DNA of 64,000 nt from a virus. The stretch covers positions 1 to 64,000 of the IMG/VR virus record IMGVR_UViG_3300044807_000022; one strand, written 5' to 3'. The notes under the pieces were generated by a model that was not told the origin of the DNA, did no database searches, and was given only the letters and a program-made list of their open reading frames with translations. Of this stretch, positions 1-64,000 are shown one piece after another (within the stretch, counting starts at the first letter, position 1; each line of letters opens with the position of its first letter). The position numbers and the translations under genes are program-made.

Positions 1-1
1 C

Positions 2-115
2 GAGTCGTTCGAGTTCGGCTCGCAGGAGCCGTTCCGCAACCAGCACGCGATCACGGGGCACTCCTCCGTGGCCGGGGCCATCGCCAGCGGGTCGGGAGCA
101 CGCCAGCCCGCATAG
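2..115 (+). CDS. C-terminal end of an unidentified protein (truncated by window edge)
   Basis: An open frame enters from the left edge and stops at TAG 113-115, giving the last 37 residues of a protein. The fragment contains FGSQEPFRNQHAITGHSSVAG and ends in Ser/Gly/Ala-rich sequence. The GHSSVAG stretch faintly recalls the serine box of subtilases but lacks the usual GTSMA form, so no family is assigned. It is followed by a strong hairpin, which fits the end of a transcription unit. Confidence 0.6.
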   Translation, partial: ESFEFGSQEPFRNQHAITGHSSVAGAIASGSGARQPA

Positions 116-169
116 GGGGCCGACGTGCAGTAGGTTTCCCGCGCCGCACAAACGGCAAGATGGGAAGGG

Positions 170-199
170 GGGGCCGGGAGAACCCCGGCCCCTCGTCGT
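170..199 (+). terminator. Hairpin terminator after the first gene
   Basis: GGGGCCGGG (170-178) pairs perfectly with CCCGGCCCC (184-192) around a 5-base loop, followed by a short T-containing tail. It separates the truncated upstream gene from the next start at 231. Confidence 0.6.
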
Positions 200-230
200 T
201 CTACACACACTCAAGGGGAGGACTGCCATC

Positions 231-749
231 GTGGCATCCGTCGAAGAAGTCTCCGAAATCCAGCAAGACCTGACCGCGCTCCGCGACGACCTCGCGGAAC
301 TCGCGCACGACGCCAAGGACGCCCTGCTCGACAGGGTGGACCAACTCATCGAGAAGACGGCCCTGCTCGTCGGCGGCGAGGCGGGCTCAGCCACCAGCCC
401 GGCGAAGCAGTTCGAGCCGCGCTCACCCGAGGAGGGTGGCCCCATCGGCGCGGCTGTGCCGTCCGCAGGCGACCCGCCCGCCGACGAGCCGCCCGCGCCG
501 GACGAGGACGCGGAGGTCGAGACACCGGCCGACGCACCTGACCCCTCGGACCCGGCCGTGGACGCCCCGGCTGACACGGCCGCCTCACCGGCCACGCCGC
601 CCCAGGACGTGCCGCCGGTCGAGCCGCCCGCGCCTCCCGTCGAGCCGCCCGCGCCACCGCCGGTCGAGCAGCCGCCGGTCGAGCCGCCCGCGCCCGGTGG
701 CACGCCCGGCGAGAGCCCCGCGCCTGCGGGGTCGTCCGGCGGGGAGTAG
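231..749 (+). CDS. Coiled-coil / proline-alanine-rich protein of unknown function
   Basis: 172 residues from a GTG start with a good AGGGGAGGA ribosome site 8-10 bases upstream. The first ~45 residues are a charged amphipathic helix (coiled-coil candidate). From about residue 55 the protein is Pro/Ala/Glu-rich and ends in repeated VEPPAPP units (residues ~125-160). No catalytic motif is visible. The composition suggests a flexible or surface-exposed protein; I do not recognise a family. Confidence 0.7.
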   Translation: MASVEEVSEIQQDLTALRDDLAELAHDAKDALLDRVDQLIEKTALLVGGEAGSATSPAKQFEPRSPEEGGPIGAAVPSAGDPPADEPPAPDEDAEVETPADAPDPSDPAVDAPADTAASPATPPQDVPPVEPPAPPVEPPAPPPVEQPPVEPPAPGGTPGESPAPAGSSGGE

Positions 750-783
750 CATCCGGAGGCAGCAGCCTCCTCTGCCGACCAAT

Positions 784-818
784 GCGACCCCCGGTTCCCT
801 GCTTGGACCGGGGGTCGC
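784..818 (+). terminator. Strong hairpin, 12-bp perfect stem
   Basis: GCGACCCCCGGT (784-795) pairs perfectly with ACCGGGGGTCGC (807-818), loop 11 bases. A smaller hairpin GGAGGC-AGCA-GCCTCC lies just upstream (755-770). The T-tract is poor, so termination is inferred from stem strength and position between genes. Confidence 0.6.
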
Positions 819-819
819 G

Positions 820-845
820 GTCGTTCTGATTGCCGTCCGGACTTC
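820..845. repeat. Dispersed 26-bp palindrome, copy in the 750-887 gap
   Basis: 20 of 26 positions match the ideal palindrome (half-site GAAGTCCTGACGG). The right half ends GGACTTC exactly. It lies between a hairpin terminator and the next gene start, a location suited to an operator. Confidence 0.7.
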
Positions 846-887
846 GACGTATCGTCCGCCGCCGCGAACCATCAACCGGAGGCTGGC

Positions 888-1220
888 ATGGAACAGGGAT
901 CATCGGCGGCAGTGCTGGACGACCCGAGCAAGGGTGGGTCCACCATCCAGGCGGCACGCGAGCATGAGGAGCGCGCGCTGACCGATACCGGCGGCTACGG
1001 GAAGTACCCGGACGGCCCGCCGATGACCAAGCTCGGAGACGACGAGCCGTGGTTCTTCCTCCGCGCCCAGGACGAGCGCGCCCCGATGGCCGTCGATCAC
1101 TACGCGGGCCTGCTCGACAAGGTGGGCGACCACAAGGGCGCGGCCGAGGTCCGGCAGATCGTGCAGGCCATGTACGAGTGGCAGGTGGCGAACCCGCACC
1201 TGGTGAAACACCCGGACTGA
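888..1220 (+). CDS. Hypothetical protein, 110 aa
   Basis: ATG start preceded by GGAGG. An Asp/Gly-rich N-terminal half is followed by a helical C-terminal half (DHYAGLLDKVGDHKGAAEVR region). No catalytic motif is seen. The leader directly before the start (~860-887) resembles that of the next gene (~1265-1296), both ending GGAGGCTGGC, so the two genes may share control elements. Confidence 0.75.
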   Translation: MEQGSSAAVLDDPSKGGSTIQAAREHEERALTDTGGYGKYPDGPPMTKLGDDEPWFFLRAQDERAPMAVDHYAGLLDKVGDHKGAAEVRQIVQAMYEWQVANPHLVKHPD

Positions 1221-1235
1221 CCGGGAAAAACCTGG

Positions 1236-1265
1236 TGGGCATGTGGCGGCCTCGTCGTGTAGCCT
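1236..1265 (+). promoter_or_regulatory. Sigma70-like promoter candidate (TGGGCA-N18-TAGCCT)
   Basis: TGGGCA (1236-1241) and TAGCCT (1260-1265) are separated by 18 bases and lie about 31 bases upstream of the GTG at 1297. A similar TGGACC-N18-TAGGCT pair occurs at 3481-3510. Weak by itself; the repeated architecture is the support. Confidence 0.35.
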
Positions 1266-1296
1266 GCCGCCCACAAGCAATCACTGGAGGCTGGCT

Positions 1297-1605
1297 GTGG
1301 AAGCATCAGGTGCAGGTGGAGGTACACCAGCGGCGTCGTCGTCACCAGCGGCGCAGTACGCCGTGTTCAAGGTGGTCGATCACGAAGGCGCGAAGGCGTG
1401 GCTCCCCGTGGGCGTCGAGGAGACCGGCGACCGCAAGGGCGAGCCCAAGGGCTACCCCGGCAAGACCCGGCGCGAGGCCATCAAGGCGGCCATCGGTGCC
1501 GGTGACGCCGAACTCGGCGGCGGTCCGTACTACGCCGTGCCGGTGAGCAAGATCGGTCCGTCCGAGGACCCCAAGCCACCGCCGCAGCCCGCCGTCGCCT
1601 GGTAG
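1297..1605 (+). CDS. Hypothetical protein, 102 aa
   Basis: GTG at 1297 is chosen because GGAGG lies 7-11 bases upstream; the frame is open further left but without a ribosome site. An Ala/Gly/Ser-rich leader of ~20 residues precedes a compact region with FKVVDHEGAKAWLPVGVEE and a basic helix TRREAIKAAIG, then a Pro-rich end. Small single-domain protein of unknown function. Confidence 0.7.
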   Translation: MEASGAGGGTPAASSSPAAQYAVFKVVDHEGAKAWLPVGVEETGDRKGEPKGYPGKTRREAIKAAIGAGDAELGGGPYYAVPVSKIGPSEDPKPPPQPAVAW

Positions 1606-1649
1606 GACCATCTTCAGCCGCGCCGGGGGGCGCGGGTGAGGCGAGCGGC

Positions 1650-1680
1650 CAGGCCCCGGCTCCGTCCGGGGCCTGTGCTG
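1650..1680 (+). terminator. Hairpin terminator, 10-bp stem
   Basis: CAGGCCCCGG (1650-1659) pairs with CCGGGGCCTG (1666-1675) around CTCCGT, followed by TGCTGTTCT. It separates 1297-1605 from the next gene. The rest of the 1606-1799 gap holds only a possible -10 TACACT at 1761-1766 without a convincing -35. Confidence 0.65.
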
Positions 1681-1799
1681 TTCTAGGGGGGCGTTTGCTC
1701 GCGTGCCGCGCGCGGGGAGTTCGGGTCAAGGCGAAAGCTGCCCGGCTCCCCGCAGCGGGGTACACTGGAGAGGTTCACTAGCTAGAGGAGGCAGTGCGC

Positions 1800-2201
1800 A
1801 TGAATGAGGCTCAACAGGCAGTGCTCGGTCGGATCGCGGGCGGTGCCGAGACCCTGATCCTGCTGACCGAGGGCCGTCTGCTGGAGGCCCAGGAGGCACT
1901 GGACGCCGGGAAGTTCGGCACGGCGCTGACCCGCCTTGACGAGGCGCGCGCGAAGCTCGCCCCGCTCGTCAGTGCGGCCCACTCCATGAACTTCGAGGAG
2001 GGCACGCGGATCATCCGCGCCCGGCACCTTCAGGAGGGCATGGTGATGCTCAACCTCGGCAAGGTCGAGGACGTGCAGGTCGAGACGGAGGACCACGGCC
2101 ACGAAGAACCGTGCGTCAACGTCACCATCAAGGTCGAGTCGGCGGATCGGCCGCAGTCGCTCTCGGGTGACCAGGAAGTCCTGATTCGCGTCGAGGGATA
2201 G
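1800..2201 (+). CDS. Hypothetical protein, 133 aa (helical N-half, beta-rich C-half)
   Basis: ATG 1800 is preferred over GTG 1794 because GAGGAGG at 1785-1791 gives 8-base spacing to the ATG. Residues ~1-60 form helices (LLEAQEALDAGKFGTALTRL); the rest is strand-rich with a GMVMLNLGKVEDVQVE segment. No known motif. Its TAG stop overlaps the GTG of the next gene, so the two are translationally coupled. Confidence 0.75.
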   Translation: MNEAQQAVLGRIAGGAETLILLTEGRLLEAQEALDAGKFGTALTRLDEARAKLAPLVSAAHSMNFEEGTRIIRARHLQEGMVMLNLGKVEDVQVETEDHGHEEPCVNVTIKVESADRPQSLSGDQEVLIRVEG

Positions 2202-2545
2202 TGCCCTCGCTCGACGCCGCCAACGTGCGGCGACCGTTCAGGCGGGAGGTTGGCGGCTTCGTGATGGACCCCGAGGAGGCGCGCCGCCATCCGGCCGCCT
2301 GCCCCGACCGCGTGATGGAGCGCATGCGCACCGCCGCGCTCAAGCTGGGGCTCTCGGTCCAGGTGGGTGCCCGCAAGCCCGCCACGCGCCTCGGGGGCCG
2401 CCCGCAGGACGGGACCTGGGAGCGCTACGTCGTGGTCAAGGACGAGCGCCTTCCCGAGCACCTGCAAGAGCAGACCACCGTCCTCGCGCACTCGGAGACC
2501 TGGGAAGATGCTGCCCGACGCCTCGCCCTCTGGCCTTCTCGCTGA
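2201..2545 (+). CDS. Hypothetical protein with PEHLQ-type domain, 114 aa
   Basis: GTG start overlaps the upstream stop (TAGTG). The C-terminal ~35 residues, LPEHLQEQ ... ETWEDAARRL, resemble a segment of the next gene (MPEHLQRQ ... LTWDQALTNA), so the two share a duplicated domain. Function unknown. It overlaps the start of the next gene by 38 bases. Confidence 0.7.
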   Translation: MPSLDAANVRRPFRREVGGFVMDPEEARRHPAACPDRVMERMRTAALKLGLSVQVGARKPATRLGGRPQDGTWERYVVVKDERLPEHLQEQTTVLAHSETWEDAARRLALWPSR

Positions 2546-2951
2546 CGAGGGGTTCCGCGAGCGGCTGCGCGAGCAGGCCGTGGACCCCGACAAGGCCGTC
2601 CGCTACAAGGGGCGCATCCGGCAGGTGCTCGAAGCCAAGGCCGCCGACGCGCGCCGCCAGGGCATGACGGTGGACTTCGTGCAGGCGTACCAGCACGGCA
2701 AGCTGATCCGGCTGATCCTCGTCCTCGACCCCTCGATGCCCGAGCACCTGCAACGGCAGGCCGTCGTCGCCCCCGGCACGCTGACGTGGGACCAGGCGCT
2801 CACGAACGCGGGACTGCTGAGCGGCGGACGCCAGCGGGCCACACCACCGACCGCCTACGTCGAGTGCCCGCAGTGTCGGGAGTTCGGCGTCGATACCTGG
2901 TGCCCGATGTGCAAGGGCAGGGGCCTCGTTCCAAGTTCTGACGACAGTTAG
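2508..2951 (+). CDS. Zinc-ribbon protein with PEHLQ-type domain, 147 aa
   Basis: ATG 2508 gives a compact product; the longer frame to 2367 lies fully inside the preceding gene. The middle carries the MPEHLQRQ ... TWDQA segment shared with the upstream protein. The C-terminus has a DnaJ-like zinc ribbon: CPQC, ~8 residues, CPMCKGRG. Likely a nucleic-acid or protein-binding accessory factor. A copy of the 26-bp palindrome covers its stop codon. Confidence 0.7.
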   Translation: MLPDASPSGLLADEGFRERLREQAVDPDKAVRYKGRIRQVLEAKAADARRQGMTVDFVQAYQHGKLIRLILVLDPSMPEHLQRQAVVAPGTLTWDQALTNAGLLSGGRQRATPPTAYVECPQCREFGVDTWCPMCKGRGLVPSSDDS

Positions 2952-2957
2952 ACTTTC
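2932..2957. repeat. Dispersed 26-bp palindrome over a stop codon
   Basis: 19 of 26 positions match the ideal. It contains the TAG stop of the 2508-2951 gene and is followed by GTAAGCC before the next start at 3013. Confidence 0.65.
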
Positions 2958-3012
2958 GTAAGCCGTCCGAGAGCGGCGTCAAAGTCCGCCCCCGACGAAT
3001 GGGGGTGCAACC

Positions 3013-3339
3013 ATGGGCGTGCCTCGACTGACGGATCACGCGGTCGAGAGGTACCAGGAACGGCTACAGCGGCCGATGAGCTTCAAGCAGGCCAAGGTGG
3101 AACTGATCTGCCTGCTCCCGTTCGGGGAGTTCTCTGAGGAGCCGCCCGAGTGGCTGCCGTTCAGGGGCCGCAACGTGTCGGGCTACTGGCTGCTGGGCGA
3201 CGTGTGCCTGGTCCTCTGCTCGAAGCGCGTGGCCGTGACCTGCATCACCCGTGGCGAGCTACCGCGCCGCATCCGCACGCGGCGCAACCGCGCGCGGCGC
3301 AGTCGGCGCTACCGGCTGGCGAAGACGCGGGGCTGTTGA
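3013..3339 (+). CDS. Small basic protein, 108 aa
   Basis: ATG start after a GGGGG-containing ribosome site. The N-terminus LTDHAVERYQERLQRP is reminiscent of small phage and toxin-like proteins that begin with a His-Ala-x-x-Arg helix. The C-terminal ~30 residues are extremely Arg-rich, suggesting nucleic-acid binding. Function not assigned. Confidence 0.7.
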   Translation: MGVPRLTDHAVERYQERLQRPMSFKQAKVELICLLPFGEFSEEPPEWLPFRGRNVSGYWLLGDVCLVLCSKRVAVTCITRGELPRRIRTRRNRARRSRRYRLAKTRGC

Positions 3340-3364
3340 TCCGTCCGGGGGTCGCTGGTACCCT
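3336..3364 (+). promoter_or_regulatory. Sigma70-like promoter (TTGATC-N17-TACCCT)
   Basis: TTGATC (3336-3341) and TACCCT (3359-3364) with optimal 17-base spacing, overlapping the stop of the upstream gene. The predicted start is near 3371. The first hairpin-forming stretch (3400-3436) follows, so the product may be a short structured RNA or leader. Confidence 0.45.
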
Positions 3365-3480
3365 CGCGGCACACGACTGGCGTGAGACCCCTTCGTGTTG
3401 AGGCGGCTGCTGTCCCAAGGACGGGCGGGCCGCCTCGTTACTTTCCGCGCAAAGTGCGGAGTCAATATCACGGGCGCGAG

Positions 3481-3510
3481 TGGACCGCAATCCCCGGATC
3501 GGGGTAGGCT
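3481..3510 (+). promoter_or_regulatory. Promoter candidate (TGGACC-N18-TAGGCT)
   Basis: TGGACC (3481-3486) and TAGGCT (3505-3510) are 18 bases apart. The predicted transcription start (~3517) falls directly before the stem-loop starting at 3520, so the element and the structured RNA may form one unit. Confidence 0.35.
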
Positions 3511-3519
3511 CGAAAGTGC

Positions 3520-3577
3520 TGGAGCCCCGGTGGCCCCACCGCCTCCCTCCCCGGAGCGAGGGCCTGCCGGGGCTCCA
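3520..3577 (+). ncRNA. Structured RNA or terminator candidate with long outer stem
   Basis: TGGAGCCCCGG (3520-3530) pairs with CCGGGGCTCCA (3567-3577), 11 bp. The 36-base interior can form CCCTC-GAGGG and a GGTGG-CCACC hairpin that competes with the top of the outer stem, giving a possible three-way junction. Promoter-like elements sit just upstream. Whether it acts as terminator, leader or free small RNA cannot be decided from sequence. Confidence 0.4.
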
Positions 3578-3632
3578 CAGGCCATGATAGCCTCGCCGCG
3601 TCGGCTGGCTTACGGAGGGGTGAACGGGTTCA

Positions 3633-4040
3633 ATGGGGGATGGGATGGTCCACGTGATTCCTCGATCCGAGGGCATCACAGTCATCGGCGCGCCGAGGCA
3701 CTACCTGGTGCTCGGACCCAAGAAGGCCGACCACCCGACCATCGGCGCGATCTGCCTCGCTTGCGGCCAGATGTTCGAGGAGGGCCAGTACACCACCATG
3801 ATCGCGCTCGGCCCCGGCACCGACCCGCAGGCCAAGCTCGCGTGCCTCGCCGGGAAGACGTATCCGGCCCAGGGCCTCGAACTCCACTACACCTGCGTCA
3901 CCGGCATGCTGCCCGAGGACGCCGAGAAGCCCAAGCCCGCGCCGACGAGCGACGGCAGCACGCCGGTCATCCTGCCGGGCCAGACCACCCTGGAGGACTT
4001 GGGCGAGGACGGCGACCTGTTCGACAGGTTCCGGCCGTGA
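3633..4040 (+). CDS. Hypothetical protein with CxxC, 135 aa
   Basis: ATG 3633, with an in-frame alternative at 3645; the upstream GGAGGGG is about 12 bases from the first. Contains ICLACGQMFEEGQY and later ACLAGKTYPAQG and HYTCV, so one Cys-rich metal site is possible. The C-terminal third is Pro/Asp-rich. Function unknown. The stop overlaps the next GTG (GTGA). Confidence 0.7.
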   Translation: MGDGMVHVIPRSEGITVIGAPRHYLVLGPKKADHPTIGAICLACGQMFEEGQYTTMIALGPGTDPQAKLACLAGKTYPAQGLELHYTCVTGMLPEDAEKPKPAPTSDGSTPVILPGQTTLEDLGEDGDLFDRFRP

Positions 4041-4450
4041 GCGCCGCAGAGAGGGCGGCGGCGGCGCAGGAGCGCATTGGCGAGCAACTGGAGGCGCTGC
4101 TGGCGGTCCAGACGCGCCGCGAGAGGCGCGAGGCCCTGGACCGCCAGGCCGAGGCCGACCGCGTGGGGAGTCGCAGCCAGCCGCGCCGCATCGGCATCGA
4201 CCTGGCCCTCCAGCGCTTCCCCGGCCTCGCGGGCGAGTTCCGGCGGATCGTACCGCCCGAGTTCTGGACCAAGGCGGGCTCCTCCGCTGCCGCCGTCGCG
4301 TGCCCGTGCGGTGTCGAGGAGCCGCCGACCGTGACGCTGAACCAGACCGTGACGTGCGTGTGCGACCGTGCCTACCTCTACACCGGGGAGCACGTGAGGG
4401 TCGCGTTCTCCCCGCCCTCGGTCGCCGCCGACGCCGCCGAGAAGTCCTGA
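4037..4450 (+). CDS. Hypothetical protein with C-terminal Cys motif, 137 aa
   Basis: GTG 4037 overlaps the upstream TGA; the much longer open frame to 3395 is a chance extension across the structured gap. The N-terminal ~55 residues are a charged helix, the centre has FPGLAGEFRRIVPPEFW, and the end has CPCG, ~15 residues, CVCDRAYLY, a likely zinc knuckle. Its stop lies inside a near-perfect palindrome half-site at 4441. Confidence 0.7.
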   Translation: MSAAERAAAAQERIGEQLEALLAVQTRRERREALDRQAEADRVGSRSQPRRIGIDLALQRFPGLAGEFRRIVPPEFWTKAGSSAAAVACPCGVEEPPTVTLNQTVTCVCDRAYLYTGEHVRVAFSPPSVAADAAEKS

Positions 4451-4466
4451 CGGGCGTCGAGCGAAC
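4441..4466. repeat. Dispersed palindrome, perfect left half-site
   Basis: The left 13 bases match the half-site exactly, the right half is degenerate (19 of 26 overall). It spans the stop of the 4037-4450 gene and lies just upstream of the TTCGTAGATTA element at 4477. Confidence 0.65.
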
Positions 4467-4476
4467 CCGCCGCAGA

Positions 4477-4487
4477 TTCGTAGATTA
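4477..4487 (+). promoter_or_regulatory. TTCGTAnATTA promoter-like element, copy 1
   Basis: TTCGTAGATTA with CGAA 13 bases before the CGTA. It ends 37 bases before the ATG at 4525. One of six copies that share this core and precede gene groups; likely the -10 region of a phage promoter class. Confidence 0.5.
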
Positions 4488-4524
4488 GGGAGAGGCGGCC
4501 AACCGCCACCAGCTACGAACGTGC

Positions 4525-4875
4525 ATGCCACCTACCCGACGCCGACGCCGCCCCCCGCCACGCGAGAAGGGCGAGAGCTTTCCGACCTTCCTCAAGGTCC
4601 TCGTTCCGCTGTTCATCATGGGGCTCGCGGTGTTCCAGTCGGTCTCGAACAACGGTCATGTCGATAACAACGTCATCGGAGCGCTCGTCTTCATCGCCCT
4701 CGGAGGCGCTGTCGGCTACGTCGCTGACCGCTTCATCCAGGCTTGGCTTGGCATTGGACAGTCCACTACCATGCCCGTCACCGCCGCTGACGACGAGGAA
4801 GACCGTCGTCTCGCTGCCGGGGAGGATGACCCGCGTCGGGTGCGCCGCAAGCGGAAGCAGCACCGTGACGCTTAG
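4525..4875 (+). CDS. Small membrane protein, two TM segments (holin candidate)
   Basis: 116 residues. A very basic N-terminus (RRRRRPPPREK) precedes two hydrophobic segments, about residues 22-40 (FLKVLVPLFIMGLAVFQSV) and 52-72 (VIGALVFIALGGAVGYVADRF); an acidic-to-basic cytoplasmic tail ends in RRVRRKRKQ. Size, topology and position shortly before the endolysin make a holin plausible, but the family is not recognised. Another phage membrane role is equally possible. Confidence 0.65.
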   Translation: MPPTRRRRRPPPREKGESFPTFLKVLVPLFIMGLAVFQSVSNNGHVDNNVIGALVFIALGGAVGYVADRFIQAWLGIGQSTTMPVTAADDEEDRRLAAGEDDPRRVRRKRKQHRDA

Positions 4876-4941
4876 GCTCGCCGCATACGTCCACACGCGC
4901 CTGGGCAGCACCACCCTGGGCGCTTGCCTCGGAGGGATCGC

Positions 4942-5565
4942 ATGGCTGATCCACTAGTCCGTCGCGCGAAGAAGTGGACCTACCTCACGTGGTGCGACCT
5001 GCGCAACCACCCGCTGATGCTCGTCGGCGCGCTGATAGGTGCCATCGCGTTCGCGGTCTACTTCGTCCAGCAGAGCGACACGAACAAGCGCATCGGCACC
5101 GTGGAGACGGTCATCAAGGTCCCGCGCCGCTGTCAGGCGCTCAAGTACCCGGATGCGCCGCACACCATCATCCTGATCTGCAACCCGGCCACCAAGCGCG
5201 AGATAGCGACGGCGAAGCGACACGCTCGCCAGGGCGCTCGGGAGGCTGCGGGGAACGTTCGCGCCCGCGCCCGGCGGAAGGCCGCTCGAACGCGGGGCCA
5301 GAACGGGGGGCCACTCCCAGGGGGCCGATCCGGAAGTCGTAACGGCAGTCAGGGGGTCGCGCCATCGCCTTCTCACCAACCACAGCCGCCTTCAAGGCCG
5401 CCGTCCGGGGGTGGTTCCTCATCGCCCCCGTCTTCGCCGCCCGCCCGAGCCGCACCGTCGCCCGGCCTGACCACGCCGCCGCTCGGGCCGATCCCTTCGC
5501 TGACCGTGCCGTTACCGAGCCCGTCGCTGCCACCACTGCCTCGCGCCGGGCAGTTGACGGGGTAG
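4942..5565 (+). CDS. Single-TM protein with basic and proline-rich tail
   Basis: ATG 4942 is chosen for its GGAGGG six bases upstream. Residues ~28-45 form one TM helix (LMLVGALIGAIAFAVYFV), followed by a short loop with two Cys, then an Arg-rich segment (~95-120) and a long Pro/Ser/Gly-rich tail. It could assist lysis together with the preceding membrane protein and downstream amidase. Function is inferred from context only. Confidence 0.6.
   Translation: MADPLVRRAKKWTYLTWCDLRNHPLMLVGALIGAIAFAVYFVQQSDTNKRIGTVETVIKVPRRCQALKYPDAPHTIILICNPATKREIATAKRHARQGAREAAGNVRARARRKAARTRGQNGGPLPGGRSGSRNGSQGVAPSPSHQPQPPSRPPSGGGSSSPPSSPPARAAPSPGLTTPPLGPIPSLTVPLPSPSLPPLPRAGQLTG
5333..5358. repeat. Dispersed 26-bp palindrome inside a gene
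   Basis: 21 of 26 positions match, including GAAGTC, AACGGC and GTCAGG blocks. It sits in the tail-coding part of the single-TM protein. Confidence 0.7.
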
Positions 5566-5586
5566 TAGGACAAGGCGTCCGGTGCC

Positions 5587-5895
5587 ATGTCTACCCTGCG
5601 CAAGCAGAGAGGCATGGCACCTTCAACCTTCCCCACCAAGGCCGAGACGTGGGCCGCGCTGAAGCTGGTAGGCCGGGTCCTGGACCGCGAGGTCTGCTAC
5701 CTGGTCGGCTCGACGCACCACTACTGCCTGGGTGAGGAGGGGACAATCTCGCTAACTCCGGATTCCGGTCACAGGTTCCGGGTGGAGCGCTGGCGCGATG
5801 GAAAAGTGACGTGTACGCTCTGGGCGCTCACCGAGGACCCGGCCCGGCTGGCTGACGTGGCCCTCGCGCTGAGCGGAGTGGAAGTGGCGGCCTAG
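5587..5895 (+). CDS. Hypothetical protein, 102 aa
   Basis: ATG 5587, with an in-frame alternative at 5614; neither has a strong ribosome site at ideal distance. Mixed alpha/beta sequence with CYLVGSTHHYCLGEEG and a strand-rich stretch FRVERWRDGKVTCTLWAL. It precedes the endolysin by 42 bases. Function unknown. Confidence 0.65.
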   Translation: MSTLRKQRGMAPSTFPTKAETWAALKLVGRVLDREVCYLVGSTHHYCLGEEGTISLTPDSGHRFRVERWRDGKVTCTLWALTEDPARLADVALALSGVEVAA

Positions 5896-5937
5896 CCGCC
5901 TGCAACGCAGCACCACATACACCTTGGGGGTGGACGA

Positions 5938-6981
5938 ATGCCTGCATCACCGAGAGCCCGGTTGCTCTCAATCCTTTCCGCAGTCGTAGCCGTTCTCGTT
6001 GCGCTCGTCGCGGCGCTCGGAGGCGGTGATGGCACTGCCACGGTGACGGTGCCCTCGAAGAACGGCCCCGCCGTCGTCGTGCCGGTGAAGGACCTGAGCA
6101 TCGTCCAGGACACCGAGGCCGGACACCACGCCGACGACAACCTGCGCAGCGAGAAGATGGTCACCCCGCAGGACCGCAAGGCGAACGCCGAGAAGGCGAG
6201 TCCGCTCACGCCACGGGTCTCCGGGCCGCCGCCGCTCGCGTCACCGCAGCAGGCCGGATGCCTGACCCGCCAGATACCGCACAACTTCTCGAACCGGAAC
6301 GGCACTAGGCCGCTCCTGATCGTCCTGCACTACACGGTCTCGCGCAACGTCGTCGGCTGGGGCGACGTGAACTCGATCTTCGCGTTCTTCAGCCAGGGCT
6401 CGACGCAGGCGTCCTCGAACTACGTCAACGACAACGAGGGCCACTGCATCTACATGGTGCCCGAGACCCAGAAGGCGTGGGCGCAGGCGGGCTTCAACTC
6501 GTACACGGCATGCTCGTTTGAGGTCATCAACACCGGCTCCGAGGCGACCTACGTCGGTTCGTTCGGCGGCGCTGGCGAGAGGGCGCTGGCTCGCGAGGTT
6601 CACGACTGCGCCGTCCGCTGGCACATACCGATCCGGCAGGGCCATACGAGCGGCTGCCAGGTCACCACGTCCGGCATCGTGGACCACCACTCGCTCGGCT
6701 CCTGCGGTGGCGGTCACTTCGACATTGGGCACTTCAGCGTGCCCCGGATCATCCAGGCCGCGCAGCAGGGCTCGGCTCCGGTCGTACTGCCCAAGGCCAA
6801 GGCGCAGGCGCTCTGCAACCTGCTCGTCGGCTACCGGCTCCGGAGGCTGGCTCACGTGCCGCTGGTGAAGGGCGAGAAGTCGGTCTACAAGCGTCGGACC
6901 AAGCGCATCAGGGCCGGGGGCTACTCCTGCTTCAGGCAGGGCAAGAGCCCGGTCGGCCTCATCAAGCGGCGCGGCGCGTAG
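5938..6981 (+). CDS. Endolysin: N-acetylmuramoyl-L-alanine amidase (Amidase_2 type)
   Basis: 347 residues. An N-terminal hydrophobic segment (residues ~9-28) could act as a signal or signal-arrest sequence. The amidase domain spans ~115-270: LIVLHYTVS places the first zinc His at 131, GIVDHHSLG supplies a second His (250/251), and GHFDIG the acidic or third ligand position (~262). The ~70-residue basic C-terminus may bind the cell wall. It would cleave the amide bond between MurNAc and the stem peptide at lysis. Preceded by GGGGGTGG. Confidence 0.85.
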   Translation: MPASPRARLLSILSAVVAVLVALVAALGGGDGTATVTVPSKNGPAVVVPVKDLSIVQDTEAGHHADDNLRSEKMVTPQDRKANAEKASPLTPRVSGPPPLASPQQAGCLTRQIPHNFSNRNGTRPLLIVLHYTVSRNVVGWGDVNSIFAFFSQGSTQASSNYVNDNEGHCIYMVPETQKAWAQAGFNSYTACSFEVINTGSEATYVGSFGGAGERALAREVHDCAVRWHIPIRQGHTSGCQVTTSGIVDHHSLGSCGGGHFDIGHFSVPRIIQAAQQGSAPVVLPKAKAQALCNLLVGYRLRRLAHVPLVKGEKSVYKRRTKRIRAGGYSCFRQGKSPVGLIKRRGA

Positions 6982-6990
6982 CAGCACCAC

Positions 6991-7377
6991 GTGTCCGCCG
7001 TCAAAGCACGGTGGCACGTCGATCTTGACCAACTCGGCGCGGGGGTCCCTGACCTCTGGGCCGAGGAGGTCGAGGCGACGGGCCTGCCGATAGACCTCAC
7101 GACGACCGTCGCACGGCTCACCGACGAGCTACTGAAGACGGGCAAGAAGGAGGGGTACCTGGATAGCTGCGGGATCACCTGCGCCATCAAGGACCGCCCC
7201 GACACGTCGTGCTGGGCCTGCCCGCTGTACGCGGGCGACGTGCCGGATGACCCCCGAGGGTCGCTCTGCATCGTGGGACGTGAACAGGAGCGCATCACTA
7301 CCCGCCTGGTGGTGGCGCGCATGGAGGAAGAACAGGAGCCGCAGGGTGAAACTGAAGGTCCGGACACCGCGCCATAA
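6991..7377 (+). CDS. Cys-rich hypothetical protein, 128 aa
   Basis: GTG start without a clear ribosome site, directly after the amidase. The middle carries CGITC, CWACP and a further Cys (SLCIVG), consistent with one structural zinc site. The C-terminus is Glu-rich and overlaps the next gene by 32 bases. Function unknown; the overlap suggests coexpression with the ubiquitin-like protein. Confidence 0.7.
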   Translation: MSAVKARWHVDLDQLGAGVPDLWAEEVEATGLPIDLTTTVARLTDELLKTGKKEGYLDSCGITCAIKDRPDTSCWACPLYAGDVPDDPRGSLCIVGREQERITTRLVVARMEEEQEPQGETEGPDTAP

Positions 7378-7573
7378 GCGGCAGCTAGAAGTCCACGGCT
7401 CGCAGGGCATGACGGTCGGTGAGGCTGCCGACTCTGCCGCGCGCCAGTCCTCCTATCACGTCGGCAACCACACGCTCGCCCACGACGGCGAGATACTGCG
7501 ACGGGAGTTACAGCTTTCGGAAGTGCTGAACTACGCCGACTCCAAGCCGCAGTTCGAGCTTGTCCTGCGCTGA
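7346..7573 (+). CDS. Ubiquitin-like (beta-grasp) small protein candidate, 75 aa
   Basis: GTG 7346 is preceded by GGAGCCGCAGG. The pattern follows ubiquitin: first strand VKLKVRT, second strand RQLEVHG, a helix after MTVGEAADSAARQ, then HDGEILRRELQLSEVLNY in place of the FAGKQLEDGRTLSDY segment, and a final strand FELVLR that ends the protein where ubiquitin has LHLVLR. There is no terminal Gly-Gly, so conjugation in the usual way is unlikely unless processed. The next gene's ATG overlaps its stop. The fold is inferred by eye. Confidence 0.6.
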   Translation: MKLKVRTPRHKRQLEVHGSQGMTVGEAADSAARQSSYHVGNHTLAHDGEILRRELQLSEVLNYADSKPQFELVLR

Positions 7574-8016
7574 TGGGCGAGAAGCCGGACCACCCCGTCC
7601 GCCAGCACCGCGTGCGGCTGACGACGCTGATCGTCCGGCCGCACCCCTCGGACTGGCTGCCGCTGAAGTACGGCAAGGTCACCGAGTTCCGCACGCATCA
7701 GGGGTTCCCTGACCGCATCTACCCGCCGTCGCCCATGGTCCTCTGGCGACGGATCGGCGGTCGGGTCGAGACGATGCTGTGGGTGGTCGAGGAGGCGTGG
7801 CGCGAGCCGCTGGGGGCGATCAGCGACGAGAGCCTGCGGCGGATCGGCTGCGCGAGCCCGAGCGAGTTCCGCGAGCGCTGGGTGGCCGCGCGGGCGACCT
7901 ACTTCGACGCGACGAAGAACGTCAACGTCTTCCGGGGGCGGCCGTACCGGGACACCGACCGCGATTCACTGGCTGACAAGCTCCTGGAGACGCTGTACGG
8001 GGCGTTCCTGCCATGA
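7573..8016 (+). CDS. ASCH-domain protein, 147 aa
   Basis: ATG overlaps the upstream stop (TGATG). The sequence follows small ASCH proteins: an N-terminal strand LTTLIVRPHPSDW, the Lys/Arg-rich turn YGKVTEFRTHQG, then WVVEEAWREPLGAISDESL and a closing strand VNVFRGRPY. ASCH domains are PUA-like folds tied to RNA or modified nucleotides. Role in the phage unknown. It overlaps the HNH gene by four bases. Confidence 0.7.
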   Translation: MGEKPDHPVRQHRVRLTTLIVRPHPSDWLPLKYGKVTEFRTHQGFPDRIYPPSPMVLWRRIGGRVETMLWVVEEAWREPLGAISDESLRRIGCASPSEFRERWVAARATYFDATKNVNVFRGRPYRDTDRDSLADKLLETLYGAFLP

Positions 8017-8633
8017 AGCGGTCTGGACCCCCACCCAGGACGAAGGGCCTCCAGGGGACGCGCATGCGCAGCGGCAGGCGCAAGGTCGAGGCGAAGACCG
8101 AGGAGGAGCGCGAGCGGGAGGCGACCGACCGGCTGAACTTCAGGATGGCCGCCGCCAGGCAGGTCGTCTGCGCCGTCTGTCGCCGTGGCGGAAGTTTCGA
8201 CTCCCATCACGTGATCGAGAAGCAGGAGCTTGAGCGGCGGGGGCTCTGGAAGTGGGACCCACGCGGCGCGCTCCGTCTGTGCAAGGGCGCGCTCGGCTGC
8301 CACGACCAGCACACGTACAAGGGCGGCGCTGACCGGGTGCCGCTGGCGAAGCTCACCACCGAGAACATCGACTACGCGTTCGAGGTCCTGGGACCCTTCG
8401 CGTACGACTACCTGAAGCGCCGCTACAGCGGTGAGGACCCGCGCGTCGAGCGCCGCCTGGCTCCTCCGTACGACGGCGAGTACGAGGCCCCGAACGGCGA
8501 CCTCATCCCGTTCTACCGCTGCGACGGCCGCCTGATCTGCTTCGACTGTTGGCAACCGTACTCCCACCACCCGTGCGACGAGCGTGAGGAGTGCCTAACC
8601 GTGCTGTGCAACGGATGGAGGGTGAAGCTGTGA
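8013..8633 (+). CDS. HNH endonuclease-like protein
   Basis: 206 residues. The centre carries CAVCRRGG, DSHHVIEKQEL and later RLCKGALGCHDQHTYKG, the Cys-His layout of HNH nucleases with structural zinc. A second Cys-rich stretch near the C-terminus (RCDGRLICFDCW, HHPCDEREEC) may bind another zinc. HNH proteins next to terminase genes help DNA packaging in many siphoviruses, and the large terminase lies 2 kb downstream. It could alternatively be a free-standing homing nuclease. Confidence 0.75.
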   Translation: MKRSGPPPRTKGLQGTRMRSGRRKVEAKTEEEREREATDRLNFRMAAARQVVCAVCRRGGSFDSHHVIEKQELERRGLWKWDPRGALRLCKGALGCHDQHTYKGGADRVPLAKLTTENIDYAFEVLGPFAYDYLKRRYSGEDPRVERRLAPPYDGEYEAPNGDLIPFYRCDGRLICFDCWQPYSHHPCDEREECLTVLCNGWRVKL

Positions 8634-8818
8634 TCCGCCGCTGGTTGAACTGGAGGCTCAAGAGGACCGAGGACAAGCTGTCCGCCACGCTCGTTCTACT
8701 GGACGGCATGGAGCGGCGAGCCGATCCCCACGAATACGCACTGGCCGAGCAGGACGTGTCGCGGCTGCGGTGCCACCGCGCGCGCCTCCTCGACATGCTG
8801 GACGGGGACGACTACTAG
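8630..8818 (+). CDS. Small helical protein, 62 aa
   Basis: GTG 8630 overlaps the TGA of the HNH gene and has GGAGGG about 7 bases upstream; the frame is open further left but inside the HNH gene. Helical, charged, ends DMLDGDDY. Its TAG overlaps the GTG of the next gene. Function unknown. Confidence 0.6.
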   Translation: MIRRWLNWRLKRTEDKLSATLVLLDGMERRADPHEYALAEQDVSRLRCHRARLLDMLDGDDY

Positions 8819-9492
8819 TGGCCTCCCCGCCCGCCAACGCACCGCCGGTCCAGACGTTCGAGTTCGAGCTACCGAGCGGCGGCGTCCTCCACCTTCAGTC
8901 CATGGAGGAGGTCGATCTGATGACGACCTCCTTCCAGCAGCTTGAGAGCGAGTACGCCTTCGAGAAGCTGAACGACAAGATGCTGTTCTCGTCGCTCCTG
9001 ACGCAGCAGTTGATCGCCGTCCGGTCGCAGCAGAAGATCAGCGGCATGGTGCCCGAGTTCGACGGTGCGGGCAAGCCGCTCGGGACCTACAAGTTCGTGA
9101 AGCTCAAGCCCGCCGAGGAGCAGGGCGCGCACAAGGCCCTCATCAACGCGACCGAGCAGATACAGGCCATCGAGAAGCAGCTTGGCATCGACAAGAAGAC
9201 CCGTGACGCGGGCAACACCGAGTCGGTCCAGAGCTACCTCGTCCGAGTGAAGCGCGCGGCGCTCACCATGGGCATCCACATCAACGAGCGCGTGAAGGCG
9301 TACGAGGCGTTCTGCATGGAGCTACGGAAGCTCGTCCGGATGCTCGACAACCTCGACGCGGAAGACCGGCAGCACCACGCGATCACGAAGGACAACGTGC
9401 TCAATTTCGTGCGCAAGGAACTGGAGAAGCTGGAGCAGGTGGACAAGGACTTCGCCCAGCAGAAGGGCCACCTGTGGCGAGGGAAACTCTAA
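8818..9492 (+). CDS. Helical protein, possible small terminase subunit
   Basis: 224 residues from a GTG in a TAGTG overlap. A short strand-rich start is followed by long helices (MTTSFQQLESEYAFEKLNDKM, then a conserved-looking VKRAALTMGIHINERVKAYEAFCMELRKLVRMLDNL). Its place two genes before RNase HI and three before the large terminase suggests a small terminase or packaging accessory. No helix-turn-helix is obvious, so this remains an inference. Confidence 0.6.
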   Translation: MASPPANAPPVQTFEFELPSGGVLHLQSMEEVDLMTTSFQQLESEYAFEKLNDKMLFSSLLTQQLIAVRSQQKISGMVPEFDGAGKPLGTYKFVKLKPAEEQGAHKALINATEQIQAIEKQLGIDKKTRDAGNTESVQSYLVRVKRAALTMGIHINERVKAYEAFCMELRKLVRMLDNLDAEDRQHHAITKDNVLNFVRKELEKLEQVDKDFAQQKGHLWRGKL

Positions 9493-9511
9493 CGGGAATC
9501 GGAGGATCAGT

Positions 9512-9865
9512 ATGCGTGAGTACGCAACGACGGTGAGGTACGTCTGGAGCCAGGCCGACGTGGAGGGGGCGATGGTCTTCCCAGAGGTTGGCGCGCGCCA
9601 CGCGCAGTTGAAGCTGCGCGCCTACGCGCCGACGAGCGGCATGCAGCCGCGCGTGCGCTGGCTTCCGATCACCGGCCAGTGGGAGGTCGAGTTCACGGTG
9701 TGCGGCATCGACGCGCCGCCGCAGGCCATCGCCATCGAGGCCGCGAGTGCCCTGGTCCTGCGCAACGTCGCGCCGTGGGCCAAGGCCGAGAGCGTCTTCC
9801 GGATCGACACCACGACGCGCCAGGTGACGCCGCCCGGCTACGCGTCTCGGGTTCTGCTCGACTGA
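9512..9865 (+). CDS. Hypothetical protein, 117 aa
   Basis: ATG 9512 with GGAGGA at ideal distance. Beta-rich single domain (RYVWSQADVEGAMVF, QWEVEFTVCGID). No motif recognised. Its TGA overlaps the ATG of the RNase HI gene. Confidence 0.75.
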   Translation: MREYATTVRYVWSQADVEGAMVFPEVGARHAQLKLRAYAPTSGMQPRVRWLPITGQWEVEFTVCGIDAPPQAIAIEAASALVLRNVAPWAKAESVFRIDTTTRQVTPPGYASRVLLD

Positions 9866-10395
9866 TGGTCCGCCTGTTCACGGACGGGTCCTCGTCGGGG
9901 GCCAAGGGGGGCGCTGGCGGTTTCGCGGCGCTCCTCATCCACGACCAGTCCGAGCGCGAGTTGATCGTGCAGGGCGGCGAGCCCGACACGACGAACCAGC
10001 GCATGGAGTTGACGGCCGTGATCGAGGGCCTGGTCCACCTGAAGCGCGCGGCCGAGGTCACGATCTACACCGACTCCGCGTACGTGATGAACTGCTTCAT
10101 CCAGGGCTGGCACCGCAAGTGGGCCAAGAACGGCTGGCTGAACAAGGACGAGGAGCCGGTCGCGAACAAGGACCTCTGGCTCGCCGCGCTCGCGGCCATC
10201 GAGCCCCACACCGTGACGTGGGTGAAGCTGAAGGGCCACGTCAAGCTGCCCTGCACGCACGACGGCTGCATGTGCTCGGGTGACGAGACACTGCACGCGC
10301 TCAACGCGCGCGCGGACCAACTCGCGGTGCAGGCAAAGCAAGCGATCAAGGACCACGGCACCGTTGCGGGTCTACTACTGGAGGAGGCGGCATGA
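9865..10395 (+). CDS. rnhA: Ribonuclease HI
   Basis: 176 residues; ATG in a TGATG overlap. All RNase HI landmarks are present: D7 in FTDGSSSG, E48 in NQRMELTA, D70 in IYTDSAYV, the GH motif at H125 and D151 in NARADQLA. A Cys-rich insert (CTHDGCMCSG) stands between the GH and the last Asp. It degrades RNA in RNA-DNA hybrids, likely during phage replication, though it lies in the packaging region. Confidence 0.9.
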   Translation: MVRLFTDGSSSGAKGGAGGFAALLIHDQSERELIVQGGEPDTTNQRMELTAVIEGLVHLKRAAEVTIYTDSAYVMNCFIQGWHRKWAKNGWLNKDEEPVANKDLWLAALAAIEPHTVTWVKLKGHVKLPCTHDGCMCSGDETLHALNARADQLAVQAKQAIKDHGTVAGLLLEEAA

Positions 10396-10676
10396 CCGAA
10401 CTGAGCGAACTGATCCACGGCTACGGCATCTTCCTGGGGGCGTACTTCGGCATGGTCGCTGTCCTCTGCATCGTCCTGATCCTGCTGCTGCCGTGGGGGT
10501 GCGACTGCCACTGCGAGTGCGAGTGCGATGACGAGGAGGACGTGGAGCTACCACGCCCCGAGTCAGGTGGGTGGTGCGACTGCGGCGGGTTCACCGCTGA
10601 CGGTCGAGACGGCACGTACAGGTGGGGGTGGCACCGCTCGGAGTGCCCGCGCCTGAAAGAGCTTGGACCGCGCTAG
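10392..10676 (+). CDS. Single-TM protein with CxC-rich cluster, 94 aa
   Basis: ATGA overlap with RNase HI. Residues ~12-34 form one TM helix (FLGAYFGMVAVLCIVLILLL). Immediately after it comes an unusual run CDCHCECECDD, then an acidic segment and a second CDC motif. The Cys/acid cluster might bind metal ions at the membrane face. Function unknown. Confidence 0.65.
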   Translation: MTELSELIHGYGIFLGAYFGMVAVLCIVLILLLPWGCDCHCECECDDEEDVELPRPESGGWCDCGGFTADGRDGTYRWGWHRSECPRLKELGPR

Positions 10677-12469
10677 TGGCCCTCGGTTACATCGAGGGAG
10701 CGCGGTCCCTGCCCGTCGAGTACGAGGGCATCCACTGGACCGAGGAGGACTTCACGCTGATGGCCCTCCTCGGGGACCCGATCTACGTGGCCGAACTGCT
10801 CTGGGAGGACCCCGAGAACCACGAATACGGTGGCTGCTACAAGGTCCGCGACTATCAGTACCCACTGTTCAGGGCCAACGGCTCGTACGAGATATTCGCG
10901 TGCGCGCGCTCGGTCGGCAAGACGGAGAGCATCAAGGCACGGGCGCAGTCGTTCGTCTTCAAGCGCATCGGCTCGAACCTGCTCCTGACCGCACCCGAGT
11001 TGATCCACCTGAAGCCGCTGACCGACGCCATCGAGGACAACTTCAGGGCCACCCGCCTGACCCGCGAACTACTCGACACGCGCGGCCAGAAGACCGGCTT
11101 CACGCACCGGCCGTTCGGCATCGACCTGATCGACGGGACCAAGATCGTCGGCCGCATCCCGCAAAAGCTGGGCACGGGCGTCAAGGGCCAGCACCAGCCG
11201 GACCTCATCATGGACGAGGGCCAGGACTACCCGGAGAAGGGCTACACCGAAATCGCAGAGACGGTGATGAAGGACACGGTGGACAAGGAGGGCAACCCCG
11301 ACTTCCACTACCACATCTACGGCGTGCATTCGGGCAACAAGGGCGGCGGCTTCTACAAGAACACCAGCGGCAACGCGTTCCGGGTGACGAACATCACCGC
11401 GCTCATGCGCCCCGACTGGCCCGGACCGAATGGCGAGCAGAAGAAGTTCGCGAAGGGCCAATACGGCGGCACGGGAAGTCCTGACTACCGTCGCAATATC
11501 TTGGGCGAGGCTGGGGGCGCGTCGAGTCCGTTCTTCGATCTGGCTCGGCTCATGTCCTGCGTCGATCAGGGCAAGGACGGCAACCCGGACGACTCGACGT
11601 ACAACACGCAGGAGTACCAGTTCAACGAGTATCGCGTCGAGGAGGTAGACGAGCAAGGCTTGCCGTTGACGGAGGTCTTCAGCCTGCCGAGCGGCTACAA
11701 GAACGTGTACGCGGGCATGGACGTGGGGCTCAATCAGTCCCCGACCGTCATCACGATCTGGGCGCACCAGAAGGTCGGCCGCGTCATGCGGCTGAAGCTG
11801 ATCCGACGCATCCATCTGGTCCGCTTCCGCTCGCGCCAGGTGCGCGAGGCCGTGTACGCCATCGCGTGGCACTTTGGCTCCGAGCTACGGGCGTTCGGCG
11901 TGGACCAGACGGGCCTCGGCAACGCCATCGTGCAGGAAATGGAGGACGACGACGGCGAGGGCGGCCTGATCCCACCGCCGTTCCTGACCGACGTGCTGCG
12001 CGGCTGGTTCTTCAACCAGAAGATTCCGGTGGGCGTGAGCAAGGAGTTCGTCGTCAACGACAACGGCCGCCTGAAGGACCAGTTCGGTTCATCGGTGAAG
12101 ATCGAGACCGATGTTCTGACGGGAATCACGCGCTACATCACCGAGCAGCCATTCATCGAGGCGGCCACCCGCTACCTGCGCGAGTTCGTGGACAGCGGCC
12201 TCCTCCTGCTGCCGTTCGACACCGACATAACGGACGACATGACGCGCGAGACACCGCAGCGCCTCCAGGCCATCGCTGGCATTCGCCGCAAGCCGAACGC
12301 CTACCACATCTTGGACTCCATGCGCGCCATGGCGATGAGCTTCAAGCAGGGCGACATAGACGCCGCGCTCGCCATCGACCCCGTGAAGCCGGTCATGGAC
12401 CACGCCGTGGACATGGGCGGCGACGTGATGGGCGGGCAGGAACTCGGCGGGGGTCTCGATGACTTCTAG
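10676..12469 (+). CDS. terL: Terminase large subunit
   Basis: GTG 10676 (TAGTG overlap) gives 597 residues; an in-frame GTG at 10622 lies inside the upstream gene. The ATPase domain has a Walker A at ~75-84 (ACARSVGKTES), a Walker B with catalytic Glu (LIMDEGQDY) and a coupling-type segment IYGVHSG. The C-terminal nuclease begins with AGMDVGLNQSP and includes GVDQTGLGNAI, the RNase H-fold acidic residues. It packages DNA into proheads. Confidence 0.93.
   Translation: MALGYIEGARSLPVEYEGIHWTEEDFTLMALLGDPIYVAELLWEDPENHEYGGCYKVRDYQYPLFRANGSYEIFACARSVGKTESIKARAQSFVFKRIGSNLLLTAPELIHLKPLTDAIEDNFRATRLTRELLDTRGQKTGFTHRPFGIDLIDGTKIVGRIPQKLGTGVKGQHQPDLIMDEGQDYPEKGYTEIAETVMKDTVDKEGNPDFHYHIYGVHSGNKGGGFYKNTSGNAFRVTNITALMRPDWPGPNGEQKKFAKGQYGGTGSPDYRRNILGEAGGASSPFFDLARLMSCVDQGKDGNPDDSTYNTQEYQFNEYRVEEVDEQGLPLTEVFSLPSGYKNVYAGMDVGLNQSPTVITIWAHQKVGRVMRLKLIRRIHLVRFRSRQVREAVYAIAWHFGSELRAFGVDQTGLGNAIVQEMEDDDGEGGLIPPPFLTDVLRGWFFNQKIPVGVSKEFVVNDNGRLKDQFGSSVKIETDVLTGITRYITEQPFIEAATRYLREFVDSGLLLLPFDTDITDDMTRETPQRLQAIAGIRRKPNAYHILDSMRAMAMSFKQGDIDAALAIDPVKPVMDHAVDMGGDVMGGQELGGGLDDF
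11475..11500. repeat. Dispersed 26-bp palindrome inside terL
   Basis: 20 of 26 positions match with the left 11 bases exact. Here the site is read in codon frame +1 relative to most intragenic copies. Confidence 0.65.
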
Positions 12470-12992
12470 CCTGCCGCACCCGAGCGAATTCGAGGTCGAG
12501 GAGCCGCCGGGAACGTCTGACGACCGTCCTAGCATCCCTGACGGGATGGACGAGGAGGAGGACACCGGAGCCGAGGAGACGCCGGGCGACGAGGCCGTCA
12601 GGGTCCTCCGCGCCTCGCACATGCTCCGCATTCCGGTCTTCAGGGTCCGCGACACCAGCCCCGCCGAGCGCACGGACGGCTACGAGGAGTACATGATGCT
12701 CGCGGCCTACACGGGTGGCGACCTGGCGCACGCGCGCCACCGCGTCCGCGTCCGCCTCGATGAGGTAGCCGACCTGTGGGACGGCATGGACGGCTGGGAG
12801 TTCTACATGAACGGCAAGCCCCGCACCGACAAGGGCGTCGAGCTTGCGAAGACTGAAGCCGAACCCGACCTGGCCGCCGAGCGCCGCCGGTTGAAGCGGC
12901 TCGAAGGGCGTCTGACCGAGGAAATGGAGCGCATGGAGCAGGAGGCCAAGTTCTGCTCGCGTGCCTACACCCTGCTATCGAGGGGGAGCTAG
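12459..12992 (+). CDS. Hypothetical protein, 177 aa
   Basis: ATG start overlaps the end of terL by 11 bases. Acidic, Pro-rich first 45 residues, a mixed central domain (EYMMLAAYTGGDLAHARHRVRV) and a C-terminal coiled coil (~residues 135-170). Lies between terL and portal; role unknown. Stop overlaps next GTG. Confidence 0.7.
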   Translation: MTSSLPHPSEFEVEEPPGTSDDRPSIPDGMDEEEDTGAEETPGDEAVRVLRASHMLRIPVFRVRDTSPAERTDGYEEYMMLAAYTGGDLAHARHRVRVRLDEVADLWDGMDGWEFYMNGKPRTDKGVELAKTEAEPDLAAERRRLKRLEGRLTEEMERMEQEAKFCSRAYTLLSRGS

Positions 12993-13405
12993 TGGACTGC
13001 CCGGACACCTTCCAAGACCTGCTGGCCTTCTGGGGCCGTGAGGAGCCCGTACAGGAGGCGCGGGAGCCCGTGGACCTGGTGGACCCCGAGGACCTGGAGC
13101 CCGACGAGACGGGCTTCACGATGCCTCCCGCCAGCCATGAGGCGATCAAGCGCGCCGCCAAGCGCTGGAACGACTTCGTGGCCGTCACGAACGGTGGCGA
13201 CCAGGAGGAGGTCAGCCAGGCGGGCTACGTCTTCGCCGCTGCGCTCGGGCTCGAAGGCCCCAAGCTCGAACACGCCGTCGAGTGCCTGAAGCTCTGGACG
13301 AACAACGAGGCACCGAGCCAGGGCACGATGGGTCTGCTGTTCGGGCTCCTCATCGCGGACGAAGCGAAACTCGAATGGGAGTTAGAGGGTCCGGAAATCG
13401 GCTAG
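12992..13405 (+). CDS. Hypothetical protein, 137 aa
   Basis: GTG in a TAGTG overlap. Acidic N-terminal third (VDLVDPEDLEPDE) followed by helices. Last gene before the portal promoter region; function unknown. Confidence 0.7.
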   Translation: MDCPDTFQDLLAFWGREEPVQEAREPVDLVDPEDLEPDETGFTMPPASHEAIKRAAKRWNDFVAVTNGGDQEEVSQAGYVFAAALGLEGPKLEHAVECLKLWTNNEAPSQGTMGLLFGLLIADEAKLEWELEGPEIG

Positions 13406-13444
13406 AGCCGGTGGTGGCTCGCGCTAATCCTGGTGATGACGTGC

Positions 13445-13497
13445 CCTTAATCCGTTCCCAGCGGGCCTTAATCCGGCTCCGATTCGTAGATTACGAA
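13445..13497 (+). promoter_or_regulatory. TTCGTAnATTA element, copy 2, with 21-bp-spaced direct repeats
   Basis: CCTTAATCCG occurs at 13445-13454 and again at 13466-13475, exactly two helical turns apart. Eight bases later TTCGTA-GAT-TACGAA (13483-13497) is a perfect inverted repeat containing the TTCGTAGATTA core. If TAGATT is the -10, the start falls on the portal GTG at 13499, implying a leaderless mRNA. The paired repeats look like activator or repressor sites. Confidence 0.55.
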
Positions 13498-13498
13498 G

Positions 13499-15745
13499 GT
13501 GTCTGAGCTAGTAGACCATCGCGGCGATCCCATCAGTTCAGTGGGTGGGTGGCGCGGCGAGGGTCCGCCCAGGCTGGAGAACGGCGACGGCACGCTGATC
13601 GTCAACGAGACGGACCTGCCGGACGGCGCGGTCCAGCATGCGGTCGCCACCTACTTCGAGGAGTCGGCCGCGTTCAACCTCGGCGGCAACTCGAACACGT
13701 TCCAGATGTACGCGAACCAGGGCGGCTCCATGCTGGCCCGGCCCAAGTTCAGTCCCCCCTCCGACGTGTTCGGGGAAATGCGGCTGGCCCGCGACCTGGC
13801 CGAGCGCGACGACGACGTGGGCTCGACCATCGGTGCGCTGGTCGCGCTCGCGTACGGGGAGGGCTTCCAGAACACGCACCCGGACGAGGTAACCGTCGCG
13901 CTCTACGACGAGATTGCCAAGAACATGAAGCTGCCGCAGGTCCAGGCAGAGGCGTACCGGGAACTGCTCATCACCAGCCAGATCATCAGCGTGACCCTGT
14001 TCACGCGCGAGAGCTACAGCTTCATCCCGCAGGGCACCGACCGCTACCGCACCCGCACGGTCACCAGCCCGCTCCTCGGGTTCCTCCCGGCCGAGCACGT
14101 GCGCGTCGTCGGCAACGACCTGTTCGGCGGCGGCGACCTCTACTTCCTCCCGCCCGACGAGAACCTGAAGCGGTGGCTGGTCGAGCGGTTCAACCCGAGC
14201 ACCAGTGCCGGTCGGCTCGCGCAGATGCGCTCCGAGGACCCGGTGGCCTACACGCTGTTCACCGAGGAGCACAAGGTCTCCCCCGTGGACCCGGACGACA
14301 CCATCGCCGGGCTCACGCTCTACCGGCTGAACCCGCGCATGATCGAGCGGTCGTTCTTCCCCAAGGGCGCGTGGAAGTACCCCCGGCCGCTGCTCACCCG
14401 CAACTTCGCTCTCCTCGAAGCCAAGCGGCTCCTGAACATCATGGACTACTCGCTCCTCCAGGGCGGCGCGAACTACATCGTGATCGCCAAGAAGGGCTCG
14501 GACGCGCAGCCCGCGCAGCCGGGCGAGGTCGAGAACCTGCGCGACGTGGTGCGCCGCGCAGGGCGGTCCGGCGTGATGGTGGGCGACCACCGGGTCAGCA
14601 TCGACATTCTGACGCCGGAACTGAAGGAACTGATGAACCCGGACAAGCGCCGCCTGCTCGGACGCAAGCTGTCGCAGGCGATGACGCGCGTGCCCGAGCA
14701 CACCAGCGAGAACGCCGGGACCGAGGGCATGAAGTCCGAGGTAGAAATCCTGACGCGCGTCGTGGCTTCCGACCGCAAGATGGTGAGCATGCACATCGTC
14801 GCGGCGGCCTACGAGCCCACGGCGAAGCGCAACCCGAACACGTTCACGGGCGGCCCGGCGAAGCTCTGGCACCCCAAGATCGTCCTCCAGGGCACGAACT
14901 ACTTCACGGACATGATCCTGAAGCTGCTCGACCGTGGCGCGATCCCGCTGCGCTACGCCGTCGAGTTCGCGGGCTTCGACTTCGAGGCCGCCGTCGAGGA
15001 GAAGAAGCGCCAGAAGGCGCAGGGCCTCGATGAGGTCATGGCCCCCGCGCCCGGCCAGGTGCCGCACTCCTCACCGAACGTCGGCCCGCAGGACAACGGC
15101 CCCGGCCGCACGCCTGGTGGCGACGACCCGGCCAGGCCAAAGCGCAAGATCGCGCAGAACCCCGGCGAGACGATCAAGGCGATCTACGACGAGGAGGCCC
15201 GCAGGGTCACGCGCGTAGGCGAGCGCACGCTGAGCATCCTGGAGGACCACGACGATACGCGCAGCGAGGGCCGCGTGAGCGCCATCGAGCGCCGCGTGGT
15301 CGAGACGCGCCGCCCCGACCGCCAGGGTCCCGTGCGCGTCGTGCCGGTGAGCGACCTGGAGGTCTCCAGCCTCGGGGCCGTCCGTCTGGGCGACCCGGCC
15401 GACACGTCGCTGATTCTCGGCCGCCGCGACGAGGACGACGCGCTCGTCACCGTCGCGCTCAGCTTCCGTGGCCCCGGCTCCATGAACGACGCCGTGAAGG
15501 CGGCCATGGAGTGGGGCTTCGACCCGTTGACCGAGACGGCCGACGAGGAGCACGCCATGCAGCACGTCACGGTGGGCGAGCCCTCGGGCGTCGAGCCCCT
15601 GCTGGCCGTGCTCGCCTCAGCCGTCGCCTCGCAGGCCAGCGTGCAGCTTCCGCCCATCACGATCCACGTCCCAGGCCAGCGCGCTCAGCGCGTGCTGTAC
15701 GACGACGACGGCCGCGTGAAGGGCACCGAGCCGGTGGAGGACTAG
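13499..15745 (+). CDS. Portal protein
   Basis: 748 residues, GTG start only six bases after the -10-like TAGATT. Follows terL and two small genes. Features fit siphovirus portals: EMRLARDLAERDDDVGSTIGALVALAYGEGF near the N-terminus, a long central mixed region with NIMDYSLLQGGANYIVIAKKGS, the stretch PEHTSENAGTEGMKSEVEILTR, and a basic, helical C-terminus of ~200 residues. The C-terminal part is longer than in typical ~500-residue portals and may carry an extra domain. Confidence 0.8.
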   Translation: MSELVDHRGDPISSVGGWRGEGPPRLENGDGTLIVNETDLPDGAVQHAVATYFEESAAFNLGGNSNTFQMYANQGGSMLARPKFSPPSDVFGEMRLARDLAERDDDVGSTIGALVALAYGEGFQNTHPDEVTVALYDEIAKNMKLPQVQAEAYRELLITSQIISVTLFTRESYSFIPQGTDRYRTRTVTSPLLGFLPAEHVRVVGNDLFGGGDLYFLPPDENLKRWLVERFNPSTSAGRLAQMRSEDPVAYTLFTEEHKVSPVDPDDTIAGLTLYRLNPRMIERSFFPKGAWKYPRPLLTRNFALLEAKRLLNIMDYSLLQGGANYIVIAKKGSDAQPAQPGEVENLRDVVRRAGRSGVMVGDHRVSIDILTPELKELMNPDKRRLLGRKLSQAMTRVPEHTSENAGTEGMKSEVEILTRVVASDRKMVSMHIVAAAYEPTAKRNPNTFTGGPAKLWHPKIVLQGTNYFTDMILKLLDRGAIPLRYAVEFAGFDFEAAVEEKKRQKAQGLDEVMAPAPGQVPHSSPNVGPQDNGPGRTPGGDDPARPKRKIAQNPGETIKAIYDEEARRVTRVGERTLSILEDHDDTRSEGRVSAIERRVVETRRPDRQGPVRVVPVSDLEVSSLGAVRLGDPADTSLILGRRDEDDALVTVALSFRGPGSMNDAVKAAMEWGFDPLTETADEEHAMQHVTVGEPSGVEPLLAVLASAVASQASVQLPPITIHVPGQRAQRVLYDDDGRVKGTEPVED

Positions 15746-15748
15746 CCC

Positions 15749-16108
15749 GTGGTCACCCCGGACGGACTCGAATGGCTCTGGAGCGGCCTGACGACGCGGC
15801 TGGCGACGGCGACGATCCGCGTGAGCGACGGCGACCAGGTGGCCGAGGCCGCGCTGTCCCGCTCGCCCGAGTACGTCGGCGTCCTCACCGGCCAGCCCGT
15901 GGAGCCCGAGGCCCCCGAGGAAACCGTGACGCTCGTCAGGATTTCGCTGACGGCCGTGTTCGGCCCCAACGAGGCGAACTTCGAGTGGAAGCAGCGCGAA
16001 ATCGTCGTTGACGGGAAGGTGATCGACCTGACCGAGGAGGACCTGGGCCGGAAGGCGCAGGGCACGGCCTCCACGCTGGAGACGCACTTCGACGCCGTGG
16101 TGGGCTAA
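15749..16108 (+). CDS. Hypothetical protein, 119 aa
   Basis: GTG start three bases after the portal stop. Strand-rich sequence with VTLVRISLTAVFGPNEANFEW and an acidic helix at the end. Probably a virion or assembly protein by position; no family recognised. Confidence 0.7.
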   Translation: MVTPDGLEWLWSGLTTRLATATIRVSDGDQVAEAALSRSPEYVGVLTGQPVEPEAPEETVTLVRISLTAVFGPNEANFEWKQREIVVDGKVIDLTEEDLGRKAQGTASTLETHFDAVVG

Positions 16109-16111
16109 GCC

Positions 16112-16483
16112 ATGGCGACCGCAGTCTCCATCGACTCCGTGACGACGGAGGACGCAGCGCCGACCACGGCACCGCACAGGATCAGCAGCGTCACCGGCAA
16201 GAAGACGGTCACGTTCAAGTTCACGCCGACTACGACCGACGCGAGCAACATCAGGGCGTGGCTCGTCCGGTTCGGCGGGGCCAGTCGGACCACCGGCACG
16301 CGGCTCGCGGGGCTCGGCATGGTGTGCGGTCTCTGGCGCTGCGGCCTGGACCGGCCACTCTCCATCGCCTCGGGCTTCCAGGTCACCGTCGATGAGGACT
16401 ACCCCGAGCTTCCGAGTTCCGCTGACGGCACCTACGCGGTGAACGTCTACGCGATCAGCGACACGCAGGGCTGGAACCCCTAG
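16112..16483 (+). CDS. Beta-rich structural protein, 123 aa
   Basis: ATG start; Thr/Ser-rich beta sequence (GKKTVTFKFTPTTTDASNIRAWLVRF) typical of an Ig-like or jelly-roll virion domain. Its stop overlaps the next GTG, coupling it to the large adhesin-like protein. Confidence 0.7.
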   Translation: MATAVSIDSVTTEDAAPTTAPHRISSVTGKKTVTFKFTPTTTDASNIRAWLVRFGGASRTTGTRLAGLGMVCGLWRCGLDRPLSIASGFQVTVDEDYPELPSSADGTYAVNVYAISDTQGWNP

Positions 16484-18954
16484 TGGACTACACCAAGACG
16501 ACGTGGGTGGACGACGACGGCTCGGGCACGACCGGCACGGTTGGCACGGCCGCGCGCCTGAACAACATCGAGGACGGGATCGCGGACGCCATCGCGCACA
16601 ACCGGATCGGGACCTTCGCCGGGATGCCCGCTGCGGCGGCGGGCAACAAGAACTGGCTCTACATCGTCACGGACTCGGACGACAAGGCGGGCCTCTACCT
16701 CTCAAGCGGCGCGTCCTGGACCAAGATGCAGGTCGGGTCCCTGCCGCTCACGGGCACCCTGTTCGGCACGACGGCCCCCGGCTCGCTGTACGGCCGGTCC
16801 GACAGCGGCGCGCTCATCTTCAACTACAACTACAACACTGACCGCCTCTCGGATACGAGCAAGCCGGGGTGGCTCGTCAAGGGCACGTACAGCGGCGGTG
16901 ACACGCTCACCGTCGCACGGGCGGCGGCCACCGCCGGGTCGCCCACGTGGACCTCCGTATTCACGATTGACTCGACGGGTCAGATCACGGCCGTTGGCAG
17001 CAACCACAAGTTCGGTACGGGCGCACTGGTCCGCTCGACCCTCGTGGACGGTTGCACGGTGCGCTCGAACTACGACCCCGCGACAGACCGGCTGCTCGAC
17101 ACGTCCAAGGCCATGTGGGTCATTTCCGTGGGCGACGGCACCGACCGCTTTGTGGTGTACCGGGCCGCACCCACGGCGGGCTCACCTTCGCTGGCTACCG
17201 TTGGCACCTTCGACTCGTCTGCCCTGTTGACCGGCGCTGGCAACGTCAGGTTCGGCACGGGCGGCACGCTCAGGTCGGCTACGGCGGACAACGCTGCGCT
17301 CCACTCGAACTACAACCCGACGACCGACCGCCTGATCGACACGTCGAAGACCGCATGGCAGGCCGTCGCGGGTGCGGCTGGCGACGTGTTCTCGGTCTAC
17401 CGTGCCCCCGCCACGGCTGGTTCACCCGCGTTTGTCCTCATGTTTCAGGTGGCCTCCGATGGCGTTATGTCGCAGCACAACATTCGCAGCGGCCTCCTCT
17501 CTGCCCGTTCCGCCGCTGGGGCCAGCAACAAGGGCCTCTACGCGGCGACCGACGACGCGCTGTGGGCGAACCTCGACGGCTCGAAGTACACGCGCATCGC
17601 GGCGACTGGCGCAGGGTTCTTCGGGGACGGTTCAGACGGTGCGTGGACCGCGCAGGTCACGCCGACGAACGTGCTGGCGAACCCGGACGCCGAGTCGAAC
17701 ACCACGGGCTGGGCCGGGTTCTTCACCGGGGGCGGTGCCGGGTCAGGTCCGACGAGAGTTTCCGACGCGGGCGCGGGTAGTGGCTCCTTCGCCTTCGAGC
17801 TATCGAACGCGACCGCATCCGGCGCGGGCATCCTGCTCATGTACCCCGGTGGCCTATCGAGCTTCATCGGCGGTCAGAACGTCGTGCCTGGGCAGGTGGT
17901 GGACTTCAGCGGTCAGATGAAGGCCCAGGCTGGGACCTTCACTTCGCTCAAGCTCGTGGCCCGGTGGCTCAAGGCAGACGGCACGCTCATCAGCGAGGTT
18001 GACGTGACCGGCGCGGTGCAGAACTCGCCGGTCGTCGGGACCTGGTACTCGCTCAGCGGCTCGCTCACCGCACCCCCCCTCGCCGCGTACGCGGGCCTGG
18101 AAGCGATGGCCTCGTTCGGCGGTGCCGGGAGCTACACGATGCGCGCCGACAACCTCGCCTCCCGGCCGATCATGCCCGGCGCGACCCGCTCGGGCAGCGT
18201 CTACACCCTCACGCGCGACGTGTACTTCACGGACCTGACCGTGAACACGGGCGTCAGCATCGTGAGCGCGGGCTACAAGGTCTTCGTCAAGAACACGCTC
18301 AGCGGCGCGGGCACCATCAGCGCGAACGGCGGCAACGGTGGCACACCCTCTACGCAGTCTGGGGGCACGGGAGCCGCGCCCGGTTCGGTCCACGGTGGCT
18401 ACCCCGGTGGCGCTGGCGGCGCGATCAACGGCAACGGCAACCCGGTCGGCACGCAGGGATGGTCAACCGGACACGGTGGCACCGGGGGCACCGGAGGCGC
18501 GTCGGGCGTGCGCACGGGCGGCAACCCCTCCGCGACAACCCCGCCGAGCGGCGGAATCCGACGCTCGCTGCCCGAACTGGTCTCGGGGGTCGTTCACGAC
18601 CTGTTCTCGGGCATCGAACTACTCGGCGGTGGCGGCGGCTCGGGCGGTGGCGCGGGCAGCACCACGGCAGTCGGCGGCGGCGGCGGCGGCGCTGGCGGGC
18701 TCTTGATCGTCGTCGCCCGCACCCTCGCTGGCACCCTCGCCTTCGAGGCCAAGGGTGGCAACGGCGCACAGGGCGGCGCGAACGCTGGCGGCGGCGGCGC
18801 TGGCGGTGGTGGCGCGATCCACCTGTTGTACGGCGACAACAGCGGATGGACCGGCACGACGAGCGTCGTCGCCGGGGCGGTTGGCGCGGCGAACGGCACT
18901 GGAGCCGCGGGAGTAGCAGGCACAGCGGGCGTAGCCATCGCACTCGCGATCTAG
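16483..18954 (+). CDS. Large repeat- and glycine-rich adhesin-like structural protein
   Basis: 823 residues from GTG in a TAGTG overlap. An N-terminal attachment region (~1-110) is followed by three ~81-residue repeats, each with a NYxxxTDRLxDTSK core (DNA about 16822, 17066 and 17309). Next comes a carbohydrate-binding-like beta domain (~residues 390-565, with NPDAESNTTGW and a terminal MRADNL strand). The last ~250 residues are Gly-rich (GGNGG, GGGGGGAGG runs), as in collar, spike and fibre tips. Receptor binding is likely, but the location between portal and capsid genes is unusual. Confidence 0.75.
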   Translation: MDYTKTTWVDDDGSGTTGTVGTAARLNNIEDGIADAIAHNRIGTFAGMPAAAAGNKNWLYIVTDSDDKAGLYLSSGASWTKMQVGSLPLTGTLFGTTAPGSLYGRSDSGALIFNYNYNTDRLSDTSKPGWLVKGTYSGGDTLTVARAAATAGSPTWTSVFTIDSTGQITAVGSNHKFGTGALVRSTLVDGCTVRSNYDPATDRLLDTSKAMWVISVGDGTDRFVVYRAAPTAGSPSLATVGTFDSSALLTGAGNVRFGTGGTLRSATADNAALHSNYNPTTDRLIDTSKTAWQAVAGAAGDVFSVYRAPATAGSPAFVLMFQVASDGVMSQHNIRSGLLSARSAAGASNKGLYAATDDALWANLDGSKYTRIAATGAGFFGDGSDGAWTAQVTPTNVLANPDAESNTTGWAGFFTGGGAGSGPTRVSDAGAGSGSFAFELSNATASGAGILLMYPGGLSSFIGGQNVVPGQVVDFSGQMKAQAGTFTSLKLVARWLKADGTLISEVDVTGAVQNSPVVGTWYSLSGSLTAPPLAAYAGLEAMASFGGAGSYTMRADNLASRPIMPGATRSGSVYTLTRDVYFTDLTVNTGVSIVSAGYKVFVKNTLSGAGTISANGGNGGTPSTQSGGTGAAPGSVHGGYPGGAGGAINGNGNPVGTQGWSTGHGGTGGTGGASGVRTGGNPSATTPPSGGIRRSLPELVSGVVHDLFSGIELLGGGGGSGGGAGSTTAVGGGGGGAGGLLIVVARTLAGTLAFEAKGGNGAQGGANAGGGGAGGGGAIHLLYGDNSGWTGTTSVVAGAVGAANGTGAAGVAGTAGVAIALAI

Positions 18955-18987
18955 CCGTCCGAACCTCCAACTACAGATAGAGCTTCC

Positions 18988-19665
18988 ATGTCAGCCTTCT
19001 TCGACCTCGTACTCGACACCACTGGCCCCGCTGGTGTAGCGGGCTCGATCAACTCGGGTGCGACGTACACCACGTCGCGCGATGTGACGCTCGGGCCGAC
19101 CACGACGGACCCGGACACCACCGGCTACCAGATCAAGATATGGGGCAACGTCGATGCCGCGTTCGACGCCGACATTCAGGCGACCGAGGGCGCGTCCGCA
19201 TGGAAGACGCTCAGCGGGTCGATGGCCGTGCGCCTCTCGACCGGCGACGGCTCGAAGACGCTCACGTGGCGAATCCGCGACGACGTATGGAACGAGTCCT
19301 CCACCGCGACCGACTCGATCACGCTCGACACCACCGTCCCCGTCGTCACCATCGACAGCGGGCCGACGCCGGGCAAGATCAGCAAGCAGACCGGCAAGCG
19401 CACGTCGGACACCGTGTGGCACGCCGACGTGGACATTCAGGCGTACAAGGTCAAGGTGGTCCCGGCGACGAACTCGATCCACTCGGCGGGCACCCAGATA
19501 CCGACGACCGGCGGCTCCGCGAACGTCACGGGCGGCTCGGTCACGGCGGCCTCCACGGTCACCACGACCATCGACGGCGCGGACCTGGAGACGGCGGCTG
19601 GCGCGGACGGCACCTGGCACGTGAAGGTCTTCGTGCAGGACCTCGCCGGTAACTGGTCGGTGTAG
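18988..19665 (+). CDS. Ig-like structural protein, 225 aa
   Basis: ATG start. Two or more Ig-like or Big-type repeats are suggested by TWRIRDDVWNESSTATDSI and VFVQDLAGNWSV, both with the xxDxxxNxS turn common in bacterial Ig-like folds. The N-terminal AFFDLVLDTTGP resembles the start of the next protein (SFDLTLRTHAP). Likely a virion decoration or adhesin component. Confidence 0.7.
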   Translation: MSAFFDLVLDTTGPAGVAGSINSGATYTTSRDVTLGPTTTDPDTTGYQIKIWGNVDAAFDADIQATEGASAWKTLSGSMAVRLSTGDGSKTLTWRIRDDVWNESSTATDSITLDTTVPVVTIDSGPTPGKISKQTGKRTSDTVWHADVDIQAYKVKVVPATNSIHSAGTQIPTTGGSANVTGGSVTAASTVTTTIDGADLETAAGADGTWHVKVFVQDLAGNWSV

Positions 19666-19668
19666 ATC

Positions 19669-20307
19669 GTGTCGGGGTCGTTCGACCTCACACTCCGGAC
19701 CCATGCGCCGGTCATCACGTGGGGCGCGCTCAGCGGCTACGTGCCGGGGGGCGCGTTCTCGGTGGCCTACACGCTGGATGAGCCCGCGATCATCGACGCC
19801 CGCCTGATCGACTTCGACGGCGTGGTCTTCCCGCTCACCATCGAGTCGGACCGGCTGACCGTGAACCTGCCTGACACCGTGGCGCTCGGGCAGGCCACCG
19901 TCGAGGCCGACGTGCTGGACGACGTGGACAACGCCACGACGCGCACGCTCACGCTCGCGATCCAGGCGACGATCATCCCGCCCCAGCCGGTGCAGCAGGT
20001 GGTCACCGGCCTGCCGCGCGAGACGCCGCCGCCGCGCCGCCGCGAGGAGCACAAGCGCTCGCGCTCGACGCTGCGGGTCCGGACGGCCAGCCGCGTCCTC
20101 GTCGCTGCCGTCGAGCAGACCCGCATAGCCGTGGGCACCGAGGCCCGAGTCCGCACGACCCAGCGTGAACACAGTGCGGTCACAGTGTCAACACTGGCAC
20201 GTCAAACTGCCCACCACGAAGTTGCGACGGCAGTTACGTTTTCAACCACGGGGGCTGTGAGCCGTGACGAGAGCCAGGTGGCCCTCCTCGCGCTGCTTCT
20301 CTCGTGA
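19669..20307 (+). CDS. Ig-like structural protein with basic tail, 212 aa
   Basis: GTG start. The first ~105 residues form an Ig-like domain (VAYTLDEPAIIDARLIDFDG). A Pro-rich linker and a very basic stretch (RRREEHKRSRSTLRVR) follow, then a Thr/Ala/Val-rich tail. Related at its N-terminus to the preceding protein. It ends the adhesin-like trio before the capsid promoter. Confidence 0.65.
   Translation: MSGSFDLTLRTHAPVITWGALSGYVPGGAFSVAYTLDEPAIIDARLIDFDGVVFPLTIESDRLTVNLPDTVALGQATVEADVLDDVDNATTRTLTLAIQATIIPPQPVQQVVTGLPRETPPPRRREEHKRSRSTLRVRTASRVLVAAVEQTRIAVGTEARVRTTQREHSAVTVSTLARQTAHHEVATAVTFSTTGAVSRDESQVALLALLLS
20218..20243. repeat. Dispersed 26-bp palindrome near a gene end
   Basis: 19 of 26 positions match with the central GACGGC intact. 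It lies in the 3' part of the Ig-like gene, about 160 bases upstream of the next promoter-like element. Confidence 0.6.
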
Positions 20308-20379
20308 GGATCGTGCTTACGCGTGCGTCCTGGTGTCGGCGCTCGCGGGGCTTTCGTGGTGCGACATGGTGCGGAAACG

Positions 20380-20407
20380 GGAACGACCGTCGCGCTTTCG
20401 TAGATTA
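20380..20407 (+). promoter_or_regulatory. TTCGTAnATTA element, copy 3 (GGAA-N15-CGTA)
   Basis: GGAA at 20380-20383, 15 bases, then CGTAGATTA. The element ends 9 bases before ATG 20416, so an RNA from it would start close to the start codon. It heads the protease-scaffold-capsid group. The 20308-20379 sequence upstream shows nothing else I can support. Confidence 0.55.
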
Positions 20408-20415
20408 ACTACGAC

Positions 20416-20571
20416 ATGGGCGCGCTCGTTCAGCTTCTCGTCGCAGTCATCGTCGCGGCCATTTTCTACGCAATCGCGGTAGCCCTCGGGCTGCCTGCGC
20501 CGGTCCCGCTGATCGTCGCGCTGGTCGCGCTCCTGGTCGCGTGGAAGTCCGACTTGCCCTCGCGGGTGTAG
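20416..20571 (+). CDS. Very small membrane protein, 51 aa
   Basis: ATG 20416 to TAG 20569. Almost the whole chain is hydrophobic: one or two TM segments (VQLLVAVIVAAIFYAIAVAL and PLIVALVALLVAW) and a short basic end. No ribosome site precedes it, which fits the near-leaderless promoter just upstream. Short-protein call based on composition and position. Confidence 0.55.
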   Translation: MGALVQLLVAVIVAAIFYAIAVALGLPAPVPLIVALVALLVAWKSDLPSRV

Positions 20572-20576
20572 CGCGC

Positions 20577-21932
20577 ATGCCGGTGAAGTTCCCCAAGGGC
20601 ACGCAGGTCTTCGAGCGGGGCGACAAGGTGTTCATGGTCGCCCCGGTCTCGCCGCTCACGGTCACCGACGAGCAGATCGAGGAGTTCGCCTTCGCGGACT
20701 CGGTGAAGCGCATGCGCTCGCAGGCACCGAATCCGAACCTGGCGTGGTTCGGCGGCCACTACGTCGAGGCCGACGCGGCGAACCGCAACGGCGCGATGTG
20801 GACCGCAGGCGAGCTTGCCATCAAGGCGGTCACGCCGATGTTCATGCCCGTGACCGTGATGCACGATCCTCGTACAGCCGTTGGCCTGATCGCTGACACG
20901 GTGCTCAAGACGCCCGACCAGCATCAGGTCCCACGCTCCCGCATCGAGACGGCCCTGGCTCTCTGGGCGCACCGCTTCCCCGAGGCGGTCGAGGAGGCCA
21001 TGCACAACTACAAGGCCGGGACGCTCATGCAGTCCATGGAGTGCCTGGCCCCGGAGTATTCCTGCTCCACGTGCGGCATGACGTACCAGAAGCTCCCGCG
21101 CGGCGCAGAGCGCGCGAACTGGTGCTCGCACCTGCTGGAGTCGAACCCCAGCGGTGGCTACACGGCACGGGCGGGGGAAAGTCCAACTGCCGTTCGTATA
21201 TTACGCCAAGTCTGCTTCACCGGGACCGGACTCATCTACGGAACTCGGGGGGCCAGAGGCGCAGACCCACACGCGAACCTCGAAGCCTTCCAAGAAGAAG
21301 TAGCGGAGTACCACGAACGGTCTCACCGCACTGATACGCGAAAGCCCCGGAGGACTCGAACCAGCATGGACCCCATCGAAGTCGCCAAGTCGGAGTACGA
21401 GGCCCTGCTGAAGCGGCCCGAGCAGAAGACGCTCGACGCTGCCATCGAGCGGGCGGAAGCCGCCGAGGCGAAGGTCGCCACGCTGGAGGAGGAGAAGGCC
21501 GCCGCCGAGAAGGCGAAGGCCGACGCCGAGGAGGCCAAGGAGGCAGCCGAGAAGAAGGTCTCGGACGCCGAGGAGAAGGCCGCCGCCGCCGACCTCAAGA
21601 CCAAGCGTCTCGACGCGCTGGGCGAGGGCTTCAAGGCCAAGCTCGGCGCGAAGACCAAGGAGCGCCTGACCGAGCAGGCCGGGACCATGAAGGACCCGGA
21701 GTGGGAGGCGCGCCTGGAGGAGCTTGCCGAGGCGTACGGCGTCAAGCCGGACGAGGCCAAGGCCAGCACCGAGGCGGACGGCGACGAGACCGTCTTCACG
21801 CGCGACGAGGTTGCGCGGAGCAAGACGGCCGGTGCCTCCGAGGAGGAGCACGCCTCCGCGCAGCCGTCCGAGGCCGCGCAGAAGAACGTCGTCGGCGGGC
21901 TGTTCTCGATGGCCCGCGCGGGGAAGCTCTAG
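20577..21932 (+). CDS. Prohead protease-scaffold protein
   Basis: ATG 20577, 451 residues. The N-terminal ~215 residues look like a capsid maturation protease: VMHDPRTAVGLI offers the catalytic His and SMECLAPEYSC a candidate Ser, with a CSTCG-CSH cluster after it. From about residue 265 the chain is a long Ala/Glu/Lys coiled coil (MDPIEVAKSEYEALLKR onward), typical of scaffolds. An internal promoter-like element (21176-21203) and an internal ATG 21366 with GGAGGA upstream suggest separate production of the scaffold part. Located directly before the decoration and capsid genes. Confidence 0.75.
   Translation: MPVKFPKGTQVFERGDKVFMVAPVSPLTVTDEQIEEFAFADSVKRMRSQAPNPNLAWFGGHYVEADAANRNGAMWTAGELAIKAVTPMFMPVTVMHDPRTAVGLIADTVLKTPDQHQVPRSRIETALALWAHRFPEAVEEAMHNYKAGTLMQSMECLAPEYSCSTCGMTYQKLPRGAERANWCSHLLESNPSGGYTARAGESPTAVRILRQVCFTGTGLIYGTRGARGADPHANLEAFQEEVAEYHERSHRTDTRKPRRTRTSMDPIEVAKSEYEALLKRPEQKTLDAAIERAEAAEAKVATLEEEKAAAEKAKADAEEAKEAAEKKVSDAEEKAAAADLKTKRLDALGEGFKAKLGAKTKERLTEQAGTMKDPEWEARLEELAEAYGVKPDEAKASTEADGDETVFTRDEVARSKTAGASEEEHASAQPSEAAQKNVVGGLFSMARAGKL
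21176..21203 (+). promoter_or_regulatory. TTCGTAnATTA element, copy 4, fused to a palindrome half-site
   Basis: GGAA (21176-21179), 15 bases, then CGTATATTA. The spacer is the left half of the 26-bp palindrome ending in CTGCCGTT. It lies inside the protease-scaffold gene, about 160 bases before the internal scaffold ATG 21366. Confidence 0.55.
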
Positions 21933-22008
21933 GGCAACCCCGCACCTGAACCACCTGATCTGACCACCACCACCTGAACCGAACGAGACCCGAGGAGCAA
22001 GAACCAAG

Positions 22009-22608
22009 ATGGACTACGGCATCTTCCCGCTGAAGGACGCATCTGCGCTCCCCAACGTCTCGGTGGCGCATCCCGGCGAGGTCTGGACCCGAGGCGTGGC
22101 CTCGGGCGCGATCCGACCGGGCCAGGCCGTCGTTCCGGTCAACCGGACCGTCAACGGCCGCGACACGCTCTGCTACAAGGCGGTCGGCGGCTCGGCCGAC
22201 GTGTCGAGCGCGGCAGTCGCGCCGTCGCAGGTCGCCATCGCCATGCGCAAGATCGAGGTCCCGGACCAGAACAGCGGCTCGCAGTACAACGAGGCGCTGG
22301 GTCCGAACCAGATCGTCAACCTCCCGATCAGCGACGGCGACTACGTGCGCACGTACTTCTCGGGGGCGTTCCACCTGACCCAGATCGTCGCGGCCGACTA
22401 CAAGCCCGGCGACCGGATCGGCTACGACCCGGCGGCCACGCCGCAGACGGGCAAGGTCGGGCCGGGCGCGTGGCGCAAGTCGGCGGACGCCGGGGCGGTC
22501 CTGAAGGACCACTTCGAGGTCATCGAGTTCCGGCGCTTCGAGCCCGCCGGGGGTGTCGCCAACGAGGGCATCCTGACCGTCCGCAAGCTCGGGGCCGCGC
22601 AGTTCTAG
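22009..22608 (+). CDS. Head decoration protein candidate
   Basis: 199 residues, ATG preceded by GAGGAG. Beta-rich, with GDRIGYDPAATPQTGK and FEVIEFRRFEPAGG segments, between scaffold and capsid genes where head fibre or decoration proteins are usual. The 76-base leader contains CCACCTGA-type repeats. Confidence 0.65.
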   Translation: MDYGIFPLKDASALPNVSVAHPGEVWTRGVASGAIRPGQAVVPVNRTVNGRDTLCYKAVGGSADVSSAAVAPSQVAIAMRKIEVPDQNSGSQYNEALGPNQIVNLPISDGDYVRTYFSGAFHLTQIVAADYKPGDRIGYDPAATPQTGKVGPGAWRKSADAGAVLKDHFEVIEFRRFEPAGGVANEGILTVRKLGAAQF

Positions 22609-22699
22609 GCCCCTGACCTGACCTGACGCGCGAGCAAACGCACCTACCCACCTTCCACACCGAAACCCTGACGAGAAACACGAGGAGCCCAGAGACCAG

Positions 22700-23647
22700 A
22701 TGGACAACGTGATCTTCAACACGCTCAAGGCCGTCCGGTCCGAGGAGAACGCGGAGCGGCGCGCCGAACTGATGGAGCGCTCGAACGCGGAGCTTGCTCA
22801 GCACTTCTCGCGCCCGCAGAACCAGGCCGACCTTCAGGAGTTGGCGTTCGACCTCCTGAACAACGCCTGGAACGACACGACCCGGCAGGACATTCTGCCG
22901 GACCTCATCGACGTGAAGACGGTCGGCTTCGGCTCCGTCGATTACGTCAACGAGAACCTGTACGGCATGCGGGCCTACTGGCAGGGTCCCGGCGGCCAGA
23001 TTCTCTCGGACGTGCTGCGCTACTCGCGCACCACGATGCCGCGAGACGGGATGGTCGCCGCCATCGACCTGCACGACGACGAAATCGCCACGGACTTCTG
23101 GGGCACGTTCCAGAAGCTCTCGGCGCACGCGTCGGAGAAGCTGGCCCTCCTCCCGGCCGAGCGCCTGGTGGAACTGATCCAGCGGGCCGTCACGTCGGGT
23201 GCCTACTTCGGCTCCTTCGCCGCGAGCACGCTCACGGCGGCCGAGGTCGATTCGGTCCTCGACAACGTGGCCCTCAAGTCGGCGGGCAAGGTGTCCATCG
23301 TCGGGACCCGGTACGCGATCCGCAAGCTCGCGAACATCGGCCTGGCGTTCGGCCCCAACGTCCAGGAGCGGGTCTTCGACTCGGGCCAGATCGGCGTCTA
23401 CAAGGGCTACCCGGTGGTCCAGTTGGACAACGAGCAGGAGAACTTCGAGGGGCAGTTCGCGCTGCCCAACGACGAACTCTGGCTCGTCGGCCGCAACGCC
23501 GGTCGTCTGACCTACTACGGCAACGAGGCCAAGGTCCAGACGCTCCAGCGCTCGGGCTTCTACAAGCGCTGGGAGACGGAGCGCGCCGCAGGCATGCTCC
23601 TCTACGGCGCGGACTTCGGGCGGCTCGGCCGCATCAAGCTCACCTAA
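22700..23647 (+). CDS. Major capsid protein
   Basis: 315 residues, ATG with GAGGAG about 10 bases upstream. Alpha/beta HK97-type features: an N-terminal helical arm, then VGTRYAIRKLANIGLAFGPNV and GVYKGYPVVQLDN in the P-domain-like half, ending YGADFGRLGRIKLT. Position after scaffold and decoration genes and before a strong terminator supports the call. It forms the icosahedral shell. Confidence 0.82.
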   Translation: MDNVIFNTLKAVRSEENAERRAELMERSNAELAQHFSRPQNQADLQELAFDLLNNAWNDTTRQDILPDLIDVKTVGFGSVDYVNENLYGMRAYWQGPGGQILSDVLRYSRTTMPRDGMVAAIDLHDDEIATDFWGTFQKLSAHASEKLALLPAERLVELIQRAVTSGAYFGSFAASTLTAAEVDSVLDNVALKSAGKVSIVGTRYAIRKLANIGLAFGPNVQERVFDSGQIGVYKGYPVVQLDNEQENFEGQFALPNDELWLVGRNAGRLTYYGNEAKVQTLQRSGFYKRWETERAAGMLLYGADFGRLGRIKLT

Positions 23648-23682
23648 GCGCCTTCAAGGGACGCACCGGGGGTAGGGAATCG

Positions 23683-23716
23683 ACGGGGCGGTTGGTCAGA
23701 CGACCGGCCGCCCCGT
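23683..23716 (+). terminator. Strong terminator or attenuator after the capsid gene
   Basis: ACGGGGCGGTTGGTC (23683-23697) pairs with GACCGGCCGCCCCGT (23702-23716) over 15 bp with two G-U pairs and a 4-base loop, followed by TAGCGTTC. It would lower transcription past the capsid gene. Confidence 0.7.
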
Positions 23717-23762
23717 TAGCGTTCAGCAGTAGAGCAGTCAACAAGCGAACCGGAGGATGGAC

Positions 23763-24584
23763 ATGCCGCAGGACAAGACGCTCTGGAAGAACAACACCGC
23801 AAGCGTGGACCCCGAGCAGAAGGGGTTCATCATCGGGGTCTCGGTCTACGACCAGGAGCACAAGCAGACCCGCCAGCCGCTCATGCCCGGTGAGACCGTC
23901 TGGCTCACCGAGGACGAGCGCATCCTTACGGCGAACGCGCCGCGACTGGAGCAGGACAACCCGTTCACGAACGGCCACCTTCTCCAGGTCAACGAGGAGC
24001 AGCGGCCCATCGGCCGGTCCATCGGCGGCTCCACCACCACGACCGGCGAGACCGTCGCCCCCGTGGAGGACGTGGAGGCCACCGCCGCTGCCAAGGCCGA
24101 GGCGGACGCGCCCCCTGCCGATCCGGCCCCCGAGCCCGAGGCACCGGCCGCTCCCGAGGACCACACGGTCGCGCCCCCGTCCGGCCCGCCGGTCGGCACG
24201 ATCACCGAACTGCCGCCAGAGCTTCGCCTGGGCGGCGACAACGACACCGAGGCGGGCGAGCCCCCGGAGGTCTCAGGCCCCGTGAGCGTCGTCGGGGACG
24301 GAGAGGTCCGCGAGGTCGCAGAGGAGGAGCACGCGGCCGTAGGAGCCGCCACGGTGGCCGAGGAGACCGGCGCAGCCGTCCCGCCCGCCGGGGAGCCGCC
24401 CATCGGGGAGTACGCGCAGGACGAGGAGGTCGCGACCCCCGAGGCCGCAGCCGCCACGTCCGCCGAGGGGCCGCCGCCCGCGTCCCCGGACCCCATCGAC
24501 CAGGAGCAGGGCCTTCACGCCCTGACCCCCGAGCCCGAGCCGACGCCCGAGAACGGGCCGGGCGGGCGCTTCCGGGTGAAGTAG
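23763..24584 (+). CDS. Acidic low-complexity structural protein, 273 aa
   Basis: ATG 23763 is preferred to ATG 23757 because GGAGG abuts the latter. The first ~95 residues are folded (KGFIIGVSVYDQEHK, PGETVWLTEDERIL); the rest is Glu/Pro/Ala-rich. Between capsid and connector genes; possibly a head accessory or extended decoration protein. Confidence 0.65.
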   Translation: MPQDKTLWKNNTASVDPEQKGFIIGVSVYDQEHKQTRQPLMPGETVWLTEDERILTANAPRLEQDNPFTNGHLLQVNEEQRPIGRSIGGSTTTTGETVAPVEDVEATAAAKAEADAPPADPAPEPEAPAAPEDHTVAPPSGPPVGTITELPPELRLGGDNDTEAGEPPEVSGPVSVVGDGEVREVAEEEHAAVGAATVAEETGAAVPPAGEPPIGEYAQDEEVATPEAAAATSAEGPPPASPDPIDQEQGLHALTPEPEPTPENGPGGRFRVK

Positions 24585-24588
24585 AGCT

Positions 24589-25239
24589 ATGGCGGTGACG
24601 GACCCTCGGGACGTACGGGTGATGATCCCGAGGGTCCGTCGTGCCCTCGACGGGCCGCAGGCGCTCACCAGCGGCTTCGTAGGGGGCCTCTCGGACGAGC
24701 AGGTCAAGAACTACATCGCGGATGCCGTCGCGAGCGTCATCTTCTACACGGGCGGCGTGTTCGGCGCGGCCCTCGAAGTGACCGAGCGCGACCCCGACTA
24801 CAACGCCCCCTCGGAGTACCGCACCAGCCGCGAGTTGACGCTGCCCGAGCAAACCGTGATTGCCGTCCAGGCTTCGCTCGACCACTTCCATCACGAATTC
24901 AAGGGCGCGAAGGTCTCGGAGGCGATCCAGAACGAGTTCCAGTCGTGGGAGTGGTCGGTCAACGGGCCGATGCTGCGCGACCAACTGAAGGCGCTCCTCG
25001 CACAGCGCGACGAGGCGCTGGACATGATCCGCCGCACGGGCAACGTCGGCGTGGACACCTACGCCTCGTTCCTGGCCGCGCAGGACGTGCAGGTCGCCAT
25101 CGCCGTCGAGCCGTACACGATCTACGACACGGGCGGCTACATGCCCACGCGCGGCGGCGACTACAGCGGCGGCGGCGTCAGCGGGCATACCGGCTTCGTC
25201 AGCGGTGACGGGCTCGGCGGCCTCGGGCTGTTCGGGTAG
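24589..25239 (+). CDS. Head-tail connector (adaptor) candidate
   Basis: 216 residues. Helical protein with LSDEQVKNYIADAVASVIFYTGG, matching the usual head-completion adaptor position and helix-rich look; the last ~40 residues are Gly-rich. A perfect 15-bp inverted repeat occupies its first codons (24597-24640). Confidence 0.7.
   Translation: MAVTDPRDVRVMIPRVRRALDGPQALTSGFVGGLSDEQVKNYIADAVASVIFYTGGVFGAALEVTERDPDYNAPSEYRTSRELTLPEQTVIAVQASLDHFHHEFKGAKVSEAIQNEFQSWEWSVNGPMLRDQLKALLAQRDEALDMIRRTGNVGVDTYASFLAAQDVQVAIAVEPYTIYDTGGYMPTRGGDYSGGGVSGHTGFVSGDGLGGLGLFG
24597..24640 (+). promoter_or_regulatory. Perfect 15-bp hairpin inside the 5' end of a gene
   Basis: GACGGACCCTCGGGA (24597-24611) pairs exactly with TCCCGAGGGTCCGTC (24626-24640), loop 14 bases. 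It begins eight bases after the A of the ATG. It could block initiating ribosomes, protect mRNA ends or act as an attenuator between head and connector genes. Confidence 0.6.
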
Positions 25240-25244
25240 GGGCC

Positions 25245-25655
25245 ATGGACAACGCCGCCTTCGCGGACGCCCAGAAGCGCCTCACCGACTACGTGGGGGA
25301 GCAGGTCGTGCTGATGTTCCCGACCGAGACGGTGTGGCCGCCCGGCACGAAGCTCGACCCCGAGTCCGGCCAGCCGCTCGATCCCTGGGTCGAGCCGGTC
25401 TCGTCCGGCTTCACCGAGTGGACGGGCTCCGCGTCGGTGGGAAGGCGTCTCGCGAACTCCCGACTGCAATCAGGAGTTGAGTTCGAGCCCATCGGCGTCC
25501 AGGAGGGCGGGCCGATGCAGGTCCTCATCCCCATGGACTACTACCCGATTTCGTCCGGCGAGGCGAAGTACGCGCGGGTGCGCGGTCGCGAGTGGAAGGT
25601 GGAGGACACCGAACTCGACGTGTTCCGCTACGTGCTGCAACTGGAGCCCCGATGA
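25245..25655 (+). CDS. Head-tail connector (stopper) candidate, 136 aa
   Basis: ATG start. Beta-rich: VEPVSSGFTEWTGSASVG and KYARVRGREWKVEDTELDVF resemble small stopper proteins that form the ring below the adaptor. Its stop overlaps the ATG of a tiny ORF. Confidence 0.65.
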   Translation: MDNAAFADAQKRLTDYVGEQVVLMFPTETVWPPGTKLDPESGQPLDPWVEPVSSGFTEWTGSASVGRRLANSRLQSGVEFEPIGVQEGGPMQVLIPMDYYPISSGEAKYARVRGREWKVEDTELDVFRYVLQLEPR

Positions 25656-25708
25656 GCCGCTGGCGTCGGCGCTGGCGTAGGCGTCTGCCGCGACTGGTAC
25701 TGGTGTAG
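25652..25708 (+). CDS. Tiny Arg/Trp-rich ORF, 18 aa
   Basis: ATGA overlap with the upstream gene. The product begins MSRWRRRWRRR and fills the gap to the next start exactly. It may be a coupling ORF rather than a functional peptide. A similar short ORF beginning MSSRGWFWR lies at 26198. Confidence 0.35.
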   Translation: MSRWRRRWRRRLPRLVLV

Positions 25709-25710
25709 CC

Positions 25711-26205
25711 GTGCCGAACATCAGCCGACAGCAGATCATCGTGCAGTCCGTCCAGGACTACCTGCGGGCGAAGCTCGCCGCGCACGGCATCCCCGCCGAC
25801 GCGGTGACGATGCTGAACGCGTTCGACTACCAGCAGTTCAACGACCGGCCGCTCGACAAGGAGTACGTCGCGGCGGGCTTCAACTTCGACAAGGGCACGA
25901 AGCCGCTGGAGCTTGGCTCCTCCCTCTGCCAGCGGACGCACGTGCTGGAGTTCTGGGTCTTCGCGACGACGCCGCAGCGTGGCGAGGCGCTGGCAGGCAC
26001 GATCCGCGACTCGCTGGACGACGAGGGCCTGATCCCCCTGCTCGACTACAACCAGGACGGCGACCCGATCATGGACTACCTGGAGGTCGAGAACCCCGGC
26101 CCACGGTCGCAGCGGCAGATTCACCCCGAGCCCAAGCCGTGGCAGGAGAACGCGTGGACCGTGACCCTGCCCGTGATCGACACCTTCTACGCGAGCGATG
26201 AGTAG
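25711..26205 (+). CDS. Tail terminator or head-tail joining protein candidate, 164 aa
   Basis: GTG start. Mixed fold with RTHVLEFWVFATTPQRGEAL and NAWTVTLPVIDTFY, resembling tail terminator proteins in length and order. Assignment rests mainly on position in the connector run. Confidence 0.6.
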   Translation: MPNISRQQIIVQSVQDYLRAKLAAHGIPADAVTMLNAFDYQQFNDRPLDKEYVAAGFNFDKGTKPLELGSSLCQRTHVLEFWVFATTPQRGEALAGTIRDSLDDEGLIPLLDYNQDGDPIMDYLEVENPGPRSQRQIHPEPKPWQENAWTVTLPVIDTFYASDE

Positions 26206-26293
26206 CCGGGGATGGTTCTGGCGGACGCCTCCTGGCCGCGCGCTCGCGTGGTTCTTCCGCCGCATCGGCTGGACCGGCGACAACCTGGGGTAG
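26198..26293 (+). CDS. Tiny Trp/Arg-rich ORF, 31 aa
   Basis: ATG overlaps the end of the preceding gene by 8 bases and the ORF ends 7 bases before the next start. Trp-rich basic peptide with RALAWFFRRIGW. Like the 25652 ORF it bridges two connector genes. Confidence 0.4.
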   Translation: MSSRGWFWRTPPGRALAWFFRRIGWTGDNLG

Positions 26294-26299
26294 CCCCCC

Positions 26300-27037
26300 G
26301 TGGCTGACTACTTTCAGCGCATCCTCCCGGACCTTGCTCAGGTCGAGCGGGTCTACAAGCTGTTCGTGGAAGTCGAGGCGGAACTCGTAACGGCCGTTAG
26401 GGTTTCGCCGGACCCCGCAGTGCGCCGCACCGCGCAGAATCAGGCCCGGCTGGTGCGCCGCGCCTACCAGCAGTTCCAGGAGGACCTGATCGCGCTCGCG
26501 CAGCGGTGCGCCGAGGTCGCCAACGAGGAGGTCATGCGCCTCTACCAGGACGCCCGCACCCCGCGCGGCGACACCGGCAACCCTCCCCACCTGTCCGAGG
26601 CCCTGCCCACGTCCGAGGCGGTGCCGACGCCGGTACCGGCGGGCGTCGTCGGCATCACGCGGCTGGACGCACTGGAGAAGTTCGAGTATTGGAAGGCGCA
26701 GGAGTTCGGCCTGGATGAGGGCTTCGTCGGCCGCGAGGTCAAGGGCTGGTTCTTTGGCACGGGCTTCAGCGGCCCGATCAGCGCGCCGGACCCCGGCCAG
26801 AGCCAGAACCACCCGCTGTTCAGGCCCTCCAGCACCGGCCGCACGATGCACATTCAGAACCCCATCGAGCCCGGCCACTTCCTGACCGACACGGTGCGCA
26901 CGGTCGAAGCGCTGTGGCTCAAGCTGATGAACGAGTCGGTGCGCGACGTGGTGCGTGACCTCGACGCCGCGCTGGGCCAAGCCAGGCCCTCTGGCTACCG
27001 CGAGGGAGTGCTCCGTCGCGGTGCCCGTCGCCGTTAG
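26300..27037 (+). CDS. Hypothetical connector-region protein, 245 aa
   Basis: GTG start. The first ~85 residues are helical (RRAYQQFQEDLIALAQRCAEVANEEVMRLYQ), then a Pro-rich linker and a second domain with EYWKAQEFGLDEGFVGREVKGWFFG. Ends with a basic tail. The 26-bp palindrome at 26381 is within it and a promoter half-site begins at its stop. Minor tail or connector role inferred from place. Confidence 0.65.
   Translation: MADYFQRILPDLAQVERVYKLFVEVEAELVTAVRVSPDPAVRRTAQNQARLVRRAYQQFQEDLIALAQRCAEVANEEVMRLYQDARTPRGDTGNPPHLSEALPTSEAVPTPVPAGVVGITRLDALEKFEYWKAQEFGLDEGFVGREVKGWFFGTGFSGPISAPDPGQSQNHPLFRPSSTGRTMHIQNPIEPGHFLTDTVRTVEALWLKLMNESVRDVVRDLDAALGQARPSGYREGVLRRGARRR
26381..26406. repeat. Dispersed 26-bp palindrome, best copy
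   Basis: 22 of 26 positions match. Read in frame it forces GTT and AGG codons (V-R), atypical of this GC-biased region, which points to selection on DNA rather than protein. Confidence 0.75.
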
Positions 27038-27063
27038 AAGTTCTGACGCCCGTTCGTATATTA
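27036..27063 (+). promoter_or_regulatory. TTCGTAnATTA element, copy 5, fused to a palindrome half-site
   Basis: AGAA, 15 bases, CGTATATTA. The first part GAAGTTCTGACGCCCGT is a near-complete left half of the palindrome. It overlaps the stop of the previous gene and ends 30 bases before ATG 27093, heading the tail-tube genes. Confidence 0.6.
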
Positions 27064-27092
27064 CGTCTGAATAGGGCTGTCTGGACTGGCGT

Positions 27093-27404
27093 ATGCGGCA
27101 ACTACTGGAACTGGTCACTCGGTACATACAGGGTCGGAGACGACGCTACCTCGCGCAGATGCTCGGAGAGTTCGAGCGGAGCGTGGAGCCTCATCTGAAC
27201 CTGGATGACCCGCAGGTGGTCGGTGGCGTGAACGAGTTCAAGGCGCTTGTACGCATGCGACTGAACGCTCTCGCGGTGGACGCCGTGGACGCGCTGAAGG
27301 CCACGCTGGAAGGCAAGAGCATCAACCAGGCCGGACAAGACCTACGCGACAGGCTGCACCCCGAGGGTCGGCCCCAACCCACCAGGAGACCAGACACCGC
27401 ATGA
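27093..27404 (+). CDS. Hypothetical helical protein, 103 aa
   Basis: ATG start 30 bases after a promoter-like element. Basic, helical (RYIQGRRRRYLAQMLGEF; RMRLNALAVDAVDALKATLEG). Overlaps the tail tube gene by four bases, so probably a tail-assembly accessory. Confidence 0.65.
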   Translation: MRQLLELVTRYIQGRRRRYLAQMLGEFERSVEPHLNLDDPQVVGGVNEFKALVRMRLNALAVDAVDALKATLEGKSINQAGQDLRDRLHPEGRPQPTRRPDTA

Positions 27405-28648
27405 GCGTTCGAGCCGGGGAAATCCTTCATGTAGCGGGCAACAACGTGATCGACCGCATCCAGTCGGCCGGTCTCGGCAACGTTCAGGTGCCCATCGAGC
27501 GCATCCTGGAGGTCGGCAACCGGGAGACCGTGGACAAGGTTCCGGGCGAGCCGGACTTCACGTTCTCGCTGGAGTCGCTGGACGTGTCCGTCGAGCTTCT
27601 GGCGTTCCTCTCGGGGCGCGTCTCGGCGGCGGCCTCGGGCTCGGCGTCGGTCGCGGAGACCGTCGCGGACGGGACCGAGTTCGACTGGCTCGACGTGGCC
27701 GGTCGCGCCATCAACATCGCTTCGCCGTGGAAGGACCCGAGCACGGGTTCAGCGGGCGTCGTGGAGGCGGGGCACCTGATCCCCGGCTACTACGTCACCC
27801 GCATGGCCTACCGCTACGGCGTGACGGACAACGCCACCCAGAGCGTGGACCTGTCCGGCGGCGCGTTCTTCTACGGCGAGTTCGCGCCGACCGAGGCGTT
27901 CTTCACGGGCGACGGCGCGACCGACGACTTCGTGACCCCGAACAACGCGGTCGGCTACCGCAAGGGTGGCGCGGACGGCACGACCTTCAAGTCGGTGTTC
28001 GGCGTCATCGTGGACGGCACGCTCCAGACCGAGGACGTGGACTACACGGTCACCCCGACGACCGTGGGCGCGGGCGCGCGCACGGTGACGTTCACGAACC
28101 CGCCCGCCAACGGCGCGGACGTGCGGCTCTGCTACTTCACGAACGCGGCCAAGGCGTTCCCGCAGACGGTCCACGCCTCGACGCTCGTCAAGCCCGGCGC
28201 GGTGCGCGGGCGCAACATCAAGATTCTCGTCAACGGCGACCGGATCGGCGGCGTGCAGAGCTTCGAGCTTGACGCCACCTGCACCGGCACGCTGGAGCGG
28301 GAAATGGGCACCGAGGACGTGGTGGGCTACACGCTCACCGAGACCAACGCGAACGGCACCATCACGATCCGCGCCAAGGACAAGGACGCGTTCTTCACGT
28401 TCCTGTCCGAGGTCACGGGCGTCTCGCGCGCGGAGGTCTTCGGCTGGTTCAACCAGAACTCGGTCGAACTGGAGGTCTTGGTCGAGAACCCCAAGAACCC
28501 CGGCCAAATCCTCAAGACCCTGTACGTCAACGACGCGCAGTTCCAGCCGCCCGGCACCCCGGCGCGCGTCAACCAGGCGACCGACTTCGCCATCACGTGG
28601 GAGTCGAAGCGCGGCAGCTTCAAGGAGTACAAGGGAGAGCGGCCCTAG
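27401..28648 (+). CDS. Major tail (tube) protein
   Basis: 415 residues, ATGA overlap. Beta-rich tube features: N-terminal RAGEILHVAGNNVIDRIQSAG, a GGAFFYGEF segment, and the C-terminal FAITWESKRGSFKEYKG. Situated before two terminators and the tail chaperone, as the tail tube usually is. Longer than minimal tube proteins; the central region may be an extra surface domain. Confidence 0.8.
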   Translation: MSVRAGEILHVAGNNVIDRIQSAGLGNVQVPIERILEVGNRETVDKVPGEPDFTFSLESLDVSVELLAFLSGRVSAAASGSASVAETVADGTEFDWLDVAGRAINIASPWKDPSTGSAGVVEAGHLIPGYYVTRMAYRYGVTDNATQSVDLSGGAFFYGEFAPTEAFFTGDGATDDFVTPNNAVGYRKGGADGTTFKSVFGVIVDGTLQTEDVDYTVTPTTVGAGARTVTFTNPPANGADVRLCYFTNAAKAFPQTVHASTLVKPGAVRGRNIKILVNGDRIGGVQSFELDATCTGTLEREMGTEDVVGYTLTETNANGTITIRAKDKDAFFTFLSEVTGVSRAEVFGWFNQNSVELEVLVENPKNPGQILKTLYVNDAQFQPPGTPARVNQATDFAITWESKRGSFKEYKGERP

Positions 28649-28668
28649 CGCCCTCGCGCCCTGACATA

Positions 28669-28692
28669 GGCCCCGGCCACTGAGCCGGGGCC
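28669..28692 (+). terminator. Terminator 1 after the tail tube gene
   Basis: GGCCCCGGC (28669-28677) pairs with GCCGGGGCC (28684-28692), loop CACTGA. First of two hairpins in the 137-base gap. Confidence 0.65.
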
Positions 28693-28744
28693 GCACGACG
28701 GCATCGTGGCCCCCATGGGGGTAGGAGCAGTAAACCGGCAAGCG

Positions 28745-28766
28745 CGGCCCCTTCCGGGGCCGTTTG
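28745..28766 (+). terminator. Terminator 2 after the tail tube gene
   Basis: CGGCCCC (28745-28751), TTCC loop, GGGGCCG (28756-28762), then TTTGC. A CCCCCATGGGGG palindrome lies between the two hairpins. Confidence 0.65.
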
Positions 28767-28788
28767 CACATCGAGAAGGAGACCAGTG

Positions 28789-29688
28789 ATGGAGCCCCAA
28801 GACCAGGTAGACGAAACCGTGACGACCGTCGAGACTTCAGAGGGGCAGGAGGGCGCGCAGGAGGGGAACGTTTCCCAGCCGCCGATCTTCGCGTACTCCC
28901 GCTACCTCGATCTGCCCGAGGAGTGCGAGGCCGAGCAGGCGAAGCGCGGCTCCTGCAAGGACCCCGAGCACTTCCACGCCTGGCTGCGGCTGCCCAACAA
29001 GTTCGAGCACAAGGAGATTCGCGACGAGGCGCTGGCCGCCAAGGCGCGCAAGGCCCGCGCGCTGCGCATGGAGGGCTCGAACGCGTACGAGGTCCTGGAG
29101 GAGGAAATGGACCGCCTCCTGTCCGAGGCCGACACCGAGGACATAATCGTGGAGCTTCTGTCGCTCGACCACGCGGAGGACGTGGAGAAGGCGAAGCGCG
29201 AGGTCATGTCCATCGAGGCCGACCCGCTCGCGAAGGACGACCCGAGCGACGAGGACGAGGAGCCGGTCCTTCTCTACGAGCACATCGACCGTGACCAGGC
29301 GCGGCTGGACGAGCTTCAGGACATGCCCGAGAGCGAGCGGCCCGAGGACGAGTACGTGGAGCTACTGAACCACGTCCACGGCTACTACACCGCGCTCGAC
29401 AAGGAGCTTCAGGCCATCCAGGAGCCCGCTCGGGAGGCGTTCAGGGCCAAGGAGAAGTCCGAACTGGTGAACATCATCAGGCAGGCGCGCATCCGCGCGG
29501 AGGGCACGCAGGAGTTCCTGCACGTCTACAACGCCCACCAGTGGGTCGCGGGCACGCTCAAGTCCGACAAGTCCGGACGGAAGTTCGGTGATCTGGAGCA
29601 CCTGAAGTCGGCGGCCCCCGAGGTCGTCACCGCGATCCAGATGGCCTTCTACCTGATGGAGAACGACGACCAGGCGGGAAAAGCGTAG
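28789..29688 (+). CDS. Tail assembly chaperone, short form
   Basis: ATG 28789 has AAGGAG 8 bases upstream; a GTG at 28786 is a possible alternative. 299 residues, acidic and helical (HKEIRDEALAAKARKARALRMEG, LELLNHVHGYYTALDKEL-type helices). Located directly before the tape measure gene and ending in the slippery site GGGAAAA, as the G-type chaperone does. It helps the tube protein assemble around the tape measure. Confidence 0.8.
   Translation: MEPQDQVDETVTTVETSEGQEGAQEGNVSQPPIFAYSRYLDLPEECEAEQAKRGSCKDPEHFHAWLRLPNKFEHKEIRDEALAAKARKARALRMEGSNAYEVLEEEMDRLLSEADTEDIIVELLSLDHAEDVEKAKREVMSIEADPLAKDDPSDEDEEPVLLYEHIDRDQARLDELQDMPESERPEDEYVELLNHVHGYYTALDKELQAIQEPAREAFRAKEKSELVNIIRQARIRAEGTQEFLHVYNAHQWVAGTLKSDKSGRKFGDLEHLKSAAPEVVTAIQMAFYLMENDDQAGKA
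28813..28838. repeat. Dispersed 26-bp palindrome at a gene start
   Basis: 20 of 26 positions match with GAGACTTC at the right end. It begins 24 bases into the tail chaperone gene, where a bound protein could block elongation. Confidence 0.65.
29676..29682 (+). promoter_or_regulatory. -1 frameshift slippery site GGGAAAA
   Basis: The heptamer G GGA AAA sits in the zero frame of the chaperone (codons GCG GGA AAA) two codons before its TAG. This is the canonical X-XXY-YYZ form used by siphovirus tail chaperones. Confidence 0.85.
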
Positions 29689-30005
29689 CGGGTGAAGCGT
29701 GGATCAACACCGTCCGCTTCGCTCGTGACTTTGGCACGGTACGCGAACTCCTGCCCGATGGCATCGACCGGCTCGTTGACGCGCCGTGGAAGCTGCACGA
29801 CGCCATCTACAGGGCCATCGCGATCCTCGGCTTCGAGGAGCTTCCCAAGGACGAGCAGCCGCCCGAGGCGATCTGGCTGGACAACCGCGCGCTGCGCGAG
29901 TGGTTCAAGGCCGTCGAGGAGAAGCGCAAGACCGACGCGGACCCGGACCGCCAGATCGAGGACCCCGTGAAGAACGACGCAGCGAGTGCCCTGATTAGAG
30001 GCTAG
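29682..30005 (+). CDS. Frameshifted C-terminal extension of the tail assembly chaperone
   Basis: After a -1 shift at 29676-29682 the frame stays open for 107 codons to TAG 30003-30005. The extension includes VRFARDFGTVRELLPDGI and ends EEKRKTDADPDRQIEDP. It lacks its own start and ribosome site. The long form (GT type) is 406 residues in all. Its stop overlaps the tape measure GTG. Overlapping open frames at 29692 and 29786 are shadows. Confidence 0.82.
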   Translation, partial: SVAGEAWINTVRFARDFGTVRELLPDGIDRLVDAPWKLHDAIYRAIAILGFEELPKDEQPPEAIWLDNRALREWFKAVEEKRKTDADPDRQIEDPVKNDAASALIRG

Positions 30006-33000
30006 TGGCCGACTTCAACAACCCCAGCGGAGCAGGAGCGAACCTCGGTGAAATCGAGGCGCGTCTTGCTGCGATCAAGCAGTCGGTCGCGCAACTGGAG
30101 TCACGACTTCAGCGGGACGTAGCGGCCGAGTCGAAGGGGGCCAGGCCGGGACGGCGGGCGACCGAGCGCGCGGTGCGCGACGAGCTTGGTCCCGAGACCA
30201 CGCGGACGCGGGTGGAGGGCACCAGGGCGACCGAGGCCGACACGGGCGCGACCGAGCGCAACACGCGCGCCCACCAGAACCGCACCAGGACGCTTGAGGA
30301 GGAGCTACGCGCCCAGCGCAGGGCCACCCGACTCCAGCAGCCGGTTCCGCCGTCCGTGGCCGCCCAGCAGTCGCGCATCCTGCCACAGGCGGCCAACGCC
30401 GAGCAGGACGCGGCGGCGCTGCGGCGGCAGGTGGAGGCCAAGCGTCTCCTGGCGAGTCTCGACGGCCGCATGCTCACCGAGCAGCAGGCGGTCAACTCCG
30501 CGCTCTCCCAGGACATACAGAAGCGCGAACTGGCGTCACAGGGTCTCCGCAAGCACGGAGCCCTGACCACCGAGTTCATCAGCGCCGCCGCGCGCGGCAA
30601 CGTGACCCTGCGCGAAATGGGCTTCCAGGTCGGGGCCACGGTCGGCAAGTTCGCCGGGTGGACCGCCGCCGCCGGGGCCACGTACGGCGCGCTCGCGGCG
30701 GTCACCGCTCTCGGCAAGGGTGCGCTCGACGCCTCCAGCCAGGTCCAGATTCTCTCGAACTACATCACCGAGGGCTTCGACTCGGATCGGGCCAGCGAGC
30801 AGCTACGGCAACTCGCTCAGCAGTTCAACCTCCCCGTGGACCAGGTGGGTGAAGCCTTCCAGGGGATGGGCAAGATATTCCACGACCAGGAGTCCGCTTT
30901 CCAGGCCACACAGGCGGCGCTCTACGGCGTGAAGGTGGGCGAGCTTTCGGCCGCCGACTCCACCAAGTACCTGACCGCCATCGTGAACGGGTTCCACCTG
31001 CCCGCCGAGCGGCTGGCGACGATTCTCGATCAGGTCAACCAGGCCCAGAACAACTACGGCGTAGCGATCAAGGACACCGTAGCGGGCACCGGCCAGGCCG
31101 CAGGCGCGTGGCGCGCGGCGGGCGGCGACCTGAACCAGTTGCTCGCGCTGATCGTGACCGGCGAGAAGGTCACCGGCCGCTCGGGCGTGAACATCGGCAC
31201 GGCGCTCCAGCGGTCGGCCGAAATCATCCAGCGCTCGCCCAAGTCGCAGGAGGCGCTGCGCGGCTACGGGATCGACCCGACGCAGAACATCACGTCGATC
31301 TACCAGGAGGCCATCCGCAAGGTTCAGTCGGGCCAGATCAAGGGACCCGACGTGAACAAGCTCGCGTCGGCGCTCGCGACCCCGCAACTGTCGTCGCGCA
31401 TTTCACCGATCCTCCAGAACGCCGAGCTTTACAACAACATCTTGCGCGACACGTCGCCCGAGGCGTCGAAGGGCTCCGCGCAGCGCGAGTTGGAGAACCG
31501 GCTGAAGGCCGTCTCCGAGCGCGCCAAGGAGGTCGGCATCAACCTCCAGGCCATCGGGGTCGAGCTTGGCCGCGCGGGTGCGTTCGACGCGTTCGGTGGC
31601 CTGCTCATCACACTGAACCTGACCCTCAAGGCCCTGACCGAGGTCCTGTCGCTGGTCAACGAACTGCCCAAGGGCGTGCGCGAGGCCGTCGTCGTGGCTG
31701 CCGAGCTTTACGGCATCCTGCGGCTGATCCGGCGCTTCCGCCCGCCGAGCCTGAACGCCGAGACGGGCGAGGTCACGCAGACGGGGTTCCTGAAGCAGCG
31801 CCCCGAGACTTTCCAGCGCAAGACGCTCCAGGAGGCCGCGCGCAACCAGGTCAAGTTCTACCAGGACGAGCAGGAGCGGCTGGCCCGCAACCTGCCGACG
31901 CAGCGGCTCACTGCCTCCACCGCCGTCGAGACGCGCAACGCCGTCGCCGCGCGCGAGGCCGCCGCCGTGCAGGCTGGCAGCGCCGACGCCGGACGACGCC
32001 TGATCGCGGCCGAGACGGCGGCCACGAACTCGCTGGCTCGGGTGGCCGAGACCGAGGCGCAGCTTGCCGCCGTCGAGGCGCGCCTGATCGCCGCCCGCGA
32101 AGCTGAAACTGCCGTTAGCAATTCCAACCTGCGTCAGGCGAAGCGCCAGGGCAAGGATGCGACCACGGTCGCTCGCGAGGCTGGCATCTACCACCAGCCC
32201 GGCACGACGGACCGGCCGACGCCGGATCGCCCCGTGCCGGTGGCCGGTGGCCCCGGCGCGGCCAAGCGGGTCTCGGAGGAGGCCACGAAGATCGCCCGGC
32301 AGGAGCAGGAGATAGCCGCCGCGCAGAGCAGGTTCGGTGGGGTCACCGAGCGCGTCTCGAACGGCTTCAACCGAGCGCGCGGCGGGATCGACCGACTGGC
32401 GTCAGGACTTCGCGGCTTCGCGGGCTCGATGGGTGGCTTGTTCACCGCCGGGCTCATCACGCTTTTCGCCGCCGACGCGCTCAAGAACTACTTCGAGAAC
32501 CAGGGCAAGAAGGCCGACCGTCTCGGCAGCGGCCCGCAGAGCCAGGCCGAGGCCGACCGCTGGCGGGAGGGCGACTTCGGCCACTCGTTCGGTGACCTCT
32601 ACGACCCGACGACCGACCGGCTGAACCGCGACACCGAGCAGCGCTACTACGACCTCCAGCAGCAGGTCATCAACGGCCGGAAGCCCTACTCGGCGTTCGT
32701 GCGCCACCGGCCCACGCGCTACCAGCAGGCGACGAGCCTGTTCCGGGATGCGCCGCCGCTCGGGAGCACGCAGCAGGGCTTCGGCCCGGACGATCCGTTC
32801 AACGCGCCCGGTCCCAACACCGGGTTCAACAACAAGCTCGGCCTGTTCGGTGCGCCGCCGCCCAAGCCGTCGTACACCGGCCCGGTGCCGTTCAGGTTCG
32901 TGGGCGACATTGTGGCCGACGCCAAGGCCGTCGTGGACCTCTACAAGCAGGGCAAGGCGTCCAGGCAGGAGGCTCAGGATGCGGTCCACAAGGCCCTCCA

Positions 33001-34618
33001 GGAGACGCAGACCGCGCGCGGGTCCGAGAAGGACGTAGCGGCGGGCAAGCGCCTCCTCCAGCAGACCCGCGCGGTGCTCGGCCCCGACGCGAAGCACCAC
33101 ATCAGCCTCCTCCAGGAACTCAAGGCGCTCTCGCCCAAGGACCTGATCGCGTACGTCCAGGGCAACACGGCGGCCATCGAAGGGCTCGGCACCGACAAGG
33201 GGAACCTGGGGGCCGCTGCGGTCGCTCTGCGGGCCGCTATCGCCAAGGGCGGGGCTCACCCGACCGGAGACCAGGCGAAGGCGATCAAGGCCGCACGCGA
33301 CGGCGTGAAGGCCACGCTCGCGCAGATCGACCAGGAGTACCAGGAGGCAGTGTCGCTCGCGGACGGCAGCGCCGGGGCCGAGGCGCGCGCGTTCAACGAG
33401 GCCAAGGCCAAGATCGGCAAGACGCACGGCGGCAAGGACGCGGCGCGCCAGATGCAGACGCTCGTCAGCGAGGCCATCGCGCAGGCGTCGAAGGACCTCC
33501 AGGACGACCTGGTGCTCGCGCGCGGTGACCCGTCCAGGATCGCGGCGGCCTACCGGCGGGCGATGCAGAAGGTCAAGGGCACCGGCAACTCGCGCCAGTC
33601 GCAGGTGGCTCAGCAGCAGCTTCTCGAACAGCAGTTCCAGCAGGACGTGACGAACATCGACTCGTCCACGAACCTCGCGGCTGCCCGCGACCCCGCCAAC
33701 GCCATCGGTATCCGCCTGCGTGGCATCGGCCAGAAAATCGCAGCGGCAATCAGGACTTTCGGTCGCAACTCGAACCAGGTCCAAGACCTCATCGCCCAGC
33801 AGTACGACCTCCAGAAGCAGGCGGTCGATGAACAGGTCGCGCTCATCAACGCGAACACGTCGGTCGCGCAGGCGACGGCGAAGACCCCGGCGGGCGAGGC
33901 GCGCGCGGCGGTCAGCGGTGCGCTGGCGGCCTACAACGCCATGAAGGCGTCCGGCAAGTACAAGCCGTCCGAGCTTCGCGCCGCGTACGGCCAGTACCTC
34001 GCGGCCGTGAAGGGCCTCCACCAGCAGCTTCGCGCCGACGCTCAGGCGTACGCCGACTCCGTGACCGCGCTCGCGCTCTCGCGCACCGACGACCCGGTGA
34101 AGCAGGCCACGATCCAGCTTCAGGCCGCCCTCCGCAACCTCCGCAGGGCACAGACGCCGACCGAGCGCAACCAGGCCCTCGCGGCGGTGAACACTGCGCG
34201 CCGGAACCGTCGCCAGACGATCCAGCAGGGCAAGTACGACGACATTGAGTATTACGCGAGCATCGGCAAGCTCACCGCCGACGCCGAGATTCAGTCGCTC
34301 GAAGCGCTGGAGAAGTCCATCAAGGGCAACAAGAACCTGCGCCGCCAGATCAAGCAGCGCATCTACCAGTTGAAGCAGCAGTTGAACTCGGACGCCAACG
34401 GCCTCGACCTGAACCTCGACAACATCAAGCTCCCCACCACCTACGAGATTCGCCGCGCCGTGCTCGGCGGCGGCCCCCGGCGCTCGAACATCACCGTCCA
34501 CAACCGTCCCACGGTGAACGTGGAAGTGAACGACCCCGGCGCTGCCGATGCGGTCTACACGGCCATCGAGGACACCCTTGGAACGTCGCTCACCGCCGCC
34601 AGGAGGGCAGGCCGCTAA
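30005..34618 (+). CDS. Tape measure protein
   Basis: 1537 residues, GTG in a TAGTG overlap; the longest gene here. The N-terminal ~130 residues are coiled coil. Hydrophobic segments occur near residues 215-240 (GWTAAAGATYGALAAVTAL) and 815-830 (GGLFTAGLITLFAADAL). A phage-tail tape-measure core follows the first (SSQVQILSNYITEG, LNQLLALIVTGEKVTGRSG). Long helical Ala/Gln-rich stretches fill the rest. It sets tail length and may help DNA entry. Confidence 0.9.
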   Translation: MADFNNPSGAGANLGEIEARLAAIKQSVAQLESRLQRDVAAESKGARPGRRATERAVRDELGPETTRTRVEGTRATEADTGATERNTRAHQNRTRTLEEELRAQRRATRLQQPVPPSVAAQQSRILPQAANAEQDAAALRRQVEAKRLLASLDGRMLTEQQAVNSALSQDIQKRELASQGLRKHGALTTEFISAAARGNVTLREMGFQVGATVGKFAGWTAAAGATYGALAAVTALGKGALDASSQVQILSNYITEGFDSDRASEQLRQLAQQFNLPVDQVGEAFQGMGKIFHDQESAFQATQAALYGVKVGELSAADSTKYLTAIVNGFHLPAERLATILDQVNQAQNNYGVAIKDTVAGTGQAAGAWRAAGGDLNQLLALIVTGEKVTGRSGVNIGTALQRSAEIIQRSPKSQEALRGYGIDPTQNITSIYQEAIRKVQSGQIKGPDVNKLASALATPQLSSRISPILQNAELYNNILRDTSPEASKGSAQRELENRLKAVSERAKEVGINLQAIGVELGRAGAFDAFGGLLITLNLTLKALTEVLSLVNELPKGVREAVVVAAELYGILRLIRRFRPPSLNAETGEVTQTGFLKQRPETFQRKTLQEAARNQVKFYQDEQERLARNLPTQRLTASTAVETRNAVAAREAAAVQAGSADAGRRLIAAETAATNSLARVAETEAQLAAVEARLIAAREAETAVSNSNLRQAKRQGKDATTVAREAGIYHQPGTTDRPTPDRPVPVAGGPGAAKRVSEEATKIARQEQEIAAAQSRFGGVTERVSNGFNRARGGIDRLASGLRGFAGSMGGLFTAGLITLFAADALKNYFENQGKKADRLGSGPQSQAEADRWREGDFGHSFGDLYDPTTDRLNRDTEQRYYDLQQQVINGRKPYSAFVRHRPTRYQQATSLFRDAPPLGSTQQGFGPDDPFNAPGPNTGFNNKLGLFGAPPPKPSYTGPVPFRFVGDIVADAKAVVDLYKQGKASRQEAQDAVHKALQETQTARGSEKDVAAGKRLLQQTRAVLGPDAKHHISLLQELKALSPKDLIAYVQGNTAAIEGLGTDKGNLGAAAVALRAAIAKGGAHPTGDQAKAIKAARDGVKATLAQIDQEYQEAVSLADGSAGAEARAFNEAKAKIGKTHGGKDAARQMQTLVSEAIAQASKDLQDDLVLARGDPSRIAAAYRRAMQKVKGTGNSRQSQVAQQQLLEQQFQQDVTNIDSSTNLAAARDPANAIGIRLRGIGQKIAAAIRTFGRNSNQVQDLIAQQYDLQKQAVDEQVALINANTSVAQATAKTPAGEARAAVSGALAAYNAMKASGKYKPSELRAAYGQYLAAVKGLHQQLRADAQAYADSVTALALSRTDDPVKQATIQLQAALRNLRRAQTPTERNQALAAVNTARRNRRQTIQQGKYDDIEYYASIGKLTADAEIQSLEALEKSIKGNKNLRRQIKQRIYQLKQQLNSDANGLDLNLDNIKLPTTYEIRRAVLGGGPRRSNITVHNRPTVNVEVNDPGAADAVYTAIEDTLGTSLTAARRAGR
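32099..32124. repeat. Dispersed 26-bp palindrome inside the tape measure gene
   Basis: 19 of 26 positions match with CTGCCGTTAG intact. It creates codons GTT AGC AAT TCC, an AT-rich patch within otherwise GC-biased codons. Confidence 0.65.
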
Positions 34619-35055
34619 TGCCGCGCACCGCCAACCGCTTCCTGAACCCGTGGACAGGTGCCACGTACGACTGGCCGATCAACCACTCCGAGGAGGAGTC
34701 GTTCGGCAAGGCGCGGAACATCGAGCACACCGCGCCGACGAGCGCCAACGGGCTCATCCGTCAGCAGGGCGACGATAGTCCGATGACAATTAAGATTTCA
34801 GGGACGGTCTTCCACAAGGCGCAGCACCAGGCGTTCATCGACTGGTTCGAGCGGAGCCGGACGCAGACCATCTACTGGCGGAACTTCGACGGCGAGGAGT
34901 TCGAGGTCATCTTCACCAGCTACCAGCCGCAGAAGCACCGCACGCTGCGCAACCCGCGCGACTTCGCGAACGCGCCCTACCACTACTGGACGTACACGAT
35001 GGAGTTCGACGTGGTGCGCTTCATATCGGGCGTCTGGGAAGACACCCTCCCCTAG
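34618..35055 (+). CDS. Minor tail protein, 145 aa
   Basis: ATG in a TAATG overlap with the tape measure gene. Beta-rich, aromatic sequence (FIDWFERSRTQTIYWRNFDG, YHYWTYTMEFDVVRF), the position and look of a distal-tail adaptor domain. Probably forms part of the tail tip. Confidence 0.7.
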   Translation: MPRTANRFLNPWTGATYDWPINHSEEESFGKARNIEHTAPTSANGLIRQQGDDSPMTIKISGTVFHKAQHQAFIDWFERSRTQTIYWRNFDGEEFEVIFTSYQPQKHRTLRNPRDFANAPYHYWTYTMEFDVVRFISGVWEDTLP

Positions 35056-35059
35056 CCCC

Positions 35060-37198
35060 ATGGCTCTCGTTGACGACGCATTCGAGGTCCGCTGGCAGTG
35101 GGGCGACTGGTTCGAGACCCCCCCGGCATACGTCGGCCGGGTCAAGCCGACGCTGCGCGTGGCGATGCGGCGCGGCAAGCTCGTCCGTGCCTTCGATGAG
35201 TGGGACCCGCGCGACGACTTCGCCACGATCCCCGGCCAGTCGGTGCAGCACCCGTGGCAGGCGACGTGGACCCCCAGCGAGGACTACGTGGACATTCCGG
35301 GCGTGCTCGACATGGACCTCGCGCAGGACTTCGCGAACAACGGCCAGACGCGCGCGACGATCCAGGTGGAGAACACCGTCATGGTCGAGCGGGTCGGCGC
35401 GCTCGGGCACATCTTCAGGACCATCGAGAAGGGCTACTTGAGCCCCTGGCGGGGATACAAGAACGACAGTCTGAGTTTCCCCCCGCCCTCCGAGCCCAAG
35501 AACGAGTGGTTCCAGCGGCTCAACCGCAACGTGCAGATCACCGCCTGGGCCGGGTACGGCGAGGACTTCATGCTGCCGGTCTGGACCGGACTGGTGGACG
35601 ACCTCGATATGTCATCGAAGCCCGCGAAGATCACCATTACTGCGCGGGACTTTGGACAGATACTCACCGACCAGGTGGTGTTCGGGCGCATACGCGGACC
35701 GAACACGGTCAGGGAGCCCGTCGTCTTCGCGGACCGCGACAAGAGCACCATCATCGTCAAGGCGGCGGGTAAGCCCAAGGCGTCCTCGCACATGAAGGGC
35801 CACCCGCCCGCGTTCGGGATCGACAAGAGCAACAAGACGCGCTGGATCAGCAGCGGCCACGACTCGGCGGACCACACCGAGTGGTTCCAGTTCGCCGTGC
35901 CCAAGGGCAAGTACGAGCGCCTGTATCTCTACCCGGCGTTCAACAACATGGAGTTGTTCATATCGGTCCACGTGAAGAACAAGGGCCTGAAGGGCAAGCC
36001 TGCGCACGCGTTCGATCAGCCGGTCCCGAACGGCTGGCTGGACCTACCCGGTCACGGCTACGTGACGAACGACGAGGGTCAGACGATCCCGTTCATTCGA
36101 CACATCAAGTCCACGCAGGCGAAGGGCACCTACTACAACATCGTGGACCTGAACGTGGGCGACGGCACCGAGATTCGCCTGACGTTCAAGAAGCTGCGGC
36201 GGTGGAGTCACGACGGCCGCTACCACGCCGGGGTGTTCACCACGAACGCGCGTCACCGCAAGCTCAAGCCGAACGTGAAGAAGTCGAAGCTCATCCTGGT
36301 CGATGACGTGACCGACGTTGCGAAGGTCCTGTTCCGGTGGGCGGGCTTCAAGGAATGGGAGGTCGAGAAGTCGGGCGTGCGGCTCAAGGAGAACTTCGTC
36401 GTGCCGCGCTCGGACTCGCTGATGGACCCGGTGAAGAAGGTGTGCGAGCAGACCGGCTTCGTCTTCTTCATGGGTGATCCCACCACTTGGGAAGACTCGA
36501 TTGGCGTTCCGATTTTGCGCCACAACTCCGTGTTCGGTGATCCGTCCGCCACGCGCGTCGTGCGCGACACCGATCTGCTCACCGGCATGAACGTGAAGAT
36601 CAGCGACGACCCGCTCAAGTGGCCCATCTTCGTGCGTGGCAGGCTCAGCAAGGGCAAGAAGGACAAGGAGGCCACCGGGCAGATCGGGCTGACCAACTTC
36701 TTTGGCGAGCCCAAGCGCGTCGGCGCGAAAATCTACCCGCCGTGGAAGGGCCGCATGGCCGAGGTAATGAAGCACGCCTTCCACTACGACACAAAGCTGA
36801 AGTCCGAGCTTGAGTGCCTGATGGCCTGCTACCTGATCGCACTCCAGATGGCGTTGCAGTCCGCGACGGCGGTGATCGAGATACCGGCGAACCCCGGAAT
36901 CGAGTTGGACCATCAGATCGTGGTCAAGGACACCGCCACCGGGCTCACCCAGCGCCTCTACATCGCGCAACGCAACATGACGCTGACGCGCGGCGAGAAC
37001 ACCAAGTTCACGATGACGCTCGGCGGCTCGCTGATCGACACCCCGGACATTCAGGGCGTGCTTGACGCGATGCGCAAGGTCGATTGGGGCGATCAGGAGG
37101 ACGGCATCATTCCGGTCATGGCGAGCGGCCCTGGTGCCAACCTCAGCCAGGGCGACGAACTGGTCACGGCGAGTGGCCCCGGAGCCAACCTCACGTAA
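35060..37198 (+). CDS. Large minor tail protein (tail-tip hub candidate)
   Basis: 712 residues, ATG start. N-terminal beta regions (VNTVMVERVGALGH-type strands; AWAGYGEDFMLPVWTGLVDDL) resemble baseplate-hub proteins that bind the tube end. A central beta insert (~235-400) looks like a sugar-binding jelly roll (WFQFAVPKGKYERLYLYP). The extreme C-terminus repeats ASGPGANL twice. Stop overlaps the next ATG. Confidence 0.72.
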   Translation: MALVDDAFEVRWQWGDWFETPPAYVGRVKPTLRVAMRRGKLVRAFDEWDPRDDFATIPGQSVQHPWQATWTPSEDYVDIPGVLDMDLAQDFANNGQTRATIQVENTVMVERVGALGHIFRTIEKGYLSPWRGYKNDSLSFPPPSEPKNEWFQRLNRNVQITAWAGYGEDFMLPVWTGLVDDLDMSSKPAKITITARDFGQILTDQVVFGRIRGPNTVREPVVFADRDKSTIIVKAAGKPKASSHMKGHPPAFGIDKSNKTRWISSGHDSADHTEWFQFAVPKGKYERLYLYPAFNNMELFISVHVKNKGLKGKPAHAFDQPVPNGWLDLPGHGYVTNDEGQTIPFIRHIKSTQAKGTYYNIVDLNVGDGTEIRLTFKKLRRWSHDGRYHAGVFTTNARHRKLKPNVKKSKLILVDDVTDVAKVLFRWAGFKEWEVEKSGVRLKENFVVPRSDSLMDPVKKVCEQTGFVFFMGDPTTWEDSIGVPILRHNSVFGDPSATRVVRDTDLLTGMNVKISDDPLKWPIFVRGRLSKGKKDKEATGQIGLTNFFGEPKRVGAKIYPPWKGRMAEVMKHAFHYDTKLKSELECLMACYLIALQMALQSATAVIEIPANPGIELDHQIVVKDTATGLTQRLYIAQRNMTLTRGENTKFTMTLGGSLIDTPDIQGVLDAMRKVDWGDQEDGIIPVMASGPGANLSQGDELVTASGPGANLT

Positions 37199-37680
37199 TG
37201 CCGCCACGCGACGTACAGCGCGGCGCGGGCCGCATCAAGACGCACTCGCTCCAGCGTTCGCTGGCGGCGCTGTCGATCAACGTCGTGCGCGAGGAGAAGG
37301 CCCGCGAGGACGAGCTTGAGCCGCAGCGGCTCGCGGAGGGCGAGCAACAGTTCCAGATCGACGTGAGCGGCAAGGCCACGGGCGTACCTGACTGGCAGGA
37401 CGCCTACCTCGACTTCACCGAGGCGCTGTTCTGCCTGGAGGGCGAGCGCGACAACCCGGCCGTCGAGCCGCAGTTCTGGTGGGGGGTCAAGCTCGATTCT
37501 GCGATTCCCGTCATGTTTTCCGTCCTGGTGATGGAGTGGAATACGGACCAGAACGAGGCGTTCACCGGAGCCAAGTGCAAGGTGGGCGTGTGGTCGCTTA
37601 GCGGTGATGTGGAGTTTCGAGGTCGTGTCCACGTGACGTTTCAGGGCTACGGCACACCTGTCATGGACGAATCGGAGTAG
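37198..37680 (+). CDS. Minor tail protein, 160 aa
   Basis: ATG 37198 in a TAATG overlap; the longer open frame runs back into the hub gene. Basic N-terminus, then beta-rich domain (PVMFSVLVMEWNTDQNEA, KVGVWSLSGDVEFRG). Tail-tip component by position. Confidence 0.65.
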   Translation: MPPRDVQRGAGRIKTHSLQRSLAALSINVVREEKAREDELEPQRLAEGEQQFQIDVSGKATGVPDWQDAYLDFTEALFCLEGERDNPAVEPQFWWGVKLDSAIPVMFSVLVMEWNTDQNEAFTGAKCKVGVWSLSGDVEFRGRVHVTFQGYGTPVMDESE

Positions 37681-37683
37681 CGA

Positions 37684-39414
37684 ATGCACAAGGGCACCTT
37701 CTCGGGAATCTCGATCCTCGATCTGGGCGAGGGGATCACCGACGCCGGGGCGGCGTTCGGCGGACAGGACCGTTCGATCATGGACCGGCTCCTGGAGGTC
37801 GGCGCGGTCACGCACCGCCACGACGCGCACGCTCCGCTGCCTGACCCCATCGCCGCGCCGAGCGCCGTTGTCGCGACCAGCGGCGGCGCGATCCCCGGCG
37901 ACCGGACGATCTACGTCGGGTTCACCCTGCTCGACTCGTCGGGCGGCGAGACGCTGCTGTCCGAGGTCGAAATCGAGACGACGGCCGCGCAGTACGACGC
38001 GCCCACGACTGCGCCCGAGGCGAGCGCCGACTACAGCGCGGGCTCGCTGCTGACCGGCACCTACCACTACGCGATCACCTTCACGGATGGCGTCGGCGGC
38101 GAGACCTCCATCGGCCCGCCCGTCGTCGTGACCCGCGACCCCGGCTACGCGTCGGGGCAGGTCCACCTGTGGGGCATGGCAGACGCGATGGCCGAGGTAG
38201 ACGCGGCGGGCTGGCGGCTCTACCGCTCGACCGGGGGCGGCGAGTACGACTTCCTGGCCGAGGGGGCGACCGACACCTTCACCGACACCGGGGCGATCCC
38301 GCTCAACTGCGCCGTCCACCCACCGACCACATTCCAGAACACGACGGCGGGCGCGAATCTCCTGACTGTCGTCGTACCTTCAGGATCGGCTGGCGTGTCG
38401 TCGGCGGCGAGCCAGTTCCGCCTCTACCTGTCGGAGGACGGCCTGTTCGAGGACCCGTCCCTGTACGGCACCTACCCGCCGTCGAGCGCAGGCGTGGACA
38501 TAGTGATCCCGTCGCTGCTGCTGCTGCGCGGAGCCCCGCCGCTCGTCTCGCAAGCGCTGCGCGGCGCGAACCAGATCGACCCCGACACGGAGTTGATCGA
38601 CTGGCACTGGAAGCGCCCCGTGGCGACCGTAGGCGACCTGCCCGACGCGTCCGAGGGCGCGGAGGACGGCGACGTGCGCGTGGTGCTCTCAGACGGCCTC
38701 CCTCGCCGCTACCTGTCGGGCTCCTGGGACACCTGGAACATGGGCGCGGGCACGATCACCGCGCAGGGCAGCGCGGGCGTCGGCGCGATCAGACTGGTCG
38801 GCTCGGGCGAGGTCGGCGTCTCGGCCGTCACCACGTCGGCGGGCGAGACCACCTGGACGATCTACGCGCCGAGCGCGGCGGCTGGCGGCGGCGGCGCTGG
38901 GTCCATCAACGTCCACTACGCGAAGGTCTCGAACGAGGTCACCGACCTGGAGTTCGCCCCGGACGGCCTCACCGTCACCGTCAACGTCACGGACGGCTTC
39001 GCGACGGTCATCCACAAGCCCGCCGGACGCACGGAGACGGGGCAGGAGTGGTTCACGTCGTCGGGCGACGTGGTGGACGATGCCGTCATCAGCCTCGCGC
39101 CGGGCTACCGACTGATCCACTGCTCGGTAAACCAGGCGGCGCGCGTGCGCGTCTACTCGGATGCCGCCGCGCAGGCGGCCGACTCGGCGCGCGGGATCGG
39201 CGTGGCCCCGACCGGCGACCACGGCGTGATCTACGAGCACGTCTTCCCGACCGGCTCGCTGGACCATCGCATCGCCCCGAACATCATGGGCTCGGTGTTC
39301 GACAACCCCGGCGGCGGGATCGCGGAAGTGCCCATCACGATCACGGCCATGGACAGCGAGGCGTCCACCATCGTCACGTTCTGGTGGCAGCAGACGGAAG
39401 CCTATAACCCCTAA
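37684..39414 (+). CDS. Minor tail / tail fibre protein, 576 aa
   Basis: ATG start. Several beta domains: a fibronectin-like stretch (~120-200, TGTYHYAITFTDGVGGET and AGWRLYRSTGGGEYDF), a carboxyl half with TITAQGSAGVGAIRLVG and a Gly linker AAAGGGGAG (~400), and a terminal domain. The layout suits a host-contacting fibre. No enzymatic motif seen. Confidence 0.7.
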   Translation: MHKGTFSGISILDLGEGITDAGAAFGGQDRSIMDRLLEVGAVTHRHDAHAPLPDPIAAPSAVVATSGGAIPGDRTIYVGFTLLDSSGGETLLSEVEIETTAAQYDAPTTAPEASADYSAGSLLTGTYHYAITFTDGVGGETSIGPPVVVTRDPGYASGQVHLWGMADAMAEVDAAGWRLYRSTGGGEYDFLAEGATDTFTDTGAIPLNCAVHPPTTFQNTTAGANLLTVVVPSGSAGVSSAASQFRLYLSEDGLFEDPSLYGTYPPSSAGVDIVIPSLLLLRGAPPLVSQALRGANQIDPDTELIDWHWKRPVATVGDLPDASEGAEDGDVRVVLSDGLPRRYLSGSWDTWNMGAGTITAQGSAGVGAIRLVGSGEVGVSAVTTSAGETTWTIYAPSAAAGGGGAGSINVHYAKVSNEVTDLEFAPDGLTVTVNVTDGFATVIHKPAGRTETGQEWFTSSGDVVDDAVISLAPGYRLIHCSVNQAARVRVYSDAAAQAADSARGIGVAPTGDHGVIYEHVFPTGSLDHRIAPNIMGSVFDNPGGGIAEVPITITAMDSEASTIVTFWWQQTEAYNP

Positions 39415-39430
39415 CGGGAGTTAGGACTTC
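39405..39430. repeat. Dispersed 26-bp palindrome between two tail genes
   Basis: 21 of 26 positions match, with GTTAGGACTTC exact. It covers the TAA stop (39412-39414) and the gap to the GTG at 39435. Confidence 0.75.
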
Positions 39431-39434
39431 TCAG

Positions 39435-40091
39435 GTGGTCCTCGACTTCCTCAACGCAGCACCGACCCAGGCACAGGAGGACGCCGCGCGGGCGGTGCTC
39501 GGCCCCACCTGCCTGTTCAAGTGGAGCCAGTTCGATCACACCGTGCGCGTCCAGTGGGTCGATCACCCAGGTCCGGTCGGGGGCATCCCGCCGGGGCAGA
39601 TCGACACCGAGTTCTACGCCTACACCACCATCGGGGCCGGGCCGACGCCGACGCTCGACGTGCAGCTACGGAACACGCTCGGGCTCGGGCCGGACGCGGA
39701 GGGCGACTTCTACAAGCTGAGCCGCTACCCGCCGAACACGCTCAACTTCATCACCGAGTGCATGGTCCACGAATTGGGCCACATCGTCGTCGGCTATATC
39801 CCGGACGCTGACGTGCTGTTCCCGCCGCTGTTCTACCTGAACGGGCGGCAGGGCACGGCGGCCGACTGGCAGCCGCACGACCGGCATGAGTACCTTCAGA
39901 TTGTGGAGGCCACCGTCGAGACCTTCAAGGACGCGTACTACCCCAGCCGCGCGACCGACTCGTTCTCCTTCTGGCGCATGCCGCGCGGCAACTTCGCCGC
40001 GTTCATCCGCCTGTTCCCGCAGCCGGGCGAGGACCTGACGCCGTACCCCAAGTGGCACATCACGTTCTTCGCGCCGGGCGGTGAGACCTAA
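39435..40091 (+). CDS. Tail-associated protein with zinc-metalloprotease motif
   Basis: 218 residues, GTG start. HELGH at residues 112-116 (MVHELGHIVVG) is an HExxH zinc motif with Gly as in matrixin/zincin helices. A candidate third ligand is E158 in QIVEATVE. N-terminal strands and an internal PPLFYLNGRQG segment complete a small protease-like domain. Located among minor tail genes, so a virion-borne protease acting on host surface protein is possible; activity is unproven. Confidence 0.65.
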   Translation: MVLDFLNAAPTQAQEDAARAVLGPTCLFKWSQFDHTVRVQWVDHPGPVGGIPPGQIDTEFYAYTTIGAGPTPTLDVQLRNTLGLGPDAEGDFYKLSRYPPNTLNFITECMVHELGHIVVGYIPDADVLFPPLFYLNGRQGTAADWQPHDRHEYLQIVEATVETFKDAYYPSRATDSFSFWRMPRGNFAAFIRLFPQPGEDLTPYPKWHITFFAPGGET

Positions 40092-40867
40092 TGCCGCCGC
40101 CCTACTACGGCACCGACGCGTACAACCAGAGCAAGGGCAACTGGAACTCGTTCGCGAGCGAGACCATCCCGCCGCAGAAGCGCGGTGGTCCGCTCGTCGC
40201 GAGCGGTGACTTCAGGCGCACCGCTGGAGAGTGGCCCACGATTGCGCTGGTCGATTACGCGTTCCTCGGCATCCCCGGCGACGGCGGCATCCGCTCGGTC
40301 TCGCAGGAGTTCTTGGACTGGCCGAACAACAACTTCCCGTTCTTTCAGAGCGGCTGGACGATGCAGCAGGGCTGGATGGTCTGGGTCAGGTGGAAGTTCT
40401 ACAACGGGCCGGTGATGCCGCAGCATGAGGTCCAGGTGCCGTGGGGCAACCAGCCAGAGGGCTCGTTCCTCGGCCCCGACCGTTTCAAGGACCCGAACGT
40501 CCACACTCTGATCTTCCCGTCCGGTGTGCCGTTGTGGACCTACACGATGCAACTGCCGTCAGAGGTTGATCGGTTCACCTGCGACATGCAGTACGTCGGT
40601 GGGCCGCAGACGCACATCAACAACTTCTTCGGCTTCGGCTCCTTCTACCTCAGCCACCAGATCGCCCCCGAGCCGCCGCCGTGGCCGTACAAGGAGCCCA
40701 TCGTCGTGCCGTCGCCAGCCGGGACGCGCAGGTACGACCGCAACACGGCCGTCAAGCTCGCGCGGCACCACCTGGAGCGCCGACAGCGGGGCTCGCGCCG
40801 GGTGAGCGGCAACGCCGCCGACCCTCTCCTGTTCAACGGGCAGGACCCGAACACGATCATCACGTAG
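40091..40867 (+). CDS. Minor tail protein, 258 aa
   Basis: ATG in a TAATG overlap. Aromatic-rich beta domain (FFQSGWTMQQGWMVWVRWKFY, NNFFGFGSFYLSHQI) followed by a basic C-terminus (RHHLERRQRGSRR). The last gene of the structural module. Confidence 0.65.
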   Translation: MPPPYYGTDAYNQSKGNWNSFASETIPPQKRGGPLVASGDFRRTAGEWPTIALVDYAFLGIPGDGGIRSVSQEFLDWPNNNFPFFQSGWTMQQGWMVWVRWKFYNGPVMPQHEVQVPWGNQPEGSFLGPDRFKDPNVHTLIFPSGVPLWTYTMQLPSEVDRFTCDMQYVGGPQTHINNFFGFGSFYLSHQIAPEPPPWPYKEPIVVPSPAGTRRYDRNTAVKLARHHLERRQRGSRRVSGNAADPLLFNGQDPNTIIT

Positions 40868-40925
40868 TCGTCCGGCGCGGCGGCCAGAATCTCCTCGGTC
40901 GAGAACTCGTAACTGGAGGTAGGTT

Positions 40926-41981
40926 TTGGGACAGGGACAGCAGCGGGCACCATTGCCGGTCGGCTCGGCACGCGGACGTGAAGGGGCGCGCTGGTACAAC
41001 CAGCGACCCACGTCCGAGGAGATAGCCGCCTGGTTCAAGGACAACGTGCCGATGCACGACGGCATGGACCCGGCGCGCTACGTCGGCGGCCTGACGCTGA
41101 TCCCCGGCAAGGAGTTCCCCGAGGAGCCGTTCACGCCCCAGGGCGGCGGCAACACCGTCCTGCGCAAGGTCATCAACCAGGTCCTCACGCCGTACTGCAA
41201 GGTCGAGACGCGGGTCCAATACTTCTGGGACCTGATGGCGAAGAAGCAGGCCGACTGGATCGGCATGATCGAGCCGGTCGAGCCGATGCACGACGGCGGC
41301 AACCGGACGCTGCCACCGGGCTTCTTCTACGCGAACTACAAGGTCGAGAGCAAGGACGTGACGTTCGTGTGCTGCACGATGCGCGTCCGGGTGATCGAGC
41401 GCGAGGGCGCACAGTGGGTGGACGTGCCCGAGCGCTGGGCCGGTGGCCGCAAGGTCGGCGGCGGACGCATCCTCCAGGGCATCCCCGTGATCGAGTCGCC
41501 GCCCGCGACCAAGATGATCCCGGTCCTGACGACCAGCGGCTACGGCAACAACACGACCGTCACCGCCGACCCGCACATGCTGATGAAGGCCGAGACGGGG
41601 GCCACGGGCCGCGCGCTCGGACTCGCCGGGATGCTCGTCGTGCCGGGCACGGGGATCGCCACGGCCGAGGACATGCTGGAGGCCGCGTCTCAGGGCGCTC
41701 CTCCCGCGACAGACGGTGCGGCGGACGTTTCCCTGCCCGAGGTCGCCTCTGCCCCGCAGGAGGCCGCCAGCGGCTCTCAGGAGCCCGATACGCGGTCGGC
41801 GCTCGAAGTCCTGCAAGCCGAGGTCGAGGAGAAGGTCCAGCGGCTCCAGGAGGCCGACCCCGCGAAGCATGAGGAGTTCCAGCGCTGGGCGCGCGAGGAT
41901 CGCGGCTTCAAGGACCTGGCCTCGCTCAACGAGAGCCAGCTACGCGGCGTCTCGCGCAAGCTGGATCGCGACCTCAAGTAG
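40926..41981 (+). CDS. Single-strand annealing / recombination protein candidate (Erf-like)
   Basis: TTG 40926 is chosen because GGAGGT lies 5 bases upstream and no better start exists. 351 residues. The segment ADPHMLMKAETGATGRALGLAGM resembles the helix in Erf/Rad52-type phage annealing proteins (xETxAxGRALxxAG). The C-terminal third is a Glu/Ala-rich linker and helix. Its location next to a VRR-NUC nuclease and a RecB-type nuclease supports a recombination role. Moderate certainty. Confidence 0.6.
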   Translation: MGQGQQRAPLPVGSARGREGARWYNQRPTSEEIAAWFKDNVPMHDGMDPARYVGGLTLIPGKEFPEEPFTPQGGGNTVLRKVINQVLTPYCKVETRVQYFWDLMAKKQADWIGMIEPVEPMHDGGNRTLPPGFFYANYKVESKDVTFVCCTMRVRVIEREGAQWVDVPERWAGGRKVGGGRILQGIPVIESPPATKMIPVLTTSGYGNNTTVTADPHMLMKAETGATGRALGLAGMLVVPGTGIATAEDMLEAASQGAPPATDGAADVSLPEVASAPQEAASGSQEPDTRSALEVLQAEVEEKVQRLQEADPAKHEEFQRWAREDRGFKDLASLNESQLRGVSRKLDRDLK

Positions 41982-41983
41982 CC

Positions 41984-42391
41984 GTGACCGAGAAGGCGTG
42001 GCAGGCTCAGGTGGTCGAGCTTGCCACGCTCTACGGCTGGCTCGTCTACCACACGTACGACAGCCGCCGCAGCAACCCCGGCTGGCCCGACCTGGTGCTC
42101 GTTCGCGCAAACACCGGGGAAATCGTCTACGCCGAGTTGAAGACCGACAAGGGGAAGACGACGCCCGCTCAGGACGTGTGGCTGGCCGCCCTGCGGGCGT
42201 GCGGGCAGGAGGCACACGTCTGGCGGCCCTGCGACTTCGACGCCGTTCACGAGCGGCTGAAGCGCCCCAGGGAAAGTCGAACTGCCGTCAGGGCTTCGTG
42301 CCCAAAGGAGAAGACCTCCTCAAAACGGGCCGAGGACTCCTTGGGCGAGGTCGAGCTTTGGCCCCGGCTGGGCGAGACGGGCCTGCTCTGA
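41984..42391 (+). CDS. VRR-NUC domain nuclease
   Basis: 135 residues, GTG start. Hallmarks of the VRR-NUC PD-(D/E)xK fold: N-terminal QVVELATLYGW, NPGWPDLVLVR (catalytic Asp), YAELKTDKGKTTPAQ (Glu-x-Lys), and LRACGQEAHVWRP. Such nucleases cut branched DNA such as Holliday junctions. The palindrome at 42272 falls where the conserved domain ends; the ~35 residues after it look like a tail. Confidence 0.82.
   Translation: MTEKAWQAQVVELATLYGWLVYHTYDSRRSNPGWPDLVLVRANTGEIVYAELKTDKGKTTPAQDVWLAALRACGQEAHVWRPCDFDAVHERLKRPRESRTAVRASCPKEKTSSKRAEDSLGEVELWPRLGETGLL
42272..42297. repeat. Dispersed 26-bp palindrome at the end of the VRR-NUC domain
   Basis: 20 of 26 positions match with CTGCCGTCAG intact. 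It lies just after the last recognisable residue of the nuclease fold. Confidence 0.7.
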
Positions 42392-42529
42392 TTCCCCTGC
42401 CTGGGGTAACCCCTCGCAGAAACGGTCGGAAAGAGCAGGCACATGACGCCTCATCAGGTTTAGGGCGCTCGCGCCGTCTGCTACAACTGCCGCCGCGCAG
42501 GGCTGGCTACTGGACTCCGGGGAGGACAG

Positions 42530-42570
42530 AGGACGGGCCGCGACCGTGATTCGCGGTGCCGTCCTCCCCC
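42530..42570 (+). terminator. Two-part hairpin before the RecB-type nuclease gene
   Basis: AGGACGG (42530-42536) pairs with CCGTCCT (42559-42565) and, inside it, CCGCGA (42538-42543) with TCGCGG (42551-42556). The 3' arm covers the GTG at 42556, which argues against that codon as a start. The rest of the 42392-42529 gap shows only short palindromes. Confidence 0.55.
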
Positions 42571-42621
42571 GTCTCTAGCCTGGCGACTGCCAGAAAATCG
42601 AGACGGTCGTCGGGGGAACAG

Positions 42622-43821
42622 TTGAAGCTACCGGGCAACGCAATCGGCATCACGGACCTGCTGTCCTACCAGGACTGTCCGCGTCGATTCGCGTTCGGGA
42701 TGCGGCGGCACGACAAGAGCCCCGTGGTCCACCCCGACACGGGCGTCGAGTTCATCATGGGCGATGCGCCCGAGGCCGAGTCGCCCGCGACCGCGTACGG
42801 CTCGGCGGTCCACGATGCCATCGAGCTAGTGGACGACCTGCTGACCCCGCAGGAGGCCGTCGAGCGCGTCTTCCCCAAGTACGGGCCGTGGCTCGAACCG
42901 GCCGACCTGGACCGCCTGATCGAGGACCTGGCGATCTACAAGGGCCGCGACTACACGGGCGTCCGGATCGTCGCGCAGGAGGACGACATGCGCGTGCCGC
43001 TGTTCGTCCACGACGGCGAGCAAATCTACTTCCGCTTCAAGCTCGACAAGCTCTACCAGCGGCTAGACGACGACGCGTCGTTCATCCACATCGACTACAA
43101 GACCTCGAAGTGGTCGAAGTCGCAGGCCGAGGTTCACAACGACCTCCAGATGTGGGCCTACAACTTTGGCATCCACGAACTGTTCCCCGAGTGCGAGCGC
43201 CTGCTTCAGACCTACGACCAGTTGCGGTTCGGTCAGGTGAACACGCGCAAGACGGAGAAGCAACGCGCGCAGATGAAGCAGTGGCTCATCGCCGCCACGA
43301 AGGCCGTCCTGGAGGACCGGAGGCTACTGCCCAAGTTCAACCAGTGGTGCCCGTGGTGTGAGATAGCGAACGACTGCCCGATCATCAGCCGCCTCTCGGA
43401 CTACTCGCTCTCGAAGATCGCGATTATGGCCCCCGAGGAGCAGCAGGGCCGCAAGAAGGTCATCACGCTCGACCCGGACCTGTTCACCACCTACGCCGAG
43501 GAGCTACCGCGCATCAGCCTCGCGCGCAAGACCCTGGAGAAGGTGGAGAAGGCCATCCGCGATGCCATCAAGGACCTGCCCGAGGACAAGCGCAACGCGC
43601 TCGGCTTCACGGCGAACGAGCGCGGGGGTGGCACGAAGTTCGGGCCGGAAGAACTCCGCGCTGTTTACGAGCTATTAGGCGACGAGTTCTGGCACATAAT
43701 CGGCCTGACGAAGGCACAATTGGAGTCGTACTTTGAGGACGACAAGGACACGATCAACGCTGTCCTGGAACTCGGAACGGAGACTGTCGGCGCAGCGGTG
43801 CTGAAGGAACTGGCCGCGTAG
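42622..43821 (+). CDS. PD-(D/E)xK (Cas4/RecB-type) exonuclease
   Basis: TTG 42622 is preferred because CGGGGG precedes it and the upstream GTG is buried in a hairpin; ~399 residues. RecB-family features: SYQDCPRRFAF (first Cys), GSAVHDAIE, RFKLDKLY, IDYKTSKW (catalytic Asp/Lys) and QMWAYNFGI; a later Cys cluster CPWCEIANDCP could hold an iron-sulfur centre with the first Cys, as in Cas4 and AddB. It would resect DNA ends in recombination. Confidence 0.8.
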   Translation: MKLPGNAIGITDLLSYQDCPRRFAFGMRRHDKSPVVHPDTGVEFIMGDAPEAESPATAYGSAVHDAIELVDDLLTPQEAVERVFPKYGPWLEPADLDRLIEDLAIYKGRDYTGVRIVAQEDDMRVPLFVHDGEQIYFRFKLDKLYQRLDDDASFIHIDYKTSKWSKSQAEVHNDLQMWAYNFGIHELFPECERLLQTYDQLRFGQVNTRKTEKQRAQMKQWLIAATKAVLEDRRLLPKFNQWCPWCEIANDCPIISRLSDYSLSKIAIMAPEEQQGRKKVITLDPDLFTTYAEELPRISLARKTLEKVEKAIRDAIKDLPEDKRNALGFTANERGGGTKFGPEELRAVYELLGDEFWHIIGLTKAQLESYFEDDKDTINAVLELGTETVGAAVLKELAA

Positions 43822-43837
43822 AACTGGAGAAAGGAAT

Positions 43838-43884
43838 GGTGCCCCGCGACTGCCTGCTTTGGCTGGCTGCGGTCGCGGGGCACC
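43838..43884 (+). terminator. Strong hairpin, 13-bp perfect stem
   Basis: GGTGCCCCGCGAC (43838-43850) pairs with GTCGCGGGGCACC (43872-43884). It separates the nuclease gene from the next gene. Confidence 0.65.
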
Positions 43885-43949
43885 GGGGGTGAACTGGTGA
43901 TCTGTAGCACATCTGCTGCGCGTTGGCAACTTCATAGCGGTGAACTGGC

Positions 43950-44675
43950 GTGAAGCGCCGCTTCGATCTGAACGATCAGGGCGACCTCGTTGACCGCCAC
44001 GGCTACGCGCTCGACGTGCGTTCGCTGCTGTCTCACCCGGTCGTTTCGGTCACGCTCGACATGCCGTCTGCGGGGGGGCCTTTAGGGGGGGGAGGTACGT
44101 CTGGACCTTCAGAACAGCAAGAGCTTGAAACACCAACGAACCCACAGGATGGGGGTGTGGGGGAAGGTGAAACTGCCGACAAGGCTTCGCTCGTCTGGGC
44201 CACCTACGTCGAGGCGATGGAGCCACGCGACAAGGCGCTGCACCCCGCCGAACGCAAGCTCATCAACGAGGCGCTGAAGGTCGCGACCGTCGCTGAGTGC
44301 CAGCGCTCGATCTGGGGCTGTCGTCGCTCGCCGTTCCACATGGGCGACAACGCCAAGCGGAGGAAGTACAACCGCCTGTCGCACATTCTCAAGGGCAAGC
44401 GAGGCGTCCGCACTCTGCGCGAGCAGATCGACTTCATGCTCGACCTTGCCGACAAGCACGGTGTCGGTGACCTGGACGCCACGGGCTCCGAGCAGACCGT
44501 CATCGACCCGGCGAAGCTGGAGCGCATGAAGCGTCAGGTCTTCCGGGCATTCGACATGGCGGACTCGGCGCAGGCCGCCGAGCAGGCAGAGCGTGCCGAG
44601 CAGTGGCTCAACGAGCACGGCTGGCAGGTCATCAGAAATGGCAACGACCGTCCGAAGATCGAGAGGAAGGCATGA
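43950..44675 (+). CDS. Replication-region protein of unknown function, 241 aa
   Basis: GTG start. After ~40 residues comes a Gly-rich linker encoded by runs of 7 and 8 G (44072-44078 and 44085-44092). A helical domain follows (NEALKVATVAECQRSIWGC, KYNRLSHILKGKRG, LREQIDFMLDLADKHG) and a long C-terminal helix. Placed upstream of the helicase, it could be a loader or initiator, but no such motif is visible. Confidence 0.65.
   Translation: MKRRFDLNDQGDLVDRHGYALDVRSLLSHPVVSVTLDMPSAGGPLGGGGTSGPSEQQELETPTNPQDGGVGEGETADKASLVWATYVEAMEPRDKALHPAERKLINEALKVATVAECQRSIWGCRRSPFHMGDNAKRRKYNRLSHILKGKRGVRTLREQIDFMLDLADKHGVGDLDATGSEQTVIDPAKLERMKRQVFRAFDMADSAQAAEQAERAEQWLNEHGWQVIRNGNDRPKIERKA
44163..44188. repeat. 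Dispersed 26-bp palindrome after the G-rich linker
   Basis: 18 of 26 positions match, with AACTGCCG and GGCTTC intact. It sits where the helical domain of the host gene begins. Confidence 0.6.
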
Positions 44676-44881
44676 GCATCGAACTGGCGCTCGCAGACGC
44701 GGCGCGCAACTGCAAGCGGGAGAGCGCGAAGGCGACGGTGACGCTGCGCTCGGGCGTGCAGATCACCGGCAGCCTGGAGGCGCAGTCCGGCGCGGACCTC
44801 GGGACGCGCCTCCTCCACACAGACGGCGGCTGGGTAACCGTTCGGGTCGATGAGGTTGCAGCCGTGGAGTCGCACCGATGA
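44672..44881 (+). CDS. Small Sm-like beta-barrel candidate, 69 aa
   Basis: ATG 44672 in an ATGA overlap. An N-terminal helix (IELALADAARNCK) precedes strands VTLRSGVQITGSLE and WVTVRVDEVAAVE, the order and spacing of Sm/Hfq-like proteins, which bind RNA. Fold is guessed by pattern only. ATGA overlap with the next gene as well. Confidence 0.55.
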   Translation: MSIELALADAARNCKRESAKATVTLRSGVQITGSLEAQSGADLGTRLLHTDGGWVTVRVDEVAAVESHR

Positions 44882-45084
44882 TCGGCCGAGGGCTCCTGCT
44901 GAAGCGGACCATGCGGCAGTACGCCGACGACGCGAAGCTGTTCCGAGCGGGCGTCGAGGGCTACCTGGAGACCTGCGTCAGGCTCGATCTGCTGGCGACT
45001 CCGCGAGCGGCGCTGCGTGCTGGCAGGACGTACCTGCGCGCCGAGCGCCAGCGTGAGCGCCGGATGGCGCAGGTGGACCGATGA
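44878..45084 (+). CDS. Small basic helical protein, 68 aa
   Basis: ATGA overlaps on both sides. Arg-rich helical sequence (LETCVRLDLLATPRAALRAGRTYLRAERQRER). Probably nucleic-acid associated; no family. Confidence 0.6.
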   Translation: MIGRGLLLKRTMRQYADDAKLFRAGVEGYLETCVRLDLLATPRAALRAGRTYLRAERQRERRMAQVDR

Positions 45085-45695
45085 GCACGCGACCGCCGAC
45101 CGACGACGAGCGCCTGAGTGGCGGGGTGATCCAGTCGCACATGCTGCCACCGCCACCGCCGCACGACTGGCACGCGGCGATCATCGCCAGCGTCGTGAAG
45201 GCGTACGGGCGCTTCAGGCGGCCCGTCTACGTCGAGATAGGGGTTGACCGGGGGGCGACCATGCGGCACGTCTCTCAGCACGCCGCAGAGAGCCACGCGG
45301 TGGACGTGACGTTCGAGCACGTCAACGGTCCGCTGGGCGTGAACGTCAACCGCTGGGAGGAGCCGAGCGACGAGTTCTTCCGCCGCGTCGGTGACGGCCG
45401 CCTGCCCATCGCTCCGGACGTGGTGTTCGTGGACGGTGACCACGACGGCGATCAGGTGACCAAGGACCTCTGGAACGCGCTGTCGATCACCCATGAGGAC
45501 GGCACGGTGATCTTGCACGACACGCACCCGATGGAGCCGCAGTACCTCCACTGGTGCTCGACGGCGTACGAGGCGCGCATGGCAGCCGAGGCGGACCCGA
45601 GCCTCACCACGTGGACGATCCCGCTGTTCCCTGGCCTGACGCTCGTCTCGAAGCTCACGCCGCCGTTCGTGGAGGCACGCGCTCATGCTGCGTAA
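45081..45695 (+). CDS. Class I SAM-dependent methyltransferase candidate, 204 aa
   Basis: ATGA overlap. Motif I-like VYVEIGVDRGATMRHVS, then an acidic strand end SHAVDVT, APDVVFVDGDHDGDQV (motif similar to sugar- and peptide-modifying Methyltransf_24 enzymes) and GTVILHDTHP. Substrate unknown; likely a small molecule or glycan, and it may work with the glycosyltransferase cassette 3 kb downstream. Confidence 0.7.
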   Translation: MSTRPPTDDERLSGGVIQSHMLPPPPPHDWHAAIIASVVKAYGRFRRPVYVEIGVDRGATMRHVSQHAAESHAVDVTFEHVNGPLGVNVNRWEEPSDEFFRRVGDGRLPIAPDVVFVDGDHDGDQVTKDLWNALSITHEDGTVILHDTHPMEPQYLHWCSTAYEARMAAEADPSLTTWTIPLFPGLTLVSKLTPPFVEARAHAA

Positions 45696-45777
45696 GCTCT
45701 GGGCGGCGTTCCTCTCCTGGGCCGAGGGTGCCGTCCAGGACTCGGAGGCGCGCATGCGCCACTCGGTGGACAAGTGA
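45685..45777 (+). CDS. Short protein, 30 aa
   Basis: ATG 45685 overlaps the end of the methyltransferase by 11 bases and has GGAGG about 10 bases upstream. The peptide (LRKLWAAFLSWAEGAV then charged residues) is an amphipathic helix. GTGA overlap with the helicase gene. Confidence 0.5.
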   Translation: MLRKLWAAFLSWAEGAVQDSEARMRHSVDK

Positions 45778-47156
45778 GCGACGGCCAGCTTCCGCACTCA
45801 CAGGAGGCCGAGGCGTCGGTCGTTGGGCAGCTTCTCGCGCAGCCGAAAGTCGTGGCTGACGTTGTGGGAACCATGCTCGAACCGGCGCACTTCTACCTCG
45901 CGCCGTACCGGCTGATCTACGAGCGGATCGTGGAGTCGTACTACGCCGACGAGAGCATCGACGCGCTGGTCATCGCGGAGAGCGTCGGCAAGGAACTCGC
46001 CCGCATCACGGGCACCACAGAGGCCGAGGCCGTTCGCAAGGTGACGACGCTCGCGAAAGGCCAACGGCAGTTAGCAGTTCGTCAGGCCAAGGACCACGCC
46101 GCTGTGGTGAAGAAGCACTCCGACTTCCGCGCCGTGATCGACCTGGCCCACACGGCACTGCGCGAGGTCGAGGCCGAGCAGCGCGACCCCGACGTGATCG
46201 CAGCGGACCTGAGTCAGGCGTACATGCGCATCGCCACCGACTCGATCCTCACCCATGAGATTCACGACTTTGGCGACCTGGGGCGGCGCTTCACCCGCGA
46301 CATGCAGATGCTCATGGCGGCACGCGCGCAGGGCATCGAACTCGGCGCGTATTTCGGCTACAGGTTCATAGACGAGTACACCCGTGGGCTCCAGCCGACC
46401 GAGCTACTGATAAGCGCAGGCGAGCCCGGCGCGGGCAAGAGCCTCTGCTGGTGGCGAGCGGCGCGCAACTTCGCTGAGCGCCAGATGCAGAAGCCCGAGG
46501 ACATGCGTCTGGGCACGCTGGTCCTGTCGCTCGAAATGGGCGAGGGGCCGTCGAACGCGCGCCTGGCGCAGTCGCTCGCGGGCATCGACGGCGGGGCCAT
46601 CCGTGAAGGCACGCTGTCGCAGCAGGAGCTTCAGCGGATCGTCAAAAGGTGGAAGGCCAATCAGGACATTCCGCTCTACTTCAACTTCACAAGCACGCTG
46701 AAGGCGAGCCAGATGCGTGCGCTGATCGTGGAGGCCATCCGGCGGCACAACATCGGCGTGGTCATCATCGACCACTTCCGGTACTTCGACATGGACGACC
46801 GGCATCAGAACCCGGTGGTCGAGGACGAGGAGAAGGCCCGGTTCCTGAAGGAGGCCATCGCGAAGGACCTCAACATCGCCGTGGTCTGCCTAGCCCACAC
46901 GCTCAAGAGCATCGAGACCGTGGACAAGCGCCCGAGGCTGTCGCACCTGCGCGGCTCCGGTCAGGTCGCGGCGCATGCCGACTTCGTGCAGTTCATCTAC
47001 CGGCCCTACCCATACGCGACCCAGGAGCAGATCGACATGGGCGACGTGTCCATTGACGACGCCGAGAGCATCTGGGCGAAGAACCGGCACGGACTCGAAG
47101 ACACGCATGAGTTCAAGCTGGACCTCGCCATCGCTGACATGCGAGACAAGCCGTGA
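45774..47156 (+). CDS. DnaB-like replicative helicase
   Basis: 460 residues. The N-terminal ~150 residues match the DnaB N-domain (PHSQEAEASVVGQLL, FYLAPYRLIYERI). The RecA-fold motor has Walker A GEPGAGKS (216-223), LVLSLEMGEGPSNARLAQ (H1a), Walker B VVIIDHFRYF and the H3/arginine-finger-like region RLSHLRGSGQVAAHADFV. It unwinds DNA at phage forks. Palindrome copy at 46055 lies in the linker. Confidence 0.9.
   Translation: MSDGQLPHSQEAEASVVGQLLAQPKVVADVVGTMLEPAHFYLAPYRLIYERIVESYYADESIDALVIAESVGKELARITGTTEAEAVRKVTTLAKGQRQLAVRQAKDHAAVVKKHSDFRAVIDLAHTALREVEAEQRDPDVIAADLSQAYMRIATDSILTHEIHDFGDLGRRFTRDMQMLMAARAQGIELGAYFGYRFIDEYTRGLQPTELLISAGEPGAGKSLCWWRAARNFAERQMQKPEDMRLGTLVLSLEMGEGPSNARLAQSLAGIDGGAIREGTLSQQELQRIVKRWKANQDIPLYFNFTSTLKASQMRALIVEAIRRHNIGVVIIDHFRYFDMDDRHQNPVVEDEEKARFLKEAIAKDLNIAVVCLAHTLKSIETVDKRPRLSHLRGSGQVAAHADFVQFIYRPYPYATQEQIDMGDVSIDDAESIWAKNRHGLEDTHEFKLDLAIADMRDKP
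46055..46080. repeat. Dispersed 26-bp palindrome inside the helicase gene
   Basis: 19 of 26 positions match. The codon register differs from that of the copies at 26381 and 42272. Confidence 0.65.
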
Positions 47157-47479
47157 GGGCGCGCGTACCGGCCCCCCGGCAGTTGAAGCGCCCGCAGCGC
47201 CCGCTGCCGCGCCTCGTCGGCAAGAAGCCGCGCACCATCAAGCAGTGGGCGACGTTCGTGCCCCTGCGGAGACCGCGACGGCCGTCAGTACATCTGCTCG
47301 CCTTCGAGGAAGAAGTCGTCGCTCGCAAGGTGAGCCAACTCGTCACGTGGAAGCAGCGCCCGGTGACCGCGAAGGAGGTCATGGTGGCGAACCCCGGCCT
47401 GTTCCACCCCCACCGTCTGGAGCCGGTGATGCAGCGGGTCCGCCACGTCAACCGCTACACGGAGAGGGCCGCCGCATGA
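47153..47479 (+). CDS. Basic hypothetical protein, 108 aa
   Basis: GTG in a GTGA overlap. Arg/Pro-rich first half; second half could be a winged-helix-like domain (VSQLVTWKQRPVTAKEVMVANP). Two palindrome copies lie in this gene and the one after next. Function unknown. Confidence 0.6.
   Translation: MRARVPAPRQLKRPQRPLPRLVGKKPRTIKQWATFVPLRRPRRPSVHLLAFEEEVVARKVSQLVTWKQRPVTAKEVMVANPGLFHPHRLEPVMQRVRHVNRYTERAAA
47269..47294. repeat. Dispersed 26-bp palindrome
   Basis: 19 of 26 positions match with the central GACGGCCGTCAG exact, the longest uninterrupted core of any copy. Confidence 0.7.
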
Positions 47480-47715
47480 ACGGACCGCGCATGACACGCA
47501 ACCAGCGGGCCATCCTGCCGCTGATCCCCACCGACAAGGACAAGGCCAAGGACACGCACACGCTGGCGCGTGAACTGACCGAGCAGGAGACGAGCGCCTT
47601 CAACTACGACGCGACGTACTCGATCCTGCGCCAGCTTCGCCTCGCAGGAGTAGTCGAGCGCATCGGGCGTCCGGCTGCCTGGTACCGCATCGAACAACAA
47701 GGAGCCCCCTCGTGA
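47476..47715 (+). CDS. Winged-helix-type small protein, 79 aa
   Basis: ATG 47476 (ATGA overlap). TRNQRAILPLIPTDKDKAKDTHTLA then YSILRQLRLAGVVERIG and AAWYRIE follow the helix-turn-helix plus wing pattern of small DNA-binding proteins. Perhaps a regulator of replication genes. Confidence 0.6.
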   Translation: MNGPRMTRNQRAILPLIPTDKDKAKDTHTLARELTEQETSAFNYDATYSILRQLRLAGVVERIGRPAAWYRIEQQGAPS

Positions 47716-48209
47716 GCACCATCCAGAAGTTGCAACGGCCGTCAGAAGATGCCACGCAGGAGGAGCGGCGCTCGTACTTCACGGCACTCCGCAAGGCGCT
47801 GGACGACGCGGGCATCGGCTACGGCGAGGAGTTCGCCATCGTGCGCGTGGGCGAGACCATCGGCACCGGCCCGGCCGCCGATAGCCCGAGCGCGAATGGC
47901 CTGGGCGGGTTCGCTCGCGACTCGGCCACGTCACGCAAGGCGGCGCTCGACAACTACCCGCGCTCAGGCACGCAACGCGCCAAGGTCCTCCGCGCGATCA
48001 CGGAGGCGGCACGCCTCGGCGGCGGGGTTACTCGCGACGAGTTGTGCCTGGCGCTCACCATGCCGCCGAACGTGCTCACGCCGCGTGTGAAGGAACTGAT
48101 CGACGGCGGCTGGGCGAAGGAAGACCCCGACATGAAGCGCCGCACGCGCGCGGGCTCGGAGGCCGTCGTCGTGTTCGCGACCGACAAGGCGATGAACCAT
48201 GGCACCTAG
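47712..48209 (+). CDS. Winged-helix domain protein, 165 aa
   Basis: GTG in a GTGA overlap. Residues ~85-140 (RAKVLRAITEAARLGGGVTRDEL then RVKELIDGGWAKED) fit a winged helix. N-terminal part is a separate domain. Likely DNA-binding. Confidence 0.6.
   Translation: MSTIQKLQRPSEDATQEERRSYFTALRKALDDAGIGYGEEFAIVRVGETIGTGPAADSPSANGLGGFARDSATSRKAALDNYPRSGTQRAKVLRAITEAARLGGGVTRDELCLALTMPPNVLTPRVKELIDGGWAKEDPDMKRRTRAGSEAVVVFATDKAMNHGT
47726..47751. repeat. Dispersed 26-bp palindrome at a gene start
   Basis: 19 of 26 positions match with AACGGCCGTCAG exact. It lies 14 bases inside the gene and could control its expression. Confidence 0.7.
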
Positions 48210-48534
48210 ACGCAAGGGCAAGCAGGAGAAGCTGGCGTCGGCGCTGACCATCGGCGGCCGAATCTCCGACTACCGTCAGAAGAAGGGCCTGAGCTACGAC
48301 GACCTCATCGAGGCGTGCAAGGGCGTCTGGCGCGACCCGTGGCGACGGCCGGTCACGAAGTCCTACCTCCAGAAGTTGGAGAAGGGCAAGGTGCGCGATC
48401 TGTCGGCGCACACGGACAACACGCTCGGCAAGGACGGCGAAGTGATCGAAGTCGTGGGCGGCTTCCCTGCCGTCGCCGCGCGTCTCTGCAAGGCGTTCGG
48501 CTGCACACCCCTGGACCTACTGGAGGAGCGCTGA
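48199..48534 (+). CDS. Xre-like helix-turn-helix protein, 111 aa
   Basis: ATG 48199 overlaps the previous gene by 11 bases. RISDYRQKKGLSYDDLIEACKG and, after an insert, SYLQKLEKGKVRDL correspond to the recognition region of Cro/cI-type proteins; PLDLLEER ends the domain. A candidate phage regulator and possible binder of the dispersed palindromes. Stop overlaps the FkbM gene start. Confidence 0.65.
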   Translation: MAPRRKGKQEKLASALTIGGRISDYRQKKGLSYDDLIEACKGVWRDPWRRPVTKSYLQKLEKGKVRDLSAHTDNTLGKDGEVIEVVGGFPAVAARLCKAFGCTPLDLLEER

Positions 48535-49349
48535 TGGTCAGCGGAGACGTGATCGGTGGAGTGATCGACAACGGCGAGTACGCGGCGCTCGACGCGTTCG
48601 CTGATTCGTGGCGCAGGACGCAGGGCTCCTCCACGGTGCCGCCGATGGTCTGGGACGTGGGAGCGAACGTGGGCGACTACTCGCTCGCCGTGCTGCGCCG
48701 CTTGCCGAGCGCGCACATCATCGCGTTCGAGCCGCAGTCCGGGGCCTACGGCACGCTCGCGAGAACGTTCGCTGAGGCGCGCAACGTGCGCTGCAACAAC
48801 GTCGGACTGTCGTCGCACGATCACCCCGGCCTGCTCTACAAGACAACCCACCCGGCGTGCTACCTCGCCTCCACGGTGGCGCAGTCGGGGGAGCGCCTGG
48901 GCGTGAGCATCGACACGACCGAGGAGGCGCAGTTCTTCGCGGGCGAGCACATGATGGGCCTGGAGCAGATCGACTACATCGACTGGCTCAAGATCGACAC
49001 CGAGGGCCATGAGCTTGAAGTGCTCAGGGGCTTTGGCGACAAGCTCGTCCACGACGTGAAGGTGGTCCAGTTCGAGTACAACCTGGCCGCCGTCGAGCGG
49101 GGCGTGCGCTTCCTGGACCTGTGGAACATGGTCTGCCCGATGTTCGAGGTCTACCGGCTGGACGAGGACGGCACCGTCACCTACCTGCCCGAGTACGACG
49201 CGGCGCAGGAGGGCGACGAGGGTGGTTCGCAGCGCAACTACCTGGGCGTCCACATCGAGTGCGAGTGGTTCGCCTTCGAGAAGGACCGTCCGGTCGGAAC
49301 GGCAGACTGTCGTCCGGAGTTCGAGCGAGACACTGGAGAAGCGGCATGA
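48534..49349 (+). CDS. FkbM-family methyltransferase
   Basis: 271 residues, ATG in a TGATG overlap. Motif I WDVGANVGDYSLAVLRRLP, motif II IIAFEPQSGAYGTL and the FkbM signature IDWLKIDTEGHELEVLRGF are clear. FkbM enzymes O-methylate sugars or hydroxyls, often in surface glycans. First gene of the sugar-modification cassette. Confidence 0.85.
   Translation: MVSGDVIGGVIDNGEYAALDAFADSWRRTQGSSTVPPMVWDVGANVGDYSLAVLRRLPSAHIIAFEPQSGAYGTLARTFAEARNVRCNNVGLSSHDHPGLLYKTTHPACYLASTVAQSGERLGVSIDTTEEAQFFAGEHMMGLEQIDYIDWLKIDTEGHELEVLRGFGDKLVHDVKVVQFEYNLAAVERGVRFLDLWNMVCPMFEVYRLDEDGTVTYLPEYDAAQEGDEGGSQRNYLGVHIECEWFAFEKDRPVGTADCRPEFERDTGEAA
49297..49322. repeat. Dispersed 26-bp palindrome at the end of the FkbM gene
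   Basis: 18 of 26 positions match. It lies in the last codons, close to the next start. Confidence 0.6.
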
Positions 49350-49483
49350 CGATCATCTGGTTCGGTCGGTGGTGGTGGGCGCGGCTCGGCCCGTTCACGT
49401 TCCATCGGCACTACACGCCCTTCAGGATCAAGGGCCAGCGCCGCTGGACGCCGTTCGTCACGATCAGGTGGGCCGGGCCGTGA
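49346..49483 (+). CDS. Small Trp-rich protein, 45 aa
   Basis: ATGA and GTGA overlaps on both sides. TIIWFGRWWWARLGPFTF is a Trp-rich hydrophobic-basic stretch, perhaps membrane-surface bound. The exact fit between two enzymes supports it as a gene. Confidence 0.5.
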   Translation: MTIIWFGRWWWARLGPFTFHRHYTPFRIKGQRRWTPFVTIRWAGP

Positions 49484-50283
49484 GGTACCTGTCCGTCGCG
49501 GCGATCTTCAAGAACGAAGCGCCCTACCTGCGCGAGTGGATCGAGTTCCACCGCATGGTCGGGGTCGAGCACTTCTACCTGTACGACAACGGGTCCACGG
49601 ACAACCCCGTGCTGGAGCTTCGCGAGTACATCATGGAGAACGTCGTCACGCTGCGCCCGTGGCCGGGCAAGGTCGCGCAGAAGTCCGCCTACGAGGCGGC
49701 GCTGTCGCAAAGTCGTGACGCCAGTCGGTGGCTCGCGTTCATCGACCTGGACGAGTACCTGTGGAGCCCGGTCGAGGTACACCCGTTCGGGTGGATGCCG
49801 CTCCCGGAGGTCCTGGCGAGCTACGAAGATCACCCGGCGGTCGTCGCCAACTGGTGCGTGTTCGGCCCGAGCGGGAACGAGACCAAGCCCGAGGACCTGG
49901 TGATCGACGCCTACTGCGGTCGAGTGCCGGACGACGACCCGATCAACACCCACGTCAAGAGCATCGTCAACCCCCGTGAGGTCCTGGGCTACACGGACCC
50001 GCACTCGTTCACCTACTCGCGCGGCGTGGCGGTGAACGAGGAGCACTACCCGGTGATGGGGCCGCTGACCGACTACGTGTCGTTCGACGTGCTGCGGGTG
50101 AACCACTACTTCACGAAGTCGCGCGAGGAGGCCGAGGCCAAGTGGGGCAGGGGTCGCGCCGATACGGGCACGACGCGCGACTGGTCCGAGTTCGAGGCGC
50201 TGGCCGCTACCGCCACGGTGCGCGACCTTGACCTGTCGAACGCGTGGGGGGAGCCGCTACGCGAGAGGCTGGGCCGGACGTGA
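49480..50283 (+). CDS. Glycosyltransferase, GT2/GT92-like
   Basis: GTG 49480 in a GTGA overlap, 267 residues. SVAAIFKNEAPYLREWIEFH with EHFYLYDNGSTDNP is the signature of the GT92-like GT-A fold; FIDLDEYLWSP supplies the DxD metal site. The donor sugar is unknown. Member of a three-glycosyltransferase cassette. Confidence 0.82.
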   Translation: MRYLSVAAIFKNEAPYLREWIEFHRMVGVEHFYLYDNGSTDNPVLELREYIMENVVTLRPWPGKVAQKSAYEAALSQSRDASRWLAFIDLDEYLWSPVEVHPFGWMPLPEVLASYEDHPAVVANWCVFGPSGNETKPEDLVIDAYCGRVPDDDPINTHVKSIVNPREVLGYTDPHSFTYSRGVAVNEEHYPVMGPLTDYVSFDVLRVNHYFTKSREEAEAKWGRGRADTGTTRDWSEFEALAATATVRDLDLSNAWGEPLRERLGRT

Positions 50284-50423
50284 GCACCACGCCGACACCC
50301 CCGCCCCCGCCTACGCCGCCGTACGACCTGTGGCTCCAGTATCAGGCCACCGCCATCGACCACTGCCTGAAGCTCGGCGGGGTGGTCATCGACCCGTCAC
50401 CGAAAGCGGGGTTCGCGAAGTGA
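50280..50423 (+). CDS. Short Pro-rich protein, 47 aa
   Basis: GTGA overlaps with both neighbours. Pro-rich start then WLQYQATAIDHCLKLGGVVID. Called from the perfect tiling of overlaps. Function unknown. Confidence 0.5.
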   Translation: MSTTPTPPPPPTPPYDLWLQYQATAIDHCLKLGGVVIDPSPKAGFAK

Positions 50424-50692
50424 GTTCCGAGGCGAAGAACCTGGCGGTCATCACGGCCGCCGTCAGGCAGCACAACGCGACGTGCGCGTATCCCGCAACT
50501 GCCGTCAGGATGAACCCCTTCGAGGTCGAGCGCCTGGGCTGGGACGAGATTCTGGGCGTGCCCATCGAGCCTGACCCGAGCATGGGCAGCGCGCAGTTCC
50601 GGATCGACTGCGGCAAGCCGACCGGCGCTCCCTCCGAGGAGGAGGAGGCCACGGTCGCCAACCCGATCCGTGCGGAGCCGGTGTTCGCATGA
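50420..50692 (+). CDS. Hypothetical protein, 90 aa
   Basis: GTG 50420 in a GTGA overlap. Contains CAYPATAVRMNPFEVERLGW and a Cys near the end; small alpha/beta protein. A weaker palindrome copy (50489-50514, core CTGCCGTCAGGA) is inside it. Confidence 0.6.
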   Translation: MSSEAKNLAVITAAVRQHNATCAYPATAVRMNPFEVERLGWDEILGVPIEPDPSMGSAQFRIDCGKPTGAPSEEEEATVANPIRAEPVFA

Positions 50693-50844
50693 GGCTCGAC
50701 AGGGTGGCCGCACTGGCGCACATCGCCTACTCGCACATCTACGGGCGCATCCCCGTGGCGGGCAAGCGCGAACAGACGAGGCTCAACGCGGCGCTCGCGG
50801 TGTGGCGCGCGCGTGAGCGGCGGCGGGGCAGGCAACCGGCGTGA
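50689..50844 (+). CDS. Short basic helical protein, 51 aa
   Basis: ATGA and GTGA overlaps. Helical, Arg-rich end (VWRARERRRGRQ). Resembles in size and character the 44878 protein. Function unknown. Confidence 0.55.
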   Translation: MRLDRVAALAHIAYSHIYGRIPVAGKREQTRLNAALAVWRARERRRGRQPA

Positions 50845-51335
50845 CCCGCGAACAGGCCATCGGGTACCTGGCGGGCATCATCGACGGTGAGGGGTCCGTC
50901 TGCGGTGGGAGCAACCGGCACGTAGCCATTGCGAACACCGACCGGGCGATCATCGACGCCACCGTGACCGCCTGCGAGGCGGTGGGGATCGAGCCGCGCG
51001 TCAACGGGCCGTACCAACCCCGGTCGAGGAAGAAGTGGAGCGAGTTCTGGGTCGTCGTCATCCGGGGGCCAGCGAACCTCCAACTGGCGTCGGAGCTTCC
51101 CCTGGCGGCCACGAAGAAGCGTGAGGCGCTGATTGAACTCGCCACGTTCCCGTGCCGTCGCTACACGCGCACCAGCGAAATCCCGGCAGAGGAGCTACGC
51201 GCGCTCTACGAGGGCCGACGCCTCACGCAGGGTGAAGTCGCTGCGGAAATGGGCGTTGCCAAGAGCACTGTCGAGCGCTGGATGCAGAAGGCGGGCATCC
51301 CGTGCCGTCCGAGGGGGCCACGATGCGCCCGCTGA
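50841..51335 (+). CDS. LAGLIDADG-type homing endonuclease with HTH
   Basis: 164 residues. LAGIIDGEGSVCG is a LAGLIDADG-family motif with its acidic residue, followed by NTDRAIIDATVTACEAVGI typical of this fold. The C-terminus carries a helix-turn-helix, LTQGEVAAEMGVAKSTVERWMQKAG. Only one LAGLIDADG motif is visible, so it would act as a dimer. It stands between glycosyltransferase genes, which suggests mobile insertion. Confidence 0.8.
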   Translation: MTREQAIGYLAGIIDGEGSVCGGSNRHVAIANTDRAIIDATVTACEAVGIEPRVNGPYQPRSRKKWSEFWVVVIRGPANLQLASELPLAATKKREALIELATFPCRRYTRTSEIPAEELRALYEGRRLTQGEVAAEMGVAKSTVERWMQKAGIPCRPRGPRCAR

Positions 51336-52120
51336 TCGTGGTCCCGACGTATATCAATGCGCCGCAGGACCTCGCGGTGGTGATGGACTGCCTGAAGTCG
51401 GCCAACCGTACGGCTGGGGAGGACGCGGACGTGCTCGTGGTCGATGACTGCTCGCCGCGCCAAGACCTCGTGGATGCGCTCGACGGCGCGAAGTCGAGGC
51501 TGGAGTTCGAGCTTCACCGCAAGGACGAGAACACGGGCTTCTCGAAGACGGTGAACGTCGGGCTGCGCCGGGCTCTCGATGAAGGGCGTGACGCCATCCT
51601 CGCGAACGCCGATCTGGAGTTCATAGATCGTGGCTGGGTGCCACTGATGCAGCGACAGCAGACCTCCGACGAGGACGGCACTCTCGCGTACGTAGTCGGC
51701 GCGCTGCTGCTCTACCCGAACGGGCTGATCCAGCACGCGGGCGACTACTTCTCGTTCCTCGACCGGGTGTTCTCGCACTGGCTCCAGTACGGGCCGCAGG
51801 ACCTACCCGAGGCGCAGCGTGCGCAGCCGAGTCTCGTGACGGGGGCGCTCCAGTTCATCCGCCACGAATGCCTGACGACAGTCGGGCTGTACGACGAGCA
51901 GTTCAAGCTCGGCTACGAGGACGTGGACTACTGCATCCGCGTGTTCAACGCCGGGCAGGAGTGCGTGTACCAGCCGCACGTCCGGGCCTATCACTTCGAG
52001 TCGATGTTCCGAGGTCGCAAGAGCGACAAAATCATCGCGTGGGAGACTGAAAGCTGGGTCTACTTTATGACCAAGTGGCGCAACCAGTCCTTCGCGCGGT
52101 TCATTCCAAGGATCGTATGA
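51323..52120 (+). CDS. Glycosyltransferase family 2
   Basis: ATG 51323 has GAGGGGG about 7 bases upstream; a GTG at 51302 is less likely. 265 residues. IVVPTYINA, ADVLVVDDCSPRQ, NTGFSKTVNVGL and ILANADLEF (DxD-like) are canonical GT2 motifs; FKLGYEDVDYCIRVF is the ED acceptor-site motif. Transfers a sugar, substrate unknown. Confidence 0.85.
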   Translation: MRPLIVVPTYINAPQDLAVVMDCLKSANRTAGEDADVLVVDDCSPRQDLVDALDGAKSRLEFELHRKDENTGFSKTVNVGLRRALDEGRDAILANADLEFIDRGWVPLMQRQQTSDEDGTLAYVVGALLLYPNGLIQHAGDYFSFLDRVFSHWLQYGPQDLPEAQRAQPSLVTGALQFIRHECLTTVGLYDEQFKLGYEDVDYCIRVFNAGQECVYQPHVRAYHFESMFRGRKSDKIIAWETESWVYFMTKWRNQSFARFIPRIV

Positions 52121-52623
52121 ACGACGACCGTCACGAAGTAGGTCCCGCCGCGTTCTCCCCCGACCGCCTGTACCGCTACATGCTCACGCGGGAGTGGGAC
52201 AAGGCGGCCCCTCGCCTGATGGTGGTGGGCCTCAACCCGAGCACCGCCGACGAGCACTCGCTGGACCCGACGCTGCGGCGCGTGCGCGAGTTCGCCAAGC
52301 GCTGGGGCATGGGCGGGTTCGTAATGACGAATCTGTTCGCCTTCAGGGCGACCAAGCCCAAGGACATGATGGCCGCCGCCAATCCGGTCGGCCCCATGAA
52401 CGACCAATGGCTAGAGCACCTGGCGAAGGATTCGGGCCTGGTCCTCGCCGCCTGGGGTGCGCACGGCGGCTTCCTCGACCGCGACAAGCGCGTGCTCGAA
52501 CTCCTGACGACCGTTAGAGGTTCACCGCCGCTCTGTCTGGGGACGACAGCGAAGGGCTTCCCCCGCCACCCGCTCTACCTCAAGAGCGACACCGATCCGA
52601 TCCCGTACCTGGGCCGACTGTGA
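52117..52623 (+). CDS. DUF1643-like protein
   Basis: ATGA overlap, 168 residues. RLMVVGLNPSTADEHSLDPTLRRV, FVMTNLFAFRATKP and VLAAWGAHG match the small DUF1643 fold found in phages and bacteria, biochemical role unproven. GTGA overlap with the next gene. Confidence 0.8.
   Translation: MNDDRHEVGPAAFSPDRLYRYMLTREWDKAAPRLMVVGLNPSTADEHSLDPTLRRVREFAKRWGMGGFVMTNLFAFRATKPKDMMAAANPVGPMNDQWLEHLAKDSGLVLAAWGAHGGFLDRDKRVLELLTTVRGSPPLCLGTTAKGFPRHPLYLKSDTDPIPYLGRL
52498..52523. repeat. Dispersed 26-bp palindrome
   Basis: 21 of 26 positions match, with CTCCTGACG and CCGTTAG blocks. It lies in the DUF1643 gene. Confidence 0.7.
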
Positions 52624-53645
52624 AGGCGCTGTTCGTCGGCAAGGGCAAGGCGCGCACGGCGTGGTACCGCTGCTACCTGCCTGCGATCTACATGGGGGCC
52701 GACTGGTCGGGCCTCGAAGGCGTGCCGCCGAACGAGGTACACGTCACCGGGCAGGTGGGCGACAACACGCAGCGGCCCAATATGTTCGACTACGACGTGG
52801 TGGTCATCCAGCAACCGGCCGATCAGGCGTGGCTCGACCACATCAAGAGGCTGCGGGCCGCTGGTGTGAAAGTGCTAGTGGAGATAGACGATTACGTCCA
52901 CGGCATCCCGAGGAAGAAGGACCACGACTTCCGCGAGCACTTCACCCCCGAGTACCTGCGTGGGCTCGAACGCTGCATGCGCGCCGCCGATGGGCTCATC
53001 TGCTCCACCGAGTACCTGGCGAAGCGCTACCGACAGTTCAACGATCAGGTCTGGGTCTGCCTCAACTGCCTCGACATAGCTCGCTACCGACTGACCCGCC
53101 CGCCGCGTTCGACGGTGAACATCGGGTGGGCCGGTGCGACGGCGCACGCCGAGGCGGTGATGGGCTGGCTGCAAGCCGTCGCCAACGTCATGTTCGCGAA
53201 GGACAACACGTGCTTCGTGTCCATCGGCCAGCCGTTCGCGGAGCCGTTCAAGGAGCACTTCCTGGACCGGGCCATCAGCATCCCCTTCACGATGCTGGAG
53301 ACCTACCCGGCCGCCATGACGATGTTCGACATAGCGCTCGCGCCTGCGGGTCGTGGCTCGTTCTACCGAGGCAAGTCCGACCTGCGCTGGCTGGAGGCGG
53401 GCGCGCTCGGCATCCCGCTCATTGCGAGCCCCAAGGTCTACCCGATGATCGAGCACGGCGTGACGGGTTTCCATGCGTCGTCCGCCCAGGAGGTCGAGGA
53501 GGTCTTGTTCGACCTGGTGGCCGACGAGGAAAAGCGAACGAGAGTCGGAGAATCCGTCAAGCGCTACGTGCTGGAGGAACGCTCGATGGAGGTCGGCGTG
53601 GCGCAGTGGCAAGCGGCGCTGGGGGAAGTTGTCGCAGCATCGTAA
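52620..53645 (+). CDS. Glycosyltransferase, GT4-like (GT-B fold)
   Basis: 341 residues, GTG in a GTGA overlap. VKVLVEIDDYVHGIP in the N-domain; STVNIGWAGATAHAE, then FDIALAPAGRGSFYRGKSDLRWLEAGALGIPLIASP with the E-x7-E region of GT4 enzymes, and the closing VEEVLFDLVADEEKR helix. Last member of the cassette; its stop lies in a promoter-like element. Confidence 0.82.
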   Translation: MKALFVGKGKARTAWYRCYLPAIYMGADWSGLEGVPPNEVHVTGQVGDNTQRPNMFDYDVVVIQQPADQAWLDHIKRLRAAGVKVLVEIDDYVHGIPRKKDHDFREHFTPEYLRGLERCMRAADGLICSTEYLAKRYRQFNDQVWVCLNCLDIARYRLTRPPRSTVNIGWAGATAHAEAVMGWLQAVANVMFAKDNTCFVSIGQPFAEPFKEHFLDRAISIPFTMLETYPAAMTMFDIALAPAGRGSFYRGKSDLRWLEAGALGIPLIASPKVYPMIEHGVTGFHASSAQEVEEVLFDLVADEEKRTRVGESVKRYVLEERSMEVGVAQWQAALGEVVAAS

Positions 53646-53649
53646 ATTA
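53621..53649 (+). promoter_or_regulatory. TTCGTAnATTA-type element, copy 6
   Basis: GGAA (53624-53627), 13 bases, CGTAAATTA. A palindrome-like left part (GAAGTTGTCG) is present but degenerate. It covers the glycosyltransferase stop and ends 34 bases before ATG 53683, heading the small genes and the sigma-like gene. Confidence 0.5.
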
Positions 53650-53682
53650 GGGGTAGCGAGCAACCGCGAAACGGGGGTCGGA

Positions 53683-53781
53683 ATGCTGGCAAGGCTGAGG
53701 ACGGTGGCAGGGCACACGCTCTGGCTCCTGGACTACCACACGACGGTCATCCGCCGGAACGCCAAGGCTCGGGGCGCATGA
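53683..53781 (+). CDS. Short basic protein, 32 aa
   Basis: ATG preceded by GGGGGT. LARLRTVAGHTLWLLDY then Arg-rich end. ATGA overlap with the next gene. Too short for family assignment. Confidence 0.5.
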   Translation: MLARLRTVAGHTLWLLDYHTTVIRRNAKARGA

Positions 53782-53987
53782 GGGCCTGTGCGGGCTCCTG
53801 TGGCGTCCTGAGCGCCGAGGCGGCCCATGTGAGGGAAGTCGCCGCCCACCACGGCCGCGAGGCGCTGAGGGCGCTCCTGCTGGGCCGTGTGCGGGTGCTC
53901 GCCACGCTGCCGGTCCGAGTCGCCTTCTCCCTGGTCGCCGGGGTCCCGGAGCACTTCACCTATGAAAGCACCACTACACCCCGTTAG
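53778..53987 (+). CDS. Small helical protein, 69 aa
   Basis: ATGA overlap. AAHVREVAAHHGREALRALLLGRVRVL is a likely helix pair. Overlaps a possible small zinc protein at its end. Function unknown. Confidence 0.5.
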   Translation: MRACAGSCGVLSAEAAHVREVAAHHGREALRALLLGRVRVLATLPVRVAFSLVAGVPEHFTYESTTTPR

Positions 53988-54090
53988 CACCTGCGCGGTG
54001 AACCCGCACCTGGCCCCCGGTCACTGTGGGTGTTACGACTGCGGCAAGAAGCTCGTCGCCGCCTACGCCCCGCACGTTCTCAAGCGCTAA
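53962..54090 (+). CDS. Small zinc-knuckle candidate, 42 aa
   Basis: ATG 53962, GGAG about 10 bases upstream. CAVNPHLAPGHCGCYDCGKK carries several Cys and a His in knuckle spacing. Overlaps the preceding ORF by 26 bases in another frame; only one of the two may be real, but the Cys pattern favours this one. Confidence 0.45.
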   Translation: MKAPLHPVSTCAVNPHLAPGHCGCYDCGKKLVAAYAPHVLKR

Positions 54091-54136
54091 CGGCCGTCGC
54101 GCGATCCGTCCGGTCGGGGGCTTAGCGTCCTCGACC

Positions 54137-54763
54137 ATGGTGAAGTCAACAGGGACGGTCACGGATCAGCAGATCGCGGCGTACGAGGGGCTGGTCTGCT
54201 CCACCACGGAGCTTCACGTCGCCACGGTGAACATCGAGCGCGACGACCTGCGGCAACTGTTCCGCATCAAGGTCTGGCAGGCGCTCCGGAGCTACAACCC
54301 GACGCGCTCGAACATGAAGGAGAAGGATTACGTCTTCTCCTGTGTCTTCAACCTCGCCAAGGACCTGCACCGGGGCACGAAGTACAAGCCACGCCCGGAG
54401 AGCTACATCGAGGACCTGGCACCGGCTCGCGACAGCGGCGGCGTCGAGCGCTCGGGCCGCGACCGCTGGGAAGCGGAGCATGGGTTGGCCGTCGAGCGGG
54501 ACACGATCTTCTCGGAGGTCGAGGTCGAGAAAGTCCCGATTCCAAACACACTTTCCAAGGTCGAGGCCCAGGTCGTGTGCTTGCTCTACTCCGACTACCG
54601 GCAGGGTGAGATTGCTCGTCGCCTCGGACTCTCGAAGCGCGAAATGGAAGGGGCCATGCGCGGCATCAAGACGAAGTTGGCCGACTTCAAGCCAGGCGAC
54701 GGCGCGCAGATCGTCACCCTGCCCATCCCGGAACAGCAGGAGCAGCAGGCGGTCGCGGCCTAG
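54137..54763 (+). CDS. Sigma-factor-like protein (phage-encoded)
   Basis: 208 residues. Region 2-like part ~32-80: ERDDLRQLFRIKVWQALRSYNP and YVFSCVFNLAKDLHRGTK, the pattern of sigma-70/ECF core-binding and -10 recognition helices. Region 4-like part ~138-184: LSKVEAQVVCLLYSDYRQGEIARRLGLSKREMEGAM, a helix-turn-helix for the -35. The middle is an acidic linker. It likely redirects host RNA polymerase to phage promoters; the TTCGTAnATTA elements are the obvious candidates. ATG 54137 is used; no strong ribosome site. Convergent with the next gene, stops overlapping. Confidence 0.72.
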   Translation: MVKSTGTVTDQQIAAYEGLVCSTTELHVATVNIERDDLRQLFRIKVWQALRSYNPTRSNMKEKDYVFSCVFNLAKDLHRGTKYKPRPESYIEDLAPARDSGGVERSGRDRWEAEHGLAVERDTIFSEVEVEKVPIPNTLSKVEAQVVCLLYSDYRQGEIARRLGLSKREMEGAMRGIKTKLADFKPGDGAQIVTLPIPEQQEQQAVAA

Positions 54764-55065
54764 CGCGTGTACGCCGCGCCAAGCTCCGCGACGATGACCT
54801 CGGGGAGCGTGTCGCGGATGCCGTCGAGCACGTTGCGCGAGCGCTCGTAAAGCTCGTCCTCGCTGAGGTTCCCGGCCTTCCAGTCGCGCACGGCGAGCAC
54901 CAGGTAGCAGAGTCGTTCGAGCAGGTCGTCGGACGCCGCCATGTCCTCCAGCAGTTCGCGTGCCTCCTCGGCCGCCTTCTCCGCAGCCTCGACCCGCTCG
55001 CCCAGCGCCTTCATGGCCGGGGCGAAGACGAACTGGCGCTTGACCTCGGGCTTCACTTGGCCCAT
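54760..55065 (-). CDS. Coiled-coil protein, 101 aa
   Basis: First gene of the leftward block to meet the rightward one. Helical: ERVEAAEKAAEEARELLEDMAAS, then LYERSRNVLDGIRDTLPEVIVAEL. Function unknown. A palindrome-like copy (55069-55094, 17 of 26) lies just upstream of its start. Confidence 0.65.
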   Translation of the reverse strand: MGQVKPEVKRQFVFAPAMKALGERVEAAEKAAEEARELLEDMAASDDLLERLCYLVLAVRDWKAGNLSEDELYERSRNVLDGIRDTLPEVIVAELGAAYTR

Positions 55066-55730
55066 ACGGAACTCCTGATTACCGTCTGAGGATCAAGGCC
55101 GTCAAGCTCCGAGACAATTTCGGCCACGACGGCGGGGAAGTGCGGCTCGGGCCAGGACCATGCCGGGCTGTCCTCGAACGGTGGCTTGTCGGGCGCGTAC
55201 AGGTAGCCGATCCCCGTGCCCGACCCCGCGTGCCAGAGCGGGTAGAACTCGCCGTCCAGGAACGGGTGCGCGGGGAACGTCAGCGGCTCGGGGGCGAGCC
55301 CGTGGCGCGGGTCCATGCCCTGGTCCATGCTCAGGTCCACGATCCACTCCTCGTTGACGACGAGCACAAGGTGGCCGGGCCAGGAGTCGGCGTTGGTCGG
55401 TATGTCGCCCCAGCCGACCGCGCGGGCGTAGGTGCCGTCCTCGGCCTCCCACGCCTCCCGCTCGGCCCTGGTCTCGGGCAGTAGGAACTTGCCCTCGCGT
55501 TCGGAGCGGTCCTGCGCGGCGCGGTTCCAGACGAGAACCTGACACGGCACCGGGCGCGACGGGATGCCGTAGTGGTCGCAGACCATCTTGGCGATGCGCG
55601 TGCTCGATATGCAGTTGTTCAGCGTGCCGGTGGCGACCTTCAGGATCGGGAATCGCCCAACTGCCGGTAGACCTTCTGCCACGACTTGAGCAAGCACGTG
55701 GCGGGGGAGGAAATGCTCGCGGAGGTCCAT
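55053..55730 (-). CDS. Papain-fold / transglutaminase-like protein candidate
   Basis: ATG at 55730, 225 residues; the longer open frame continues into the neighbour. GTLNNCISSTRIAK places C40 at a helix start, SWPGHLVLVVN gives H120 and EEWIVDLSMDQ D132: the Cys-His-Asp order and spacing of transglutaminase-like and arylamine N-acetyltransferase folds. Acts on an unknown substrate. No signal peptide. Assigned from motif order only. Confidence 0.6.
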   Translation of the reverse strand: MDLREHFLPRHVLAQVVAEGLPAVGRFPILKVATGTLNNCISSTRIAKMVCDHYGIPSRPVPCQVLVWNRAAQDRSEREGKFLLPETRAEREAWEAEDGTYARAVGWGDIPTNADSWPGHLVLVVNEEWIVDLSMDQGMDPRHGLAPEPLTFPAHPFLDGEFYPLWHAGSGTGIGYLYAPDKPPFEDSPAWSWPEPHFPAVVAEIVSELDGLDPQTVIRSSVWAK

Positions 55731-55732
55731 GG

Positions 55733-56101
55733 CTACTGGTGGTGGATCGGGCCGGACTGCGCGCCGCCGCCGCCCTCCAGCAGGCGGGCAAGCTCGGGGT
55801 TCTCGCCCAGCACCGACGCTATCGCGCCGCCGAGCAGGGGCACCGCGCACTCGGGGTGGTGGGGCGCGACGACCATGCCCATCAGCGGCGTGTCCGGGTT
55901 CTTGTCCGGAGAGGACGCTGCGTCGAATACGAGCACCAGGTGGTCCAACTCAAACCCCGCGTCCACCATCGCCTTCTGCGCCGCCGTGATCGCGTTGTCG
56001 ATCCCCAGGATCGCCATGTCCTCGCCCGTGCGCTGGTCCTCGGGCGTCTCGCGGATGCGCTGTATGCGGTCGTCTGTTACGTCGGTCGAGTCCTCGTTCA
56101 T
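55733..56101 (-). CDS. Hypothetical protein, 122 aa
   Basis: Acidic N-terminus (NEDSTDVTDDRIQRIRET), helix IDNAITAAQKAMVDAG and strand HLVLVFDAASSP. ATGA-type overlap with the integrase stop. Function unknown. Confidence 0.65.
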   Translation of the reverse strand: MNEDSTDVTDDRIQRIRETPEDQRTGEDMAILGIDNAITAAQKAMVDAGFELDHLVLVFDAASSPDKNPDTPLMGMVVAPHHPECAVPLLGGAIASVLGENPELARLLEGGGGAQSGPIHHQ

Positions 56102-57108
56102 GCGGCCTTGGCCTCCTCGCGTGGTGCGGTTGCTCGGTCGAATCGTGCGGCGGCTCGCGCGGACGCCGCCTCCAGGTCATCGCGCACGACCTTCGTGTAG
56201 CACTCGGTCTGCGCGATGCTCGAATGCCCAAGGTACTGCGACACGTACTTGAGGGGCATCCCGGCACGCAGCCACTCGGTCGCGCAGGTGTGCCTGAAGC
56301 GGTGCAGGCTCCAGTCGCCCGCCGTCAGGAGCAGGCCGCCGAACCGCGTCGAGTTCATCGGCCGCAGCGCCCAGCGCGGGTGCAGGCAGAGCCAGGTGAA
56401 GTCGTGCCCCGGCTGAAGCAGGGTGCGCCAGTCGAGCCATGCCTGGAGCGCGGCGCGGGCTCGCGGCTGCATCGGGACCTCGCGGAACTTGGGACGGCCG
56501 TCACCCTTTCGCGTGCCCTCCCGGATGATGGCGTAGCGGTTCAGCGGATGCACGTCCTCGATGGTCGCCGCGTATATCTCCGAGCGCCGCATGCCCTCGT
56601 TCAGCGCGAGCGACACGATGGCGTCGATCTGGAGACGCATGCCGTGCTTCCAGACGCGCCCGTAGCCCGCGTTGCCCTGCTGCCAGCGTCCGATGGTGCT
56701 CTCGGCCGCGTAGGGCCACCGCGCGTTTAGCTCCCGGTAGAAGGCGTCAAGTTCGATGCGCGAGTAGGGCTTGGGGTCCGAGCGCGCGGTGCTCTCTCGC
56801 GGCGGGGCCACGTCGCGGATGCGGAGGAGGCGGTCGCCGTCGATGAGCCGCCGTCGCCACGCCCACGTGTAGAAGGGCATGAGCATGTTGCGGTACTGGC
56901 GGACGGTGTTCGGGCTGAGCGGTCGGTCAAGCGCCGCGCGCAGGAAGGTGGCTACCTCGTCGTGGTCGGCCTCGACCAGTGGGGTCCCACCTAGCGCTGC
57001 CTCGAACTCGCGCAGCACGCGCTCCTGCCGCTGCCGCCGGTCCTCGCTGATCCCGTTGTAGCCGTGGTGGTGCTCGCAGAACTCCGCGATCACGTCCTCG
57101 CCAGCCAT
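56098..57108 (-). CDS. int: Tyrosine integrase
   Basis: ATG at 57108 is preferred because GGGGGTGGG precedes it; upstream in-frame ATGs lack ribosome sites. 336 residues. An N-terminal SAM-like core-binding domain (SPNTVRQYRNMLMPFYTWAWRR) precedes the catalytic domain with Arg ~174/175 in EGMRRSEIYAA, H269-x-x-R272 in LHRFRHTCA, H295 in GHSSIAQTE and Tyr 304. It integrates the phage genome; attP was not located. Confidence 0.9.
   Translation of the reverse strand: MAGEDVIAEFCEHHHGYNGISEDRRQRQERVLREFEAALGGTPLVEADHDEVATFLRAALDRPLSPNTVRQYRNMLMPFYTWAWRRRLIDGDRLLRIRDVAPPRESTARSDPKPYSRIELDAFYRELNARWPYAAESTIGRWQQGNAGYGRVWKHGMRLQIDAIVSLALNEGMRRSEIYAATIEDVHPLNRYAIIREGTRKGDGRPKFREVPMQPRARAALQAWLDWRTLLQPGHDFTWLCLHPRWALRPMNSTRFGGLLLTAGDWSLHRFRHTCATEWLRAGMPLKYVSQYLGHSSIAQTECYTKVVRDDLEAASARAAARFDRATAPREEAKAA
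56485..56510. repeat. Dispersed 26-bp palindrome inside the integrase gene
   Basis: 18 of 26 positions match with GACGGCCGTCA exact. Presence in a leftward gene shows the family ignores gene orientation. Confidence 0.6.
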
Positions 57109-57136
57109 GTTGCCCACCCCCATGCGCGTAGAAGTC

Positions 57137-57187
57137 CGAAACGAAAACAACGGGCGAGCCACGCTGGCCTACGCGTGACTCGCCCGT
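57137..57187 (-). terminator. Rho-independent terminator on the minus strand
   Basis: ACGGGCGAG (57150-57158) pairs with CTCGCCCGT (57179-57187), extended inside by CACGC/GCGTG after one mismatch. Read leftwards the stem is followed by TTGTTTTCGTTTC, the best U-tract in the window. It ends the HTH gene transcript before the integrase. Confidence 0.75.
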
Positions 57188-57201
57188 GGACGGTAGCCGC
57201 T

Positions 57202-57687
57202 CTAGGCGACGGCCGTCTCCAGCGCCTTCTCGACCCGCTGAAGCTGGTCCACTTCTCCCTCGACCGTGATCTTGCGCTCCCGCAGGACCGCCTGCTCGGC
57301 GGCAAGCTCCTCGGCGCGAGCGTCGATGGAGTCGCGCTCGTCCGTGAGTTCCTGCTGCCGGGCGGCCATCTGCTTGATCGCCTCGTCCAGGGCGGGGATG
57401 CCGTCCAGGTGGACGCTGCCGTTGGAACGTGCGACGGCAGTCGAGCGATTCGACGCCGCTGCCGTCGTCGCCGCCCGGCCGCGCCCCCGGCCACGGCCAC
57501 GCCGCCTGCCGCCGCCCCGGCTCGCGTAGCTCTTGGGCACCAGCCCCCGAGCCTTGAGCCGCTTGATGTGCGAGCGGACGCCGTTCTCCGTGAGCTTCAG
57601 CGCCTTCGCCATTTCCGCGACGGTCTTCCCGTCGTTGATGAGGTCCAGCACTTCCTGCTGCCTCTCCGTGGCTGCTCCTGTTGCCAT
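57202..57687 (-). CDS. HTH DNA-binding protein with GR-rich linker and coiled coil
   Basis: 161 residues. Residues ~8-48 form a helix-turn-helix (RQQEVLDLINDGKTVAEMAKAL then ENGVRSHIKRLKARG). Residues ~56-75 are GGGRRRGRGRGRGRAA, an AT-hook-like basic tether. The last ~75 residues are coiled coil. The build suits a bridging or oligomeric DNA binder. Beside the integrase and followed by its own terminator, it is a candidate repressor or palindrome-binding protein. Confidence 0.75.
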   Translation of the reverse strand: MATGAATERQQEVLDLINDGKTVAEMAKALKLTENGVRSHIKRLKARGLVPKSYASRGGGRRRGRGRGRGRAATTAAASNRSTAVARSNGSVHLDGIPALDEAIKQMAARQQELTDERDSIDARAEELAAEQAVLRERKITVEGEVDQLQRVEKALETAVA

Positions 57688-57691
57688 CCGA

Positions 57692-57919
57692 CTACCTCCA
57701 GTTAGTTGCCGTCAGGTCGTGTTCTGCCTGCACGGAACGCCTTTCTCGTTCCAGTGTACGGGCATCTTGCTCCTCGTTCAAGCGGTGTTGTCCACAGGCG
57801 ATGGCGGCAAGCGCCTCGGGGTCGTCCACGTCGTCGCGAAGTGCGTCCGCGACCTGCTCCTCGTCGTACCCCATGAACGCGAGGAATCGCGCCTTGTCCT
57901 CGGGCGTGTCGAGCATCAT
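57692..57919 (-). CDS. Small acidic helical protein, 75 aa
   Basis: ATGATG at 57919, overlapping the stop of the methyltransferase-like gene. KARFLAFMGYDEEQVADALRDD is a compact helical domain; the C-terminus is charged. Function unknown. Confidence 0.6.
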   Translation of the reverse strand: MMLDTPEDKARFLAFMGYDEEQVADALRDDVDDPEALAAIACGQHRLNEEQDARTLERERRSVQAEHDLTATNWR

Positions 57920-58932
57920 GTGATGACCCCCTCGTTCGGGTTGCCGATGGGTTCGGGCTCCTCCAGCCAGCGTCGGTACGTCTCGCGCTCGAACTTGCCC
58001 GCAGCGATGGCCCTGTCGATGGCCTCCTCCAGGAACGCGCGAAGACCCTGACCCTCGAAGAACTCGCGAATGTGCCCAGGGATTGGGCGGTCGGGCGCGA
58101 GCGCCGGATCGCCAGTGGGCGTGATGCACTTCTCGCGAATCTCGCGCTCCAGCACCATGTCCACCTTCTTGTCGCGGTCGGCCGCGAAGAACTCCTCCTC
58201 CCACGCCTTCTCCTGCTGGCGCTTGCGCAGGCGCACCGCGCGCAACTCCAGCGCCTCCTCGTAGGCCCAGGCCCCCTGGTCGCGCGCCTGCGTGGCGAAG
58301 CGGTCGAACAGCATGCCGTAGCTGATGCCGTGTTCGGCCTCCTCGGGGTTCAGGTTGCGGTCGCTGATGTGGCTCCATATGTCGTGCCACACGTAGTCCC
58401 AGCGCTCGTCGCTCGGCCAGTCGTATGTCAGCGCATCGCCTCGGCGGATGGCGACTCGTGGGTCGTTGTAGTAAGGCCCGATTGTCGTCACGATTTCGGG
58501 GTCGAACTCCACCACGTCGATGTGGGTGACCTCGGGCTTGGCGAGGAGGGCGCTGACGACGCAGCCCAACCCCAGGCCGTGGACGAGCACGCGGCCGGTA
58601 CCGTGCTCGATGGCGTGGAAGTGGCCTTCGATTTCGGCGGGCGTGTCGGACATGACGGGCGTCCAGTCCTTCACGTCGTTGTCCTCGACCTCCTGCGCCG
58701 TGGCGCGCCGTCTGAGCGTGATGTAGTGGCCGGGCGGAACCAGGCGCTCGATCATGGACTCGCGGCGGTATGGGTCGCGCTCGGTGAGCATGGCGTGCAG
58801 TGTGCGCGCGCGGACCTCGGCCTCGTCCACGTCGAAGTGGTACGCCTGCCAGCGCGTGCCCTCGAAGTCCTCGATGAAGTCGGACACGCGGGCGGCTGCC
58901 CACGGGTCGGTGTAGTTCGGCCTAGCCGACAT
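57916..58932 (-). CDS. SAM-dependent methyltransferase-like protein, spermidine synthase type
   Basis: 338 residues. RVLVHGLGLGCVVSALLA is a glycine-rich motif I, followed by THIDVVEFDPEIVTTIGPYY (acidic end of strand 2) and AIRRGDALTYD, WDYVWHDIWSHISD, as in spermidine-synthase-like Rossmann proteins. The C-terminal ~120 residues are helical and charged. Substrate unknown. Confidence 0.75.
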   Translation of the reverse strand: MSARPNYTDPWAAARVSDFIEDFEGTRWQAYHFDVDEAEVRARTLHAMLTERDPYRRESMIERLVPPGHYITLRRRATAQEVEDNDVKDWTPVMSDTPAEIEGHFHAIEHGTGRVLVHGLGLGCVVSALLAKPEVTHIDVVEFDPEIVTTIGPYYNDPRVAIRRGDALTYDWPSDERWDYVWHDIWSHISDRNLNPEEAEHGISYGMLFDRFATQARDQGAWAYEEALELRAVRLRKRQQEKAWEEEFFAADRDKKVDMVLEREIREKCITPTGDPALAPDRPIPGHIREFFEGQGLRAFLEEAIDRAIAAGKFERETYRRWLEEPEPIGNPNEGVIT

Positions 58933-59362
58933 GCGTGCCCTCCTCTGGGTCGAGTCCTCTCCGCGCTCGTCGCGCGCGGAGCTTGTCCGCCGTACGCCTT
59001 GCGTTCAGGCCGGGGTCCTGAAGCTCGGCCATGCCGTGCGCCGCCGCCTCGGCTCCGGACGCGAACAGCGGGACCGGCGACACGTAGTCCAGCGCTGCTT
59101 CGTAGCCCTCCCGCGTGACCGCGCCCGCGAGGACCGCGATGCGCAGGCCCATCGACTCCTCCATGTCGTGGCACCCGACCCACCCGGCGCAGAGACGGCC
59201 GTTCTGCTGATGGCAGAAGAACGCGGCGGGGAGTTGGTCGCCGGTCGGCCCGTCGTAGCGCGGGAGCTTGTCGTACTCCTCCTCGGACCACACGCCGCTC
59301 GGGCAGTCGCGCCTGTACGGGCATGACGCACACGGGTAGGGGGCCGGTGCGCTAGTCGCCAT
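58922..59362 (-). CDS. DUF6283-like Cys-rich protein
   Basis: ATG at 59362, 146 residues. CASCPYRRDCPSGVWSEEEYDKL followed by FFCHQQNGRLCAGWVGCH matches small actinobacterial/phage DUF6283 proteins with two Cys clusters. Metal binding likely; role unknown. Overlaps the downstream gene by 11 bases. Confidence 0.75.
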   Translation of the reverse strand: MATSAPAPYPCASCPYRRDCPSGVWSEEEYDKLPRYDGPTGDQLPAAFFCHQQNGRLCAGWVGCHDMEESMGLRIAVLAGAVTREGYEAALDYVSPVPLFASGAEAAAHGMAELQDPGLNARRTADKLRARRARRGLDPEEGTHVG

Positions 59363-59591
59363 GGATGAGCTTCCCCACAAGCGGGCGCTGCTCGCGGTCG
59401 CGCAGGTTCGGCACCGCCTCGCCGCCCAGCACCAGCACGCACGACCCGTACTCGTCGTTCAGTTCGTGCGCGTTGACGACCTTGCGCAGCGTGCCGTCGC
59501 CCATGTCCACCAGGAACGGGGCGTCTCCGTTCAGGTGGAAGTCCATCACGTCGTCGTGGCGCACGGTGAGGCTGAAGTCGTTGTCAGGCAT
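59352..59591 (-). CDS. Hypothetical protein, 79 aa
   Basis: Beta-rich small protein (FSLTVRHDDVMDFHLNGD; CVLVLGGEAV). A weak palindrome-like copy lies just upstream at 59596-59621. Function unknown. Confidence 0.6.
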   Translation of the reverse strand: MPDNDFSLTVRHDDVMDFHLNGDAPFLVDMGDGTLRKVVNAHELNDEYGSCVLVLGGEAVPNLRDREQRPLVGKLIHGD

Positions 59592-59613
59592 GGTCGAACC
59601 TCCGATTGTCGTT

Positions 59614-59856
59614 CTACGTTCCAGGTGACTTGATGAGCGCCCCAGGGGAGACGTTCTCGAACTCCACCGCGACCAGGCTGCCGTCGCGATTTAGTTTGAC
59701 GATGGCGCGCGGGTGTTCCTTGCCCACGCGCTGCGTCTCACAGATGACGCCGCCGTTGGCGTTGGCGTCCTTGGGCTCGCTCTTGAGCTTGAACCGAATC
59801 TTCGTGCCAACCTCGACGCGGCCCTCTACGAGGGTGCCCTTCGCCCAGGAGGTCAT
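59614..59856 (-). CDS. Hypothetical protein, 80 aa
   Basis: Strand-rich: KGTLVEGRVEVGTKIRFKLKS and AIVKLNRDGSLVAVEFENV, a small beta-barrel look. ATGA-type overlap upstream. Function unknown. Confidence 0.6.
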   Translation of the reverse strand: MTSWAKGTLVEGRVEVGTKIRFKLKSEPKDANANGGVICETQRVGKEHPRAIVKLNRDGSLVAVEFENVSPGALIKSPGT

Positions 59857-60056
59857 ACGCGCCTCCCGCGCTGGTGGTCGTGCATGTGGATCGGCTCGTC
59901 GGTGTAGGTGACGGTCATAACCGGCCTGCGGCGGTAGCGCACCGTGAACCCTTCGAGCTTCGTGCGCAGCGCGTCCACCAGGTCCTCGGGGTCCGACTGC
60001 GTGTCGTCGCCCTCAAGCTGGATGGAAAGCGTGACGGTGGTCTTGCGATCAGGCAT
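59853..60056 (-). CDS. Hypothetical protein, 67 aa
   Basis: ATG at 60056; the longer open frame overlaps the neighbour. Beta-alpha-beta sequence TTVTLSIQLEG ... LVDALRTKLEGFTVRYRR ... VMTVTYTDE. Function unknown. Confidence 0.6.
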   Translation of the reverse strand: MPDRKTTVTLSIQLEGDDTQSDPEDLVDALRTKLEGFTVRYRRRPVMTVTYTDEPIHMHDHQRGRRV

Positions 60057-60258
60057 GGTTGGCCTCCCGCGAGCGTGCGACCGCCTCCGCGAGTGCGTCA
60101 CCCGTCTCATAGACCGTGCCGTCGTCGTCCTCGTTGATCCAGGCGTTCCGGCCCCAGGGGTAGAAGCCCTGCGACCGGATCAGCGCGTCCTCGGCCTCGG
60201 TCAGGTGGTCGGCCTCGATCCGGTCGGCGTCGATGGGTGCGAACCTGGTCCCGGTCAT
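60049..60258 (-). CDS. Hypothetical protein, 69 aa
   Basis: Contains EDALIRSQGFYPWGRNAWINEDDDG. Short overlap with both neighbours in a tight leftward string of small genes. Function unknown. Confidence 0.55.
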   Translation of the reverse strand: MTGTRFAPIDADRIEADHLTEAEDALIRSQGFYPWGRNAWINEDDDGTVYETGDALAEAVARSREANHA

Positions 60259-60458
60259 GGGGTCGCCTCATCGAAGTCGTAGCCGGTGACGGGTCGCCAC
60301 TCGGTGACCTCGCGCTCGTCGGCGTCGATGATGCGGGGGTAGCCGTCGCGTCGGGCCTGCTGCACCACGTCGCTGAAGTTCGTGCCGCTGAACTTGCACA
60401 CGCCGCGAGGGTCGTTCGAGTCAGCGGCCCGTTGGGCCGTCAGGCGGTACTCCATCAT
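60255..60458 (-). CDS. Hypothetical protein, 67 aa
   Basis: ATGATG start. CKFSGTNFSDVVQQARRDGYPRI then charged end. A palindrome-like copy (60462-60487, 17 of 26) lies four bases upstream of its start, where it may act as operator. Overlaps the next gene's end by 38 bases. Confidence 0.55.
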   Translation of the reverse strand: MMEYRLTAQRAADSNDPRGVCKFSGTNFSDVVQQARRDGYPRIIDADEREVTEWRPVTGYDFDEATP

Positions 60459-60672
60459 CTTGAACCTCCGATTTCAGTTGGGACTTCCCACGGCAGCCAA
60501 TGGCGATGAGCCCGGCCCGCCAGAGCTTGTTCCTCGCCCGGCGCAAGGCGTCGGGGTGGGTCTGCATGTTGCGCACCAGTTCTGCCGTGTCGAACAGGTG
60601 GTCGGGGTCGTCGCGGTGGGCGTCGAGCACCCGCCGCTCCAGTGCGTTCAGGATCAGGTGCCGCTCGTTCAC
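60421..60672 (-). CDS. Winged-helix-like small protein, 83 aa
   Basis: GTG at 60672 in a GTGA overlap. LNALERRVLDAHRDDPDHLFDTAELVRNM and ARNKLWRAGLIAIGCRG follow a winged-helix pattern. Possibly DNA-binding. Its end overlaps the next gene. Confidence 0.55.
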   Translation of the reverse strand: MNERHLILNALERRVLDAHRDDPDHLFDTAELVRNMQTHPDALRRARNKLWRAGLIAIGCRGKSQLKSEVQDDGVPPDGPTGR

Positions 60673-61022
60673 GTGTTGAACACGTCCGTCGTGCCGCCCG
60701 TGCGGTCGCGCGTGACGATGCAGACGGCATCGGTGGGCACGGACCGGCCGGTGTTGGCCGACACGTCCCTGGCGATCCCGACCTGCGCCAGCGTGACGCG
60801 ACGGAAGCCGCGAAGCTGGCCGTCGAGCGGGAGCGTCATGCGGTACTCGCCGTACAGCGGGTGGCCGCCGACGCCCGGCTCCTCGGTCAGGAGGACGCAG
60901 GACGAGTGCGTGCCGTCGCGGCGCGTGCGCGCGGCCTTGACCACGCAGAGCTTGGGCTTGCCGCCGCTGGTCAGCGGGCCGATGAACACGCGCCCCTTGC
61001 GCGGGGTCAGGTCTTCCGTCAT
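60669..61022 (-). CDS. Hypothetical protein, 117 aa
   Basis: ATG at 61022 in an ATGA overlap. Beta-rich: GRVFIGPLTSGGKPKLCVVKAAR and HSSCVLLTEEPG, FRRVTLAQVG. Function unknown. Confidence 0.65.
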   Translation of the reverse strand: MTEDLTPRKGRVFIGPLTSGGKPKLCVVKAARTRRDGTHSSCVLLTEEPGVGGHPLYGEYRMTLPLDGQLRGFRRVTLAQVGIARDVSANTGRSVPTDAVCIVTRDRTGGTTDVFNT

Positions 61023-61948
61023 GCGTCCTCCTCGATCCGTGTGAGCATGTCCACGCTGCACGTGGCGTGCCCACCCTTGTCTAGGTCTACTCCGGTCGAA
61101 TGGTCGTTCGCGCCGAGCGACCACGGGCTGACACCGGAAACCGTGCCCAGGTCGCCGTTGGGGAGTTGTACGCGGTCGCCATCCTTGAACGGATTCGCCA
61201 CCACGGGCATGCCGCTGACGACGGTCGTGCCGCCGGGGCCAGCGCCGGGGGCCACTGTCGGCGCGGGGGCTGCGGAAGGCGCGACGACCGTCAGGGGTTC
61301 CGCGCAGACGAAGCACTTGGGCTCGTCGTCGTCCTCGGGTGGTGTCCACGGTCGCTTGCCGAGCAGCTTGCCGTCCTTCTGCGCCGCGCCGACCTTGCCG
61401 CAAAGCTCCGAGCAGGCACCGTAGGTCTTGCCGTAGTCGTCGGCCACGACCCACGCCTCGATGCCCGCCGCCTGGGTGGCTCCGCACTCGCTGCACGTGC
61501 CGTCGATGATCTTGTCGGGCTCCGCGCCGCAGGAGGGGCACACGCCCGCCGTGGAGAGCGCTGCGGCGCTTGCCGTGCCCAGCGCCTCCTCCAGGTCGTC
61601 CTCGGTCTTCAGCGGCTTAGGGGGCTTTACACGCGCTGCGGCGTCCGCGAACAGGTCGTCCACGCTCTTGCCGCGCGCCTGACGCACGTAGTCGGCGTAG
61701 CTCGGGCCGCTCTGCCAGTCGGTCCTGCCCGTATCGGGCGCGTCGGGGAAGTGCGCGCCAGCGGGGTCCAGGTCGTCCTCGTCCTCGTCGTCGTCCACGT
61801 CGGGCGCGCTCGCGTTGGGGTCGCCGTGGAACCCGCAACCGGGGCATGAGCCCACGTTCGGGTCGTCGTCGTCGGGGTCAAGCTGCGTGCCGCACTGCGG
61901 GCAGAACATCTTCCCCGCGAGAATGTCGGCAGCGTCGTCGTCAGCCAT
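61019..61948 (-). CDS. Multi-zinc-ribbon protein, 309 aa
   Basis: Three to four Cys-pair modules: CPQCGTQ ... CPGCGFHG, then an acidic region, CPSCGAEP ... CSECGATQ, and CFVCAEP with nearby CSELCGK. A final small beta domain has KDGDRVQLPNGDLGTV. Looks like a nucleic-acid or protein scaffold. The family is not recognised; zinc ribbons are clear. Confidence 0.7.
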   Translation of the reverse strand: MADDDAADILAGKMFCPQCGTQLDPDDDDPNVGSCPGCGFHGDPNASAPDVDDDEDEDDLDPAGAHFPDAPDTGRTDWQSGPSYADYVRQARGKSVDDLFADAAARVKPPKPLKTEDDLEEALGTASAAALSTAGVCPSCGAEPDKIIDGTCSECGATQAAGIEAWVVADDYGKTYGACSELCGKVGAAQKDGKLLGKRPWTPPEDDDEPKCFVCAEPLTVVAPSAAPAPTVAPGAGPGGTTVVSGMPVVANPFKDGDRVQLPNGDLGTVSGVSPWSLGANDHSTGVDLDKGGHATCSVDMLTRIEEDA

Positions 61949-62285
61949 GCGTTGGTGCCTCCTCGTAGGGGGTCGGGTCGCCCGAGCGGGCCTCGAAGAA
62001 CCCGTCGTGCGCGCGCTTGATGGTGTGACGCAGTTGCGCCTTGGTCAGGACCGTGGCGTGCGGGAACATCGACACTGACCGCTCGCGCAGGCCGGTCCGG
62101 TCACCGCGCTCGATCAGGTCGTGGCACGGATCGCAGGCGGCCCACGGGGTCGTGCTGTTCATGCCCACGGCGGCGAGTCCACCTTTCGGCCTCGCAAGGA
62201 GCGCGGTCACCTGCACGCGCCCGGCGGGGTAGCTCCAGCACACCGGGCGCTGTGAGCAGAAGTCGCACTTGGGCTCCTCGGTCAT
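61941..62285 (-). CDS. Zinc-binding hypothetical protein, 114 aa
   Basis: ATG at 62285. CDFCSQRPVCWSYP and, 35 residues later, AACDPCHDLIERGD form a likely single zinc site, a pattern seen in small actinophage proteins. C-terminus is a helix. Function unknown. Confidence 0.65.
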   Translation of the reverse strand: MTEEPKCDFCSQRPVCWSYPAGRVQVTALLARPKGGLAAVGMNSTTPWAACDPCHDLIERGDRTGLRERSVSMFPHATVLTKAQLRHTIKRAHDGFFEARSGDPTPYEEAPTHG

Positions 62286-62902
62286 GCTGCCTCCGATCCT
62301 GCGACGGTAGTTGCGGTTTCGTCGTAGCGGGCGATGGCCCACGCGATGGCGTGACAGCACCAGAGGAACTGCCAGTCGTACTCGCGCAGGTCCCACTCCC
62401 ACGTCTCCAGGTGAACGCCGACGCTCTCCTCCAGGAGTTGCAGGCGCTCGCGCCCCTCCTCCGGGTGGAGCGTCCAGTCGTACAGGACCTCGCGCTCCAG
62501 CGCTTCGATCAGGAGCGACGGGTAGATCATGTCGCCGTCCTCACCGTACTCAAGCTCGTCGCGCGCCCAAAAGAGCACGCGTTCGCGCAGGGCGTCGTGC
62601 GAGTACACACGCGCGCCATCGGGTCGGGGGGCCTGCAACTTCTGGCTCCAGTAGTCCGGGTTGATCCCGTGGTCGCTCCTGAAGAACTGGAACATATCTC
62701 GGATGCGCGAGAACACGAAGTCGCCCGCGTCTCCGACGATGGCGAGGTAGCCGGGCCAGGTCACCACGTCGAACCCGTAGATGTAGGTGCCCGGCTGCTG
62801 GCAGCGCAGGTGCCGGTAGAGACCGGCGTCCTTGATGACGGTCAGAACGTGCTCGGCGGTCTCCTGCTCGAAGCGGGCCTTGGAACGCTCGACTGTCGTC
62901 AT
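62282..62902 (-). CDS. Hypothetical protein, 206 aa
   Basis: ATG at 62902 (the longer frame lies in the RuvB gene). Aromatic-rich helical protein: YIYGFDVVTWPGYLAIVGDAGDFVF, MFQFFRSDHGINPDYW, WQFLWCCHAIAWAI. It may bind a nucleotide or DNA but no motif is clear. A palindrome copy covers its start. Confidence 0.65.
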   Translation of the reverse strand: MTTVERSKARFEQETAEHVLTVIKDAGLYRHLRCQQPGTYIYGFDVVTWPGYLAIVGDAGDFVFSRIRDMFQFFRSDHGINPDYWSQKLQAPRPDGARVYSHDALRERVLFWARDELEYGEDGDMIYPSLLIEALEREVLYDWTLHPEEGRERLQLLEESVGVHLETWEWDLREYDWQFLWCCHAIAWAIARYDETATTVAGSEAA

Positions 62903-62908
62903 GGCTTC
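62883..62908. repeat. Dispersed 26-bp palindrome over a start codon
   Basis: 18 of 26 positions match. It contains the ATG of the 62282-62902 minus-strand gene and the TGA of ruvB, an apt operator place. Confidence 0.65.
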
Positions 62909-64000
62909 CTCCCGGTGAGTAGCTGGCGGGCTCGCTTGATGCCCAGGTCGGTGAGCTTCCGGCCACGGGACGTGACCTGCACGTAGCCCTTCTCGATCAG
63001 CCACGGTTCGACGCGCAGGTTGATCGACTTCGTGTCGCGCGACTTGCCGATGGCGGTGGCGATGGTGTTCACACTCGCCTGGTAGCTCACTTCGTCCGTC
63101 GTCTTGTTCACCGAGCGGCAGCGCTCGTAGAGGAACGTCAGCATGTTCACCATGTCGCGCGTGAGCCCGTCAGGCTCGACGGCGTTCAGGTCGAACAGGA
63201 CCTCACGTGCGAGCGCCGCGTCGATGGTGCCGCCGCTCCCCGCGAGTCGCGAGCCGTTCTTCATGTAGTTGTTCAGCACGCGCGGCGTGCGGCGTGCGGC
63301 GGCGGCGAACATCTGCTTCGCCGTGTCGGTGATCGTCAGGCCGAGCACGTCCGCGTTGAACTGCGCGATCTGCTCCATGTGGTGGCCGTCGTACGGCTCC
63401 AGGTGCGGGCGCAGCGCGAACCTGTTCAGGAACGCGTCGGGCAGCATGCCCTCGTCGGTCGTGGTGCCGATGATGCAGATGTGCGGGTAGGGCAGGACGC
63501 CGACGCCGGTCGTGATCGTCCGGTCCTCCATGAGCGCGTACAGGACCTCAGGCTGGGTGGCGCTCGACTTGCCGCGCCGCTCCATCACGGCCTGCTGGTG
63601 AATCTCCTCGATTCGGAGAATGTCGCCGTCACGCATGACCTGGCGAAGTTCGAGCAGGGTGTCCATCGAGACGGGGGCCTCGGCCTCGTAGACCTCGACT
63701 CCCATTTCGTTTGCGATCACGTGACTGAAGGTGGACTTTCCGGTGCCGCTCGGGCCGACAAGAAGCGTGTGGTCCAGCGGCTCGTCGGCGGCGATGCAGG
63801 CATCGACCACGCGCTCCATGAGCCGGACGGCCTTCTCCTGGCCGATGACCTGGTGGAACAGGTGCGGGCGCAGCGGGTTCTGCGTGCGGTCGCTCGACGT
63901 GCTGGGCGCGGGGCCACCCGTGGTCGGGGTGGCCTCTGCCTCCACCGCAGCGGCACGCACTGCGCCCTCCGCACGGGCGGCTTCGATGGCGCGCGCCTCG
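62899..64000 (-). CDS. ruvB: RuvB-like Holliday-junction helicase (5' end beyond the window)
   Basis: The frame is open through the right edge; a GTG at 63960 is a possible internal start. AAA+ motifs: HTLLVGPSGTGKSTF (Walker A), ILRIEEIHQ (Walker B), CIIGTTTDEGMLPDAFLNRFALR (sensor 1 and arginine finger). The C-terminal winged helix has NLRVEPWLIEKGYVQVTSRGRKLTDLG, as in RuvB. It drives branch migration. A RuvB without visible RuvA/RuvC nearby is notable; the VRR-NUC protein may serve as resolvase. Confidence 0.85.
   Translation of the reverse strand, partial: EARAIEAARAEGAVRAAAVEAEATPTTGGPAPSTSSDRTQNPLRPHLFHQVIGQEKAVRLMERVVDACIAADEPLDHTLLVGPSGTGKSTFSHVIANEMGVEVYEAEAPVSMDTLLELRQVMRDGDILRIEEIHQQAVMERRGKSSATQPEVLYALMEDRTITTGVGVLPYPHICIIGTTTDEGMLPDAFLNRFALRPHLEPYDGHHMEQIAQFNADVLGLTITDTAKQMFAAAARRTPRVLNNYMKNGSRLAGSGGTIDAALAREVLFDLNAVEPDGLTRDMVNMLTFLYERCRSVNKTTDEVSYQASVNTIATAIGKSRDTKSINLRVEPWLIEKGYVQVTSRGRKLTDLGIKRARQLLTGRKP

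Follow-up and report, generated by a model that had tools for sequence, protein, structure and literature searches.

The promoter-like elements and their palindromes

The window analysed here consists of the first 64,000 nucleotides of the 85,063-bp virus record IMGVR_UViG_3300044807_000022, which derives from a soil phage. The original prediction placed promoter-like elements at positions 21177 and 27037, and both are indeed present: the sequence TTCGTATATTA occurs exactly twice in the whole record, at 21193-21203 and 27053-27063, and each copy is fused to palindrome sequence beginning at 21177 and 27037, respectively. When up to two mismatches are allowed, six matches are found in the window, all on the + strand (0.55 expected). 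The first palindrome, GAAAGTCCAACTGCCGTTCGTATATT (21177-21202, + strand, 24.8 bits), lies with its core (21193-21203, + strand) inside the protease/scaffold gene 20577-21932, and an orthologous core occupies the same place in the related genome G001 (position 1178). Read in frame, this core specifies R-I-L with the rare codons ATA and TTA, and 171 bp downstream an in-frame ATG (21366), which would start a scaffold-like coiled coil, follows a GGAGG. The second palindrome, GAAGTTCTGACGCCCGTTCGTATATT (27037-27062, + strand, 23.8 bits), starts at the final base of the stop codon of gene 26300-27037, and its core (27053-27063, + strand) is followed by genes 27093/27159-27404 and 27401-28648.

The right half of the palindrome had been thought to be replaced by the -10-like core at both sites. 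The fusion itself is borne out, but not a simple replacement, because both sites retain GTT as inner triplet (positions 16-18) as well as T25, which is nearly invariant, and only the outer right arm is weak (ATT instead of TTC). Scoring 24.8 and 23.8 bits, where the cut-off is about 12 (12.1), the two sites should be regarded as full members of the palindrome family with a weak outer right arm, and the label "half-site" understates what are near-full palindromes.

Further fusions or associations beyond these two were observed at 20374-20399, 81771 and 4441. The full palindrome GAAACGGGAACGACCGTCGCGCTTTC (20374-20399, + strand) leads straight into a core CGTAGATTA (20399-20407), 17 bp ahead of the ATG at 20416, and the orthologous site of G001 (core at 596) carries a palindrome as well. 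A third palindrome-core fusion at 81771, beyond the window, shows the same register as 21177 and 27037, while the palindrome at 4441-4466 (+ strand) begins 38 bp upstream of the core CGTAGATTA at 4479-4487 (promoter core TTCGTAGATTA, 4477-4487, + strand). No palindrome accompanies the core TTCGTAGATTA at 13483-13493 (+ strand), upstream of the large late gene 13541-15745, or the core-like sequence CGTAAATTA at 53641-53649 (+ strand).

A dense family of intragenic palindromes

The dispersed 26-bp palindrome proposed originally also proved real. A two-fold symmetric matrix trained on the window sites identifies 76 copies of GAA-N5-RACKNNMGTY-N5-TTC across the whole window (820-63740) and about 95 in the 85-kb record, where 0-1 are expected; about 20 of the record sites fall in the 21 kb outside the training set, and 93 reach at least 16 bits, compared to an expectation of 0.05 in order-3 Markov sequence. 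The matrix is strand-independent, with an outer and an inner conserved triplet in each half. In a search of the distant phages GX15bay and Microdon, no palindromes were found.

Most sites are wholly intragenic (75 of 96 in genome G000), the enrichment near gene ends is only about two-fold, and some sites are located at stop codons. These positions might be taken to indicate an RNA-level element such as a terminator or hairpin, or else a by-product of codon usage, a reading that appears very improbable. A hairpin or terminator is ruled out by the paired positions, which show no base-pair covariation and have an anti-complementary central pair. Codon usage is ruled out by the use of all three reading frames and by synonymous-codon shuffling, which leaves only 7.9 of the 75 intragenic sites of G000 (about 90% destroyed). 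The palindrome is under selection at the DNA level. In G002, another strong motif (CGG..CCG) turned out to be a collagen-like coding repeat.

The palindromes are evenly spaced in genomes G000, G001, G013, G014 and G015, with coefficients of variation of 0.50-0.64 vs about 0.98 expected (P below ~2e-4); in G004 and G005, the regularity was tested and is not significant. Their density is uniform along the genome, regions of both transcription directions are covered, and between relatives the density is kept as the positions turn over. All these features would suit genome-organising sites, along which a MoxR/vWA/DUF6744 complex is loaded for compacting, segregating or packaging the chromosome, any overlap with promoters being a secondary regulatory use. 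We regard this as rather unlikely, as 33 of 52 late cores have a site, as do 13 of 24 operon genes (see below), often in a fixed register, and as the regularity lacks significance in G004 and G005. ParA or ParB is absent among the 25 of 46 Pfam families listed, and the even spread of the palindromes differs from the clustering of parS sites.

Relation of the palindromes to the late promoter core

The putative promoter core TCGTAnATTAgg recurs in nearly all 30 relatives, whether or not a palindrome accompanies it, and is found on the late strand without exception. An alignment of 125 cores shows a strong TCGTAnATTAgg and contains neither a conserved -35 nor a GGAA element, so the GGAA proposed as upstream element did not hold up. 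The putative reader of the core is a sigma-factor-like protein of 208 amino acids (54137-54763, + strand), which matches PHROGs sigma-factor families (E ~1e-4), shows weak region 2 and region 4 matches, and is encoded in all 12 near-complete genomes; it is a candidate for, and probably is, the factor recognizing the TCGTAnATTA cores. Compared to phage sigma factors of the ECF-like type, the sigma-like protein is thus present, but the conserved combination of a GGAA-type -35 with a -10 is missing.

The presumed link between the two families was confirmed: in ten palindrome-bearing genomes, a palindrome starts 10-40 bp upstream of 33 of the 52 cores, whereas 1.4 are expected and the maximum in 2000 random placements was 6, and in G004 all nine cores carry a palindrome at exactly -17. 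On the other hand, only one of six cores of G001 has a palindrome, the orthologues of both named sites (1178 and 7054) are cores without one, and no core of the palindrome-free relatives is accompanied by a palindrome. Because relatives keep the core in this way, it does not depend on the half-site, and the idea of the half-site as a promoter part is not supported; the original prediction had itself named such an observation as speaking against it.

The same data bear on a role of the palindromes as activator sites, which would substitute for the missing -35 and recruit sigma factor or RNA polymerase to the late promoters, leaving the dispersed copies as decoys or weak antisense promoters. The lack of a conserved -35 and the filling of this region by the palindrome at fixed offsets are in line with such a role, but it seems improbable given that orthologous cores persist without palindrome in the operon-free relatives and G001, and that the great majority of palindromes have no core nearby. 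The combination of promoter-placed and dispersed sites would look like the pattern expected of late-promoter operators plus other sites.

A three-gene operon tracks the palindromes

Just past the window end, the record encodes an operon on the - strand (record positions 65018-69176), consisting of the genes for a DUF6744 protein (65018-66001), a vWA protein (66186-67856; VWA_2, 2.5e-8) and a MoxR ATPase (67956-69176; bpMoxR, 4e-40, with AAA_5 and AAA_lid_8). Among the 12 near-complete genomes, all eight with the adjacent DUF6744, vWA and MoxR genes harbor the palindrome set (36-115 sites each), and all four without the operon contain 0-2 palindromes; of 474 gene families, only these three show the 8/0 pattern. 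A de novo search for an alternative dispersed palindrome in the operon-free genomes gave only noise-level motifs. Genomes G013, G014 and G015 were retrieved by the operon proteins alone and their palindromes checked afterwards: matrices from other genomes gave 25-43, 24 and 10 matches (0.5 expected), and refined matrices 96, 96 and 51 sites, respectively. A pure clade effect is rejected, since the genomes with and without palindromes do not separate into two clades and G001 nests among palindrome-negative genomes with 98% support. Moreover, 13 of the 24 operon genes have a palindrome near their start, between 66 bp ahead of it and 9 bp into the gene, and the motif specificity varies between genomes, as expected for a co-evolving binding protein; in G015, for example, TAC takes the place of GAA as outer element.

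A tyrosine integrase (56098-57123, - strand; PF00589, 9e-20) is present in 12 of 12 near-complete genomes. A tie of the palindromes to integrase or lysogeny as such is rejected on this basis, and since operon-free relatives also carry the integrase, the system is not required for integration.

The vWA proteins contain a MIDAS-type DxSxS motif (DGSGS in G000, G001, G002 and G005, DESGS in G004). The adjacent third component is DUF6744 in all eight cases and differs from the beta-propeller alluded to in the Pfam name bpMoxR. For DUF6744, no DNA-binding fold or other known fold was recognisable in the PDB, which speaks against it as the binding protein. Moreover, no homologues were obtained by tblastn in annotated phages or plasmids, two queries of GTDB genomes turned up no copy in a host or prophage, and the literature searched does not mention DUF6744. 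The binding protein could be encoded outside the operon. A conventional repressor or activator, e.g., the wHTH protein 57202-57687, might bind the palindromes with the operon as a frequent passenger; these phages encode other HTH proteins, and a small, strongly diverged repressor could evade homology searches. We consider this doubtful, because the 8/0 pattern is shared by no further family among the 474 (the wHTH protein occurs in five positive genomes and one negative) and the operon predicted the palindromes in three unseen genomes.

Comparison with known systems

The closest parallel is the repressor-stoperator immunity of cluster A mycobacteriophages (L5, Bxb1, TipsytheTRex), where a monomeric HTH repressor binds 20-30 asymmetric, transcription-oriented 13-bp sites per genome in short intergenic gaps (PMC6550527, PMC9283540). 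As in cluster A, many copies of one DNA site occur genome-wide, some of them as operators inside promoters (33 of 52 cores, next to dozens of dispersed sites of the same sequence), and the motif varies among related phages. In contrast, the sites described here are 26-bp palindromes instead of asymmetric, oriented 13-bp sequences, number 36-115 per genome, are mostly intragenic (75 of 96 in G000) and are tied to an AAA+/vWA/DUF6744 operon. None of the several HTH proteins found in Pfam scans is assigned to the L5 gp71-type repressor family, as far as the Pfam comparison goes. By this comparison, the palindrome system appears to work like mycobacteriophage stoperators, yet is not one of them. 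Repeated regulatory-looking sites are also known as stoperators of R4-like Streptomyces phages, which are intergenic (PMC10276819), and as T1-like repeats of phage Stevie, which are intergenic, asymmetric and one-directional (PMC4319613); the parts of these reports considered here mention no associated MoxR/vWA proteins.

With regard to the operon, an adjacent MoxR-type AAA+ ATPase with lid, a vWA protein with MIDAS-type DxSxS and a third component are shared with RavA-ViaA, CbbQO, the MoxR-vWA ternary conflict systems and ATV p618/p892, but here the third component is DUF6744. No dispersed DNA recognition site is reported for MoxR/vWA systems in the literature searched. Halovirus HVTV-1 (KC117377) likewise has genes for a vWA protein, an AAA ATPase and a homologue of DUF6744 (gene 25), but the last of these lies apart from the first two. 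A search of its genome revealed no dispersed palindrome of this kind, which speaks against the function proposed below.

Proposed function and significance

Taken together, palindromes and operon point to an undescribed phage system that would bind its own DNA genome-wide and sit on its own promoters. At a probability of about 0.5, we propose that a dimeric operon component, with DUF6744 as the probable candidate, binds the sites, which would serve as operators of late promoters and of the operon genes and also as dispersed silencing or roadblock sites. The promoters, with the core TCGTAnATTA probably read by the sigma-like factor, would be overlaid by the operators of this system; the promoter-bound component would block initiation, and the dispersed sites may silence the rest of the genome via an elongation block or DNA organisation. 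In known systems, MoxR/vWA pairs remodel partner complexes, and here the pair might load or remove the DNA-bound component, e.g., at induction, with the operon presumably autoregulated through its own palindromes. More tentatively, DUF6744, vWA and MoxR may form an ATP-driven DNA-binding system with some 100 self-placed palindromes, about one per gene and evenly spaced, by which the whole prophage is silenced or organised until freed by the AAA+ motor.

MoxR/vWA pairs have a wide distribution across bacteria, archaea and the viruses of both, and few of their clients are known. The palindromes would offer a concrete DNA address for such a pair, with dozens of candidate sites per genome, some at promoters and others at the genes of the operon itself. 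They also define a phage group with dense regulatory-type sites written into coding sequence; as the density is kept and the positions shift, at least eight genomes allow the co-evolution of palindrome, operon and site specificity to be followed. The ATP-driven system, if real, would represent a second way, unrelated to stoperators, of silencing a prophage genome-wide, and no MoxR/vWA pair would have been assigned a DNA-site-directed role before.

Results

The dispersed palindromes are selected as DNA

Given a few seed palindromes to start with, two-fold symmetric expectation-maximisation settled on 76 window sites, with a matrix reading GAA at positions 1-3, RAC at 9-11, KNNM at 12-15, GTY at 16-18 and TTC at 24-26. 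The sites start at 820, 2175, 2932, 4441, 5333, 5753, 7492, 8191, 9483, 11475, 12110, 12511, 13366, 14744, 15920, 18961, 20218, 20374, 21177, 24200, 24850, 25454, 26381, 27037, 28813, 29568, 30085, 30520, 31378, 32099, 32386, 33734, 34774, 35454, 36491, 36889, 37495, 38356, 39405, 40543, 40903, 42272, 42594, 43710, 44163, 44635, 46055, 46645, 47269, 47726, 48260, 48797, 49297, 49709, 50489, 51074, 51490, 51604, 51866, 52498, 53021, 53529, 54081, 54530, 55069, 55651, 56485, 57425, 58472, 59596, 60025, 60462, 61275, 62295, 62883 and 63715. The complete record, an 85,063-bp viral contig whose bases 1-64000 make up the window, contains 93 sites of at least 16 bits, where order-3 Markov sequence gives 0.05; about 20 sites fall in the 21 kb left out of matrix training.

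After refinement, 75 of the 96 sites of this phage (G000) are entirely intragenic; they occur in all three reading frames, with about two-fold enrichment at the starts and stops of genes and at intergenic positions. Shuffling synonymous codons within genes leaves a mean of 7.9 sites (maximum 13) versus the 75 real ones, and 5.2 versus 30 in the relative G001. The loss in G000 therefore shows that the sites are under selection at the DNA level. An RNA hairpin is ruled out by the lack of co-variation between paired palindrome positions and by an anti-complementary central pair (z -2 to -5). Five genomes space their sites more evenly than random placement would (coefficient of variation 0.50-0.64, P below about 2e-4); the effect is weak in G002 and falls short of significance in G004 and G005. 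Distant relatives seldom have aligned sites in common (1 of 28 for G000 and G001), and the closest pair, G004 and G009, has 5 of 18 versus 0.3 expected; site density is maintained as positions turn over.

The palindromes follow a three-gene operon

Per-genome refinement gave 96 sites in G000, 36 in G001, 115 in G002, 58 in G004 and 67 in G005, with no excess over chance in G003, G006, G007 and G008. A gene-content comparison of these nine genomes finds three adjacent genes in 5/5 positives and 0/4 negatives. In the record they form a minus-strand operon (65018-69176) just beyond the window end, whose genes encode DUF6744 (65018-66001), a protein with a vWA domain (66186-67856) and an ATPase of the MoxR type (67956-69176). 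As a test of prediction, viral contigs were searched using no profiles other than those of DUF6744 and vWA; this gave three new near-complete relatives, in which the operon is present by construction and which count for having palindromes; all are strongly positive, with foreign-matrix matches of 25-43 (G013), 24 (G014) and 10 (G015) versus 0.5 expected, and 96, 96 and 51 refined sites. Among 474 families, profile searches find exactly three with an 8/0 distribution, namely the operon genes; PF20529 occurs in the same eight genomes. Two separate clades do not explain the pattern, because a tree of 12 core proteins nests the positive G001 inside the negatives with 98% support. The palindrome set thus follows the operon, whose presence was scored in the 12 near-complete genomes, G009-G012 being partial contigs. 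Every relative is a metagenomic contig with gene calls made in this analysis, and a search for prophage copies in GTDB genomes found none.

A palindrome lies between 9 bp inside the gene and 66 bp upstream of its start in 13 of the 24 operon genes; in G000 the palindromes precede the starts of the three genes by 4, 5 and 56 bp. This placement suggests that the operon is autoregulated. A SNF2-family helicase (G003, L077:3922-5610) and its neighbours are common to the four palindrome-free relatives and absent from palindrome-bearing genomes; this region may be an alternative module.

Palindromes overlap an independent promoter-like core

The original prediction held that at 21177 and 27037 the left palindrome half runs into a promoter-like core which replaces the right half. 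The record has two exact matches to TTCGTATATTA, at 21193 and 27053, both on the plus strand and preceded by GAAAGTCCAACTGCCG and GAAGTTCTGACGCCCG, so that the palindrome upstream of a core is borne out for both. The right half is not lost: the sites score 24.8 and 23.8 bits versus a cut-off near 12, and "half" is too weak a term because GTT, the inner triplet on the right, is retained along with T25. The proposed link between both families holds more widely, since a palindrome begins 10-40 bp upstream of 33 of the 52 cores in ten palindrome-bearing genomes, whereas 1.4 would be expected and 2000 random placements gave at most 6. All nine cores of G004 have one at exactly -17, the core occupying palindrome positions 18-26; offsets are -18 (three times), -25 and -38 (once each) in G000, and -20 and -22 in G014.

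The half-site is dispensable for the core, as the G001 orthologues of both named sites keep the core and have no palindrome, the very outcome that the original prediction gave as refuting a need for the half-site. Orthologous G000/G001 cores, by gene context, are 4479/75703, 13485/81358, 20399/596, 21195/1178 and 27055/7054. Almost all of 30 related IMG/VR contigs fetched via the protein at 22700-23647 contain CGTANATTA, with few exceptions on the late-gene strand, and reversed-pattern controls are near zero; 125 aligned cores give the consensus TCGTAnATTAgg and no conserved -35. Sequence conservation thus marks the core as a putative promoter element independent of the palindrome, and a sigma-like protein of 208 aa (54137-54763), found in 12/12 near-complete genomes, would be its natural candidate reader. 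Core 21195/1178 lies inside a head-protease-like gene, whose reading frame it forces to use the rare codons ATA and TTA. The ATG at 21366, in the same frame, behind a Shine-Dalgarno sequence (GGAGG) and 3' of this core (21193-21203; conserved in relatives), suggests that a scaffold gene with a promoter of its own is nested here.

Other genes observed include one for a small wHTH protein (window 57202-57687; L017:2960-3328) that adjoins the integrase and also has a basic linker and a coiled coil, its domains apparently in opposite order in the two phages. The replication half of the genome carries a glycosyltransferase cluster with an FkbM methyltransferase (48315-53645). A LAGLIDADG homing-endonuclease-like protein is fused to an HTH (50841-51335). 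A tail-region gene of G002 (39415-41230) has long collagen-like Gly-X-Y coding repeats.

Discussion

The inner RAC..GTY is constant across genomes, and the adjoining base and outer triplet vary by genome (GACT..AGTC in G002, G..CG in G004 and G009, CAACK in G001, outer TAC..GTA in G015). In the DUF6744 model (mean pLDDT 81), residues 24-107 and 149-196 show strand-helix-helix-strand-strand patterns, followed by long C-terminal helices. On a weak structural argument, both segments could be winged helices; each monomer might then make two DNA contacts and dimerise through a coiled coil, which would fit the two triplets per half-site. Foldseek against the PDB returned no DUF6744 relative. A viral-structure search matched HVTV-1 gene 25 (L123:9815-10966), an unannotated halovirus protein that is a true homologue (profile E 2e-17). 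HVTV-1 also encodes vWA and AAA genes, and palindromes of this kind are absent from it.

In the literature, we found neither a description of DUF6744 nor a MoxR/vWA system tied to dispersed DNA sites. The likeness to mycobacteriophage stoperators would lie in the way of working, with operators and dispersed silencing sites; the asymmetry, orientation and intergenic location that define stoperators are not features of these palindromes. Computation establishes the sites, their selection, their overlap with promoters and their association with the operon; we infer which protein binds the palindromes, and that binding represses. The main rival, a genome-organising role for the palindromes, is compatible with silencing. 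The most economical reading is an operator-plus-dispersed-site silencing system, in which palindromes at promoters would serve as operators and the remaining sites would act in silencing, with a MoxR/vWA remodeller taking the place of a simple repressor.
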